From the NCBI GenBank assembly GCA_903813345.2, contig CAIIXF020000009.1:6752030-6816029 (forward strand): DNA of 64,000 bases, given 5' to 3'. Positions 1-64,000 of this stretch are shown in pieces. The position numbers and the translations under genes were made by a program. The stretch comes from Owenia fusiformis (Eukaryota; Annelida; Polychaeta; Sabellida; Oweniidae). The notes beneath the pieces were generated by a model. The model worked only from the letters and a program-made list of their open reading frames with translations, did no database searches and was not told where the DNA came from. Position 1 is the stretch's first letter, and every line of letters starts with the position of its first letter.

Positions 1-236
1 CAATTGTTTGGGTTTATCGGCAGAACGAAGACATTTTCGTTTTTAATCGCAATATTTGCGTGTAACTTTAACTTATTTACACCGTCAAATTCCTCCATAT
101 TGGTACTTCCGGGCCACATCCGGGAGAGTCAAACGGGGGATTCCCCTTTTAAATCCAACGGCCATCTTAAAAAGTGATGGAATCTCTCTCGATGAAAAAG
201 AAAAATGTTCTTGTTCTGCCGATATACCCAGACAAT
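1..236. mobile_element. Short foldback/TIR element (MITE)
   Basis: The two ends are imperfect inverted copies about 45 bp long. TTTGGGTTTATCGGCAGAAC at the left reappears inverted as GTTCTGCCGATATACCCAGA at 208-232. The middle has no coding potential. The element may begin slightly outside the window, so its true left end and target duplication cannot be seen. Confidence 0.6.
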
Positions 237-1198
237 CGGCGGTTCCAATATATTAGAAGTTACATTTTGAGTTCTATAATGCATTGAGGTAGGTATCTTA
301 AGTGTAAGGGGCGTAGATAATTCTCCCAAGTTGTAATCGTACAGGCAAATGTATGCGCTCGACACAGGACTATAGTCCTGGCACGGGATAAGGTTTTACT
401 GTACCTTACTACTGTTGATCCCAGGTTATTACTAGAATAATGTATGGCTGTTCATTGCTTTGTAATATTATTGATGCATTTATTTGTCTCTTGTGGTTTA
501 AGTGCTTTTAGACTAATATACTTAAATTGTTCATTATTGGATGATTCAGCAGATTATCATACTGAATTAGGATTTTTTCCGTCAATATGCAGTCCCACAT
601 GGAAAAACAAGTTCAAAAAGTCAGTTATAATTTTTCTTGAATTAACATGATTCATTTCTATGAAATTTGCTTCATTGTATCAATGATATTACTCTATTAC
701 AAACATGGACATTTATATCCCATCCGACAGATTTTTATTCAGCATATTTATAAGGCAACTCACTTTCAATCTTGATAAAATCATAATGTTTTTTCTGGCT
801 CAATGTACTATAGCGAACTGTGCATTTTTATCTCACCCTACTCTATTTAAACTGAATTTGAAAATTTTACTACATGTACAAGTTGTTTCTATTTTACACT
901 CTCTATCCTTCAGAGCCATTTAAAGTTTATACATGTACTTTAAAAGTTTTAATGCAGAAATAAAGTGCAATTCCATTCTTTTTGCATTTCGACAAGTAGA
1001 TTTTATCAGAAGCAATTAGAAAATGTCCAAGATCAATGTCAAGCAATAAGTAGTAGATATTCTTTGATTTGATTATTGAGATTATCAGTGTCATCCATGA
1101 GTGGATAGTGAATAGAAATAAATGTGCCTTTGTGAGTTTTAAAAACAGTTACTTCAATGTTCCCTTTTCTCTCCCCCTTTCTGTCCATGTACCCGTAT

Positions 1199-4100
1199 TT
1201 AACGCTTAACACCTTGAAGGTCTTGATTCTCCAGGTCGTTAAGTAGAATAAACGCAGATACTGGTGGATAGGTGTCACTGCCATCAATGCAACGTAACTC
1301 AACTTTTTCATCGGGAAATATGAGAAAGGCGTGGCTGATTCTGGTCTGTTGTAGTTGTTCCTTGTTACCCATCACTGAATGTGGCTGTAGTCATAGTTAA
1401 AAGACATGTATTTGAATCTCTGAAACAACTAAATTGCATTTATAAGACATTAAAGAAAATATTCACCATATTTTATCTATAATAATAGCGGTTGTTTTAA
1501 GAAGTATATTGAGCATATACATGTACTTTTTAAGTTCTCTTAGTACACTGTATAATGCTTATGGACCTTTTTATCTAGTGAGTTTGATGTCTTAACTAAC
1601 CCAAAAATTAGCAAACCTATTTCAAAAAAGTAACATGTAAGCATGTGTGATGACGATTTCATACTATTTTCTTTAATTTTCAATATTTATCAATTTTCCC
1701 CAACTCATTGCTGCATATAAGATTGTATTTGGTATTTCATTGAATTCACTAACTGTGGGTGGTAGTTTGCCAGATGTAAGCCTTGCCAGTATGTTGCCGG
1801 TTTGTAGGAGTAATGAGTCCCCCTTGTGCACCACTGGGACACTCTTGCCTGACATTGTCTTCACCTTTAAAAGAGGAGTAAATCACAGATAAAGAACAAA
1901 CACAATGATTGATTGAACATTTTTCTGCAATTCAAGTTCAATAGACCTTTCCAATAAACCCTGACCCCTATTTGTGAACCAAGGAAACTAGGGTATATTG
2001 GCTAGATTTATGATGTCATACTTAACAGGTAGTAATGTTTGAAAACAAAATTGAAAGAAGTTTTTGAAAATTGGCAATATTTTAATCCTATTTCTGCACT
2101 GAAATTGTAAGAATGACATCATAACGAATAAATGGCATGATTGGTCTATTGAATGTTGTTATTGGGAAATTGATTAGTTAATTAATTTTAAAGGCATTCT
2201 GTACATGCTGGGTACTGTAAAACCTGTCTAATCCAAATGCTCCTGGGGCTGGGACTGACTGACTGACCAAAAGGCTGTTCAGAAAGCCCATTTGCTGAGT
2301 TGTGTTTGGATGAGAAAGGTGATCTGATAATCAGATTTATGTGTAAATACCAAATGGTAATGTGGTATCTCATATTATTTGTCTCAAATATAATTGGCTT
2401 AATTGACTTACTGTAAGGCCATTAACATTTGCTTGGTGGAGGATAGTTATAATGCTCCTATCTTCGTGTTCATTTAATCTTACAACCTGGTCATCAATTG
2501 GAAAATCTTGAGGTACTTTTGGAAGCATATTTCCTCGCAAAGCACTCCCATTCATGCCAGGTGTATGGATATCTTCAATCATTTTGTTAAAGTAGTCCCG
2601 GTCCGTATGTAAAGGGAAAGTTAGCGCAGTGAGGACACGTTTGGCCAGTTTGAGTGATTCACCAAACAAGGCATTGTATGCTTCGTTGAATCCGGGTATT
2701 ATGTCATCAATGTTAAGAACAGATACCTACAAAAATATGTTTTCTTAAATTTGAGAGATATCATTTTCATCCATATGAGTCGAATCCATATCTCTGAAAA
2801 ACTTGTATATATCGTGTTTTCAGTCATTAATGAAATATGATAGTTAAAGGCATTGATCACCTTAATGGTCTCCCCATCATAAGTGCAACGGATTGAATGC
2901 CGCACCCTGATGCAACAAAAATAACACATGCCACCTTGTTGAAAATGTTAAAATAATATGTATTGAGATATTTTGACAATAATAGGTAAAAATTAGGATA
3001 AAATACTAAATAAACACCAAAAGTGCAAATTTAAAGTCCTTTTGCCCCATGGAGTCCCATGAAGTCCCAACAGGCCCCAGGGAACTTTATCAAGAGGTTG
3101 ATGCCCTATTAGTATATGACAACACCTGAAGAGGTTAAAGTGCATATTCTACCTGGGCTAATGACGGAACAAATCGTACGGAGCACACATATTCTGGATC
3201 AAATGTGTCTCCTGATGTGTCTTTTTTCAATAACACCATTCTAAATGAAAAAGTATTATAGAAAGTTGTGACATCACATTAATTAATCAAATTGATTACT
3301 ATAAATCAGAGAATCACTTTTTACCTCTCATTTATACAAGGAAGAGTGCAATGATGGTAAGTGATTTTTTGATATGAAAGTCGCTAGTTCCTTATGTTCG
3401 GAAATATTAAATTGCCTCCAAATTGAAGTTTCATGTTATTTTCAGGTACTAGATATAGTAACTCATTCAATACTTGACTTACACATAACTCATTCAATTC
3501 TTGACTTACTTTTTGGTAACAGTTTGAATGCCATGCTTTGTTGCGAATGAGTGTTTTACTATTCCCCCTTCTTCCCCATCCATATGAATATCACATTTTC
3601 CTTGGAATTCTTCGCCAAGTTTCATTGGTGCAAAATATGGAGCTATTTTCTCAAAGTCAAGTTTCTCTAGTTCACTTGTCACTCTTTCTGCAGCTTTTAC
3701 CTTTAGGAATAAAACAGCTAAATCAAGATCATAATTTATCAGATTTTTCAGTTTCATGGAGGACACATGTTTCAACGTAGAATGTGAACAGTTAGCTTAG
3801 AACATGTAGTGTAGAAATGAGTATCATTGAAACTAATGTGACTAATGTGAGGTAGTTCAATTATCGTAATTTTTTTTTGTCACATGGATTTACCATAGTT
3901 ATATGATTAATCATCAACAAAACAGTAGGTATAGCGACTCATTTACATGTTTGGGAAATACTGAAATGTTAAAAAATATCTAGTAGGAAACTAAAATGTG
4001 CATTTACCCCCCCCCCCCCTCAAACTGAACTGATTTAGTTCCCTGTCAGTCATTGATATTTTGATGCTGCTCCTTACATGACCTTCGTAGGTGTAAATCA

Positions 4101-4506
4101 AGAAACAAAAGATGTACAAAATGGAAGGTTTCCATAGTGTTCCATGAAAACAACAGGCAAAATTAATAGAAATCATAAATTTAACATGGAAAAATTGAAA
4201 AGTCCCTATCTAAAACAACAGGCGATTTTATGAAAACAACTGGTGAAAATTGCCTGTTGCCTGCTTCTAATGAAACCCCTTGTGTTATTAAATTAGGAAC
4301 AGTGATATGGAATAAGTATGTGTACTTACAACTTCTTCTGGAATTCCATGGTTTGTCAACAAGGCTGATGTGACGTCATATCGCTTGAAGGAATCAAAGA
4401 TGTCTTCACCAAGATCTCTCAAGTCATTGTCATCAATTTCAGCATCATCCAGTGTTATGTTGATCTTGGTGCAGTCAATTATTGGTAGTTCTGTTAGTTG
4501 TTCCAT
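1199..4506 (-). CDS. 2-oxoglutarate/Fe(II)-dependent dioxygenase, isopenicillin-N-synthase-like (copy 1)
   Basis: Six exons read on the minus strand: 4506-4330, 3700-3510, 3240-3153, 2726-2412, 1864-1754, 1384-1199. All have GT-AG borders and compatible phases, giving 355 residues. Exon 1 holds the DIOX_N-type start (LPIIDCTKI...LTNHGI, about residues 7-57). The catalytic double-stranded beta-helix follows: iron ligands His239 and Asp241 in NEHED, distal His296 in PHSVM, and the 2-oxoglutarate-binding RxS at Arg309-Ser311. The Asp-to-His spacing matches isopenicillin N synthase relatives. I start at the Met before EQLTEL because upstream in-frame sequence derives from a transposon at 4564-4735. 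Family knowledge supports a soluble non-haem iron oxidase using O2 and 2-oxoglutarate. The substrate is unknown; some family members oxidise without 2-oxoglutarate. No broken frame is seen. Confidence 0.9.
1939..2151. mobile_element. Small TIR element in intron 4 of dioxygenase copy 1
   Basis: CAATAGACC at the left and GGTCTATTG at the right are inverted. The corresponding place in L2 (near 21945) reads straight through without about 210 bp, so this is an insertion private to L1. There is no coding potential. Confidence 0.6.
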
Positions 4507-4563
4507 ATTATTAGCTGTTAAGGAAAGTGGTGTATTTGCACTAACATGTAATTGAAAAGTTCC

Positions 4564-4735
4564 CAGGCCTGTATCACCTTTTGCCAAGGGGGAGGGGTCA
4601 TGTTTGACCATTTTGGCCCAAATTCATTTGCGAAGTGCTCAGAATGGAGAAAAACTATATGGTTTTGAAATAATTGGTTAGGGAGAGAGAGGGGGCGGGG
4701 GAGTTTGGCTCGCAAGCCCTAAACTCCCCCTGGCC
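4564..4735. mobile_element. CAGGCCCG-family MITE, degraded, at the 5' end of copy 1
   Basis: It belongs to a family whose intact copies start CAGGCCCGTA and end in the inverted ACGGGCCTG (12962, 16846, 29079). The inner words GTGCTCAGAATGG and a run of G or C are shared. It sits just upstream of the dioxygenase start codon and is also present in L2 (25074-25236), so it predates the locus duplication and may contribute 5' UTR or promoter sequence. Confidence 0.65.
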
Positions 4736-4868
4736 AGTGACATGGGTCCCTAGTGCTCTATGTATCTTTTAGGAATGATTATATAGTGTAGTACAATATA
4801 TGTAACTAGAAAAGTGGATGTTAAAATTGCAATGAATGCTATATGATTTACCTTACTCAGTAAACATT

Positions 4869-4945
4869 TACCCTTTGCATTCGTTTGACTTTGCTTCTTA
4901 AAAGAGAGCTTTGTAGTAGTTTAACTAGACTCTGCACGCAGGGTA
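4869..4945. mobile_element. Short MITE, TACCCT family
   Basis: It starts TACCCTTTGCATTCGTTTGA and ends TCTGCACGCAGGGTA. The same ends in the opposite orientation bound the longer copy at 22640-23017, and another copy is at 58553-58660. It is an internally deleted, non-coding element. Confidence 0.6.
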
Positions 4946-5384
4946 GTAAACATTCCAGTTATTCCAGTAACCCGTAAACAATACTCCTCAAACCAGTCTA
5001 CATGCAAAAGTGTTCCTGATATATACCAACGAGTGTAGATTCTGGGCTTTAAATCCAATTATCACATAAGTTCTGTTGTATGTAGATTAGTATCATTCTG
5101 TATTCCCTCACTTGTAGAATATTCTGTTAACATTAGAAACTTACTTGAAGTTTTCAACTTAAGATAAACACTAACACACTTATTGCATATGCAGCCACTT
5201 GTATATTTTAAACTCATATGTCTCATAAATCATGAGATCAGATAGTGAAGTCAGACTATATAGGACACTTTGCCCTCATTACAGGAATACATGACTTACA
5301 TGTTTTTTAAAGTTTCCATTTAGGTTAACGTAATTGATATACCTAATTACCCAAATAATATACCTAATTGACCACTATGGTCCA

Positions 5385-5533
5385 CTTTTTGAAGATTCCA
5401 AGGGAGGGGGGTCACTTTTGACAACTTTGGCCCAAAAATAGCCAAAATCACCTAACATTGTGCTCAGTGTGAAAAGCTGCATTGTTTTGAAAGAATTATT
5501 GTTCCTCCCCCCCCCCCCTTGGCTACGGGCCTG
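5385..5533. mobile_element. CAGGCCCG-family MITE fragment (right end)
   Basis: It ends GGCTACGGGCCTG after a C-run. GTGCTCAGTGTGAAAA and TTTTGAAAGAATT are the family's inner words. The same fragment lies at about 27101-27231 in L2, so the insertion predates the locus duplication. The rest of 4946-5812 is conserved with L2 but shows no gene. Confidence 0.6.
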
Positions 5534-5849
5534 AAACTAGTACTAATACCCTGAGGACTGGCCTCGCAATATGATGGTTATTAAGTTTATGTCATACATG
5601 TATTTCATGAGGAAATAACAATATGAGTCCACCATTGGATAGTTGCATAAAGTACATCATATTGACTCCTGAGGGAGAAGACTCTCAATCACTTCTCCCT
5701 AGAGATCCAGGTTTCAAGTAACCTGACCTACCTACAGAAAATATAGGTAAATAGAGATTATCTTACACGTGAGGTTCAGGATATTGGGATTATTTCCTCT
5801 GACGTAAAGCTATTATATCGCTATTATATCGCTGCTTTATAAATAGAGA

Positions 5850-5984
5850 TTATCCTATATGAGGTTCAGGATATTGGGATTATCCCGAGGCCAATATAAT
5901 ATATCTGCCCGAGCTACGTCCCGAGGGTAGATATATTATATTGCCCAAGGGATAATCCAAATATCCTGAACCGACTATAGGATG
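5850..5984. mobile_element. Foldback element
   Basis: Two arms of roughly 60 bp are inverted around a short GC-rich centre: TATCC...GGTTCAGGATATTGGGATTA on the left, and ATCCAAATATCCTGAACC...GGATGA on the right. GGCAGATATACTATATCTGC near 6918 looks related, so 5850-6990 may be one composite element split by the piggyBac-like insertion. Confidence 0.55.
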
Positions 5985-6149
5985 ATCTGTTTATCCCATA
6001 CCAAACACATTGTTCAATTGGCCGAAGTTCAGAAACTTTGCAACCAACCGTAGAATTATTTTAAAATATTCATGTCCAGTTTTGTATTCTTGTTTCTTTT
6101 CCTGTTCTAATCTTTGATTATTAACAGGGCATACTGCATTTTCCCTTCT

Positions 6150-6812
6150 TTAACCTTTAGCGTGCTGCCGGCGGACTCGTCCGCCGAGACTAAAATGTCT
6201 CTCACAACTGCCGGCGGACCCGCGCCATTCGTATTGTCCAATTAGATTGCCCGATTTATTCAGTGCCTAACATGACTTCCTGTTGACCTAGAAATGGCGA
6301 TATTTCGAAAAATAATTCTCAATTCAACAATTTAAACAGTGTTTTAGTCATTTTTAGTGAACGAATCGTACAAAATGGTGGACAAATACGATCACAACGA
6401 AAATGTGGAGGAAATGGATAACGATTTCGAGCTCTTTAGGCTCTTGGAAGCCGATAACGGTCATCGAAAATAGAAACTAGAATATTTCCTGAATTGAAAA
6501 ATTGAACATTCGATCGCTGCAAATTCAGATTTGGATTCTGACCAGACGAAGAGGCGGAGCGGCGGATTCCGGAGGAGTATTCATGGTATATTTATGCCCA
6601 GTCGTGTTAATGTACGAAAAAATTCATGAGAACATTTTTTTCATGAGCCAGGCCACTGTATCTTCCCTTTGTGAAAATTTTATCCAGATTCATTCAGTAG
6701 TTATTGAGATATTAATTATTTAGTCCAGGTATATCATTTTTTGCACTCTTTGAAAAATAAGCCAGTTGCGTGGGATATATTTGCTGAAATAAGGCAGCAT
6801 GGTAAAGGTTAA
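6150..6812. mobile_element. piggyBac-like element, internally deleted
   Basis: It is flanked by TTAA on both sides (6150-6153 and 6809-6812), the target site of piggyBac. The ends are inverted: TTAACCTTTAGCGTGCTGCC against TTAACCTTTACCATGCTGCC. An open frame at 6375-6473 encodes 32 residues (MVDKYDHN...ELFRLLEADNGH), reminiscent of an acidic transposase N-terminus, then stops. No catalytic core remains, so the element is non-autonomous. The inverted ends are strong; the meaning of the small frame is a guess. Confidence 0.8.
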
Positions 6813-6904
6813 AGCATCAAACAGATCCGGCGATTGTCTCCATTTTTCTCCAATGTCGTTTACATATATGCGAACGTTACAAAAAAGAACCAATACGAGA
6901 ACAG

Positions 6905-6990
6905 CGATTACGACGTAGCGGGCAGATATACTATATCTGCCCGCTTGGAGCGGTCAACAATTGTTGACCTCTCCTCTGGAGAGGTCAACA
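6905..6990. repeat. Pair of perfect short palindromes
   Basis: GCGGGCAGATATACTATATC-TGCCCGC is a near-perfect hairpin. It is followed by GGTCAACAATTGTTGACC and a further inverted GAGGTCAACAATTG. They abut the L2 boundary at 6996 and are probably the end of the composite element that begins near 5850. Confidence 0.5.
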
Positions 6991-8137
6991 ATTGTATACT
7001 GTACCTTCATTTCTTGATCCCATGTTATTACTAGAATAATATATGGCTGTTCATTGCTTTGTAATATTATTGTTGCATTTATTGGTCTCTTGTGGTTTAA
7101 GCAAGGGAAAGATCAATACCCGGTGATTTCAGCGGGAAGTGGCGTTTCGTTCAGTGGATGAGCTGCGCGCGCACGCATAAATGTGATTATCAATATTATT
7201 AGGGGAGGGATATTCAAGCTTATTTTCGTCATAGGCGCGACCCAGGGCTGTTGTCTTAAGGACATTTCGTTGAAAATTAGCCATTCGGCTGATAATTTGT
7301 AAGAGTTTTCGATCTTATAATGTATAACTGTTATTCAGACACATATTTTGACACGATTTTGTTGGAATTAAGCTTCGAACAGAGAGATATTCACAATTGA
7401 TATGCACATTTTTGGTTGTGCCATTGCTTTTCAATTGCACAATCCATGTATTGATAGAAGTAACCCGATGCAGATTGTTTTACCTTCAAAACATGGCGGA
7501 TTCACTACATATCGGTCTATTAAATACCATTTTGTGCCCTAAATAGTTTTATATTTCCATCACGGCCTGGGTGTGTTTGTCTCTTATGTGTATGCGTGTG
7601 AATTGGTGGGGCTGGTAGGGCCACCAATCCCCTAAACCCCGCCCATCCTTTATTCTACTTCCCACTTATTATAATTTATGCTGTAACATTAAGTGACTTC
7701 GCTGGAAAACAATAGGAATTATTTTTCTTGCCAATCAATCGTGAATCACAATCAAAATGTCAGAAAGGATCAATCAGGCAATCGTCTAAAATCCAAATCA
7801 AGTTATAACATTATATGATATTCAGCAAGAAGTCCGGTAGAAATAAGGAATATTTAAACATGAAAGCTGAAAGTTAAAAGCTAATCTGTCAATTTTCTGT
7901 CTGCAAAAGAACGTTTACATTTGACAAAATAAAAGACCAAGGCTTTGAAATCTAGGATTCCCCAGGAAAATATGACGTCATACTAATTAGCATAAGGATT
8001 TCCCTAGTGGTCTGGGTCGCGCATCGTCCGAAAACACAATCCGACAAATACATGCTAATTTCTAAGGAGATGGGAAGTGTATGACGTGTTTATCGATTTT
8101 GTTTAACGATTTAATCAATTATCAAATTGTTTAAGTG

Positions 8138-9689
8138 CCCAGCCTATCGTCAGGCGCAATATTGGTCAATATTTGAGGTCTACTTTTGGTCAACTCATGA
8201 GGCGTACTTCTGGTCTACTTTTGGTTTTTCTCTGTGTTAAATCCCCATAGTCAGGCGCGTTTCAAATATTTAAATTAAGCCAAAAGTAGACCAGAAGTAG
8301 ACCTCATTTAATGACCTCATCAGGTTTATCAGGTCTATATTTGAGGTCTAGACCTCATTTAAGCCTCAACTATCTGTAAATCAGGACTATATTTGAGGTA
8401 TACTTTTGGTCTACGCCTTATTTGAGGTTCACTATTGGTTTTCAGGTCTACTTCTCTTCTGCTTTTGGTGTACACCTTACGTTAAGGCACATTTCAATTA
8501 TGGAAATTAAGCCTTAAGGTCTACTTTTGGTCTAGACCTCATTTCAGGTACAAGCCTCATATACCTGTAAGTAAGGTCAGGTTATGTTTTGTTGTTTCAA
8601 GATAAAGTACTTAGTACATATCAGTACCCTCCATAGTTGTTAAATAAATTGCATTTATTTTGAATTGCTGTGTTGTTTTCTAGGATTAACTTGTCTCATG
8701 GATAAGATACAGATCTATGAACACATTAGAAAGATGAAGCAAAAATTACACAGTATTCTTATATAAATTATATGTAGGCTTCTAATATGATGTATTTTTG
8801 TTTCATCATTTAAATTTAACAATATTTCAATATTTTATTATTTTCAGACATCCTTCTTTAGGTTTCCCAGATTTTGATTATTTTTTTAAGTTCTGATAAA
8901 AACCATTAATAGGGAGTTGAAAATACAGTTTACTGGTCTGTTAACTGGTCTGTTAACCTAAAAATTACACAGTATTCTTATATTAATTATATGTAGGCTT
9001 CTAATATGATGTATTTTTGTTTCATCATTTAAATTTAACAATATTTCAATATTTTATTATTTTCAGACATCCTTCTTTAGGTTTCCCAGATTTTGATTAT
9101 TTTTTTAAGTTCTGATAAAAACCATTAATAGGGAGTTGAAAATACAGTTTACTGGTCTGTTAACCTAATATATTATAATCTGTCTCCTTCGTGATTCTGA
9201 CAAAATACTACAGTAAGTGTGGCTTTTTCAGATTTATGTTTTCTAAGTTTTTAAAAAAATTCTATGTTTATCAGGTCTAGATTTGGTCATTTTATAAATG
9301 TTTAAGTTTTTAAGGCGCAGTTTTGGTCTATACACCTGTCAGTGAGGTCTATTCTAAAATGTTCTTAGTTTATCAGGTCTAGATTTGGTCATTTTGAAAA
9401 TTGTTCAAGTTTTTCAGGCGCACTTTTGGTCTATACGCCTTACAGTGAGGTCTATTCTAAAATCTTCTAAGTAAATGTGGTTTAGATTTGGTTTTTAAGG
9501 CGCAGTTTTGGTCTATACGCCTGAAAATAAGGTCTATAACTGGAATTATTGTGAGTAAATGAGGCTAGGTTTTGGTCTAAGCCTTAAAAATACCTGTAAA
9601 AGAGGCATACTTTTAGTCTAGACCTGAAAGTAAGGCGCATTTAAGGTTAACTTTTGGTCTACGCCTCAAAAACCTGATGATAGGCTGGG
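8138..9689. mobile_element. 1.55-kb TIR element with TG target duplication, nested
   Basis: The ends are inverted CCCAGCCTATCGTCAGG and CCTGATGATAGGCTGGG. TG is present on both sides (8136-8137, 9690-9691). Unit B shows the empty site GTTTAAGTGGATAAAG at 14644-14659. Outer parts are filled with many divergent copies, in both orientations, of AGGTCTACTTTTGGTCTA. The middle carries a 219-bp direct duplication (8742-8960 and 8961-9165). No coding potential is visible and I cannot place its superfamily. Confidence 0.8.
8742..9165. repeat. 219-bp direct duplication inside the 1.55-kb element
   Basis: AAAATTACACAGTATTCTTA starts at 8742 and again at 8961. The following 200 bases are essentially identical, down to TTTACTGGTCTGTTAACC. 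The near-identity points to a recent event or copying. Confidence 0.85.
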
Positions 9690-9867
9690 TGGATAAAGTG
9701 GTCACACTTGCTTCAATTCATAGCGTAATCGACGGATAGAAACTGCACCGAATTCCCGATATCCTACCCCGTATTATGTAGGCTATAACCACAGTGACCT
9801 GCAGATGGCGCTATCACAAACAAGTACTGCACGAACCGATAAATTCCCGGGTATTGTAACGCCCTTG

Positions 9868-10628
9868 GTTTAAGTGCTTTTAGACTAATACACTTAAATT
9901 GTTCATTATTGGATGATCCAGTAGATTATCATACTGAATTAGGAATTTTTTCCGTCAATATGCAGTCCCACATGGAAAAACAAGTTCAAAAAGTCAGTTA
10001 TAATTTTTCTCGAATTAATATGATTTATTTATATGAAATTTGCTTCAGTGTATCAATGATATTACTCTATTACAAACATGGACATTTGTATCCCATCTGA
10101 CAGATTTTTATTTCGCATATTAACAAGGCAGCTCAGTTTCAATTTTGACAAAATCATAATGGTTTTTCTGGCTCATCGTACTATAGCGAACTGTGCATTT
10201 TAATCTCACGTTACTCTATTTGAACTGAATTTGAAAATCTTACTACATGTTACAACATAGATGTTGTACTTCTATTTTATACTATCTATCCTTCAGTTAG
10301 TGCCATTTAAAGTTTATAATTTAAAAGTTTTAATGAAGAAATAAAATGCACCTCTATTCTTTTTGCACTTTGACAAGCAGATTTTATCAGAAGCAATTAG
10401 AAAAATGTCCTAGATCAATGTGAAGCAATAAGTAGTAGATATTCTTTGATTTGATTATTGAATGTGGCTGTAATCATTAGTTAAAAGACATGTATTTGAA
10501 TCTCTGAAACAACTAAATTGTATATAGCATGTATAATACATGTACATGATTGTATTCTTGATTTTGAAGCCCTCTAATCGGAGGATGAATAATAAGTAGT
10601 AGATATTCTTTTTTTGATTTTTGAGATA
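9868..10628. repeat. L2 host flank between two insertions, with a relic of exon 6
   Basis: This continues the L1-like 3' flank (compare 499-1075). At 10455-10520 it contains a stray copy of the exon-6/intron-5 border of the dioxygenase gene (GAATGTGGCTGTAATCATTA, compare 1376-1395), followed by a short CGGAGGATG MITE end near 10575. No gene is present. Confidence 0.6.
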
Positions 10629-10879
10629 CAGTCAAGCCAAGTAACTAAGTCAACATTCGAAAAAATCTCAAAAATCGTACATCTTTGATTTCCAAAATAA
10701 TTTGTGAAGTGGTTATTAAGATGATAATACATCTTTTAGCGTATTAATTTTGAGTACATCTTGAATCCATTCTCAACAAAGCTTTGTCTAAATAAGGATT
10801 CGAAATATTTGAGCTCGGGATGATAAAAGTACGTTAAGATATACCGCTCCTTAACAAACTCCTTTGGGAACAAGATATA

Positions 10880-11959
10880 CAGGGTGGGCCAAAAAAAAGT
10901 TCACCCTTTTTCATTTTAATCTCATTTTTTTTATTTTTGATGCAATCCCTTAAAAAATTGATATGTAGATAACTGACACATTTCTAAACAAGGTCGATAT
11001 ATAACATTAGGTGTGTCTTTGGCTGTTTTGTTTTTAAAGTAAATGTTCAATATGTCCTCCTTGTTCCTGCACAACCAGTTTTAGTCTATGACGCCATTTA
11101 TTTATTGCCGCGTTAATTGATCGTTGTGATAATTGTTCCCAACATAAAGTTATTCTTTGTTGGAGTTCTTGAACTGAATGGATGGGAACACTATGAACAT
11201 GTTTTTCTAGTTCACCCCACACAAAATAATCCATAACATTGAGATCAGGGCTATTTGGGGACCATAAGTCAGGGGGGATAAAATCAGGTGCATTGGCATG
11301 CAAGAACTCCATTGTCGCTTTAGATGTGTGCGAGGGAGCCCCATCGTGTTCGAATATGTAGTTTGGATTGATGCGATTCATATCCTTTAATAAGGACTTT
11401 TTTAGCACTCTGTCTATATATTATGTAGAATTTAATAACTTATTCATTTGTAATTATATCATAAGTGTATTACATAAAACCATCAAACTATTATCAATAT
11501 TGTGAACGTAAAAATGAGGAAAATTGGATAAAACCATGGATTTTCAGTAACTTGTTGACCAACTCATCTATGGTAGTATCGGGTGTTTATAAGAGTACTT
11601 AATTGTTTGAAGAGGTGTTTATCATCAACTCTGACTATTAATTAACACTCTACTTTGTAATATTTTGCATTAACTGATATAAAAATTATATTTACCATGA
11701 TAACTTCTTTTCAAATTTCCCTCCTTTTTTGAAATCCGCCATTTTGTAAATGAAGTGAATTTCTGGTTTTTTTCTCATGACACACCATAAATATATTTTA
11801 GGTGTCATGACAACACTGTTGCATAAATTTCACTCAAATCCTAACAACATGTACAGAAATGTCTGAGCTATATACATATCAATTTTTAGAGGCATTGCAT
11901 CAAAAATAAGAAAATTAGATTAAAATGAAAAAGGGTGAACTTTTTTTTGGCCCACCCTG
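10880..11959 (-). mobile_element. mariner-type transposon, 1,080 bp
   Basis: The ends are inverted CAGGGTGGGCCAAAAAAAAG and CTTTTTTTTGGCCCACCCTG, and the match extends with few differences over about 68 bp. TA is duplicated at both sides (10878-10879, 11960-11961). Unit B has the empty site CAAGATATAGAATC at 15837-15850. It carries the tail of a transposase gene (11034-11408, minus) but lacks the first part, so it is deleted and non-autonomous. Confidence 0.92.
11034..11408 (-). pseudogene. mariner transposase, C-terminal fragment
   Basis: The 124-residue frame shows the second and third catalytic positions of a Tc1/mariner DDE transposase: Asp in EHDGAPSHTS and Asp in SPDLNVMDYF, with 37 residues between (DD37D, as in the maT group). 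It ends QEQGGHIEHLL, a common mariner tail. The N-terminal DNA-binding region and the first catalytic Asp are missing, and sequence upstream on this strand (11409-11880) has no matching frame. Within the family this enzyme would cut and join transposon ends; this fragment cannot. Confidence 0.9.
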
Positions 11960-12961
11960 TAGAATCAAATGCATTATTCTTCTTATTTACTCCCTGACAC
12001 ATGCCAACGAATGTTACATCAGTTAATATCTCCGTTTTAAATAATTTTGTAAAACGTTGTTCTCTACAGGTGCCATTATTACAATTGAAAAACAAAATTG
12101 AACATTTTGCATTTCTAAATTGATAAGTTTCTTGGAATACAACTTACACCCCGGGTGATCAATATCCTGTGTTCCGAATTTCGTTCCAGCAAGTCAATGA
12201 CCCGAGTTGTGTTTTTACTGAATCCCGATAAATATGGCGTCTCGTTCGTCACTGGACGAGCCAGGTGACGAAAATGTGTCAAACAAATCAGATAGCATAA
12301 GGTAAGAATGAATATAGAGTAATGCATTCGGTGCTGGAATATGTTTTCAACATGTTCCTAAACGATTATCCATATGTGTAGGCTATTAATGCAAATCGAA
12401 GCATGAAACCAACATGACCCAATTCGAAAAGCTCGCAGAAAACGATATCAGCGAGTCGTTCTTTGCCTTCTGTAAGTAATGATGGATACTCTGAGCATTG
12501 TATAACTGTAAAGTATACCTTATTAGTATGTCTCAACTTGTGCTATGTTTGAATCCAAGCTATTATCTTTCATAAGCGTCATAGAAGTCGTTGAAAGATA
12601 TATTCCATTCTACCGAATAGGAATAGTCATTGTCCCGAAGCTACAGAATAAGATTATATATATTTTGTATACTTTTGAGAATCCATTCATGAATACATCA
12701 AGCTAATTTGGTGCTACCTTTCTTGTTATTATTTTACAAATTCAAGATCGAATTTCCCTGTATATTGATTTCCACATTGGCATTGAACTGCAAATACAGG
12801 GTCTCCCAAAAAGTGTACCCACTTTATAGAAGGAATATAACTATTCAAAAAAATTGAACTTTTCACATGATTAGGATGCTCTCAATTAGATTTTTAAAAA
12901 TAAAAATGTGTGCAAATCAAAACATTGCATTGCTGTCTGGTACAACCACGATGACCATTTA

Positions 12962-13258
12962 CAGGCCCGTATCCAGGATTCACCATTGGGGAGCGGTTTT
13001 ACCAAGGGTGGAGTTTTTGCCAAGGGGGGGGGCTTTTTGACAGTTTTGATAGCACGATCGTATGTATAGTATCAGTATCTCAATGATAATACCTCAATTT
13101 GAGGTTTATTTGAGCCTAGCCTTCTACTATAAGTATGATCTGGCTGGCATCTGTTGTTTTGGCAAAAAATCATGTGAAAAGTGCTCAGAATGGTGAAAAA
13201 CTGCAAGTTTTTGAGAGAATTTCTGACCAGGGGCCCCCCCCTCCTATCTGCGGGCCTG
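12962..13258. mobile_element. CAGGCCCG-family MITE (unit A copy)
   Basis: Inverted ends are CAGGCCCGTATCCAGG and CTGCGGGCCTG. The inner words GTGCTCAGAATGGTGAAAA and TTTTTGAGAGAATTTCTG are shared with copies near 4600, 5450, 16846, 25074, 27101, 29079 and 42489. It is non-coding. Confidence 0.75.
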
Positions 13259-13616
13259 ATTTAATAAATTATGCATGGATCCTGCCATCACCTTAGCAAT
13301 GCTATCGTGAAAGTCTGGTGTGACCGTCGCCTTTATGTGACATTTATGGCTTACTTAGTGAAGACTTTTTAGCCTGTTGTCAATATTATTATTATTATAT
13401 TTTTATGGGTAAATTGTAATGCCTACTCTAACAGTGACAACATTGAAATATATTACAATACCTGGCATATACCTGCTATATGATATGCTATATTTTTTGT
13501 CAATCCCTGGTTTTTGTGACAATGTTAAAATATATCATAAAAATGCCTGCTACAGTATATGGCTGTTCATTGCTTTGTAATATTATTGTTGCATTTATTG
13601 GTCTCTTGTGGTTAAG

Positions 13617-14827
13617 CAAGGGAAAGATCAATACCCGGTGATTTCAGCGGGAAGTGGCGTTTCGTTCAGTGGATGAGCTGCGCGCGCACGCATAAATGTG
13701 ATTATCAATATTATTAGGGGAGGGATATTCAAGCTTATTTTCGTCATAGGCGCTACCCAGGGCTGTTGTCTTAAGGACATTTCGTTGAAAATTAGCCATT
13801 CGGCTGATAATTTGTAAGAGTTTTCGATCTTATAATGTATAACTGTTATTCAGACACATATTTTGACACGATTCTGTTGGAATTAAGCTTCGAACCGAGA
13901 GATATTCACAATTGATATGCACATTTTTGGTTGTGCCATTGCTTTTCAATTGCACAATCCATGTATTGATAGAAGTAACCCGATGCAGATTGTTTTACCT
14001 TCAAAACATGGCGGATTCACTACATATCGGTCTATTAAATACCATTTTGTGCCCTAAATAGTTTTATATTTCCATCACGGCCTGGGTGTGTTTGTCTCTT
14101 ATGTGTATGCGTGTGAATTGGTGGGGCTGGTAGGGCCACCAATCCCCTAAACCCCGCCCATCCTTTATTCTACTTCCCACTTATTATAATTTATGCTGTA
14201 ACATTAAGTGACTTCGCTGGAAAACAATAGGAATTATTTTTCTTGCCAATCAATCGTGAATCACAATCAAAATGTCAGAAAGGATCAATCAGGCAATCGT
14301 CTAAAATCCAAATCAAGTTATAACATTATATGATATTCAGCAAGAAGTCCGGTAGAAATAAGGAATATTTAAACATGAAAGCTGAAAGTTAAAAGCTAAT
14401 CTGTCAATTTTCTGTCTGCAAAAGAACGTTTACATTTGACAAAATAAAAGACCAAGGCTTTGAAATCTAGGATTCCCCAGGAAAATATGACGTCATACTA
14501 ATTAGCATAAGGATTTCCCTAGTGGTCTGGGTCGCGCATCGTCCGAAAACACAATCTGACAAATACATGCTAATTTCTAAGGAGATGGGAAGTGTATGAC
14601 GTGTTTATCGATTTTGTTTAACGATTTAATCAATTATCAAATTGTTTAAGTGGATAAAGTGGTCACACTTGCTTCAATTCATAGCGTAATCGACGGATAG
14701 AAACTGCACCGAATTCCCGATATCCTACCCCGTATTATGTAGGCTATAACCACAGTGACCTGCAGATGGCGCTATCACAAACAAGTACTGCACGAACCGA
14801 TAAATTCCCGGGTATTGTAACGCCCTT
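13617..14827. mobile_element. hAT-like element (copy in unit B, uninterrupted)
   Basis: This 1,211-bp copy of the element at 7102-9867 lacks the nested insertion. The ends CAAGGGAAAG and CGCCCTTG are intact. One T of the left GGTTTAAG flank has been lost here. Confidence 0.8.
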
Positions 14828-16029
14828 GGTTTAAGTGCTTTTAGACTAATACACTTAAATTGTTCATTATTGGATGATCCAGTAGATTATCATACTGAAT
14901 TAGGAATTTTTTCCGTCAATATGCAGTCCCACATGGAAAAACAAGTTCAAAAAGTCAGTTATAATTTTTCTCGAATTAATATGATTTATTTATATGAAAT
15001 TTGCTTCAGTGTATCAATGATATTACTCTATTACAAACATGGACATTTGTATCCCATCTGACAGATTTTTATTTCGCATATTAACAAGGCAGCTCAGTTT
15101 CAATTTTGACAAAATCATAATGGTTTTTCTGGCTCATCGTACTATAGCGAACTGTGCATTTTAATCTCACGTTACTCTATTTGAACTGAATTTAAAAATC
15201 TTACTACATGTTACAACATAGATGTTGTACTTCTATTTTATACTATCTATCCTTCAGTTAGTGCCATTTAAAGTTTATAATTTAAAAGTTTTAATGAAGA
15301 AATAAAATGCACCTCTATTCTTTTTGCACTTTGACAAGCAGATTTTATCAGAAGCAATTAGAAAAATGTCCTAGATCAATGTGAAGCAATAAGTAGTAGA
15401 TATTCTTTGATTTGATTATTGAATGTGGCTGTAATCATTAGTTAAAAGACATGTATTTGAATCTCTGAAACAACTAAATTGTATATAGCATGATTGTATA
15501 ATACATGTACATGATTGTATTCTTGATTTTGAAGCCCTCTAATCGGAGGATGAATAATAAGTAGTAGATATTCTTTTTTTTGATTATTGAGATACAGTCA
15601 AGCCAAGTAACTAAGTCAACATTCGAAAAAATCTCAAAAATCGTACATCTTTGATTTCCAAAATAATTTGTGAAGTGGTTATTAAGATGATAATACATCT
15701 TTTAGCGTATTAATTTTGAGTACATCTTGAATCCATTCTCAACAAAGCTTTGTCTAAATAAGGATTCGAAATATTTGAGCTCGGGATGATAAAAGTACGT
15801 TAAGATATACCGCTCCTTAACAAACTCCTTTGGGAACAAGATATAGAATCAAATGCATTATTCTTCTTATTTACTCCCTGACACATGCCAACGAATGTTA
15901 CATCAGTTAATATCTCCGTTTTAAATAATTTTGTAAAACGTTGTTCTCTACAGGTGCCATTATTACAATTGAAAAACAAAATTGAACATTTTGCATTTCT
16001 AAATTGATAAGTTTCTTGGAATACAACTT

Positions 16030-18269
16030 ACACCCCGGGTGATCAATATCCTGTGTTCCGAATTTCGTTCCAGCAAGTCAATGACCCGAGTTGTGTTTTT
16101 ACTGAATCCCGATAAATATGGCGTCTCGTTCGTCACTGGACGAGCCAGGTGACGAAAATGTGTCAAACAAATCAGATAGCATAAGGTAAGAATGAATATA
16201 GAGTAATGCATTCGGTGCTGGAATATGTTTTCAACATGTTCCTAAACGATTATCCATATGTGTAGGCTATTAATGCAAATCGAAGCATGAAACCAACATG
16301 ACCCAATTCGAAAAGCTCGCAGAAAACGATATCAGCGAGTCGTTCTTTGCCTTCTGTAAGTAATGATGGATACTCTGAGCATTGTATAACTGTAAAGTAT
16401 ACCTTATTAGTATGTCTCAACTTGTGCTATGTTTGAATCCAAGCTATTATCTTTCATAAGCGTCATAGAAGTCGTTGAAAGATATATTCCATTCTACCGA
16501 ATAGGAATAGTCATTGTCCCGAAGCTACAGAATAAGATTATATATATTTTGTATACTTTTGAGAATCCATTCATGAATACATCAAGCTAATTTGGTGCTA
16601 CCTTTCTTGTTATTATTTTACAAATTCAAGATCGAATTTCCCTGTATATTGATTTCCACATTGGCATTGAACTGCAAATACAGGGTCTCCCAAAAAGTGT
16701 ACCCACTTTATAGAAGGAATATAACTATTCAAAAAAATTGAACTTTTCACATGATTAGGATGCTCTAAATTAGATTTTTAAAAATAAAAATGTGTGCAAA
16801 TCAAAACATTGCATTGCTGTCTGGTACAACCACGATGACCATTTACAGGCCCGTATCCAGGATTCACCATTGGGGAGCGGTTTTACCAAGGGTGGAGTTT
16901 TTGCCAAGGGGGGGGGGCTTTTTGACAGTTTTGATAGCACGATCGTATGTATAGTATCAGTATCTCAATGATAATACCTCAATTTGAGGTTTATTTGAGC
17001 CTAGCCTTCTACTATAAGTATGATCTTGCTGGCATCTGTTGTTTTGGCAAAAAATCATGTGAAAAGTGCTCAGAATGGTGAAAAACTGCAAGTTTTTGAG
17101 AGAATTTCTGACCAGGGGCCCCCCCCCCCCCCCCCCTCCTATCTGCGGGCCTGATTTAATAAATTATGCATGGATCCTGCCATCACCTTAGCAATGCTAT
17201 CGTGAAAGTCTGGTGTGACCGTCGCCTTTATGTGACATTTATGGCTTACTTAGTGAAGACTTTTTAGCCTGTTGTCAATATTATTATATTTTTATGGGTA
17301 AATTGTAATGCCTACTCTAACAGTGACAACGTTGAAATATATTACAATACCTGGCATATACCTGCTATATGATATGCTATATTTTTTGTCAATCCCTGGT
17401 TTTTGTGACAATGTTAAAATATATCATAAAAATGCCTGCTACAGTATGTGCAATGTGGATTGTGAAATGACCATTCTTTGAAGGTGTTGCAACATAGTCT
17501 CATAATTTACACATGTTGTATTGTACTCTCATCCTCTGATGTGTGTGGCCTCTTGACAATTTTCACATATTTTAACATGGGAAATCCTCAATTAATCAAA
17601 TCCACTACTCATTTATTAATTACTCAGACTAGAAAAAAATCAGTCAAGTTGGCAAAGTATCAATATTATCAAATGCATTCAATTCTTATTTTTGATAAAT
17701 TAAGATATCACACGTGAGTATACACTGCTTCTGTTCATTATGATTCAATAGTCTATAAGCATTTATCCATGAAGTGCGTCGGAACACTGGCGATTCCTAT
17801 TCGGTACTATGGAATATATCTTATTATGCCTTCTAGGACGCTTATGCAAAGAAATGGTTTACATTCACTGGAAGCACGAGTTGGTACATACTTTGAACGT
17901 CTACCCAGCAATTATACCATGATAACAGTTTATCTCATTAACTAACAGAAGGTCAAAAACTGCTCGGTGACATACTTTCCAGCGAGCGTTGAAAATGAGG
18001 TCACGTTTACTTATGCTTCGATTAGCAGTAATGCCCAACGCATATGGATAAACAACTAAGAAAATGTTGCTAACATATTTAGGCACCGAATGCGCCACTC
18101 TATATTCAGTCTTACCTTATGCTGTCAGAAAGTTTTGAATAATTGTCGACATCAACATCGTCTGTTGTCAAATTAGCCGCCATATTTGTCGGGATTCAGT
18201 AAAACACAACTCGGGTCACTGACTTGCTGGAACGAAATTCGGAACACAGGATATTGATCACCCGGGGTG
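16030..18269. mobile_element. Element with about 0.5-kb inverted ends
   Basis: CCCCGGGTGATCAATATCCT at about 16033 returns inverted at 18247-18269. Similarity continues inward for roughly 500 bp on each side (16033-16520 against 17775-18269), with the right arm more diverged. The left arm also occurs in unit A (from about 12150). No transposase is seen. Open frames in the arms at 12115-12327 and 15999-16211 look alike only because they are duplicated. Confidence 0.6.
16846..17153. mobile_element. CAGGCCCG-family MITE (unit B copy)
   Basis: This is the unit B counterpart of 12962-13258. It differs mainly by a longer C-run near 17120. Confidence 0.75.
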
Positions 18270-19814
18270 AACTTAACTGTTAACGATTTAAGTCATTAAT
18301 AATATTTCCCTCAGTGATCCCATGCTAAATAGACAGTAACTAGGTTATTATTTTGTGTTCAACCTTGTTTTCATGACTTTTAAACATGAGTCGACAATTA
18401 TGTAGGAAATTTCAATTCCAAATGTAAGCGTGTGAACTCCTGTTTTTGCACAAAATTTAGCCTTTTATAAAGATAGATCGCCAAAATCTGCATGTACCTC
18501 TCAATGAGGCGACACATTTTTAAATTTATAGATGCTGAGCTCTAAACTCAAACAAAAATTCAAACCACCCGCTATTATTTTGATTACACAAGACGAAATT
18601 TCCACTCCCGGGGAGCACTGTGGTAACACTTTGAAGGAGGATTCTTGAAAAAAACGTTCGAATTTTCACAAAAGGTTTCACGCAGTTTTATTGCTTTGTT
18701 TAAGCCTCGACTAAAATCATACTCAAATCCGATACCATAATTATAAATTAAAATGAAACATTAAACTCAGGTCAGGTTATATGATAAACCGTTTCGAGAA
18801 TTGATGATTTGAGTTAACTGTGTATATTTAAATAAATGAAAGTCGGCATGTATTCAACAGTTAATGTAGACACATGATGTATGCATCCACGTGTGACTTA
18901 AATATCAATGCATGACTATCATATTTGGCTTTCAAAAATTAAGTTGGAAGTTACAGTGGTTGGAGATTAACGAAAACGTCAGTCACATTCGAATATCCGA
19001 ACGACGTCAAGTATTAACAATACCCTTTTTGTGCATCTCGAACAAGGCAAGGTTCTGTGATCCAGCAATGTGCATTCCGAAAGAAAAAATTCACAAATAT
19101 CAACAAATTTCATTGAGTTGGATATTACATTCGAAATCACAACTTTCGAAATGTTTGTTTTAAACAAGAATTGTAAGAACTTAAAACATGTTGTTAGTTT
19201 TTTAAACCGCATATCCTCATTTACGTTCTTTGACAAGGATGAATTCATTTGAAAACATGGATTTTCTTGATTATTCTTCAAAACTACCCTTGAAATATAA
19301 GTGTGTGGGATATTACAGTGTAAATTGACACGCATTTGTTTCCTCCATGTCATGAAAAAATAAATGCAGTACCATCTTTCAATATTTGAAAACAAAAAGT
19401 TCATTCTGTGTGTAAACAAGAAAAAATACATTTATGGTTGATTCATAATGAAAAATGACAAATAACATACATGTTTTTAAGTAGGGGTATACAGGGACAT
19501 AGTGGAAATTCAGAAATTTAGGCCATATCCCAAAGACTGCTTCACCAATATATAACAGAACATCAAATTTATCATTTACACGTTTGCTGATAGGTTTATT
19601 GAAAATAATTAAACAGAGGTTTACTTCAATTGTGGCACCATTCTTAGTTAATATTGATGGACATACGAATATCGAATGTTGACTAAGTTACTTGGCTTGA
19701 CCGATAATCAGTTTCATCTATGAGTGGATAGTGAATAGAAATAAATGTGCCTTTGTGAGTTTTCAAAACAGTTTGTTCAATGTTTCCCTTTCTCTTCCCT
19801 TTCTGTCCATGTAT

Positions 19815-22800
19815 TCAATGCTTAAGACCATGAAGGTCTTGATTCTCAAGGTCGTTCAGTAGAATAAATGCAGATACCGGTGGATAGGTGTCACTGCCAT
19901 CAATGCAGCGTAACTCAACTTTTTCATCGGGAAATATGAGAAAGGCGTGGCTAATTCTGGACTGTTGTAGTTGTTCCTTGTTACCCATCACTGAATGTGG
20001 CTGTAGTCATAGTTAAAAGACATGTATTTGAATCTCTGAAACAACTAAATTTATAAGACATTAAAGAAAATATTCACCATATTTTATCTATAATAGCGGT
20101 TGTCTTAAGAAGTATATTGAGCATATACTTTTTATCGCACTTTGAAAAAGTGCTATATTGTCGTCGTCTTGTGCTGTTGGGTGGGCGTGCGGGCGGGCGG
20201 GACATAAACCAAATCTTGTCATCAAATTTCCAGGATAACTGCTTACCTGTTCAACTTGAAATTTTTACAGATGCAAGAGCAGACTAGTACCAAGATCTGA
20301 TTAGGTTAAGGGCATGCTGGGTAAACTATGTGGCGGCCATTTTGAATTTTTCAACAAATCTTGTCATCAAAATTTCAGGAAAACCACTTATCCGTTCAAC
20401 TTCAAATTTTTACAGATGCAAGAGCAGACTATTGCCAAGATCTGATTAGGTTTTGGGTATGCTGGCTGAATTACATGGTGGCCATTTTGAATTTTTGAAT
20501 TTGGCGGCCATTTTGAATTTTTCAACTTGCTCTAAATTGACCAAATTTTTTTTTTAAAAACATCTACAAGTTCTCAGAAGTTCAAATCTGACCTTAGATT
20601 TCAGATTTGACCTTTCATTCACCTTCAGTGACCTTGAAAAGGTCAAAAAAGTTGATTTTCTAAATTGATATTTTGGATTTAAATTTAGGTCAGCTTAATT
20701 ACAAAACACCTACTGAGGTCTGAAAAAGTGAAATTTTCAAGGTCGAAATTCAAGGTCATTAAACTAGGTCACAAATGATGTTATCCAAGTTTCTCAAAGT
20801 TTGAGACTACAAATCAATTCTTGTCATCAAAATTCCAAGAAAACCTCTAACCTGTTCAACTTGAAATTTTTACACATGCAATAGCAGACTAGTGCCAAGA
20901 TCTGATTAGGTTAAGGGCATGCTGGGTAAACTATGTGGTGGCCATTTTGAATTTTTCAACAAATCTTGTCATCAAAATTCCAGGAAAACCACTTATCCGT
21001 TCAACTTGAAATTTTTACAGATGCAAGAACAGACTATTGCCAAGATCTGATTAGGTTTTGGGTATGCTGGCTGAATTACATGGTGGCCATTTTGAATTTT
21101 TCAATTTGGCGCCCATTTTGAATTTTTCAACTTGCTCCAAATTGACCAAATTCTTTTTTTAAAAACATCTACAAGTTCTCAAAAGTTCAAATCTGACCTT
21201 AGATCAAAAATTTGATTTTCTAAATTGATATTTTGGATTTAAATTTAGGTCAGCTAATTACAAAAGACCTACTGAGGTCTGAAAAATTTTCAAGGTCGAA
21301 GGTCATCAAATTAGGTCACAAACAATGTTATCTAAATTTTCCCAAAGTTCAAGACTACAAATAAATTCTTGTCATCAAAATTGCAGGAAAACCGCTAACC
21401 TTGTCAACTTGAAATGTTTACAGATGCAAGAGCAGACTAGTGCCAAGGTCTGATTAGGTTTTGGCCATGCTGGGTAAATTGCATGGTGGCCAGTTTGCTC
21501 TTCAAAGTGCGATATTTATCACTGTGTGTCTTGTTAAGTTCTCTTAGTACACTGTATCATGCTTATGGAGCTTTTCATTGAGTGAGTTTGATGTCTTAAC
21601 AAATCCCAAAATTATCAAACCAATTTCAAAGAGGTAACATGTAAACATGTGTGATGACGATTTCATACTATTTTCTTTAATTTTCAATATTTATCAATTT
21701 TCCCCAACTCATTGCTTCATATAAGATTGTATTTGGTATTTCATTGAATTCACTAACTGTGGGTGGCAGTTTGCCAGATGTGAGCCTTGCCAGTATGTTG
21801 CCAGTTTGTAGTAGTAATGAGTCCCCCTTGTGCACCACTGGGACACTCTTGCCTGACATTGTCTTCACCTTGAACAGAGTGGTAAATAACAGATAAAGAA
21901 CAAACACAATGATTGATTGAACATTTTTCTGCTATTCAAATTCAATGGGATGTTGTTATTGTGAAATTGATCAGTTAACCATTTCCCGACGTGAATACAA
22001 GAGAAAAATGTTGGCCTATTAGTGACAGATAAGAAAGAGCGGTTTTTAGGTAAAAACTGGATATGACGTATACCTTGGGACCTATACTTAAAATTTTATC
22101 ACTAAAATACAATTTTAATAAACATTATCTCATGTCAATAACTTGTTAAAATTTGTTGTAAAAATACTGAATAGAACTGGAGATTTCTTTGATGTATGCA
22201 AATAAAAATAGTGGTGCCAAAATGAGCCAATCATCCTGAAAGGTATAAATACGTAATAGAGCTCCATATGGAGCCTATTGTCATGAAAAGGTTAAGGCAA
22301 TCTGTACATACTGGATACATTTAAACCTGTCTTATCCAAATGCCCCTGGGACTGGGTCTGGCCAAAAGTGTTTAGAAAGCCTATTTGCTTCAAGGTTTGT
22401 AATTAGTGAGTAGATGGAAGATATCAAAATTGGAACCAAGAAAAAGTTTTCTCTGAGCAGTGATCTCCACAGGATTTTTTCTCAAGTAGATCAAAATTAG
22501 TCAAAATATGCCGATTTTTCATGATTTTTCTCATTTTCAAGTGGTTGCAAAATTCTCAGGTGGGTGCAAGCCTATTTTCAAAATCGCAGGTGGATGCTGC
22601 GCCCACTTGCTTGAATGCTGGGGGGATCACTCCTGAGTTTACCCTGCATGCAGAGTCTAGTTAAACTATACTCTGCCTAGTAGAGACCATATTACAGTTT
22701 AGTAGCCCCACCCCCACGACGGGTACCGGTGACAGTTTGGGTAATAAATCACTTCTGACCTACGCACTGACCTTTCTTCCACCAATCAGCGAGCTTGAAG

Positions 22801-25016
22801 AAACATACATCAAATGCGTTCTAATTAAACATACGCATGTCATTGGTCAATTCCGGGCTCAACGATGACGTCAGAAGGAATGACCATATATAGAACGTCG
22901 GTCAAATTTGGCCGACGAACACTGATTGGCGCGGTGAAATCACAGATTTATTTTAGTTTGAAAGAGTGAAGACGAAGCTCTCTTTTAAGAAGTGAAGTCA
23001 AACGAATGCAAAGGGTATCCTGAGTTGTGTTTGGATTAGAAAGGTGTTCTGATAAACAGATTTAAGTGTATGTAATACCAAATGGTATTCATATTATTTG
23101 TCCCAAGTATAATTGACTCAAAATACCATTTGACTTACTGTAAGACCATTAACATTTGCTTGGTGGAGGATAGTTATAATGCTCCTATCTTCGTGTTCAT
23201 TTATTCTCACAACCTGGTCATCAATTGGAAAATCTTGGGGTACTTTTGGAAGAATATTTCCTCGCAAAGCACTCCCATTCTCGCCTGGTGTATGGATATC
23301 TTCAATCATTTTGTTAAAGTAGTCCCGGTCTGTATGTAAAGGAAAGGTTAGCGCAGTGAGGACACGTTTGGCCAGTTTGAGTGATTCACAGAACAAGGCA
23401 TTGTATGCTTTGTTGAATCCAGGTATTATGTCATCAATGTTAAGAACAGATACCTAAAAAATATGTTTTCTTACATTTGAGAGATATCATTTTCATCCAT
23501 ATGAGTAGACTCCATATCTCTGAAAAACTGCTATGTATCATGTTTTCAGTTATGTAACGTATGAAAGATGATTAGCATAAAAATGTCACAATGATGAAAT
23601 GTTGAGATATTTTGACAAAAATACGGAAAAATAAGGATTAAATTCCAACATGCGTCAGTGATGCAAATTTAAAGTCCAGTTGCCCCATGGAGTCCCATGA
23701 AGTTCCAACAGGTTCAAGGCAAGCCTAAATCTATAGATGTTCCATCATGCTCTATTGGTATATTTGGGTATAAGTAACCTTGAGAAAAACACTTATACAA
23801 GTCAGAGTGCATATTACCATAAATATAATTTTACCTGGGCTAATGATGGTACAAAGCGTAGAGTGCGCCCATTTTCTGGATTAAATGTGTCTCCTGATTT
23901 GTCTTTTTTCAATAACATCAGTCTAAATAAGAAAGTATAGGTATTATACATGTATAGATATGAGAAGTTGTTACATCATATTAATTACTCAGATTCTATA
24001 AATCAGAGAATCATTTTTACCTCTAATTCCTACTAACAGGAAGGGTGAAGTTATGGTAACTTGAGTATAAATGAAGTGAAGTTTTGAGTTATTAAGTTTT
24101 GAGGTAGTTCCATATATTATTTAAAAATATTAAATGGTTTCCTTGGAATTTCATGTTATTTTCATGTACACATAACTCATTACATACATACATTGTCTCC
24201 AACTTCAGTTTGAAACTTATAATCCCTTTCATTCACTCTACTATACCTTGCATTAGGTGTTCATGAGCAACCCTTTTGGCTTACTAGTAATGATTATGTT
24301 ATTTATTTTTATTTGTCTGTTCCTTATTTTAATGGGTTATCAGATGACGTTAGATGTTAATGAAGTACTTTCAAAAATATACTAAACAACACAATTGGAC
24401 AAACAGAGTATCTTATGCATTTCTAGGGGTTAGGTAGAGTGTCATTATGTGGAGCTTACTTTTTGGTTAGTAGTTGAACACCATGCTTTGTTGCAAATGA
24501 GTGTTTCACTATTCCTCCATCTTCCCCATCTATATGAATATCACATTTTCTTTGGAATTCTTCACCAAGTTTCATTGGTGCAAAATATGGAGCTATTTTC
24601 TTAAAGTCAGGTTTTTCCAGTTCACTTGTCACTCTTTCTGCAGCTTTTACCTTTATGAATAAAACAGCTAAATCAAGATCATAATTTATCAGATGAATTT
24701 AAACAGTTCACATGTATTGAAATGATTGACATTGAAAATAGCTAATGTGAGGAAGTTCAATTATCGTAATTTTTTTTGTCACATGGATTTACCATATTGA
24801 TATTATCACCATAAATATGGAATTAGTACATGTACTTACAACTTCTTCTGAGATTCCATGGTTTGTCAACACGGCTGATGTGACGTCATATCGCTTGAAG
24901 GATTCAAAGATGTCCTCGCCAAATTCTCTCAAGTCATTGTCATCAATTTCAGCATCATCCAAAGTTATGTTGATCTTGGTGCAGTCAATTATTGGTAGTT
25001 CTGTTAGTTGTTCCAT
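19815..25016 (-). CDS. 2-oxoglutarate/Fe(II)-dependent dioxygenase, isopenicillin-N-synthase-like (copy 2)
   Basis: Exons on the minus strand are 25016-24840, 24650-24460, 23922-23835, 23453-23139, 21868-21758, 20000-19815. Exon lengths (177, 191, 88, 315, 111, 186) are identical to copy 1, giving 355 residues. The HxD pair (NEHED), distal His (PHSVM) and RxS (RIS) are all kept, so the enzyme should be active. Differences from copy 1 cluster in the short exon 3 (NPENGRTL in place of DPEYVCSV) and at the C-terminus (LHGLKH in place of LQGVKR). Intron 5 contains a 1.38-kb transposon (20133-21514) and intron 4 several smaller ones. The role is inferred only from the family; substrate is unknown. 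Divergence in exon 3 could alter substrate choice, which is a guess. Confidence 0.9.
20133..21514. mobile_element. 1.38-kb TIR element in intron 5 of copy 2
   Basis: Inverted ends TATCGCACTTTGAA and TTCAAAGTGCGATA bound a stretch absent from L1 (near 1530). The inside is modular: a block with TCATCAAAATT, CAGGAAAACC, TTTTTACAGATGCAAGAGCA and GCCATTTTGAATTTTT recurs at about 20210, 20350, 20815, 20955 and 21365. Between these lie AGGTCA/TGACCT words. No coding potential. Related sequence occurs at 25799-27100 and 56640-57330. Confidence 0.7.
21975..22295. mobile_element. piggyBac-like MITE
   Basis: TTAA stands at both borders (21975-21978 and 22292-22295), with inverted TTAACCATTTC and GAAAAGGTTAA. 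L1 retains a single TTAA at the same place (near 2176). It is 321 bp and non-coding. Confidence 0.75.
22640..23017. mobile_element. MITE, TACCCT family (long copy)
   Basis: It starts TACCCTGCATGCAGAGTCTA and ends TCAAACGAATGCAAAGGGTA, and matches the ends of 4869-4945 in the other orientation. L1 lacks the whole 22390-23020 stretch, so several insertions piled up here. Confidence 0.65.
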
Positions 25017-25073
25017 ATTATTAGCTGTTAAGAAAAGTGGTGTATTTGCACTTACAGTTAACTGAAAGGTTTC

Positions 25074-25236
25074 CAGGCCTGTAGCACCTTTTTCCAAGGG
25101 GGTAGGGGTCACGTTTGACCATTTTCATTTGCAAAGTGCTCAGAATGGAGAAAAACTATATGGTTTTGAAATAATTGGTCAGGGAGAGAGAGGGGGGGGG
25201 GCTTGGCTCACACGCCCTAAACTCCCCCTGGCCAGT
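25074..25236. mobile_element. CAGGCCCG-family MITE at the 5' end of copy 2
   Basis: It is the L2 counterpart of 4564-4735, immediately upstream of the copy 2 start codon. Together with 25237-25798, which is conserved with L1, it is the likely promoter region, although no TATA box or initiator can be assigned with confidence. Confidence 0.6.
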
Positions 25237-25798
25237 GACATGAGTCCCTTAAGTGCTCTATGTATCTTTTAGGAATGATTATATAGTGTAGTACAATATA
25301 TCTAGAACTAGAAAAGTTGATGTTAAAATTTCAATAAATGCTATATAATTTTACCTTACTCAGTAAATATTCCAGTTATTCCAGTATAAACCCTTAAACA
25401 ATACTCTTCAAACCAGTCTTTCTTGCAAAAGTGTTCCTGAGATAAACAAACAAGTGTAGATTCAAATTCCGGGCTCCAATCCAATTATCACATAAGTTCT
25501 GTTGTATGTAGATCAGTATCATTATCTTTCACTTCATGCACATGAAGTTTCAACTCAAGATAAACAATTACACACTTACCAATACAGAAATATTACATCC
25601 ACTTGTATATTTTTAGCTCATATGTCTCATAAATCATGAGCTCTAAGATAAAGTCAGACTATATAGGACAGTTTGCCCTCATTACAGGAATACATGAAGT
25701 ATATGTTTTTTAAAGTTTCTATTTAGGTTAACGTAATTGATATACCTAATTACCCAATTAATGCACCTAATTAACCTAATTGACCAGTATAGTCCACT

Positions 25799-27100
25799 AC
25801 CACATAGTGTGGGGCCATATTGTCGGCCTAGGCGCGTCTGTCTGTCCGTCCGTCCGTACGTCCGGCAGTTTTCTCCAAAACCGCCACAGATATCACCTTC
25901 AAATTTTCAGGGATAACTTATGAGTGCATCTAGATGTGGATGAAAAAAATTTAAGTGGATACCTACTTCCTGTCGGCCATTTTGAAGTCAAATGCTAAAA
26001 TCCTTGTCTGCAAACTTTAAGAAAAATGGCTTCACAGCTGCTTTTGAAACTTTAATATCTTGTTCAGCTCACTTCATTCTACATCTGATTAGGTTTTGGA
26101 CCTGTTAGCTCAGTCATGTCAGCCATTTTGAATGTTTTAAGAAAAGTTAGCGCGCGATAATACTTTGTATCATATTGAATGGTGTTTTTCAATTTTCATA
26201 CTTTAACTATTTAGTAGCTTTATAAATAATTTCAGGTGTACTTTGTTGTAAAAGCCTATGTTATTGTTAACAGTAGTAATATGTGATAATTTTGTAAAAG
26301 GAAATCAGCAAAAACTCATAATCACTTTTTTATTGTCGGCCATTTTGGATTTTTCCGTCCTAAAATCTTGTCTGTAAAGTCTTGTCTACACGTTTTCAGG
26401 TGAACCGTTTGGTAGATCAATTACAAATTTTCAGGGATGATTCTTAGTATGAAAATCTAGATCTGATTAGTTTTTGGTCATTCTGGGTAAATGTCAATGC
26501 AGCCATTTTGGATTTTCCGTCCTAAAATCTTGTCTGTAAAGTCTTGTCTACGCATTTCCAGGTGAACTGTTTGGTAGATCAATTTCAAATTTTCAGGGAT
26601 GATTCTTAGTATGAAAATCTAGATCTGATTAGTTTTTTGGCATTCTGGATAAATGTCAAGGCAGCCATTTTGGATTTTCATCTTAAAATCTTGCCCGTAA
26701 AGTCTTGTCTACGCATTTTTAGGTGAACCGTGTGGTAGATCAATTTCAAATTTTCAGGGATGATTCTTAGTATGAAAATCTAGTTAGTTGTTGGGCATTC
26801 TGGGTAAATGTCGAGGCAGCCATTTTGTATTTTCCATCCTGAAATCTTGTCTGTAAAGTCTTGTTTACATGTTTTCTGGTTAACTGTGTGAGGGATCAAT
26901 TTCAAATTTTCAGGGGTGGCTCTTAGTAATAAAATCTAGGACTGACTAATTTTTGGGCATTTTGGGTCAATTTTAAGGTGGCCATTTTGGATATTCCCTC
27001 CTCAAATTGTGTCGGTAAAGTCTTGTCTACTCATTTTTAGGATAACCATTTGACGGGATCACCCAAAGGTGGGGACATTTTGTACACATTTGTGTTCTTG
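25799..27100. mobile_element. Modular transposon, CCACATAGTGTGGGGC family
   Basis: L1 reads GTCCACTTTTTGAAG where L2 reads GTCCACT, then 1.3 kb, then TTGAAAGATTCC, so this is an insertion. It begins CCACATAGTGTGGGGCCAT followed by a GTCTGTCCGTCCGTCC run. It then repeats a block of about 170-190 bp (AGTCTTGTCTAC, AGGTGAACCG, TTCAGGGATGATTCTTAGTA, GCCATTTTGGATTTTCC) four or five times. The same start recurs at 55880. It is non-coding; the superfamily is uncertain. Confidence 0.7.
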
Positions 27101-27231
27101 TTGAAAGATTCCATGGAGGGGGGACATCTTTGGCCCAAAACAATAGCCAAAATCACTTGACAAGTGCTCAGTGTGAAAAACTGCATGATTTTGAAAGAAT
27201 TACTGTTCCTCCCCCCTTGGCTACGGGCCTG
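27101..27231. mobile_element. CAGGCCCG-family MITE fragment (L2 copy)
   Basis: Counterpart of 5385-5533, ending GGCTACGGGCCTG. The L1/L2 similarity continues to about 27772, covering a splice-donor-like GGGAATGTAAGT at 27705-27716 that could belong to an upstream exon of the next gene. I could not confirm an exon there. Confidence 0.6.
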
Positions 27232-27871
27232 AAACTAGTACTGATAGTAATACCCTGAGGACTGGCCTCGCAATATGATGGGTATGAAGTTTATGTCATA
27301 TTTCATGAGGAAATAACATTTTATCAATAGATTTTTTATTAAGACCACTTCACTCCACCTTTGTGAGCTTTGGGATATGCTATATACTGGGTGTCCCGAA
27401 AGTATGGGGCCCCCCCTAGGCAGACATACAGTATACACCAATGTCCCCATAGTATGTGTCATATATTATTTTAAAGCTTGTCCAAAGCTACATTGATTTG
27501 CCAAGTATCATGGTTCAACTTACAAATGGGAAAAATAATACAAACCTTCATTGCCATGTCACCATATGCGAGACAATGAGTTCATGTTTGGATAGTTGCA
27601 TAAATTACATCATATTGACTCCTGAGGGAGAAGCCTCTCAGCCATGTTGAAAATCACTTCTCCCTAGAGATCCAGGTTTCAAGTCACCTGGCCTGCCTAC
27701 AGGGAATGTAAGTAAATGGAGATTATCTTACATGAGGTTCAGGATATTGGGATTATCTCCTCTGACGTAAAGCTATCCTGTCTGCTGTTGCAAATACAAC
27801 ATATTAGAACTTGCTTTATACACCTCAAACATATTACAGTAATGGGATACATAATATCACTGTATTTCCAG

Positions 27872-30800
27872 AGTCTGGGTTGTATCAAAAGATCAGAATG
27901 CATCACCTGAGCCTGACCAGATAGGATATAAGAATCTCATACCTCTATGTACAGATGGAGGTGGAATCTTTGGCAAACCAAAGTTTGAAACATTTGGGGA
28001 GACAATTGATAGGTTTAATGAAACTCAGAGAATGCAACCAGTTGGTAAGTTTTTGTTTAATCACTGGTCTGACAGGTAAACTTAACGGATGAAAAAAATC
28101 CCAAATATTCACATAATTTTCAAATATTATAACTTATATACCAGTATTCTACTTTTTAAATCAAAGAAATAAATGGAAATACTAGTATTGAAAAATCTTT
28201 TATTGAATATTATTAAGAAATGAACAAAAGTAAAAAATATCCCAAAAATCTTGTTTTTTCAAATGTTCAGTTGGATGGAAATGAGTGAATTAAAATACAT
28301 ATGGAAGCATTGTAATAAAGTGTTGTTTTGAAATTTTTGATTCCATCCCATTGATCAGAAACATTGACAATATTTACTTGGCTTAATGTATACTTTTCTT
28401 TTCCAGGTAAAATCATTAATATTGAAACACAAGAAATGAAATTTTCATCTTATAAGGAAAATGGTATTGATCCTGATAAAACCAGTTGGCTAGAGTACGG
28501 AGAAAATAGCCAGTATTATCTGTTTGTGGTCCGGGTCTTCTATCAGCTTGGCCAACCTGCGCATGAGCAAGTCTGTAAGAACAACTTTGATGTTACATTC
28601 CTCTTAAAAGTCTAAGTGCCACCGATTGTTTCTAATGAATTTGGACATTGTCATATCTTAAATCTTCAATAACTTGTATAATTGAAAAATAGAGGGATAT
28701 ATGAAAAAATCAAAATGAGAAGATTTTTATTGGAATATATGATCGCCCCTTGGATTATCAGATCTCTTGAACTTGAGTAGAATAGAAAATTAGTCTATGA
28801 TTGTTAATTGGGAAACATTCATATGCTTTAAGACTAACCTTTACTCTATAGGCTGTGCTGACTTTTACCCTCAACAAACCAACACAGAAGAACTGTTTTC
28901 CCAACCAAGATTTGAGCCATTTTCATCTGTGGCCCAGCAGGCAAGGAACTGGCTGGCTGGACAGTATTCTGTCAGTCTTATTAATGTGCAGTCAATTAAC
29001 TACAAGATTCAAAGTTGGACTGGTAAGCAAATTAATTGTTCCTTTATTTGTCATGCAATAGTGACAAGCAAATACTTACAGGCCCGTAGCAGTCGGGCGA
29101 ACCCCCCCCCCCCCCCCTGTCCAAAATTTCTTTCAAAATCATGCAGTTTTTCACCATTCTGACTATTTTTTGAGTGATTTTTGGCCAGATTTGCCAAAGT
29201 GAACCCCCCCTAGAATTTTTTGGAAAAGTGAACCCCCCCTTGGAAAATTCTGGCTACGGGCCTGACTTATATATAGTGCCAGTGTCACCCCAGAATAGCC
29301 TGACAACGGTAAAGTCAGATACCGTTGTCACAAATGGTGGACATAACCGTAGCTTCAATTAGATTTTCATGAACTGTATGTTTAATAGAGCACCTAGACT
29401 TAATTCCTTTGGAACAACAATCAATCAGTGTCTTTATACTCGTTGTACAGTTAATAATATTCTACCATCGAAATAAAGTCTTTAATTTAACTTATCAAAA
29501 TGAGATACGGGACAACAGACACTGTAATTACCATATTCCGTTGTCTTTCTAAATTACTCAAATTCTGACTTTACCGTTGTCAGGCTATTCCCCAGGATTT
29601 TATCTTAAGTGGGTGCAAATTTCTTCATTTAGTCTTAATTCTACAATTTAGACTGAATTTGGTCAAACTATGCCAACATGATTTATCTTATTTTCAAGTC
29701 GGTGCAAATGGATTTTTGAGTGGCTGCTAGCTCTTTTAAAAACCTCAAGTGAGGGTAGAACTCTCCCTACTTTTTGTACCATTGAGTTGCATGTTAAATT
29801 GACAAAGTCCAAATTAGAATTTCTCATATCACATCCCAAGAAAATCAAAAGTTCTGCTCTCTTACATATATAGTTGGAGTACCAAAACGTCATACTTATG
29901 TACATTGACCAATTCACCACTACCAAAGTCATCCATCCGCAGAAAATAATCCCAAATATTTTACCCTTCACTGTTATGATCACATGTTTCCCAGTTATTC
30001 TGGGCATTATATGCCTGCAAATTAAAGTATTCTATCCAAAGATCATGCTGTACTATACCATTGAAGTCCCCAAACAAGTTTTTAATAGAACTACCTTCCT
30101 CATACGATGAAATAAACAAACCGAGTAAGGATAGTACACACGAGTGCAGTGCACACTTGCTTTAATGCTTGGGAGATGAGTTGAGTTGAATATCCTTTTA
30201 AATTTTAAGATATTTGAATATATGAACTTCTGGATCATGTGACTTGAGTAACTTGTAGTTTCCAGAATTTGTGCACAAGGGGTTGTCATTTTAGAAAGGA
30301 TATTTTGAAATAATGATGACAAACTTTTTTATGACACACTTTTCAACTTGCTTCATTCAAAAAAAAATTTCATTTTGTAGGTGAGATAGACACACAGCGA
30401 TCATTATTTTTGGAACATGGAGAGAGCACCACAAAGTTCATACGCATACTCCGAGTTTGTGTGTCCAAGCCATTTAACCAAGAAGCTGGATTGGTACCTG
30501 CTCCACAACTCCTAAACTACAAGGTATTTTACCCAGCCCTGTTGAGAATGTCAACATTTGGATCCGGTGACTGGGAAACGCAGGCTGATACAATGAAACG
30601 TGCAATGGCTTGGTTCGCTTTAACAGGTAGGGTTTGACTGTGATGTCACAAGTCTGGAAATTATTTTATTCTATTCAATGGTGATAGTTCTTATTTATCA
30701 TTTTGTCTTCAATATCATATTATAAGAAAGGAACACACTCCATAATGCACCTTTGCAATTCTTTAAACATTAAATTTCTTGTTTTGCTTTCTATTATTTT

Positions 30801-32654
30801 TGCCAATACTTTCTATGCATGTACATAACATACAATTACCCACATAGTAAAAGCCTAATTCTGATCTTAATGTTAAAGGTATGACGCCAATATCCTGTGA
30901 GACTATTCAGATTAAGAGCTGTGGCTCTGAGGGACCAAATGCTGAGAACTGCTATACCAGGCACAGAGGGGATAGTAACTACATCTGGCTGTATGTTCTA
31001 AGGTATGTAGATGGTAACTACATCTGGTTGTATGTTCTAAGGTATTAAGATGGTAACTATATCTGGTTGTATGTTCTAAGGTATGTAGATGGTATCTACA
31101 TCTGGCTGTATGATCTATGGTGTATGAATAGTAACTACATCTGGCTGTATTATGTAAAAAGTCTCCTTACAGCACTTCGTTGTATATGTATAGAGGTATT
31201 AAGGGATGTATGTTGTCACTGTGTGTAGTTATATTAGAGCTTTTTGTTCTAAAAAGGTAGTGAATGTTAATGACCCCATTCATAAAGGATAAATACCATT
31301 AAAGTTAGTTGACAGTTGCCTGAATTTGAGAAACTGCATTACCTAAAATGTTTTCAGATATGTTGTTGAAGAAAAAGTGTTTGATTTGAGTTTGAATGTC
31401 ATTTTCAACATTCGCCTTTGCCCATACATTCCAAAATCTATTCTTGATATTATAACTATATTAATATACTAATGTTATTCTCACTTCTACCTTCATGGGC
31501 GTAGCGCTATTTTTCCAAGTAGTACGCCACCACCACAGGAACAAGAGTCAAGAATAAAAAAACAAGCATTTAGGGGGGTCTGGGGAAAATTTTGAAATTT
31601 GGTTGTATTTGGAGCGAATTTGCAACCATCTGGTACGCCTGTGCGTACTAGGGATGGGACGGTTCGTTTCGGTTCAGTTCGGTTCGGTTTTTCGGTTCCC
31701 CGGCCGTCGGTTCAGTTTTTTCGGTTCGGTTCATTCAATTTAGCGATTGTTATAGATTGAATGCCTTTATCTCGGACTACACTACTGATTGTCACTTTAT
31801 TTTATTACCCACAATAAAATAACTTATTTTACTTGTAGAAGAAACCTTTTTCTTATAGGCCTACTATCGTGCAAACGCTAAACTGATGATGTCTTTTCAG
31901 ATGTCGTGACATCTATGATGCATTTCCTATATAGGAACTCAAATATGGATGCTTTGTGCGCGCAAATTAATACCCTACATCACTTAAAATTAGAGTGGAC
32001 TTGGCAGGAATAAATGTAAAATGGAGCGTTGTCAGTTTGTTCAATTTTTGCCGATCTTAGAACATAGAAATTTTGTGTTGGTCCATTTCATGCCTATTTC
32101 TCTATTATTTCATGCATGTTCTCTTGTAATTATGTTGTGTAATTAAGGTAATTGAATATCCAAGGAATAAGCAAGTAATTTAAGTAGGTTGGGTTCAATA
32201 TATCAGGGAGATTTAACCATTTCTCGGGCTTCCTAACCAAATGGGCTGCTAATTTTTATTTTAAGCACCTGGATACGAAACGAGTGTAAACGAGTGAGCT
32301 AGCAGCAGACGAGGTAGGGAAATATCAAAAATGTTGACAAACACTGTAAAACAGTGTTTTATTTTTACTTGTAGGTCAAATACTGAACCGAAAATGAACC
32401 GAAAATGCGAACCGACAGTAGGGTAGCGATCCGAAAACCGATCCGATGGCTCTGAACCGCGGTTTTTTCGGTATTTCGGTTATCCGTCCCACCCCTAGTG
32501 CGTACCCAGCGTACCGGGTGCTACCATGACCTTACAAATGTTCATTTTACTTTGTAGGCTATATTTTGTTGGAGATCCAGTTGAGCCTGACCCCTCCCTG
32601 CTGCCACCTGTCCCTGTACCCCAAGGCAATGATGACTGCTGTAACATACTCTAG
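27872..32654 (+). CDS. Unrecognised multi-exon gene with CaaX-like C-terminus (3' part)
   Basis: Six exons join in frame with GT-AG borders: 27872-28044, 28407-28574, 28852-29022, 30381-30626, 30879-31002, 32558-32654. They encode about 325 residues to a stop. The 5' end is missing: the first exon needs two bases from upstream and I found no convincing start exon. Visible stretches include IPLCTDGGGIFGKPKFETF, DKTSWLEYGENSQYYLFVVR, FYPQQTNTEELFSQPRFEPF, a Cys-rich patch before the last intron, and a proline-rich tail ending DDCCNIL. The last four residues fit a CaaX box with Leu, the geranylgeranylation type, suggesting a cytosolic, membrane-tethered protein. There is no signal peptide or membrane helix in the visible part. 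I do not recognise the family. Introns hold a MITE, a dispersed repeat and a hAT element. Confidence 0.75.
28407..28616 (+). other. Possible alternative 3' end: exon 2 read through to a stop
   Basis: If the donor T|GTAAGA after 28574 is not used, the frame continues 13 codons (KNNFDVTFLLKV after the Cys) to TAA at 28614-28616. This could be a short isoform. The donor is strong and the downstream exons fit in frame, so the spliced form is likely the main one. Confidence 0.35.
29079..29264. mobile_element. CAGGCCCG-family MITE in an intron
   Basis: Inverted CAGGCCCGTAGC and GGCTACGGGCCTG flank two C-runs. ACTTA occurs directly on both sides (29074-29078 and 29265-29269), a possible 5-bp target duplication. 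It lies in the third intron of the unrecognised gene. Confidence 0.75.
29870..30145. repeat. Dispersed repeat, copy 1
   Basis: It matches 61690-62040: shared words include TTCACCACTACCA, CCGCAGAAAATA, CCCAAATATTTTAC, GCAAATTA, TTGAAGTCCC and GATAGTACAC, in the same order and orientation. No gene is evident. It sits in an intron of the unrecognised gene. Confidence 0.6.
30971..31150 (+). repeat. 39-bp tandem repeat carrying a splice donor
   Basis: Units start at 30971, 31010, 31049, 31088 and 31127 (GATAGTAACTACATCTGG...TTCTAAGGTATGTA). The first unit is the end of a coding exon with its donor AG|GTATGT at 31002/31003. Later units repeat both exon end and donor: AG|GTATTA at 31041 and AG|GTATGT at 31080. 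The second donor would add 13 residues in frame; the third would run through TAA. Confidence 0.85.
31649..32497. mobile_element. hAT-type MITE, 849 bp
   Basis: Inverted ends TAGGGATGGGACGG and CCGTCCCACCCCTA are flanked by a perfect 8-bp direct duplication, GTGCGTAC (31641-31648 and 32498-32505), diagnostic of the hAT superfamily. Next to each end are runs of GGTTCGGTTCGGTT and ACCGAAAATGAACCG, themselves inverted. No transposase. It lies in the last intron of the unrecognised gene. Confidence 0.85.
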
Positions 32655-33130
32655 TGGCAACAGACTAGATAGTGGCAATGGCCTAACTAGTGGTAACAGT
32701 CTAAATGCTTCCAATAGTTACAATAGTCTTCATAGTAGCAACAGTCTGAGTAGTGGCAACAGTCTACATGTAAATAGTAACAGCAGTCTACATAGTGGCT
32801 GTAGTCTAAAATATTGGCAACAGCCTAAATAGTAACAACAATCTACGCAGTGGTAACAGTCTACACAGTGGTAACAGTCTACATAGTGGCAACAGTCTAC
32901 ATAGTGGCAACATTCACATTGGCAAAAGTCTAATTAGATGCAGCTGTCAAAATATTGGCAACAGTTTGAATAGTAACAACATTCTAAACAGTGGCAACAG
33001 TCTAGTTAGTTTCAGCTGTCAAAATATTGGTGACAGTCTAAATAGTGACAACAGTCTACATAGTGGTGCATGTAAGCCTGAATAGTGGCAACCGTCTAGA
33101 TACTGTAGTGGCAACAGTCTAAATAGTGAC
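32655..33130 (+). repeat. Degenerate 18-bp tandem repeat in the 3' UTR region
   Basis: After the stop codon the motif AGTGGCAACAGTCTACAT recurs more than 20 times with substitutions and small indels. An overlapping frame rich in Ser and Asn (GNSLHSSNSL) arises from the repeat and is unlikely to be a protein. Confidence 0.8.
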
Positions 33131-33149
33131 AAACAGCCACATGTCATAG

Positions 33150-33312
33150 CTGAGAGTGTACACTCGGCCACGGTCTTAACTGAGAGTGTACACTCGGCCA
33201 CGGTCTTAACTGAGCGTGCACACTTGGCCACGGTCTTAACTGAGAGGGTACACTCAGCCACGGTCTTAACTGAGAGTGTACACTCGGCCACGGTCTTAAC
33301 TGAGTGTGTACA
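33150..33312. repeat. 30-bp tandem repeat, 5.4 copies
   Basis: Units begin at 33150, 33180, 33210, 33240, 33270 and 33300. Each carries CTGAGAGTGTACACTCGGCC, in which GAGTGTACACTC is a perfect palindrome, then ACGGTCTTAA. Copies differ at only a few bases. Confidence 0.9.
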
Positions 33313-33473
33313 GGATTATGTATTTTCTTCTCACTGAAGAGATTTATATAATATATTTACAATTGTTACTGTTTGTATATAGATACGTGTTTATGTATTC
33401 TTGACTTTAGATATTTAAGAATTTAATATCATGCCATATTTATGAATATGTTGTAGCGTAAAAACATATCACT

Positions 33474-36400
33474 ACTCTAAGAGCGAGGAGGAAAATTCTT
33501 AATAAATGGAGTATAGTTGGTTTGGCAGCATTTTCAGTTAGAAGGAAGTCTTGGATGAAAATTCTACCTAGGTGATAGCTTCACAGAGTGGTACATAATT
33601 CTTTTTTTTCAGGGATTAGACCCCCACCCCCAAAAAGACCCCACCCCGGGAAAATAATTTTTTTCATTCTTGATAACTTTAGATATCTTGATGTTTGTAA
33701 GTTACATACATAGACATTATATATATGAATCATTTGCATAATAAATAATGCCAATCACTCCTACAGAATTTGAATAATAGTACAAAGTATGTACCCCAGG
33801 GGGCAAATTCGTGACCCATTTTCTTACTTTTTCGAGCCTCACTTTTGATTCAGACACTGGAAGACATTGGGAAAATTCATGTGAAGTGCTCAGTAGCATG
33901 GCTATAAGCCCTGATAGGTTCAAACTAATTGAATCAGTAGGAACCGAGAAAAAAATTGTTGATTTTTTGAAAATTTTGACATTTTTGAGAGGAGTGATTT
34001 TGGGTATGACTATAGCTGATGCCTATGGTTTCTATATCTATCCCTCTTTGATTATAAATATGGTTTTAAAGTATTGAACTAAGATGTAAAAGATAATTAA
34101 AATGGGTTTACAGGAAGTTTAAAGTTTTAAACAAGTTCAAAATTCGAAGAATTGTACAATATCAGGTCTGAATTTACGAATTTTAGGTAAGACCTTGGGT
34201 GAGCCTTAGATTTTTTACATCTGTCCCATTTTGATGATATTTATAGTTTTGTAGTGTGGAACTTAGATGTACAAAATAATTAAGATGGTTTTTAAAAAGG
34301 TTAAAGTGTTTTAATAAGTCCAAAATTTGAAAAATTGTATAATATCAGGTCTGAATTTGCGAATTTCAGGTAAGACCTTGGATTAGCCTTATATTTTTTA
34401 CATCTGTCCCACTTTGATGGTATGTATAGTTTTGTAGTGTGAAACTAATATGTTAAAAATGACTTAGATGGATTTGAGGAAGGTTTAAGGATTTAAATGA
34501 GTTCAAAATTTGAAGAATCGTACAATATCAGGTCTGAATTTACGAATTTAAGGTATGACCTTGGATGACCCTTATGATTTTTATATCTGTCACTCTTTGA
34601 TGATATTTACGGTTTAATAGTAATGAACTAAGATGTAAAATATAATTTAGATGAATTTTAAGAAGGTTTAAGGATTTTAACAAGTTCAAAATTTGAAGAA
34701 TTGTACAATATCAGGTCTGAATTTACGAATTTCAGGTAAGACCTTCGATGAGCCTTATATTTGTTACATCTGTCCCTCTTTGATGATATGTATTATTTTG
34801 TAGTGTGAAACTAACATGTCAAAAATAATTAAGATGAATATAAGGATTTTCACAAGTTCAAAATTTGAAGAATTGTACAATATTAGGTCTGCAATTAACA
34901 CATTTCAAGTATAACCTTGGTTGGTTCTTATGTTTTTTACACCTATCCCTTTTCGTGATATACATGTATTTGGTTTAGTAGTTTAGAAATAATATGTATA
35001 ACATAATTTGGATGGGTTTTAAAAAACTTAATGTTTGAAACAAGTTCAAAATCTCGGCGAATTGTACAATATCAGATTTGAAATCAACAGATTTCAAGTA
35101 TAACCTTTGTTGGCCCTTTTTTTAACATCTACCCCTTTTTGATGATATATATGGTTTAATAGTGTGGAACTAAGAGGTAAAACATAATTAAAATGGGTTT
35201 TAAGGAGGTCTAAGGTTTTAAACATGTTCAAAACTTGACAAATTGTACAATATCAGATCTAAAATAAACGAATTTCAGGTATAGCCTTGGATGAGCCTTA
35301 TGTTTTTTACATAAATTTCTCTATGATAACATATATGGTTTTGTAGTATGGAACTAAGATGTAAAACATAATTAAGATGGGTTTTAATTAAGTTTTAGGT
35401 TCCAAAGAGGTTCAAAACTTGACAAATTGTACAATATCAGGTCTGAAATTAACAAATTTCAGGTATAGCTTTGAATGATCCTCATGTTCTTTTCATTCTA
35501 AACCTCTTTGATGATTTACATGGTTCTGTATTGTACTACTAAAATGTAAAACATAATTCAGGAATTTGGGGTTTTAAGGAAGTTCAACCCTAATGTCTCC
35601 AGGGGGGGGTCAAATTGACCTACCACTCTGTTTTTTAAATGGTACATTTTGCAAGTCTTTTCTTCTGCCATCATTATTATTTTTCAGGTATAGCCTTGGA
35701 TGAGCCTTATGTTTTTTACATATATCTGATATGATAACATATATGGTTTCGTAGTATGGAACTAAGATGTAAAACATAATTTAGATGGGATTTAAGGAAG
35801 TTGTAGGTTCTAAAGAGGTTCAAAACTTGACAAATTGTACAATATCAGGTCTGAAATTAACAAATTTCAGGTAAAGCTTTGAATGATCCTCATGTTCTTT
35901 ACATTCTAAACGTCTTTGATGATGAACGTGGTTCTGTATTATAGGACTAAAATGTAAAACATAATTTAGGAATTTGGGGTTTTAAGGAAGTTTAACCCTA
36001 GTCTGAAGTAGCAATAAACAATAAGTAAAAATAAATAAAAACCTCCTTAAAACTCCAAATTCCTAGATTTTGTTTTACATTTTAGTTCCACACTACAAAA
36101 CCATGTAAATCATCAAAGAAGTTAAGAATTTCAGACTTAATATTGTACAATTTGTTAAGTTATGAACCTCTTTCAAACCTTAAAGAGAGAATCAGATCTA
36201 GCAAGCAGCCTTACAAAAAATGTTTAAATTTTTGAATATTGCTGGGTTATGTCATTCCTTTTCATGTCTATTTGCTAGTTATCCCCAAAGTGCACACTTT
36301 ATTTCACATCGTGAATCTTTTTAGAGATATTGTATTTGAGATTATAAGGAATAGATTGGTAGGTGAATTGTACATGTTGCTTGTAATTTTGTCATCCCAT

Positions 36401-39055
36401 GGATCTGATTCTGCCTTTAAACTTCCTTAAAACCCATCTAAATTATGTTTTACATCTTAGTTCCATACAACTAAACCATATATATTATCATAGAGATATA
36501 TACCTGAAATTCATTAATGTCAGATATGATATTGTACGAGAGTGTATCAAATTTTGAACAGGTTTAAAACCAAAAACCTCCTTAAAACCCATCTAAATTA
36601 TGTTTTACCTCTTAGTTCCACACTACTATATATTACCAGCCATATATTATATCATCAGAGGGATAGATGTAAAAAAGGAATAAGGGCCATCCACAGTTAT
36701 ACCTAAAATTAATAAATACCAGACCTGTTATTGTACAATTCTTCAAATTTTTAACTTGTTTAAAACCTTAAACTTTTTTAAAACTTGTCTAAATTATGTT
36801 TAACATCTTAGTTCAACACTACTAAACCATATATGTCATCAAAAAGGGATAGATGTAAAAACACAAGGCTCGTCCAAGAAGGTAATACCCAAGATTCATT
36901 AATATCAGCTCTGATATTGTACAATTCATCAATATTTGAACTTGTTTAAAACCTTAAACTTATTTAAAACCCATCTTAATTATGTTTTACATATTAGCTC
37001 CACACTACTAAACCATATCATCAAAAAGGGATAGATGTTAAAAATATACGGGGCAAGCAAGGTTATACTTTAAATTCTTAATTTCAGATCTGATATTGTA
37101 CAATACGCCAAGATTTTGAACTTGTTTAAAACGTTAAGCTTCTTTAAAACCCATATAAATTATGTTTAACACATTTCCACACTACTTCACCAAATATATC
37201 ATGAAAAAGTGATAGGTAGAAAAAACATATGGGCCAACCAAGGTTATACTTGAAATTCATTAATTGCAGACCTGATATTGTATAATTCTTCAAATTGTTA
37301 AAATCCTTAAACCTTCTTAAAATGCATCTGAATTATTTTTTACAACTTAGTTCCACACTACAAAACCATACATATCATCAAAGAGGGACAGATGTAAAAA
37401 AATATAAGACTCATCGAAGGTCTTACCTAAAATTTGTAAATTCAAACCTGATATTGTGCAATTCTTCAAATTTTGAACTTGTTAGAGAATCCTAAACCTT
37501 CTCAAAATTCATCTAAATTATATTGAACATCTTAGTTCCATACCATAAAACCATAAACATCATCAAAGAGGGACAGATGTAAAAAACAAAAGGGTCGTCC
37601 AAGGTCATACCAGAAATTTGAAAATTCAAACCTGATATTATACAATTCTTCAAATTTTGGACTCATTAAAATCCTTAAACACTCTTCAAAACCATCTTAA
37701 TCATTTTTTACCATCTTAGTTCCACACTACAAAAAAACAATACATATCACCAAAGAGTGACAGATGCAAAAGTATAAGGCTCATCCAAGGTCTTTCCTGA
37801 AATTCGTAAATTCAGACCTGATATTGTACAATTCTTCAAAATTTGAACTTGTTAAAATCCTTCAACCTTCTTAAAATTCATCTAAATTATATTTTACATC
37901 TTAGTTCCGCACTAAAAAACCGTGAATAGCAAAAAACTGTAAAAAATGTAAAAAACATAAGGGTCCTCCAAGGTCATACCTGAAATTCGTAAATTCAGAC
38001 CTGATATTGTACAATTCTTCAAATTTTGGACTCATTTAAAATCCTTTAACCTTCTTCAAATCCATCTAAATTATTTTTTAATCATTAGTTTCACACTACA
38101 AAACCATACATATCATCAAAGAGGGACATACATAAAAAATATAAGGCTAATCCAAGGTCTTACCTGAAATTCGCAAATTCAGACCTGATATTGTACAATT
38201 TTTCAAATTTTGGACTTATTAAAACCCTTAAACCTTCTTAAAACCATCTTAATTATTTTGTACATCTAAGTTCCACACTACAAAACTATAAATATCATCA
38301 AAATGGGACAGATGTAAAAAATCTAAGGCTCACCCAGGGTCTTACCTAAAATTCGTAAATTCAGACCTGATATTGTACAATTCTTCGAATTTTGAACTTA
38401 TTTAAAACTTTAAACTTCCTTCAAACCCATTTTAATTATCTTTTACATCTTAGTTCAATACTTCAAAACCATATTTATAATCAAAGAGGGATAGATATAG
38501 AAACCATAGGCATCAGCTATAGTCATACCCAAAATCACCCCTCTCAAAAATGTCAAAATTTTCAAAAATTCAACAATTTTTTTCTCGCTTCCTACTGATT
38601 CAATTAGTTTGAACCTTTCAGGGCTTATAGCCCTGCTACTGAGCACTTCACATGAATTTTTCCAATGTCCTCCAGTGTCCGAATCAAAAGTGAGGCTCTA
38701 AAAAGTAAGAAAATGGGTCACGAATTTGCCCCCTGGGGTACATACTTTGTACTATTATTCAAATTCTGTAGGAGTGATTGGCATTATTTATTATGCAAAT
38801 TCATATATATAATGTCTATGTATGTAACTTACAAACATCAAGATATCTAAAGTTATCAAGAATGAATAAATTATTTTCCCGGGGTGGGGTCTTTTTGGGG
38901 GGTGGGGGTCTAATCCCTGAAAAAAAAGAATTATGTACCACTCTGTGAAGCTATCACCTAGGTAGAATTTCCATCCAAGACTTCCCTCTAACTGAAAATG
39001 CTGCCAAACCAACTATACTCCATTTATTAAGAATTTTCCTCCTCGCTCTTAGAGT
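33474..39055. mobile_element. Giant foldback transposon, 5.58 kb
   Basis: ACTCTAAGAGCGAGGAGGAA at 33474 returns inverted at the right end (TTCCTCCTCGCTCTTAGAGT, ending 39055). The match continues for kilobases: left arm about 33474-35998, spacer about 45 bp, right arm about 36043-39055. The outer 650 bp of each arm is unique. The inner parts are tandem arrays of roughly 183 bp built on TTGTACAATATCAGGTCTGA (left units near 34151, 34334, 34517, 34700, 34872, 35061, 35243, 35426, 35833). Mirror frames at 33811-34077 and 38455-38646 translate alike but only reflect the palindrome. No transposase. The layout resembles Foldback/Galileo and sea-urchin TU elements. Confidence 0.88.
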
Positions 39056-39889
39056 ATATATTTTATCAACAAGTTGATATTAATATCAGCATTTTCGAGT
39101 GAAATGGTAAGGCCTGATATTGATAGCAATGAGTTGTAGTCATTATGTAATCTAATGTATAGTAAAACCTGTCTAATCCGAATGCCATTGGGACTGGCCA
39201 AAAGTGTGCTGATAACAGGTGTTTCACTTCTCGAGAATTCTTAGTATTTGAGCTGTGGATGATAATAAGACATTGAAAGAGAAAAGGCATTCATGTTTCA
39301 AGGTTTCTTTAACAAAGGAGTCAATGCTGCAATAGTAGATATATTTACATGGAGAGCTGAATCGGATGAGGGAGGTATTCTAACAAATAGGTTTTTCTAA
39401 TATGTTTTTTACCATGAATGAAGGTAAGTAAGTACCTCTTGAGGATATGTTCTATATTAATGGTCATAATTTCATGGATCATGGAAGATAGACCAAGGCA
39501 GATTCCTTTAAGAGAGCTGGGTGCTCTTTAATGTGCAATATGGAATAGTTTTACTTTGTATAGTTATTGATACATATTGATCATTAGCACTATTAGTTTG
39601 TAAAATAAAAAAGAATCTCTTGACAACAGCTACATTGATAATTCTAGTTATGTCACCACCTCAACTCGTGACATTGTTCTAGTGTCATTGACATTTTGCA
39701 TGTTATTACCTCATGACATCTTGCCAGCTTCTGTATGTGTTGAAAACCGAAATAGTATTCCATGGAAAAGCTGATCAAAATGAGCACATTTCTCAAAAGG
39801 AGAAAATGACAATTCAATTTTTCATTTTGTAGTTATTTGAATGGACATATACAAATATTATATTATATATTCCCAGTCAAGTAAGCTTC

Positions 39890-40136
39890 ATCCTCCTAAG
39901 CAGGTATCCAGAATCCGTACCTCCTTCCCCCTGCTATAACCAATTTGGAAGCGCCCAATTAAACTGAATCACGTTATCTAATTATGCGCAATGACTCATA
40001 CATGATTTCTGTCGCAGTGTTGCGACAGCCAATCAGATTGCGAGTTCTTAATCGGGGAAATGCTAACTGCTTATAGCAGGGTGTAAAAAGAAAGAAGATA
40101 TTCTGGATTTTGAAGCCCTGTGATCAGAGGATGAGT
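39890..40136. mobile_element. MITE with CATCCTCC-type ends
   Basis: It begins CATCCTCCTAAGCAGGTATC and ends GAAGCCCTGTGATCAGAGGATG. A shorter copy is at 59562-59667 and solo right ends (TTTTGAAGCCCT, CGGAGGATG) are near 10563, 15529 and 44755. Non-coding. Confidence 0.6.
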
Positions 40137-42488
40137 AAGCTTAGTCAACAATTTTGCAGTTTTCAGCTCCTAAATTAGCAATTAAAAGATTCTTGCCATC
40201 AAGCTTAACTTTACTTTTGTTTCAAATTCAACAAATAAAAAGATATATAAAAGAGAGTGTAATACAAGTAAATAAGAAACTCTCCTTTGGATGTAAAAAA
40301 TATTTAGGGGAACCAAGATTTTCCCCACTTACTCTTTGGTATTTTTTATTTATTATTAGGAATTTATCAATTTATGCAAGTGGTGAACATTGTTATGTCC
40401 TGTTAAGTATTTCCTGTTTCTCGGTATCGCCATTTTCCCTTATGTGATGTAATAAAACAATTTTTTTTTTGGAATGCTTGTGGCATTTTCACATGGTGAT
40501 ATCATTTGTGGAAGATATAAATGTATTGGCATCTATAATAGATTGAGATTATATTTATTTAAAAAAATTATATGCACCTCCTACCAGGAGGTTTCACGAT
40601 TTACCAAAATTATAATACAAGGTGTATCTTTTAATGTTCACAAGAGAGTGAATTGTATCGTATAGACTAATAAGGGTTATACACAAATTATTAATAAAGT
40701 TGTAACTATAATTGCATATAACCTGGTCTTTATATGTACCTTTTAATTAAATGACTAATTCAATTAAAGTTAATGAAAGTATATCCCACCCTTGAAAATC
40801 TAAAGTTTACAAATACTCATATATGGAGCTCAGTGATACTACTGACCTCAAAGTATATGTTTTGTATCTATTTAGGTAGTTGGTATGTTGATAATGTTTA
40901 CTCATTTTAGATTTTTTACTAATTTTCAATTCAAAAATTCTAGACATGTCTATTTACCTTAAGGCATAATATAAGTTGCAGCATTATTATTTTAATGGAG
41001 CGATCATGCTCTACATGTATTCTATGTACTCCTATATGTATTGTATATGTATTATATGTACAACAGTTTATGTATGTTTATGTCTTATATACTTGAAGTT
41101 AATGCATATTTATGTACCTGTATATTTTTATATACAATAATTGTAAATCTACAATATGATTTCTTTAGAATTAATCCTTAAACATTGTCGTGCGTGTGGT
41201 AGACTTTATCAACAGAAGAGTCTGAGATAACAAGGGTGAAAAATTGCAAGCAGCGTGTACATTTGACCTTCCAATGTTTTCTCAAAAGATATATCCAATT
41301 CTTCCAAATAATAAATGTAGAGATCAACAATAGAAAAATATATATTGTATACTTATATATTTGACCCATAGCACAGCAAGATGGGTCTCATCACAGATTT
41401 TTTCAATATTTTGATTTTTTGTTTATCTTAAAAAGCACAAAGATACAAATGAGCCATGACTTTATGTTTTAACAAATTTCCCTGCAGGTATAGCACATTT
41501 TCCTCTTAATCTTGGGTATTTTTGACTCTGTACATGCTGTAGCACAATTTTAATATTTATGATAAGACCAGTTTTCCTGTGTTTTGAGGCTTATTAAAAT
41601 CTTTATAAGTTTCCCTGTAACAAAATATGAAAATTCTGTCTTTAATTATGCAAATGGAATTAGAAATGTATGTGGTCATATTTTAAGATATTTGGGAAAA
41701 CTAGCCACAATCCTCAGAGGAGGACACAGTTGTATGAACTTATTGAAATATTTTACATTTTGTACAGTTTATTTTATCATTTTTATCAGTTAAACATAAC
41801 ATGTACTGTATTTATGATTTTGTTCACTTGTTAATCAGTGTATATATGTTAGGGGCCTTATATGGAAAAGCATTTTTATTTATATGTGAAATGTAAAATC
41901 AAGGAACGGTTGACCAATTCTATGTTTGTTATCATCCTAAATATAGTATCTCTTGTTATATAGATTGTTTAAGACTTAAAATGCAGAAATGGATATCTAA
42001 ATTATGTACCATATGTATATGTAAAAAGTCTATGATTTCTCTGGAATTATATGAAATTTTGGCACTTATATAGAATAGGCACATGTAAGAAATGTCTAAA
42101 GAATGATAAATGCTGATAGAAATAATTGAGACAATTATCACCTCTGTCTAACCTTTAGGTACATTGTAGACATGTGAATCTTTATACTTTTAACACTAAG
42201 TTTATTATAAAGAAATATTATGTTCTATGAGATTATATGTTGCAAGTTAACCAAACGTGGGGTGACACAAAGTATTGTTCCTTCAAATCAACAAAATGAA
42301 AGATGTTTTGATCTTGAGCCCATATTTTCTCAAAACATATAAAGTTACGTGGTCATTTTATGGACTTTTCTGTGCAATTTTTATACCTGTCACCAACAAA
42401 ATGGGACAATCATATGAATGCAAGCTGTTATTATGTTAAACTATGTGCAGTTAGGCCTGAGGTTCAAAGTCTTGTTACCGTTGTAAGG

Positions 42489-42650
42489 CAGGCCAGTAGT
42501 CAGGGGTGGGTGCAAAAATTCTTTCAAAATCATGCAGTTTTTCATCATTTTGAGCATTGTTCAAGTGATTTTGGTCCAGAATTCATAAATTTGACCCCAC
42601 CCCTGGAATTTGAAAAAACTACCCCTTGGCAAAAGCTGGCTGTGGGCCTG
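42489..42650. mobile_element. CAGGCCCG-family MITE, degraded
   Basis: It begins CAGGCCAGTAG and ends GGCTGTGGGCCTG. AAAATCATGCAGTTTTTCA and CAAGTGATTTTGG are family words. It explains much of the 153-codon frame at 42360-42821. Confidence 0.65.
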
Positions 42651-43675
42651 TACTGTAAACCCCAGCATAGATTTTTAGTATTCCAACTGATTAGTAAAAT
42701 CAAAATACATCTACCCTTGATATCAGGTTTTTACCTCCATGTGTGCTTTTTATTAGTGTATTTTATAAGGCAATTTGAAGGCCATAGATTTTTCATATTT
42801 CCACGAAGTGTTATTTTTTAGGTAGCTAAATCACCTTGTTGTCAAATGAAGACCAACATATGATTATTTATTTAACTACTAACAATTATGATTAAAATAA
42901 ATATACAGTCGATATATACAGATATATATAATGCAGAATACAAGAGGACTCAAGTTGTGTTTAGTGTTTTGTGGAGGTGCTTACATGCAGGGCAAGACAA
43001 TTCAGTGCAGGCCAAAGCAATTCGCAACAATAGTGTCAAAGAATAAGTTTGTCCAGGTAATTAAAAATACTGTTTTACATTTCCATAGAATTTGACAAAG
43101 ATAATTAATAAAATAGAAAACTCCAACTACACACGAGTCCACAGTGTAGCACATTGCCCAAGAACAATATATTTATGAATCTGTATATGTCATAACATAA
43201 TATGCTTACCTTCTACTCTACCCATGATGATGTACAGATAATAAAAGACAGACATTGGAGATATATTTCAGATTTTTCACAAATTTAACCTTTAAGTTGT
43301 CCATTGGGAGTTACAGAGCACAAATCATAAAAACAATGCAATATTCGAGATCTAATGAAGTACAGGGTGAGCAAAAACAGGTAACCTTAACAATCCTTAA
43401 TTTACGGATTTTAAGTCATATTTGACTCAACTGAACCTCGTTCAATATTCCTTTATTCCACAAGTTTCATTGGTCTATTCCAAATGTTCACGATTTTATG
43501 ACTATTTTACAGCATTTTATCATTCACTTAAAATTTCATGGAAAGGGATCAAGTATTGAGCAAGTTAGAGCAAATAGTGCATTACTTCTGGGACAACCCT
43601 CGCAACCCTCGTATATTATGTATTCTAATTTATCAAAATTTTCTCTAAATAGAGATTTTTTCTAAAACACTGTTT

Positions 43676-46600
43676 TTATTTTCCAAGTTTGGTATTGACA
43701 AATCCTAAATCAACTTGGAAGCAATAACGATTTTTACAACGAGGATGAACACCCGCATTGAATGTTTTAAATCCAAAATTCCAAAGTCGTTTTGCAATCG
43801 AATATTTTGTAGGATAGTCATATTTCTGATCTCCAAATATGTGCCATTCACCTATAAACTGCCGCACGTGTTCTATTGTCCCATCGTCTATCATTGACGA
43901 GATGACGTCAAATTCGTAGCCCTCTATATCCATTTTAAGCACATCTATCTGTAAGACATAGCATAATATGCAAGGCATTTGTAAGACAAATATGGAATGA
44001 CTATGAGTGATGAAGGAATATTGGTTATTGACAGACAATTCGATTATCATAAACATCTTAAAGTTCCACCAGGTATCACTATCTAGTTTTAAAGAACTTT
44101 AAAGATTTAGTTTTAACTTTATGGTGCTAAAGCTTATTTTAACAGCTTCGCCACTTTTTCCCTGTTTGGAAAAATAAATATTAAATAAATATTAGATTTT
44201 GCCCCTTGGTGATGAAAGGGTTAATTGTTCAACTTTGGGACTAGCAAATATCCAAAATCAGGCCAGATCATTAAAGCTGACATTCTTATAGGACAAATGG
44301 CGGTATTTATTTTGCATTAAGGAGAGCACTTTCACATGTAATGTAAAGGGTATTCGACCCTAGACTACTTCCTTCATATATGGCTAACACTGCGCATGTA
44401 TGTAAGCTTGCACATACCGTTTTATTTGTGTGTCCTAGCATTTCCATTATAGACTTCATCGTTCGCAATTTCCAGGTAAAAATCTGAGATTTATCGACAT
44501 ATTTATCAACACGTGGAGTAAAGTTATCGGAATCAACTTTCCCTAAACCAATGTTATAGAACCATAAGTTGTCCATTCGTTTGTGACTTTCAGTTTTCAT
44601 ACTGTAAACAGAAAAAGGCAGTACAATATGATTGAAGATTCAAACATTAAAAACGTGTTCCTAGTGTTTCGAATGACTTGCCTACGCATCGATGAAATGA
44701 TTATACGAGTGAGTAAAAATGGTCCAAGCATGAAAGAAATATTAGCCTCTGGATTTTGAAGCCCTGCGTACGGAGGATGAAGCACGAGAGGTATAGGACT
44801 TAGAACGAGTCAAATAGGACTAAGCATGAGGAAAATTGACCTTAGAACGAGTCAAATAGGACTAAACATGAGGGATATTGACCTTAGAACGAGTCAAATA
44901 GGACAAATCATGAGGGAAATTGACCTTAAAACGAGTCAAATAGGACTAAGCATGAGGGAAATTGACCTTAGAACGAGTCAAATAGGACTAAGCATGAGGG
45001 AAATTGACCTTAGAACGAGTCAAATAGGACTAAGCATGAGGGAAAATTGACCTTAGAACGAGTCAAATAGGACTAAGCATGAGGGAAATTGACCTTAGAA
45101 CGAGTCAAATAGAACTAAGCATGAGGGAAATTGACCATAGAACGAGTCAAATAGGACTAAGCATGAGGGAAATTGACCTTAGAACGAGTCAAATAGGACT
45201 AAGCATGAGGGAAATTGACCTTAGAACGAGTCAAATAGAACTAAGCATGAGGGAAATTGACCTTAGAACGAGTCAAATAGGACTAAGCATGAGGGAAATA
45301 GACCTTAGAACGAGTCAAATAGGACTAAGCATGAGGGAAATTGACCTTAGAACGAGTCAAATAGAACTAAGCATGAGGGAAATTGACCATAGAACGAGTC
45401 AAATAGGACTACGCATGAGGGAAATTGACCTTAGAACGAGTCAAATAGGACTAATCATGAGGGAAATTGACCTTAAAACGAGTCAAATAGGACTAAGCAT
45501 GAGGGAAATTGACCTTAGAACGAGTCAAATAGGACTAAGCATGAGGGAAATTGACCTTAGAACGAGTCAAATAGGACTAAGCATGAGGGAAATTGACCTT
45601 AGAACGAGTCAAATAGGACTAAGCATGAGGGAAATTGACCTTAGAACGAGTCAAATAGAACTAAGCATGAGGGAAATTGACCTTAGAACGAGTCAAATAG
45701 GACTAAGCATGAGGGAAATTGACCTTAGAACGAGTCAAATAGAACTAAGCATGAGGGAAATTGACCATAGAACGAGTCAAATAGGACTACGCATGAGGGA
45801 AATTGACCTTAGAACGAGTCAAATAGGACTAATCATGAGGGAAATTGACCTTAAAACATGTCAAATAGGACTAAGCATGAGGGAAATTGACCTTAGAACG
45901 AGTCAAATAGGACTAAGCATGAGGGAAATTGACCTTAGAACGAGTCAAATAGGACTAAGCATGAGGGAAATTGACCTTAGAACGAGTCAAATAGGACTAA
46001 GCATGAGGGAAATTGACCTTAGAACGAGTCAAATAGGACTAAGCATGAGGGAAATTGACCTTAGAACGAGTCAAATAGGACTAAGCATGAGGGAAATTGA
46101 CCTTAGAACGAGTCAAATAGGACTAAGCATGAGGGAAATTGACCTTAGAACGAGTCAAATAGGACTAAGCATGAGGGAAATTGACCTTAGAACGAGTCAA
46201 ATAGGACTAAGCATGAGGGAAATTGACCTTAGAACGAGTCAAATAGGACTAAGCATGAGGAAAATTGACCTTAGAACGAGTCAAATAGGACTAAGCATGA
46301 GGGAAATTGACCTTAGAACGAGTCAAATAGGACTAAGCATGAGGGAAATTGACCTTAGAACGAGTCAAATAGGACTAAGCATGAGGGAAATTGACCTTAG
46401 AACGAGTCAAACAGGACTAAGCATGAGGGAAATTGACCTTAGAACGAGTCAAATAGGACTAAGCATGAGGGAAATTGACCTTAGAACGAGTCAAATAGGA
46501 CTAAGCATGAGGGAAATAAATAGACCTTAGCATGATTAGACTAAGCATAAGTAGAGTAGACACTAGCATTAAGGAAATAGGGGACCAAGCATAAAATAAG

Positions 46601-48580
46601 ACTACTAGCACAAGTAAAGTAGACGTTAGCATGAGTGAGATCCACTAACCTTGGGTCAAAGGCAAACACCTGGCATCCACGTCTAGCAAATGCATCCTCA
46701 AAGTGCCATATATTCGCAATACTTGAAAAACAAGTGTAACAATGGATCATAATCTACAAAATCAGTGTAACAATGGATCATAATCTACAAAATCAGTGTC
46801 CAAAAATAGATTTCTTAGTGGCACTTCGGAATATACAGTGACTTTCGATTATTTAGAGAAAGGAAATTACTATTAACGATATCGTTTAGAAATTCTCCTA
46901 ACGTGGCCATATTTCATACATCAGTGAGACTTCGTATAAACTGAATCAACATCAGAGATTCAAAATCGAAGAAGTCGCAATGATGAAATCGTACCCAAAT
47001 GAGTAAACGATGCATTGGGCTTTTGGTTGATATTTTTGGTCCATACAGGTAAGATGAACGCCTTCAGCGTGGCTTTTGGTAGTGCTACCGACTGCTTCGA
47101 CCACTTCACAATTGTACGTCTTCTTTGAAACAAATCTGAAATTATTTTTCATTTCATCAGCATATACATGTAAAGAGTGAGTCAGGGGTCGGTGAATGGA
47201 CTTAGTAAAATTGAAGAATTTCAAAATATATGAATTGAAGGTGAGCACAAATGTATGGTTTTTAGCTTACCATTAATTTAGATCACTAACAAGTTAAGTT
47301 GAACAGTACAATCGTCCAAAAATGCAAACTGAAAACTCTATGTGTAAAACAAAACTAAGAGTGAAATTAATAGGCGATATCAAATGGAAGCCATCTTGGA
47401 TTTTCTTGATTATGGCAAGACATTCCCCACGTGCACTATGTTCCAAAAGGTTGGCACCCAAGCAGCGTAGAATGGTTTCTATAATAGTAACTCAAAACTT
47501 AGAAAAGCTATAACTGAAACTATAACAAGGAAACCTCTCCCAGAGAAATCATGTATGTATTTGCCATAAATCAAATGTAGGGAGGAATTCAATTATTTAG
47601 ACCAGCGTACTAACAATAACCCTCAGTACACTGGTGATCCACTCGATTACGCTGGTTACCGAAACGGTTCGTTTTGGTAACAAAATGTCGGAACATCGAA
47701 GGTACGATTTTTCTTTTTTCCTTATTTCACAGTACCAAAACGAACCGTTTTGGTAACCAGCGTAATCGAGGGGATCACCAGTGCAGTAGAGGATTACAGT
47801 TAGAGTTGCAACCAAAGCCTATGCAGGCTATGGCAGCTGAACTTTTTCAACTTCATTTCTGAGAGCTTCAAGCTGTAAGGGAAGATGTATTGTCTGTTGC
47901 AAGACAATACAATCTCAGGTAACTACAACATTTCCTCCATTTTTATGGATTAAAACAGTATCCCTAAAACGGATATTCTCTATATATATGTATGGATGAT
48001 ATATCCAATGCTTTTCAGATATAATAATAACTTGGCCTACTCAGTAAATAACAGTTCAGCTTCTCGCCAGGTGAGTTCAATCTTGTTTCCATCAGAACGT
48101 CTATGCACTCCCTGAAAATAAGATGCACAACCCATAGAGGTTCTTGTACTCGTACCTGTGCAAGGTCATCCATTTATCGTGATCACCAGGCAGTATGGGT
48201 TATTAAGAGTAGGAAATTTCGATCTTCTAGAGGGGGGTTTAGATTAAAGCTGACAACAAGTATCACTGAGATTCAGAAAAATGTTCACAAAAGATGTAAA
48301 ACCTGATGGTGTTACCTTTTCAAAAATCTGCAATTTTTGTTAAAGCTACATATCAACCGTAATGTAACACCGCCAATATTTAAAACATATGATCATGGGT
48401 ATGCCACAAATTGATGCACCATGAATGCAGAAATCTAAAATGTATGTTCAAAAGTGACAAAGGAAACTCAATACTCACCTGTATCGGCCGAACCATCCAA
48501 TACATGTAGAGCAACATTATCGAGGATACCATAAAGATTGCACAGAAAAATCCCCAGAAAAAGTACCGCAAAAACATCAC
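43676..48580 (-). CDS. METTL24-like membrane-anchored methyltransferase (Methyltransf_21/FkbM family)
   Basis: Six exons on the minus strand: 48580-48479, 48111-48041, 47135-46995, 46721-46650, 44601-44418, 43948-43676. Phases agree throughout, giving 280 residues. Residues 1-34 form a hydrophobic N-terminal segment (about 3-29) fitting a type II membrane anchor. The catalytic part follows the METTL24 pattern: CIVYSFGIANIWHFEDAF, GCQVFAFDPS, MDNLWFYNIGLG, DVLKMDIEGYEFDVI (about 192-206), and IGEWHIFG. Family knowledge: S-adenosylmethionine-dependent methyltransferase-like proteins, probably in the secretory pathway; substrate unknown. I start at the first of two adjacent Met codons. It is shorter than human METTL24, mainly in the stem after the anchor. 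Exon 2 (GVHRRSDGNKIELTWREAEL...) is small and found only by phase logic. Intron 4 holds a 1.7-kb minisatellite. Confidence 0.87.
44794..46640 (+). repeat. 42-bp minisatellite, about 41 copies, inside an intron
   Basis: The unit is AGGACTAAGCATGAGGGAAA followed by TTGACCTTAGAACGAGTCAA and AT. It repeats almost perfectly from 44794 to about 46520 and decays by 46640. Because 42 is a multiple of three, one plus-strand frame stays open for hundreds of codons (MREIDLRTSQIGLS per unit; 45079-46530). A single extra A near 45045 breaks it. Variant units recur at a 378-bp spacing (9 units; 45363 and 45741), showing higher-order duplication. The array lies in intron 4 of the methyltransferase gene on the other strand. 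Confidence 0.95.
47629..47783. mobile_element. Foldback MITE, 155 bp
   Basis: Arms of about 50 bp are inverted: CACTGGTGATCCACTCGATT...GTTCGTTTTGGTA against TACCAAAACGAACCG...GATCACCAGTG. It lies in the second intron of the methyltransferase gene and would form a strong hairpin in the transcript. Confidence 0.8.
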
Positions 48581-49360
48581 TTCATCAGTGAGACAAAGAC
48601 CATTATTGTTGTACTCTAATATGCATATAGGTGTATTCCACTGTGTTCTCCTGAGGCTTTTTCATAATGTGCTTTTGTATACATGCCAATCAATTTTGAT
48701 TGACACTGTCAATTTCAAAATAATGCATTATGTATTTAGCTATCAAGGGCGTAACTAGGATTTAAAAACAGGTGAAGTTGAATAACTAGTGAACTGGCGT
48801 TGGAAAGGAGGACTTTGAATACTGCAAATATGATTTTCAAAACGTCACCAAACTGCCAGTATTGGCGAGATTGTAATGAATTTATACAATGGCATAGAAG
48901 ATGTGGCTAATTTGCAATTTCGGAAACAAAAAATATCAAAGTATGTTTAACACGGAGCAACTTTGAGATGTATTAAAACATTAGTGCATTGCGGACATTA
49001 ACATCAACAGATATTAACATTTTACAACATGACTATTACATTCTCCGAACGCAGATGCCCATAACTCATCCACAAGTTACGAAGGAATGTAATATATGAT
49101 GCCTTTAACCCTAGGTTCGGAGAATGCGTGTACTAAAACATGCTTTCATAGGCCTAATCTCTTCAAAATCGTTTCTATTCCTCACAATAGTTATGGACAT
49201 ATTTTAGGAACATTAAAAACATTTCACAGTATTTGTAAGTTATACAAATCTAAAATAATTTGAAATAATAGTTAAAACAATATGTACACCTGATAGTTCG
49301 TTTTTAATGAATTGTTGGATTTGTCTGAAATAAACACTTTGGTCGACGAATCTTAATTGT

Positions 49361-52300
49361 TTACTGTATATATCCCAAATCAGAATTATCCACGTCATCC
49401 ATGTATTGATGGTAGTGTCTCTTGTAGTCTTCTAATTGTGCAACTGTGAACCAGTCTTTCCATGTTCCTATTCTTCCTGGAAGATGTAATGTTATTAAGT
49501 GTTTTAAACATATTTGAGATTACAAAGGAGTGGTATTGATATGGAGAACTTCTTTTGAACACACGTTTCTCTTAAATCAGTCATAAAAATCTAAATATTT
49601 AACACATCGTCAATTTAATGGTCATCTTTCGAATGGTAACAATATAATTTGAAAAAGATATATATACTTTCATCTATATTGTTTTAGAACACATCAAACA
49701 CTTGATTTGTTTTGTTCTTGGTATCGAGTTTCGGGAGTGAAATGAAACATCTTTTCGAACTTCATTGGAACAAAACGACATAAACACAACATGTTTAGGT
49801 CTCTCAATATTGTAATTGTACAAAGGAAATTTTGGTTGATTTTAAAAAAGTATCTTGTTAATGAAATAAAAGATTTATTTTGATTTTTATCTATTTTGGG
49901 GGGGATTTTGTCTTGATTTTTGAATACCTTTTTAAAATCAACCAAAAATTCCTTTGTATTACTATAATATTGAGAGGTCTAACATGTCTAAAAACATGTT
50001 GTATATGCTATTTTGTTCCAACAAGGTTCGGAAAGACATTTTATTTCATTCTCAAGAATTGGTAGAAAAAAACAGTTATATAAAATATTTCTAAATAATT
50101 TTTGCATTGAATTGTTGTCAATCAGTCAACATTACATAAAACACCGTGTTTTTTACAGAATGTTTTCAATGATTGGTTTAAGAGAAAAACATTGTTGAAT
50201 TCAGTTCTCCATATCGATACCACTCCTTTACGATTTATTTCTAAATCTTCTTCAGGTAAACCTGTAGCACTTAACACCTAATTGGTTCTGAAGTAATATT
50301 TATGATGGTTGTTCAATTAACATAATTATTAAAATACTAAGATATAAAAAGTGTGCTAAATTTTATATAGTGTGCATGTACAAAAGTACCTTTATCATAT
50401 TGAGTGCCCAGTCCACCTTCTTTGTGGTAAGGCTCGTATGTAGCATTATTTTTCCGCATTGTAGAAAGATCTGTCTTCTCTTTAAGCCTCATAAGTTCTG
50501 TCTCGCTGTATGTCTCGCCTGGTCTAAGAAACAATGCAATCTCCTTGATCCATTTTAAAGGATCCTGAAATCATTTTTTTATTTTTTACTTTTTATTTCT
50601 GTACTATCATTGTACGTACAAAGGAATGCTATCGATATGGAGAACTTTTTGAACACACGTTTCTCTTAAACCAGTTAAAAATTTAACACATCGTCATGAT
50701 AATATAATTTGAAAAATACTTTTATCTATATTGTTTTAGAAAACACATCAAACACTTGTTTTGTTCTTGGTATCAAGTTTCCAGAGTGAAATGAAACATC
50801 TTTCCGAACCTCATTGGAACAGAACGACATAAACACAACATGTTTAGGTCTCTCAATATTGTAATTGTACAAAGGAAATTTTGGTTGATTTTAAAAAAGT
50901 ATCTTGTTAATGAAATAAAAGGTTTATCTTGAGATTTTGTTTAATTTTTTGAATACTTTTTTAAAATCAACCAGAAATTCCTTTGTATAACTGTAATATT
51001 GAGAGGTCTAAAAGCATGTTGTATATGCTATTTTGTTCCAACAAGGTTCGGAAAGACATTTTATTTCATTCTCAAGAATTGGTAGAAAGGAGCAAAACAA
51101 TTGCACAAAAAATGTTAACAAAAACAAAAAATGTTATCAAAATATTCCTAAATAATTTTCGCATTAAATTGTTGTCAGTCAGTCAACATTACATAAAATA
51201 CCGTGTTTTTACAGAATGTTTTCAATGATTGGTTTAAGAGAAAAACATTGTTGAATTCAGTTCTCCATATCGATACCAATCCTTTTGCAACAATTTTAAA
51301 TGATTTGGCTTGATGTATTGTAAGTCATTTAATAATGAACAATACAAGGAAAAAAATATCCACGTATTGGTATTTCGGGCAACAAAAAGACAGTTCTGAT
51401 CAGTGCTAGTTACTGTAAGCATTGTTATGTTTCTTCAATAAATTATTTTAATTTGAAGGATTTCAATGTTTTTTTGAATTTTCACGCATGCGTATAAAAA
51501 CGTTTAAACTGCAGTTATTACAGTTTGAAGAAAAAATCAATAGTTGATGTTCTTGACTTATTGGTTTGAACCTTTCTAACCTAACTTGTAATACCAGATA
51601 TTTTATTTAATATATCATTTTCATTATTTAACATTTCTTTTTTTATTTGAGGTATTGTTAATTTGCTTATTTGACATTTTATTTTCTTTGATCGATACGT
51701 TTTGTCTTTTGATGCTTTGTACCATTTGGTTGTCTATATTTTTTCTGGTTTGCTGTTTATAATCATCATTTCAAATATTTACCATTCCAAAAATAAGATT
51801 TTCTTGAATAATTAATTAATGGCAATTAAAATTTTTTGCGTGATACCTTCATGACAAGGTAGCCACTTCCAAATGAAATGAATTTTGAAGAAGTTGATTT
51901 AAGATGGCAACTTACATGTCTTAAGCCTTCATACTTCAGGAAAAATATGTTTTTGTTGTTCCTCGATTCTTGTAGCCAACCTTTAGTATGTTTCTCCCAT
52001 GTGCCTCTTGGTACTAGAATATACAAGTTGAGCAGAAAAAGAAAAAGAAAGCAAGCAATCTTTGAATCTGTGCAAATAGAAGTGAACCATTTAAGATTAA
52101 TATCGTGACAGAGAGTACAGAACATTAAAGCATACTTTTATCTTGAAAGTAAAGTGAAAGGAAACCATTCCAGGTGCCATCATACTTAAAGCCATCATGT
52201 CTCTGTATAAACTTGTACCAAGACACCATTGCATCCCTTGGGTCCCTTACAAGGTAGATCATCTTAGACCCCTTCTTAAAGATGTCCACTGGAGCAAACT

Positions 52301-53439
52301 CACGCCCAAGATGACATGATATAACTCTTGGCCGACGAATGTCTTTCATGCCAACGGTATTCAGGGCAAAAACACTCAGCTCTTTCTGTAAGGGTCCGAC
52401 AAAGCTATCAATACCATGTAATAATCGCTGAGTGATCTCCCAGACCCAGTGTGACCCTATAAGTTTAGAAAATATAGTTCAGCAAAGAAAACTTCTAGCC
52501 TATTCAACAGGTAAGATCATTTATGCTCAGTAAGGATTGTCGATAAATTGTGGACGATTCTAAGTATGGGGGCCTTGCTTGAGACTGAATGAGGGCCCAA
52601 CAACTAACGTACAGGGTGAGCCAAATAAGATAACCCAAACAAATGGTAATACCTTAGTCATCCAGTATGCGTTTAAAATCATATTTGGCACAAGTACACC
52701 TTGTTCGGTGTTCTTTCATTCTCTCAATTATTATTGACCATGGTCTATTCTCAATAGTCACGATTTTAAGTTACTTATTTCACAAAAAATGCTATAAAAT
52801 ACCGGCGTTGTGTTTTGAGGCAAACTTGAACGTATCGGGCGAAGTGTTCACTACACGAGCACATACATATTGTGTAATGGCTCTCAACTTTATCTCTTGC
52901 CTCTTTATTTCAAGGATTATTAGTGTAGACATTACATTAGCCCCGTATAAGTCTGGGGTTTTCATTGTTAATGGTCATAAAGTCGTGACCATTCGGGATA
53001 GACCAGTGAAACTAGAATTAAGAACATTGCATACGGTTTAATTGTGACAAATATGAACCCTGTACAATATGAGATGCCATTTCTAATCAAAATAACTTCG
53101 TTAAATTAACTACAGTTTATTACAGAACCTCCAAGTTCACGACATTTTCCAGCGTATGCAGACATGCATACCTGATCTTGGCCAGGACATGACCCATACA
53201 TCATCAGCATTTGCTGTAAATGTCCTGGCATCATTATGCAAAGTACTGTGAAATACTGTTTCCTGTGGCACTCCGTCTATATAGAATAACTTAATTGTTT
53301 TCCCTTCACAATCTTCAACAAATTCACACTCATCATTATCGTAGATTACGAGTTTCGCACATTCGAGCTCTTGTTGGTAGATTTTCTCATCATCTGTAGG
53401 CTCTTTCGCTTGTTCCCCTTCGTAATCATGCGATGACAT
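49361..53439 (-). CDS. Cytosolic-type sulfotransferase (Sulfotransfer_1 family)
   Basis: Five exons on the minus strand: 53439-53172, 52456-52136, 52013-51916, 50564-50390, 49476-49361. Phases match and give 325 residues, slightly longer than vertebrate SULTs. Motifs: PAPS 5'-phosphosulfate loop SWPRSGSHWVWEI (about residues 84-96); catalytic His in ISCHLGREF; 3'-phosphate site YLVRDPRDAMVSWY; FLKYEGLRHDP; and the C-terminal KGRIGTWKDWFTVAQ. Role: transfer of sulfate from PAPS to a hydroxyl or amine of a small molecule in the cytosol; the acceptor is unknown. The first residue of the RKGxxGxWK signature is Asp here (YDKGRIG), an unusual change at a position that normally contacts the 3'-phosphate. 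I start at MSSHDYEG; upstream in-frame Met residues are less likely because of position and composition. Introns contain two foldbacks and a mariner-type MITE. Confidence 0.92.
49524..50229. mobile_element. Foldback element in sulfotransferase intron 4
   Basis: AAAGGAGTGGTATTGATATG at the left and CATATCGATACCACTCCTTT at the right are inverted ends. The two halves are also inverted throughout (AAATTTTGGTTGATTTTAAA near 49826 against TTTAAAATCAACCAAAAATT near 49931). 706 bp, non-coding. Confidence 0.82.
50620..51285. mobile_element. Foldback element in sulfotransferase intron 3
   Basis: Second copy of the family at 49524-50229, 666 bp, same orientation of halves. Ends are AAAGGAATGCTATCGATATG and CATATCGATACCAATCCTTT. 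Confidence 0.82.
51286..51915. other. Rest of sulfotransferase intron 3
   Basis: AT-rich intron sequence. TTGGTTTGAACCTTTCTAAC at about 51559 recurs near 56547, so a repeat may be present. No gene seen. Confidence 0.45.
52612..53062. mobile_element. mariner-type MITE in sulfotransferase intron 1
   Basis: It starts CAGGGTGAGCCAAATAAG and ends ATATGAACCCTG, bounded on both sides by TA, the Tc1/mariner target. The inner sequence resembles 43363-43600 (TATTGACCATGGTCTATTCT against TTTCATTGGTCTATTCCAAA). The 124-codon frame at 52667-53041 shows no transposase motif. Confidence 0.65.
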
Positions 53440-54659
53440 ACTTGTCAGGGAAATTCTATGAGATAAAGGAAATACTTTTAGAATTTGATCAGCATTTACA
53501 ACATAAGCTTCTAATGAGGTTGAAAACGATACAAAATGTGTAAGTGAATTAAATAACCATGACAAAAATTACTTCCATGTACTCATGTAAATATTGATAT
53601 CAACTTCACACCAGATTACCATCTTTGGTTCCCATGTGCTAATGAAAAGGAAACTTCCTAATTGTTTATTGTAACGAAATTTTTATTTTTTTTTGATTTT
53701 TGATTTAGTGCCATGTTTTCGTAAATCAGGTAGTTATTACACTTGAAAAGTGATTCCCTATTGAGATTATTAAGATGTCTAATTATAGTATCATTTTCAG
53801 CATTTAACTTGTACCTACAGACTTGGATACTCTTTCAGTTGATAATAGAAACGAATGTTTTGCTTTTTAACGTAATCCGATAGGTGCCGATAATAGAGTA
53901 CGAATATATATGGGTCATTTCCGGGTTTCTTTTCGATCAAATCGAAAGTGCAAGGAGAATAGAAGATTTTAGTGATCATCAGCTTACAGGCTTAGTATAT
54001 CAACTTAGTATATCGGAGATAACGGCAGTGATTAAAAAACTCGGTTAGGGCCTAAAGTCTAGTTTTATAAAATAAATGTTACACAACCTGTTGCTGTTGC
54101 TAGTTTTGTATCATGTTATTTGTATACTTGTATCTTTTATTAGAAAATAAAAAGAATAAAAAAGAAATTGTACATTTTGGCTTAGAAACGCCATAATATA
54201 TGACATTGTGCTATTATTGAATATTATATATGTCTTGTCGTGTACTATTTGTCACGTGCACATTTAATGTCTACTGAAATACTAGCAGTTGTAGGCTGAA
54301 CGCTCAGCTAGAGATATAAAAAACACTCGCTCACCTCACATCAAAATGAATCAATCGATTTGTGGGTGTATGTTGAAGAAGTCCTTGTCTCCAGACACTC
54401 TGCTTTAATGTTATTATTGGCCTGTATATGTAAAATGCTTAAGTATTTAAATGAATTTAATGTCGGTCAAACTATCTCGAGAATGATGTCAAACTTGAGA
54501 CAAGTATGTCAGGTTATTTTTGTAAAAACATGTGTTATCGTTTATAGTGCACAAATCTTTTGTTTCAACAGAACATGAGTGGTAATACGTGAATTATAAT
54601 CCATACACATGTACCACCTTTGATATGGGATGAATAAATGTAAAAATACCGACATGGGC
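53440..54659. other. Sequence upstream of the sulfotransferase, no gene seen
   Basis: It should include the sulfotransferase 5' UTR and promoter on the minus strand, but no TATA box or initiator stands out. No repeat recognised. Confidence 0.4.
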
Positions 54660-55305
54660 AAAGGATTGGTGTCGATATGGAGAACTGAATTCAACAATGT
54701 TTTTTTTCTAAAACCAATCATTGAAAACATTCTGTAAAAAACACGGTATTTTATGTAATTATTTAATGCGAAAATTATTTAGAAATATTTTATATAACTG
54801 TTTTTGTTAACATTTTTTGTTTTTTTAGTGGAATTGTTTTTGCTCCTTTGTACCAATTCTTGAGAATGAAATAAAATGTCTTTCCGAACCTTGTTGGAAC
54901 AAAATAGCATATACAACATGTTTTAGACCTCTCAATATTATATTTATACAAAGGAATTTTTGGTTGATTTTAAAAAAGTATTCAAATAATTAAAACAACC
55001 TCCCCCCCCAAATAGATGAAAATCAATATAAACCTTTTATTTCATTAACAAGATATTTTTTTAAATCAACCAAAATATACTTTGTACAATTACAATATTG
55101 AGAGACCTGGACATGTTGTGTTTATGTCGTTTTGTTCCAATGTGGTTCGGAAAGATGTTTCATTTCACTCTGGAAACATGATACCAAGAACAAAACAAGT
55201 GTTTGATCTTTTCTAAGATAATGTAGATGAAAGTATATATATATATATTTCAAATGATATTGTTACCATTCAAAACATGACCATTAAATTGACGATGTGT
55301 TAAAT
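54660..55305. mobile_element. Foldback element, third copy, truncated
   Basis: Same family as 49524-50229, but in the opposite orientation. The left end AAAGGATTGGTGTCGATATG is intact. The right side stops within the AAATTGACGATGTGTTAAAT word, so the outer right end is lost. Confidence 0.75.
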
Positions 55306-55869
55306 TTATGAACGTCACACTTTGCGTCGCAGGTCATATTTCCATGGTTTTGTCTTTTCAAATTACTATTTTAGATTAAATTAATATCTTTGAATTATGG
55401 CATCGATTGATTGGTTCATATTTTATGTTTTTGTTTGATCTTGCTATATACAAACTTTCAAAGTTTTTTTTACTAATTGTGATTCGTATTCACCATTCAA
55501 AATCATCCCTGTTAAAGATTATCATTGCAATACTAGTAAATGCTTGAACCATTGTACATTTCAGCAGATGTTACGTCTTAATTATATATTCTGTTACTTT
55601 TCACATTTTATTCTTATGGACCTGTTATTGTAGAAGGGACTTTTAACAATTTCAACTTAAACAATTGCAATTTATTTTCTCAATTATGTACAATATCATA
55701 CTTCACAAAATTTCATGTACATTTTCAAATGTGGCACCTTATAATAAATACTCACCCTTTGGGGTCATAACTACAATAAATATGTTATATTGATTTTAAT
55801 TTAAAAAATACACGACGTTAGTTTTCCGGATCCATATTTGAAGCAAATTAAATGCTATCTTTATTATCT

Positions 55870-56160
55870 CCCCACTCCCCACCAAATAGTGTGGGGCCAA
55901 ATTATCGGCCTCGGCGCGTCCGTCTGTCCGTTTGTCTGTCCGTACAACCGACAGTTTTCTCAAAAACCGCTACAGATATCACCTTCACATATTTAGGGAT
56001 TTTCCAATCGATGGGTCACCATGGGTCAAAATCCCATAAACCCTCATCCAGTTTGGACGCATTCATTCTTTCCATGGGGCATCGTGTTACTCTAACTTAT
56101 TACCATGTGACATGTCAGGTGACTTACGATCAAATGGCCACTCCCAAAACTTTCTAAAAC
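55870..56160. mobile_element. Fragment of the CCACATAGTGTGGGGC element family
   Basis: ACCAAATAGTGTGGGGCCAA, then GTCCGTCTGTCC runs and CAGTTTTCTC, matches the start of 25799-27100. The later modules are absent. Confidence 0.6.
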
Positions 56161-56639
56161 AAATCACATTATATCCGTTAGACTCGATATGGCATGATAG
56201 GACTCCGTGGGGCAAAGTTATTGAGGTCGTGGAATTCGATGGGGCACGTTGAACTAGATGGGGGAAAGAGGTATTTTACTCCAATTGTGTATGTTTGGCT
56301 AAACCTAACTTCGCATTTACCTCTTTATCACATTTGAAGGTGGCCATCTTCCCTACTACGGTCAATCGGATAACTGTCATTGATGAGTATGAACAGGTTA
56401 AAACTGCAGAATACCGTTTTAAGTTTGAATTGTGAATGTGAAAAGTTCGAACAAAAAATTAACAAAAGTTCGAATAGAAAACATAAAACGTTCTTGGTTT
56501 TATGGTTGAACTGTAAGTCATTTTTTATTTGAAGTTGTTGATTTATTAGTTTGAACCTTTCTAACCTAACTTGGACTACCAAATATTTGGTGTGAAATTT
56601 CTTTTTTCTTATTTGAGATTTTTATGTCACCACCAAAAA

Positions 56640-57340
56640 GAAGTGACATATTGTTATGGTCTCAATTTTTGTGACGGTGATCGGTAGTTGGAGGTTGCTG
56701 ATGTCTGTAACAAGTTCTTACAACTTCCAATAACTTAACAAATACTGTTTAGACTGACTACAATTTTTTTCAAAATCATCTTCAAGTCTTCAGAGTACAA
56801 ATCTGACTTTATATTTACGATTTGACAAATTGACCAATATTTTTTCAAAGGCACCTACAAGTTCTCAGAAGCATCTACAAGTTCTCAGAAGTTCAAATCT
56901 GACTCAAGGAGGATTGGCTCCCAGGATCGAAACTCGATATTTTCCAACAATGAAAACGTAGAAATGTCGTTATTTTCTGAAATTAAAACCGACTATAAAT
57001 TCAAAATAAACAGTTCAAAAGATTCGAACCAATATCTCGATCATTTCTTGTGAGTTTTGGAATTTTTCGTTTGGAAATAAGACCAAAATTCACGATTTAA
57101 ATGTTGAAGTGAACAAAATGGCGGCTGTTTGAATTCGAATTTTGTATTACGACATACCCATATATGGGACAGAATATCGGTGGTGCACTCTGGGAGCCAA
57201 TCCTCCTTGAATCTGACTTTAGATTTGAGATTCTACCTTCAATGACCTTCTCAAGGTCAAAAAGGTCTTTTTTAAACTTGCTTCAATTTGACCCTTTTTT
57301 CAAAATCATCTACAAGTTCTCAAAAGTTGGTAGTTTTCAC
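56640..57340. mobile_element. Modular transposon remnant hosting a nested element
   Basis: ATCTACAAGTTCTCAGAAGT, CAAATCTGAC and TTCTCAAGGTCAAAAAGG match the inner modules of 20133-21514. It is split by the element at 56905-57209. GTCACCACCAAAAAGAAGTG near 56626 may be its left end. Confidence 0.55.
56905..57209. mobile_element. 305-bp TIR element with a 9-bp target duplication
   Basis: Inverted ends CAAGGAGGATTGGCTCCCAG and CTGGGAGCCAATCCTCCTTG are perfect over 20 bp. They are flanked by the direct repeat AATCTGACT (56896-56904 and 57210-57218). Joining the flanks restores the host module found at 20133-21514. Nine bases would fit a Mutator-like element; an 8-bp reading would fit hAT. Non-coding. 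Confidence 0.85.
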
Positions 57341-57686
57341 GTATAAGCCTGTTAAAGTTCAAATATCAAAGCATAATTTCAACAATAAAGTAGTTTAATT
57401 CGATGAAAACTAAAAATATCGAAACCGACACTTCCCCCCCCCCCATCTTAAATGCGAAGGTGACGGTCGTAACCTTCGATTGATACCGACCAGTGTTATT
57501 GTTTAAACATGCATTTACATCACGTTCCCACTGTTTCAAACATACGTGTTAATATACATTTACATGTTATCGATCTCGATGGAGTTAATGCTCTGTACCA
57601 CGTACGTAATAATAAATTAGACTACATCACAGTGTACATGTGCAATCTGAATCTATCGTGTTTTACATTTGACACTTACAGTATTA

Positions 57687-57712
57687 GACTCCAGATGGAA
57701 ATCTGGAGTCTA
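57687..57712. repeat. Short perfect hairpin before a microsatellite
   Basis: AGACTCCAGAT and ATCTGGAGTCT are separated by four bases. This is followed at once by a pyrimidine run and the (TTC)n tract, a combination that looks like the tail of a dispersed element. Confidence 0.5.
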
Positions 57713-57735
57713 TTGTTTTTGCCTCTTTAATTTTC

Positions 57736-57784
57736 TCTCTTCTTCTTCTTCTTCTTCTTCTTCTTCTTCTTCTTCTTCTTCTTC
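57736..57784. repeat. (TTC)n microsatellite
   Basis: About 15 pure TTC/CTT units in a row. Confidence 0.95.
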
Positions 57785-57864
57785 AGTCGTCCTTCAGTAT
57801 TTTTCTCGGTCTTTTTTGCATCATATTCCTTGTAAACAAAGCTAATCCCGAAAGGCAAATCGTG

Positions 57865-58305
57865 TTATCTATCTATCTTACCCATCTTATCTATATTTAT
57901 GTTATCTCTCTGTTATCCATCTTTTTTATCAATGTTATAAAGTACCATCTTATCTATTTATGTTAACAATCTTATCTCTCTAATGAATCTGTTAGTGTTA
58001 TCCATCTTATTTGTCTATGTTATCTATCCTATCGTTCTATGTTAACAATCTTATCAATCTATGTTATCTATCTATGTTAACAATTTTATTTATCTATCTT
58101 ATCTGTCTTGTCTATCTATGTTAACAATCTTATCTATCTGTGTTATCTATCTATGTTGCCATCCATGTTAACAATCTTAACCACCCATCCATCTATTCAT
58201 GTTATATCTGTCTTATCTGTCTATGTTAACAATCTTATCTAACTATGTTAACAATCTCATCTAACTATGTTAACAATCTTATCTATCTACGTTATCTACC
58301 TTACG
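57865..58305. repeat. Degenerate TATC/GTTAACAATC tandem repeat
   Basis: TTATCTATCTATGTTAACAA and close variants recur more than a dozen times in variable order. It looks like a decayed compound microsatellite. Confidence 0.75.
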
Positions 58306-58552
58306 GATTATGGCGACGGCTTTTGTGAATGGATGTTGACCCTTTGAAACGCCTATGGACTTGGAGACTGGATTTTATCTATCCCACATCATTTGAGACT
58401 GAATGCTCTATCTTGTATGAGTACTTGTATCTACAACAATTTTTGAGGTTATGAGTATTTGCTATCAATTGGCTATCAATTTCTAATTTTTTCTTCAACA
58501 TGTATTGTAATGACTTCAGTATGAATGAAATGTCCCTTGGTCTTCTGGTCTT

Positions 58553-58660
58553 TACCCTTTGCATTCGTTTGACTTCACTTCTTAAAAGAGAGCTTCGTCT
58601 TCTGTAGTTTAACTAGACTCTGCACGCAGGGTAGTTTAACTAGACTCTGCACGCAGGGTA
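58553..58660. mobile_element. MITE, TACCCT family, with internal duplication
   Basis: It starts TACCCTTTGCATTCGTTTGA. The end TAACTAGACTCTGCACGCAG-GGTA occurs twice in tandem (27-bp step). Same family as 4869-4945 and 22640-23017. Confidence 0.65.
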
Positions 58661-59561
58661 CTGGTCTTGGATTGTGATATTGATTCTTGAATGGTGGGGG
58701 AAAGGGGGTATTAGACATTGTTTCTTTTCACGTTAGATCATGGTTTTTGGCTATATGGAGCTTGTTTTTCTTGACTGGTATGCACTTAGAGTTTGCTTTT
58801 TCTTGTTAAGTTCCATTACAACTTTTGGTCCTTTCCCTTTTGGCACTAGTGCTTATATATTTATGTATCTATCTAAAAATCTGCCATCTGGAGTTTGAAA
58901 TTGAACTTGTTAAATTTCCAATTTCTAGTTATATATACACCTGAGCCTCAATCCCATTTACTACGGCGACCGCAAATTTCAGCGGTCAGTAATTTCACCA
59001 TGAGTACTTTCTGTCCATAAATACAGTGGTTTTATCAAAACAAAATGTTTTCTTTCAAGTTAAGTCCCCATGGTAATAAAGGATATCAATCCAAATCTCT
59101 GAACAACTATGGATTAGAACCCCACCTTGTCACCTTTTTAAAAATGTCAGGCTTATTTTCTTAAATGAGGGTCTTGTTTTTCTCAATTTAAATATATGAA
59201 ACGTTTCTTCTATACTTTATACAACTTCTGAGAAGGGGATGGGTATCGAAATGCGATAAAGTTAAAAAGCACATATCCCATGTTATTTTCCCATAGGGGA
59301 AAACTCATGCTATCCATTGTTTTCAGTATAATTTTGGTCATCGAAAATTGATATCTTCAAAACTAGACTTTCAATACCATTCTACTTTTGAAAAAGTTCT
59401 AGATCCCCTGTTGAATATAATATTTTCATGCAACAAAAATCAGAAAAAGAAGAAATTCTCTTTTTAGCAAGTAGGTTCAACATTTTGAAAAAATGTTGAC
59501 ATGGGGTCCCTATTCATCATTTTTCGTTTGATTGATATCTTTAATATCCTTGAGAATTTTA

Positions 59562-59667
59562 TCCTCCTAAGCAGGTGTCCAATATCCGTACCTCCTTCTT
59601 CCCTTATACTAGTATGGTAAAAAGAAAGAAGATATTCTGAATTTTGAAGCCCTGTGATCGGAGGATG
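59562..59667. mobile_element. MITE with CATCCTCC-type ends, short copy
   Basis: TCCTCCTAAGCAGGTGTCC to GAAGCCCTGTGATCGGAGGATG, an internally deleted relative of 39890-40136. The surrounding 58661-60110 shows no gene. Confidence 0.6.
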
Positions 59668-60112
59668 TGACAATTTACTTGAAAGAAGGCATATTGTGTG
59701 AATGAGAAATGTCATATTCAAATTTAGAAAGTACTCATGGTGAAAGATATGAACTTTTAGTCCTTCTAAAATCACTTGCCATACTACACCTGGTGCTTTT
59801 ATTTGCTACGGCAGCCGTATGGCGTATTTTGATTTTGGGAAGATATAAAAAACTATAGTTGTCGTACGGCTGTTAAAGGATGACGCTCGGCCAGCGTAGG
59901 GTACGTGGCCCTACGGCGGGATTACTTTTCTTGGAAAAACAAAGATAGACGCTAGGCGGCCACAGGAAGGGCTTACAGCGATCCTATGGTTCGCAAAGCT
60001 CACTTGCAAATTGCAACCAATAAAATCCGAGCACAGCCGCTAGTCGACCGCATGCCCGATGTGCGACTACCATGAAACCTTTTTCTGCGGTTATGCTACC
60101 ACCCAGGGGGAT

Positions 60113-60330
60113 TAACCCAGAGTTCAAAGATGTCCTACGCTATAATAATGTAAACCAGTGTATTCATGAGATGACCCACGTCTCTGATTGGTCAAAATCG
60201 ACAAACAAAAATGGCGGCCTCAAGATTTTCGAAATACGCTTCGAGTAATATTATGTTCATTTCTGGCGTTATGTTCATTTCACATCAAGATCAAAGAAAG
60301 GTGTACGAAATATGCCTACTTACTCGAGTA
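60113..60330 (+). repeat. Direct duplicate block, copy 1
   Basis: It shares GTTCAAAGATG, CTGATTGGTC, GACAAACAAAAATGGCGG, ACGCTTCGA and TTTCACATCAAGAT with 61078-61297 in the same order. Function unknown; probably the repeated end of a transposon spanning 60113-61297. Confidence 0.6.
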
Positions 60331-60770
60331 AACATAAACATAAACCTATAACTCCTATTTAATAATAATTCTTTTAAATATTGACAAGAATATTAATCAT
60401 ATTTAAGTTGAAGCGTTGCTTGTCTAGCTGGATCAAGATATTTCAAAATTTCTTTTCGGAAATACCCTCAAACTCAACAGATCCGCCATTTATACAGCTC
60501 ACTCAGCAGAAAAATGGAGGCCATTTTAAAATGAAATTCCACTTAGCTAAATTAAAATATAAATAACAATTGATTAGAACGGGGATATAAGCTGATATTC
60601 TGCAAATGTGTACATAAAGGTATGTTTCATATAATTGTGCCAATAGCAATGTGCGTGTATCACCATGATTTACAAATACATATATTGAATATCAGGGCGG
60701 CTGTTAACAATCACCCAAAGCCGGAATATGGAGAAGGCTTTGGACCTAAGTAAATGCCTACATCAATTAA

Positions 60771-60911
60771 TACCTTGGTCATATTTGCTCCGATTTTCAC
60801 TACGGCACCCGGCCGATTGAGTATTTTGTTCAAAATTGAATACAATATTGAACAAAACACTCAATCGGCCGGGCGCCGGCCGATGGATCAGAGCATATGT
60901 GACCAAGGCAT
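60771..60911. mobile_element. Foldback MITE, 141 bp
   Basis: TACCTTGGTCATATTTGCTC...CGGCCGATTGAGT...TTTTGTTCAA is inverted as TTGAACAAAACACTC...GAGCATATGTGACCAAGGCA. It lies between the two direct blocks. Confidence 0.75.
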
Positions 60912-61077
60912 AAAACATCACATTGAAGCGTAGTATTTGGAAACTAGCCGGTAAAAATTCGAATAAAAGAGACGTAGTGATGTCTGTTCTCTCTAAGCTC
61001 TTGGGTTTGCCCTCCTCTTGCTTCCACCCATTGATTTCCGCAAAATGAAAAAAGTTGTAACCCAAAGTCGAAACCAA

Positions 61078-61297
61078 GAGGGGGAGAAACCCAAGGGTTC
61101 AAAGATGAACTACGTCTATGTAAGTCTGTATTTAGATGGCCCACCGTCCTGATTGGTCCAAATGGACAAACAAAAATGGCGGATTCCAAATCTTTTAATA
61201 ACGCTTCGAATAAATGTTAATTACTGGCGTGTTAACCAATATCATAACTTGTTATTTCACATCAAGATAAAAAAGATGTAAGAATGATATGCTTACA
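61078..61297 (+). repeat. Direct duplicate block, copy 2
   Basis: Counterpart of 60113-60330, diverged but clearly collinear. No gene is visible from 60331 to 61689. Confidence 0.6.
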
Positions 61298-61689
61298 TTG
61301 ATTAAAACACCACAACGATGTGTTATATTCAAAAACTAACTGGTGAGAATTTGCGCAAACGGAGGTGGTATACAAGAGGCGTAATACGTCTGTCATTACT
61401 AAAGCTCTAGGGGTTTCCCTCCTCTTCTCGAAACACAACAAGTCACATACTTTTGCGAACGTGACTAGTGGAATATAGCAAAGAGCACAAACGTGCATTC
61501 TGAGATAATAAATGATACATTATTGGGTATGAAAGCATTAAATATCAACATATTATGCATTAACAATAAAAGGGTTTAAGGTATGTGCACATTAAAATAC
61601 ATTTTATGAAATCATTTATGTGAAGCTCAAAACGACAGAGCGTGTGGGGAAGCCCATTGTCCTCCGATTGCCAAGTGCAAAGGTATGTC

Positions 61690-62040
61690 CAAATAACATA
61701 GATGGAGTGGCAAAACGTCATTGTGTATATTGACGAATTACCATGATGCGAGTAAGTAGTTTCCATTTTCACCTCAAAATTATTTCTACTTGCATCTAGT
61801 CTATTCACCACTACCATTAAGCACATTCATCCGCAGAAAATATTCCCAAATATTTTACTGTTTAGTTCAGTTTTGAACATATGCCTCAGCCAAGTTATAC
61901 ACTTTACAGTATGTTTGCAAATTAGAGTATTCTAACCAAAGGTGATGCTGTAATATAACTTTGAAGTCCCGAAACAGGTTTTTGATATAACTACTTCCCT
62001 CATATCACGTAATAAAGAAATCGACGGATAGTACACTCGA
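61690..62040. repeat. Dispersed repeat, copy 2
   Basis: Matches 29870-30145 but carries an extra stretch near 61750-61800. Confidence 0.6.
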
Positions 62041-62304
62041 CGATACAAATGATATTATAAAAAATATGGCATTGCAACTAAGCTTTTTCATTGCCTTTCT
62101 TGCCTACTGACATCTTTGTATCGGCCTTAAACCTTTTCCACAAGCCAGTTGAAAAATTCAAAAACAAAAAGATGTGATGTGATGAGTATCAACTACGAAA
62201 ATATATGTTGCGTGTTTAGTACTGTTTACCAATGTCTGCATGATTCGATTAGGACATGTGAAGCTCGAACCTATCGGAAGAGCCTTTTAAAATTAACGCA
62301 GTGT

Positions 62305-63143
62305 TATCACAGGCTGGTATCGAAATATTTGTCCGCTGTGACGGAGCATGCTATTTTTCGTAAAAACACTAAGAATACTTCACGATTTATTTTTTAACTC
62401 ATATGTTTCGTTATACCATACACAATTACTTACTCCATGCAATGGATATATCATTTGCGGGTAACTTTCACTTCTGTTTTAAGTCCAATTACGCTGGGAA
62501 GAAAAACTATTGAAAATGGCGTCGGAGTATCATACTTCAAAATGTACCATTTCTTGTTTAACTTTCTAATGGCACGATATAGTGACACGATAATATTTAC
62601 ACATGGTTTCAGCATAACTATGAAGGTATAAATGAGATGTTGATGTATTTGGTCTTTTTAATTCTTTTATAAAAAATAATATTTAATTCTTTTGTCCGCT
62701 GTGACGGAGCAGTTGCAAATGTGAACTGTGAAAATGCTCCGTCACAGCGGACAAAAAATATTAATATTATTTTTTATTAAAAAAATTAAAAGGACCCAAT
62801 GCATTAATATCTCATTAATACATTCAGAGTTATGCTTAAAACATATGTTAATATTATCGTGTCACTATATCATGCCATTAAAAAGTTAAAAAAGAAATGG
62901 TACATTTTAGAGTTTGATACTCTGGCGCCGTTTTCAATAGATTTTACTCCTTGCGTTATTGGACTTCAAACAGAAGTGAAGGTTACACGCAAATGATATA
63001 TCCATTGCATAGAGTAAGTAATTATCTTTGATATAACGAAACATATGAGTTAAAAAATAAATCGTGAAGCATTCTTAGTGTTTTAATGAAAAATAGCATG
63101 CTCCGTCACAGCGGACAAATCTTTCGATACCAGCCTGTGGTTA
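62305..63143. mobile_element. 840-bp palindromic foldback element
   Basis: The left arm starts ATCACAGGCTGGTATCGAAA. The right arm ends TTTCGATACCAGCCTGTGGT. Nearly every word in between is mirrored, for example GTCCGCTGTGACGGAGCATG at 62331 against CATGCTCCGTCACAGCGGAC at 63098. The centre is near 62722, where the same GTCCGCTGTGACGGAGCA pair occurs again. Non-coding. It ends only 29 bp before the next exon. Confidence 0.88.
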
Positions 63144-63172
63144 TATACATGTATTTTCTTCTATCTTTACAG

Positions 63173-63565
63173 AGCACCCCTCCCTGGCATGTGTACGACC
63201 AGAAAAAGATGCAACTGGAAATATAAAAACCTGCACCGGTACGAAGAAGGTCAACTGCGGTGATGACTACACTTGTCAGGAGTCCCGAGGACATTTCCCA
63301 GGTGTATGTTGTTCTTTGGCGCAATGTAGGTTCAGGCATAAGATTTACAATGTCTATGAAATCCTACCTGCTCTTGACAGTTGCAATATTAGCTTCTGCA
63401 TGATGAACGGAAGTGTTGGGTGTACTACGAAGTCGTGTCCCAAAAGAGGTTGCGTCTATAATGGAAAGAACTATGTACACGAAGAACATTTTCCTCAAGG
63501 CGACGGCTGTAACACCTGCAAATGTTTGGATGGGAAAGCGGATTGCACTAAAGCGTATTGCACCC
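63173..63565 (+). CDS. Exon of a secreted cysteine-rich protein, WAP-like plus two VWC-type modules (partial)
   Basis: A single exon with acceptor TCTTTACAG and donor C|GTAAGT, phase 1 at both ends, encodes about 130 residues with no stop. First comes a WAP-like cluster (CVRPEKDATGNIKTC...CGDDYTCQ...PGVCC). Then come two von Willebrand factor C-type repeats: CRFRHKIYNVYEILPALDSC...GCTTKSC and CVYNGKNYVHEEHFPQGDGC-NTCKC...CTKAYC. Such modules occur in extracellular matrix, mucus and BMP-binding proteins and rely on disulfides. Symmetric phase-1 borders are typical of shuffled extracellular modules. Other exons must lie outside the window or upstream; I could not find a signal-peptide exon. The exact module type of the first cluster is uncertain. 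Confidence 0.8.
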
Positions 63566-64000
63566 GTAAGTTACACTGGGATTCTTTATAAATTAACATT
63601 AGTGAAACACCAACACATGAACATACCAACTGATTAATGTTTTATTTGGGTTGGGGGCGAATCAATTACAGTATACTAGCGTTCTATGTTTATATACATA
63701 GTATATATACATAATAAACAATATTTGATATTCAGTTTTGTACTATAAGGTGAACAAAGATTAATCTTAATACATTGTTTATGTACTTCATACGATATGT
63801 GTATTACGCGGTATATGGCATACACACTAACCAATGAGAACGTGATACGGAAGTACGCAATTGTCAATTGTATCGATTGAACGAACAAGTAAAACTATGA
63901 CAATAATGATTACTGAATCAACAGTACTGTGTATCGAATATATTAACTTAGCAGAAGTATCAGTCACCAATCTCACGTAATAAACTTACTCAATCAATCC
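63566..64000. other. Intron sequence after the WAP/VWC exon
   Basis: AT-rich sequence following the donor at 63566. No further exon or repeat recognised before the window ends. Confidence 0.5.

Follow-up and report, generated by a model that had tools for sequence, protein, structure and literature searches.

The window, by which we mean the whole 64-kb stretch of DNA analysed here, was compared with itself. Collinear blocks between a copy termed L1 and a region termed L2 (6997 to about 27776) revealed an older duplication. Inside L2, two head-to-tail copies, the tandem units A and B, were detected, and several transposable elements are inserted in and around them. The features are collected in Table 1.

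Table 1. Duplicated units, transposable elements, junction and hairpins at the locus (window positions; TSD, TIR and L1/L2 as used in the text).
Feature	Position	Strand	Size, ends and remarks
L1, older paralogous copy	397-5813		Empty sites for the hAT-like and the 30-bp-TIR elements
Two near-perfect hairpins	6917-6995 (6917-6945, 6957-6995)		Adjoining the left edge (6997) of L2 homology; left tandem breakpoint 45 bp away
Tandem unit A	7040-13555	+	6.5 kb, or 3.9 kb when the two A-only inserts are left out; from self-comparison blocks, alignment and junction
Tandem unit B	13556-17447	+	3.9 kb; both A-only inserts absent; from self-comparison, alignment and junction
Tandem junction	13556-13558		3-bp microhomology TAT, equal to 7040-7042 and 17445-17447; no N
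hAT-like element, A copy	7102-9867		1.21 kb without insert; CAAGGG...CCCTTG; TSD GTTTAAG (7095-7101 / 9868-9874); empty in L1 at 494-502
hAT-like element, B copy	13617-14828		Left TSD lacks one T
1,552-bp element, A only	8138-9689		Inside the hAT-like element; TSD TG (8136-8137 / 9690-9691); empty site 14651-14652 in B
Filler	10462-10590		129 bp; 94% identical to L1 1376-1442 over about half its length; also in B
1,080-bp mariner-like element, A only	10880-11959	-	Inside the 30-bp-TIR element; TSD TA; empty site 15844-15845 in B
30-bp-TIR element, complete copy	15595-19703		Extends past the end of B; 4.1 kb including nested inserts; TSD ATA; second copy of the left part in A from 10629; L1 empty near 1080-1083
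Nested long-TIR (foldback-like) element	16031-18269		2.24 kb, in the 30-bp-TIR element; CACCCC...GGGGTG; TSD AACTTA (16025-16030 / 18270-18275); left part in A from 12147
308-bp hAT-like miniature element	16846-17153		Lies within the long-TIR element; ends CAGGCCCG...CGGGCCTG; TSD ATTTA; present in A as well

L1 and L2 differ at no fewer than 6.2% of sites (161 of 2,616). This figure is a lower bound, since it was taken from 6 of the 21 comparison rows, namely the longer pieces of about 90% identity that are A-side or unique, and the rows left out were pieces of 68-86% identity, short pieces and redundant B-side duplicates. On the minus strand of L1, the open stretch 2370-2726 is 2OG-Fe(II) oxygenase-like (Pfam PF03171, score 25.2 bits, cut-off 23), with thymine dioxygenase as the best solved relatives (E=0.014). 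Scans of the window for tRNA genes and with Rfam gave no matches. Together with the several mobile elements, these features mark the DNA as eukaryotic and most probably that of an invertebrate. Two minisatellites in L2, a 145-bp one at 20206-21504 and a 162-bp one at 26337-27052, have a motif in common. Elsewhere in the window, neighbouring arrays of satellite-like units of about 183 bp were found at 34029-35558 and 36500-38503. Their consensus units look mutually inverse, and the GC skew is +0.20 at 34001-36000 and -0.22 at 36001-38000. A further array, at 44799-46517, consists of a 42-bp unit repeated 41 times at 97%. One of its frames is open for 496 codons (45040-46530), which may be coding or may be due to chance, 42 being a multiple of three.

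Units A and B are linked by three collinear blocks: 7040-8137 with 13556-14652 (99.5% identity), 9689-10879 with 14650-15845 (99.4%), and 11960-13561 with 15844-17450 (98.7%, lowered by indels). The same blocks are about 90% identical to L1. Judged by their length and identity (1.1-1.6 kb at 98.7-99.5%), chance cannot account for them. The earlier note had proposed aligning A with B and estimating the divergence outside the insertions as a check. The base-level alignment gave 3,866 matches and 10 mismatches. One mismatch, at 8138, was dropped from the count as it is the first base of the 1.55-kb insert, leaving 9 substitutions in 3,875 aligned sites, a divergence of 0.23% (95% CI 0.11-0.44%). 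In addition, six small indels were kept from ten printed events, the other four being spurious gaps at the edges of inserts or the ends of blocks. The six comprise a T in the left hAT target repeat, four changes within homopolymer runs of T, G or C or in a TAT repeat (a single T, a single G, ten C and TATTAT), and TGAT, which lies elsewhere. L1 polarises three of the A/B differences: the change at 10233 and the TSD deletion belong to B and the change at 10620 belongs to A, so that the changes are not limited to one unit. The side-by-side tandem copies with filled and empty sites that the earlier note had described are thus seen in the collinear blocks and in the alignment, as well as in the exact empty sites of B described below.

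Both units contain a hAT-like element. Its target duplication is a clean 7 bp, or 8 bp (GGTTTAAG) when one base is trimmed from the right end, and L1 is empty at this position, in agreement with the insertion and the 7-8 bp duplication proposed before. The 1.21-kb element contains no stop-free stretch longer than 73 codons and is probably non-autonomous. The 30-bp-TIR element is likewise absent from L1, where the empty site reads GAGATTATC in place of the expected GAGATAATC, one base being changed. Its right end is single-copy because the right breakpoint of the tandem duplication, 17447, falls inside the element.

Further layers had been missed in the earlier list, which named the hAT-like, 30-bp-TIR, 1.55-kb and mariner elements, all four of which are present. 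The long-TIR element has arms of about 495 nt (16031-16525 and 17776-18269) with 76% identity overall; the outer 88 nt are 2.3% diverged, and divergence is 22-35% further in. Both the long inverted arms and the target duplication that mark foldback or long-TIR elements were thus found. Each arm carries a 23-codon ATG frame that ends in a donor-like GTAAGA, at 16118 (+) and 18183 (-), the two converging as in two-gene elements. We dropped the idea of two real genes: with 35% divergence between the arms, the putative exon seems less conserved than the next three stretches (22%, 32% and 22%). A homology noticed by eye between the left end of the hAT-like element and the long-TIR element (GATCAATAYCC; TGGCGTYTCGTTC) was also discarded as too weak, the local alignment scoring 33 against 19, 27 and 28 for other pairings. 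Nested in the long-TIR element lies the 308-bp miniature element, with related fragments near 4611, 25125, 27149, 29114 and 42513. A dispersed repeat with GTGCTCAGAATGG-like sequence was observed at these five positions and at 13157 and 17042; it is possibly one miniature element family. The third layer missed in the earlier list is the filler. It sits between two copies of a flank that resembles L1 1045-1082, which measure 35 and 37 bp in A (10427-10461 and 10591-10627).

Two elements are restricted to unit A. Both are flanked by clean 2-bp duplications, and both have exact empty sites in B. The 1,552-bp element has 17-bp TIRs, CCCAGCCTATCRTCAGG, with one mismatch, and its empty site in B reads TTTAAGTGGATAAAG. 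It contains a single stop-free stretch of at least 45 codons and is non-autonomous. It also carries 23 GGTCTA motifs, counted on both strands, where 0.6 would be expected from base composition. Within it, a 219-bp tandem repeat (8741-9164; 205 bp at 99.5%) is probably recent. The 1,080-bp element is a defective mariner-like element with the TIR CAGGGTGGGCCAAAAAAAAGTTCACCC. Unit A reads GATATA/CAGGG...CCCTG/TAGAATC at this site where B reads GATATAGAATC, which gives a TA duplication. Its inverted arms extend over 108 nt at 90.7% identity including the TA, and the first 43 bases are identical. A 128-residue open stretch on the minus strand is a transposase remnant, which phmmer matched to Sleeping Beauty (E=9.3e-08) and to Mos1 (E=0.0089). 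Pfam DDE_3 was matched at E=0.00048 with 20.4 bits, under the cut-off of 28.6. The second and third catalytic acids are both D, with a spacing of 37 by hand count, the Mos1 alignment having a 3-residue gap there. IS630/Tc1/mariner elements with such a DD37D triad are called maT-like. A lone mariner-like end, ACAGGGTCTCCC, occurs once per unit, at 12796 and 16680, with no exact partner end in the window.

At the tandem junction, exactly the three bases TAT are common to the junction and both parent sites. Among 200,000 pairs of positions drawn at random from the window, 6.7% reached a microhomology of at least 3 bp. The shared bases are weak support for a real duplication. The junction is seamless, and the N count of the window is zero. 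None of the identified element ends was found at 13556, 7040 or 17447. Together, the microhomology, the missing N and the missing transposon end modestly favour a real duplication. The right breakpoint lies between the arms of the long-TIR element, so that long inverted arms surround it. At the other side, the twin hairpin had a DNA folding energy of -38 kcal/mol, compared with -11.3 +/- 2.7 in 200 shuffles. An end of the long-TIR element, folded alike, did not outperform its shuffles (z +1.30), since 186 of the 200 equalled or surpassed it. The 64 kb contain five hairpins of the grade of the twin hairpin, with 1.0% of all positions no more than 60 bp from one of them. The older L1/L2 duplication begins beside the second of the twin hairpins and the young tandem duplication 45 bp away. 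For this reason the hairpin could be pictured as a recurrent hotspot which, jointly with the inverted arms surrounding the right breakpoint, would repeatedly break or stall replication and copy the locus. We regard this idea as quite doubtful. As the association was noticed in hindsight and at two duplication edges, we treat it as no more than a lead. To the left of the L1/L2 boundary lies a 142-nt imperfect palindrome (5847-5988), and near it 5894-5920 matches the hairpin region 6912-6936 in inverted orientation.

From the sequence, the order in which the L1/L2 duplication was followed by the hAT-like and 30-bp-TIR insertions, and these by the tandem duplication, can be read off, because A and B have both elements in common and L1 has the empty sites. 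This part of the order given in the earlier note mostly stands. Nesting places the long-TIR element after the 30-bp-TIR element and the miniature element after the long-TIR element. The hAT-like, 30-bp-TIR, long-TIR and miniature elements and the filler all predate the tandem duplication, because each is present, whole or as its left part, in both units. For the long-TIR element, the miniature element and the filler, the order is based on nesting or on the absence of the filler arrangement, there being no independent L1 empty site of that kind, and the relative order of the hAT-like element, the 30-bp-TIR element and the filler is not fixed by the sequence. The remaining step in the earlier note, that the A-only elements entered after the duplication, is not strictly implied, because an exchange between filled and empty alleles or a false joining of haplotypes gives identical letters. 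It is the simplest reading and a likely one.

The account that we narrowly favour is that about 3.9 kb inside L2 were truly duplicated in tandem, after the shared insertions and before the two A-only insertions. L2 first received the hAT-like element, a repair-type filler and the 30-bp-TIR element, then the long-TIR element inside the latter and the miniature element inside the long-TIR element. The duplication would have linked a site between the long-TIR arms with one immediately left of the hAT-like element by way of the 3 bp of microhomology, most likely by end joining or by replication template switching. Later, the 1.55-kb non-autonomous element and the defective mariner-like element would have entered unit A by cut-and-paste. 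Besides the high A/B identity, the exact empty sites and the seamless junction, this account is supported by the strong twin hairpin near the left breakpoint, the inverted arms about the right one and the presence of polarised changes in either unit.

This account has to be weighed against a false heterotype duplication, a risk already raised in the earlier note, in which A and B are two haplotypes of one locus that the assembler placed in series. Filled and empty sites next to each other at low divergence are what two alleles would give, and two alleles of one locus can also differ by two large insertions and only 9 substitutions. The outermost A/B differences, 56 bp (first) and 116 bp (last) inward of the unit ends, are unremarkable in this respect, as they fit a serialised allelic bubble equally well as a real duplication. 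According to the available text of PMC9516828, such errors occur in heterozygous regions and are sometimes joined by unsupported sequence; an assembly gap between the copies is described there as the most frequent situation, but not the only one. As in those cases, A and B are adjacent, near-identical and different in the manner of alleles; unlike the usual case in that text, no gap of N separates them. The lack of N in the window lowers the possibility but does not remove it, and the microhomology, which an arbitrary join would reach at the rate given above, is not decisive. We consider such an artefact unlikely, though to be taken seriously. A real duplication could instead have arisen by unequal exchange between homologous chromosomes, a filled allele recombining with an empty one, so that the insertions predate the duplication. 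The pattern of letters would be identical, and neither the empty sites nor the alignment separates this route from later insertion. However, it requires both insertions on one allele and neither on the other, and with no junction homology beyond 3 bp the exchange would also have to be non-homologous, which makes it decidedly unlikely.

Precise excision, the alternative offered in the earlier note, would have the insertions precede the duplication and B lose both afterwards. The exact empty sites in B would fit, but two footprint-free losses by two unrelated families are needed, and mariner excision usually leaves a footprint. We therefore hold this alternative to be very improbable. One breakpoint is 62 bp away from the start of the hAT-like element, which recalls duplication by alternative (reversed-ends) transposition, a mechanism described for maize Ac in the available text of PMC3744419. 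There, the junction adjoins a transposon end with a TSD. As no identified element end lies at the junction or at either parent site, this mechanism was rejected on the junction sequence and its probability is close to nil.

If the duplication is real, as we favour, the locus gives a relative and partly resolved order of six transposable-element insertions, one filler and two duplications from sequence alone. A mariner-type element and a TG-duplicating element would then have moved within the time of 0.23% divergence. The recent transposition proposed in the earlier note is a fair reading of this small difference and of the exact empty sites. If the units are an artefact, the locus illustrates how an insertion history can be mimicked by two haplotypes. 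Neither outcome alters current understanding. All components resemble known kinds, and the whole is an ordinary kind of genome history. The exact TIR patterns of the 30-bp-TIR, mariner, long-TIR and 1.55-kb elements matched no stretch in viral contigs, and that of the 30-bp TIR matched none in bacterial and archaeal genome contigs. A peptide pattern of the transposase remnant matched 10 stretches in bacterial and archaeal genomes and 5 in viral contigs, none of which was confirmed by tblastn. Absence from these collections says little. In the literature, all of the matches listed for the TIR letters concerned only the ten-letter CCCAGCCTAT, and none was on transposons by title.

The elements compare with known systems as follows. 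The hAT-like element recalls the hAT superfamily in its target duplication of 7-8 bp and its short imperfect ends; it differs in lacking a long open reading frame, and its clean duplication is 7 bp, reaching 8 only with one end trimmed. The 1,080-bp element has the TA target duplication, the long TIRs and a DDE remnant in common with DD37D elements of IS630/Tc1/mariner. It differs in that 128 residues are present, the rest of the transposase not being seen among its open stretches. The filler resembles the repair-mediated capture of nearby DNA in PMC2671141, where the available text gives a median of 147 bp for the proximal class and a TSD range of 4-21 nt. Its flanking repeat of 35-38 bp is longer than this range, and for half of the filler no donor was found here; its size of 129 bp is near that median, and the donor lies about 300 bp away in L1 order. 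For the duplication itself, the closest comparison drawn is with microhomology/microsatellite-induced replication in yeast, described in the available text of PMC2518615 as producing duplications at 5-10 bp of microhomology or in low-complexity DNA, with hotspots that are reused. The present case has 3 bp. It shares with the yeast duplications, as they are described there, the direct tandem copies, the few shared junction bases and the vicinity of transposable elements.
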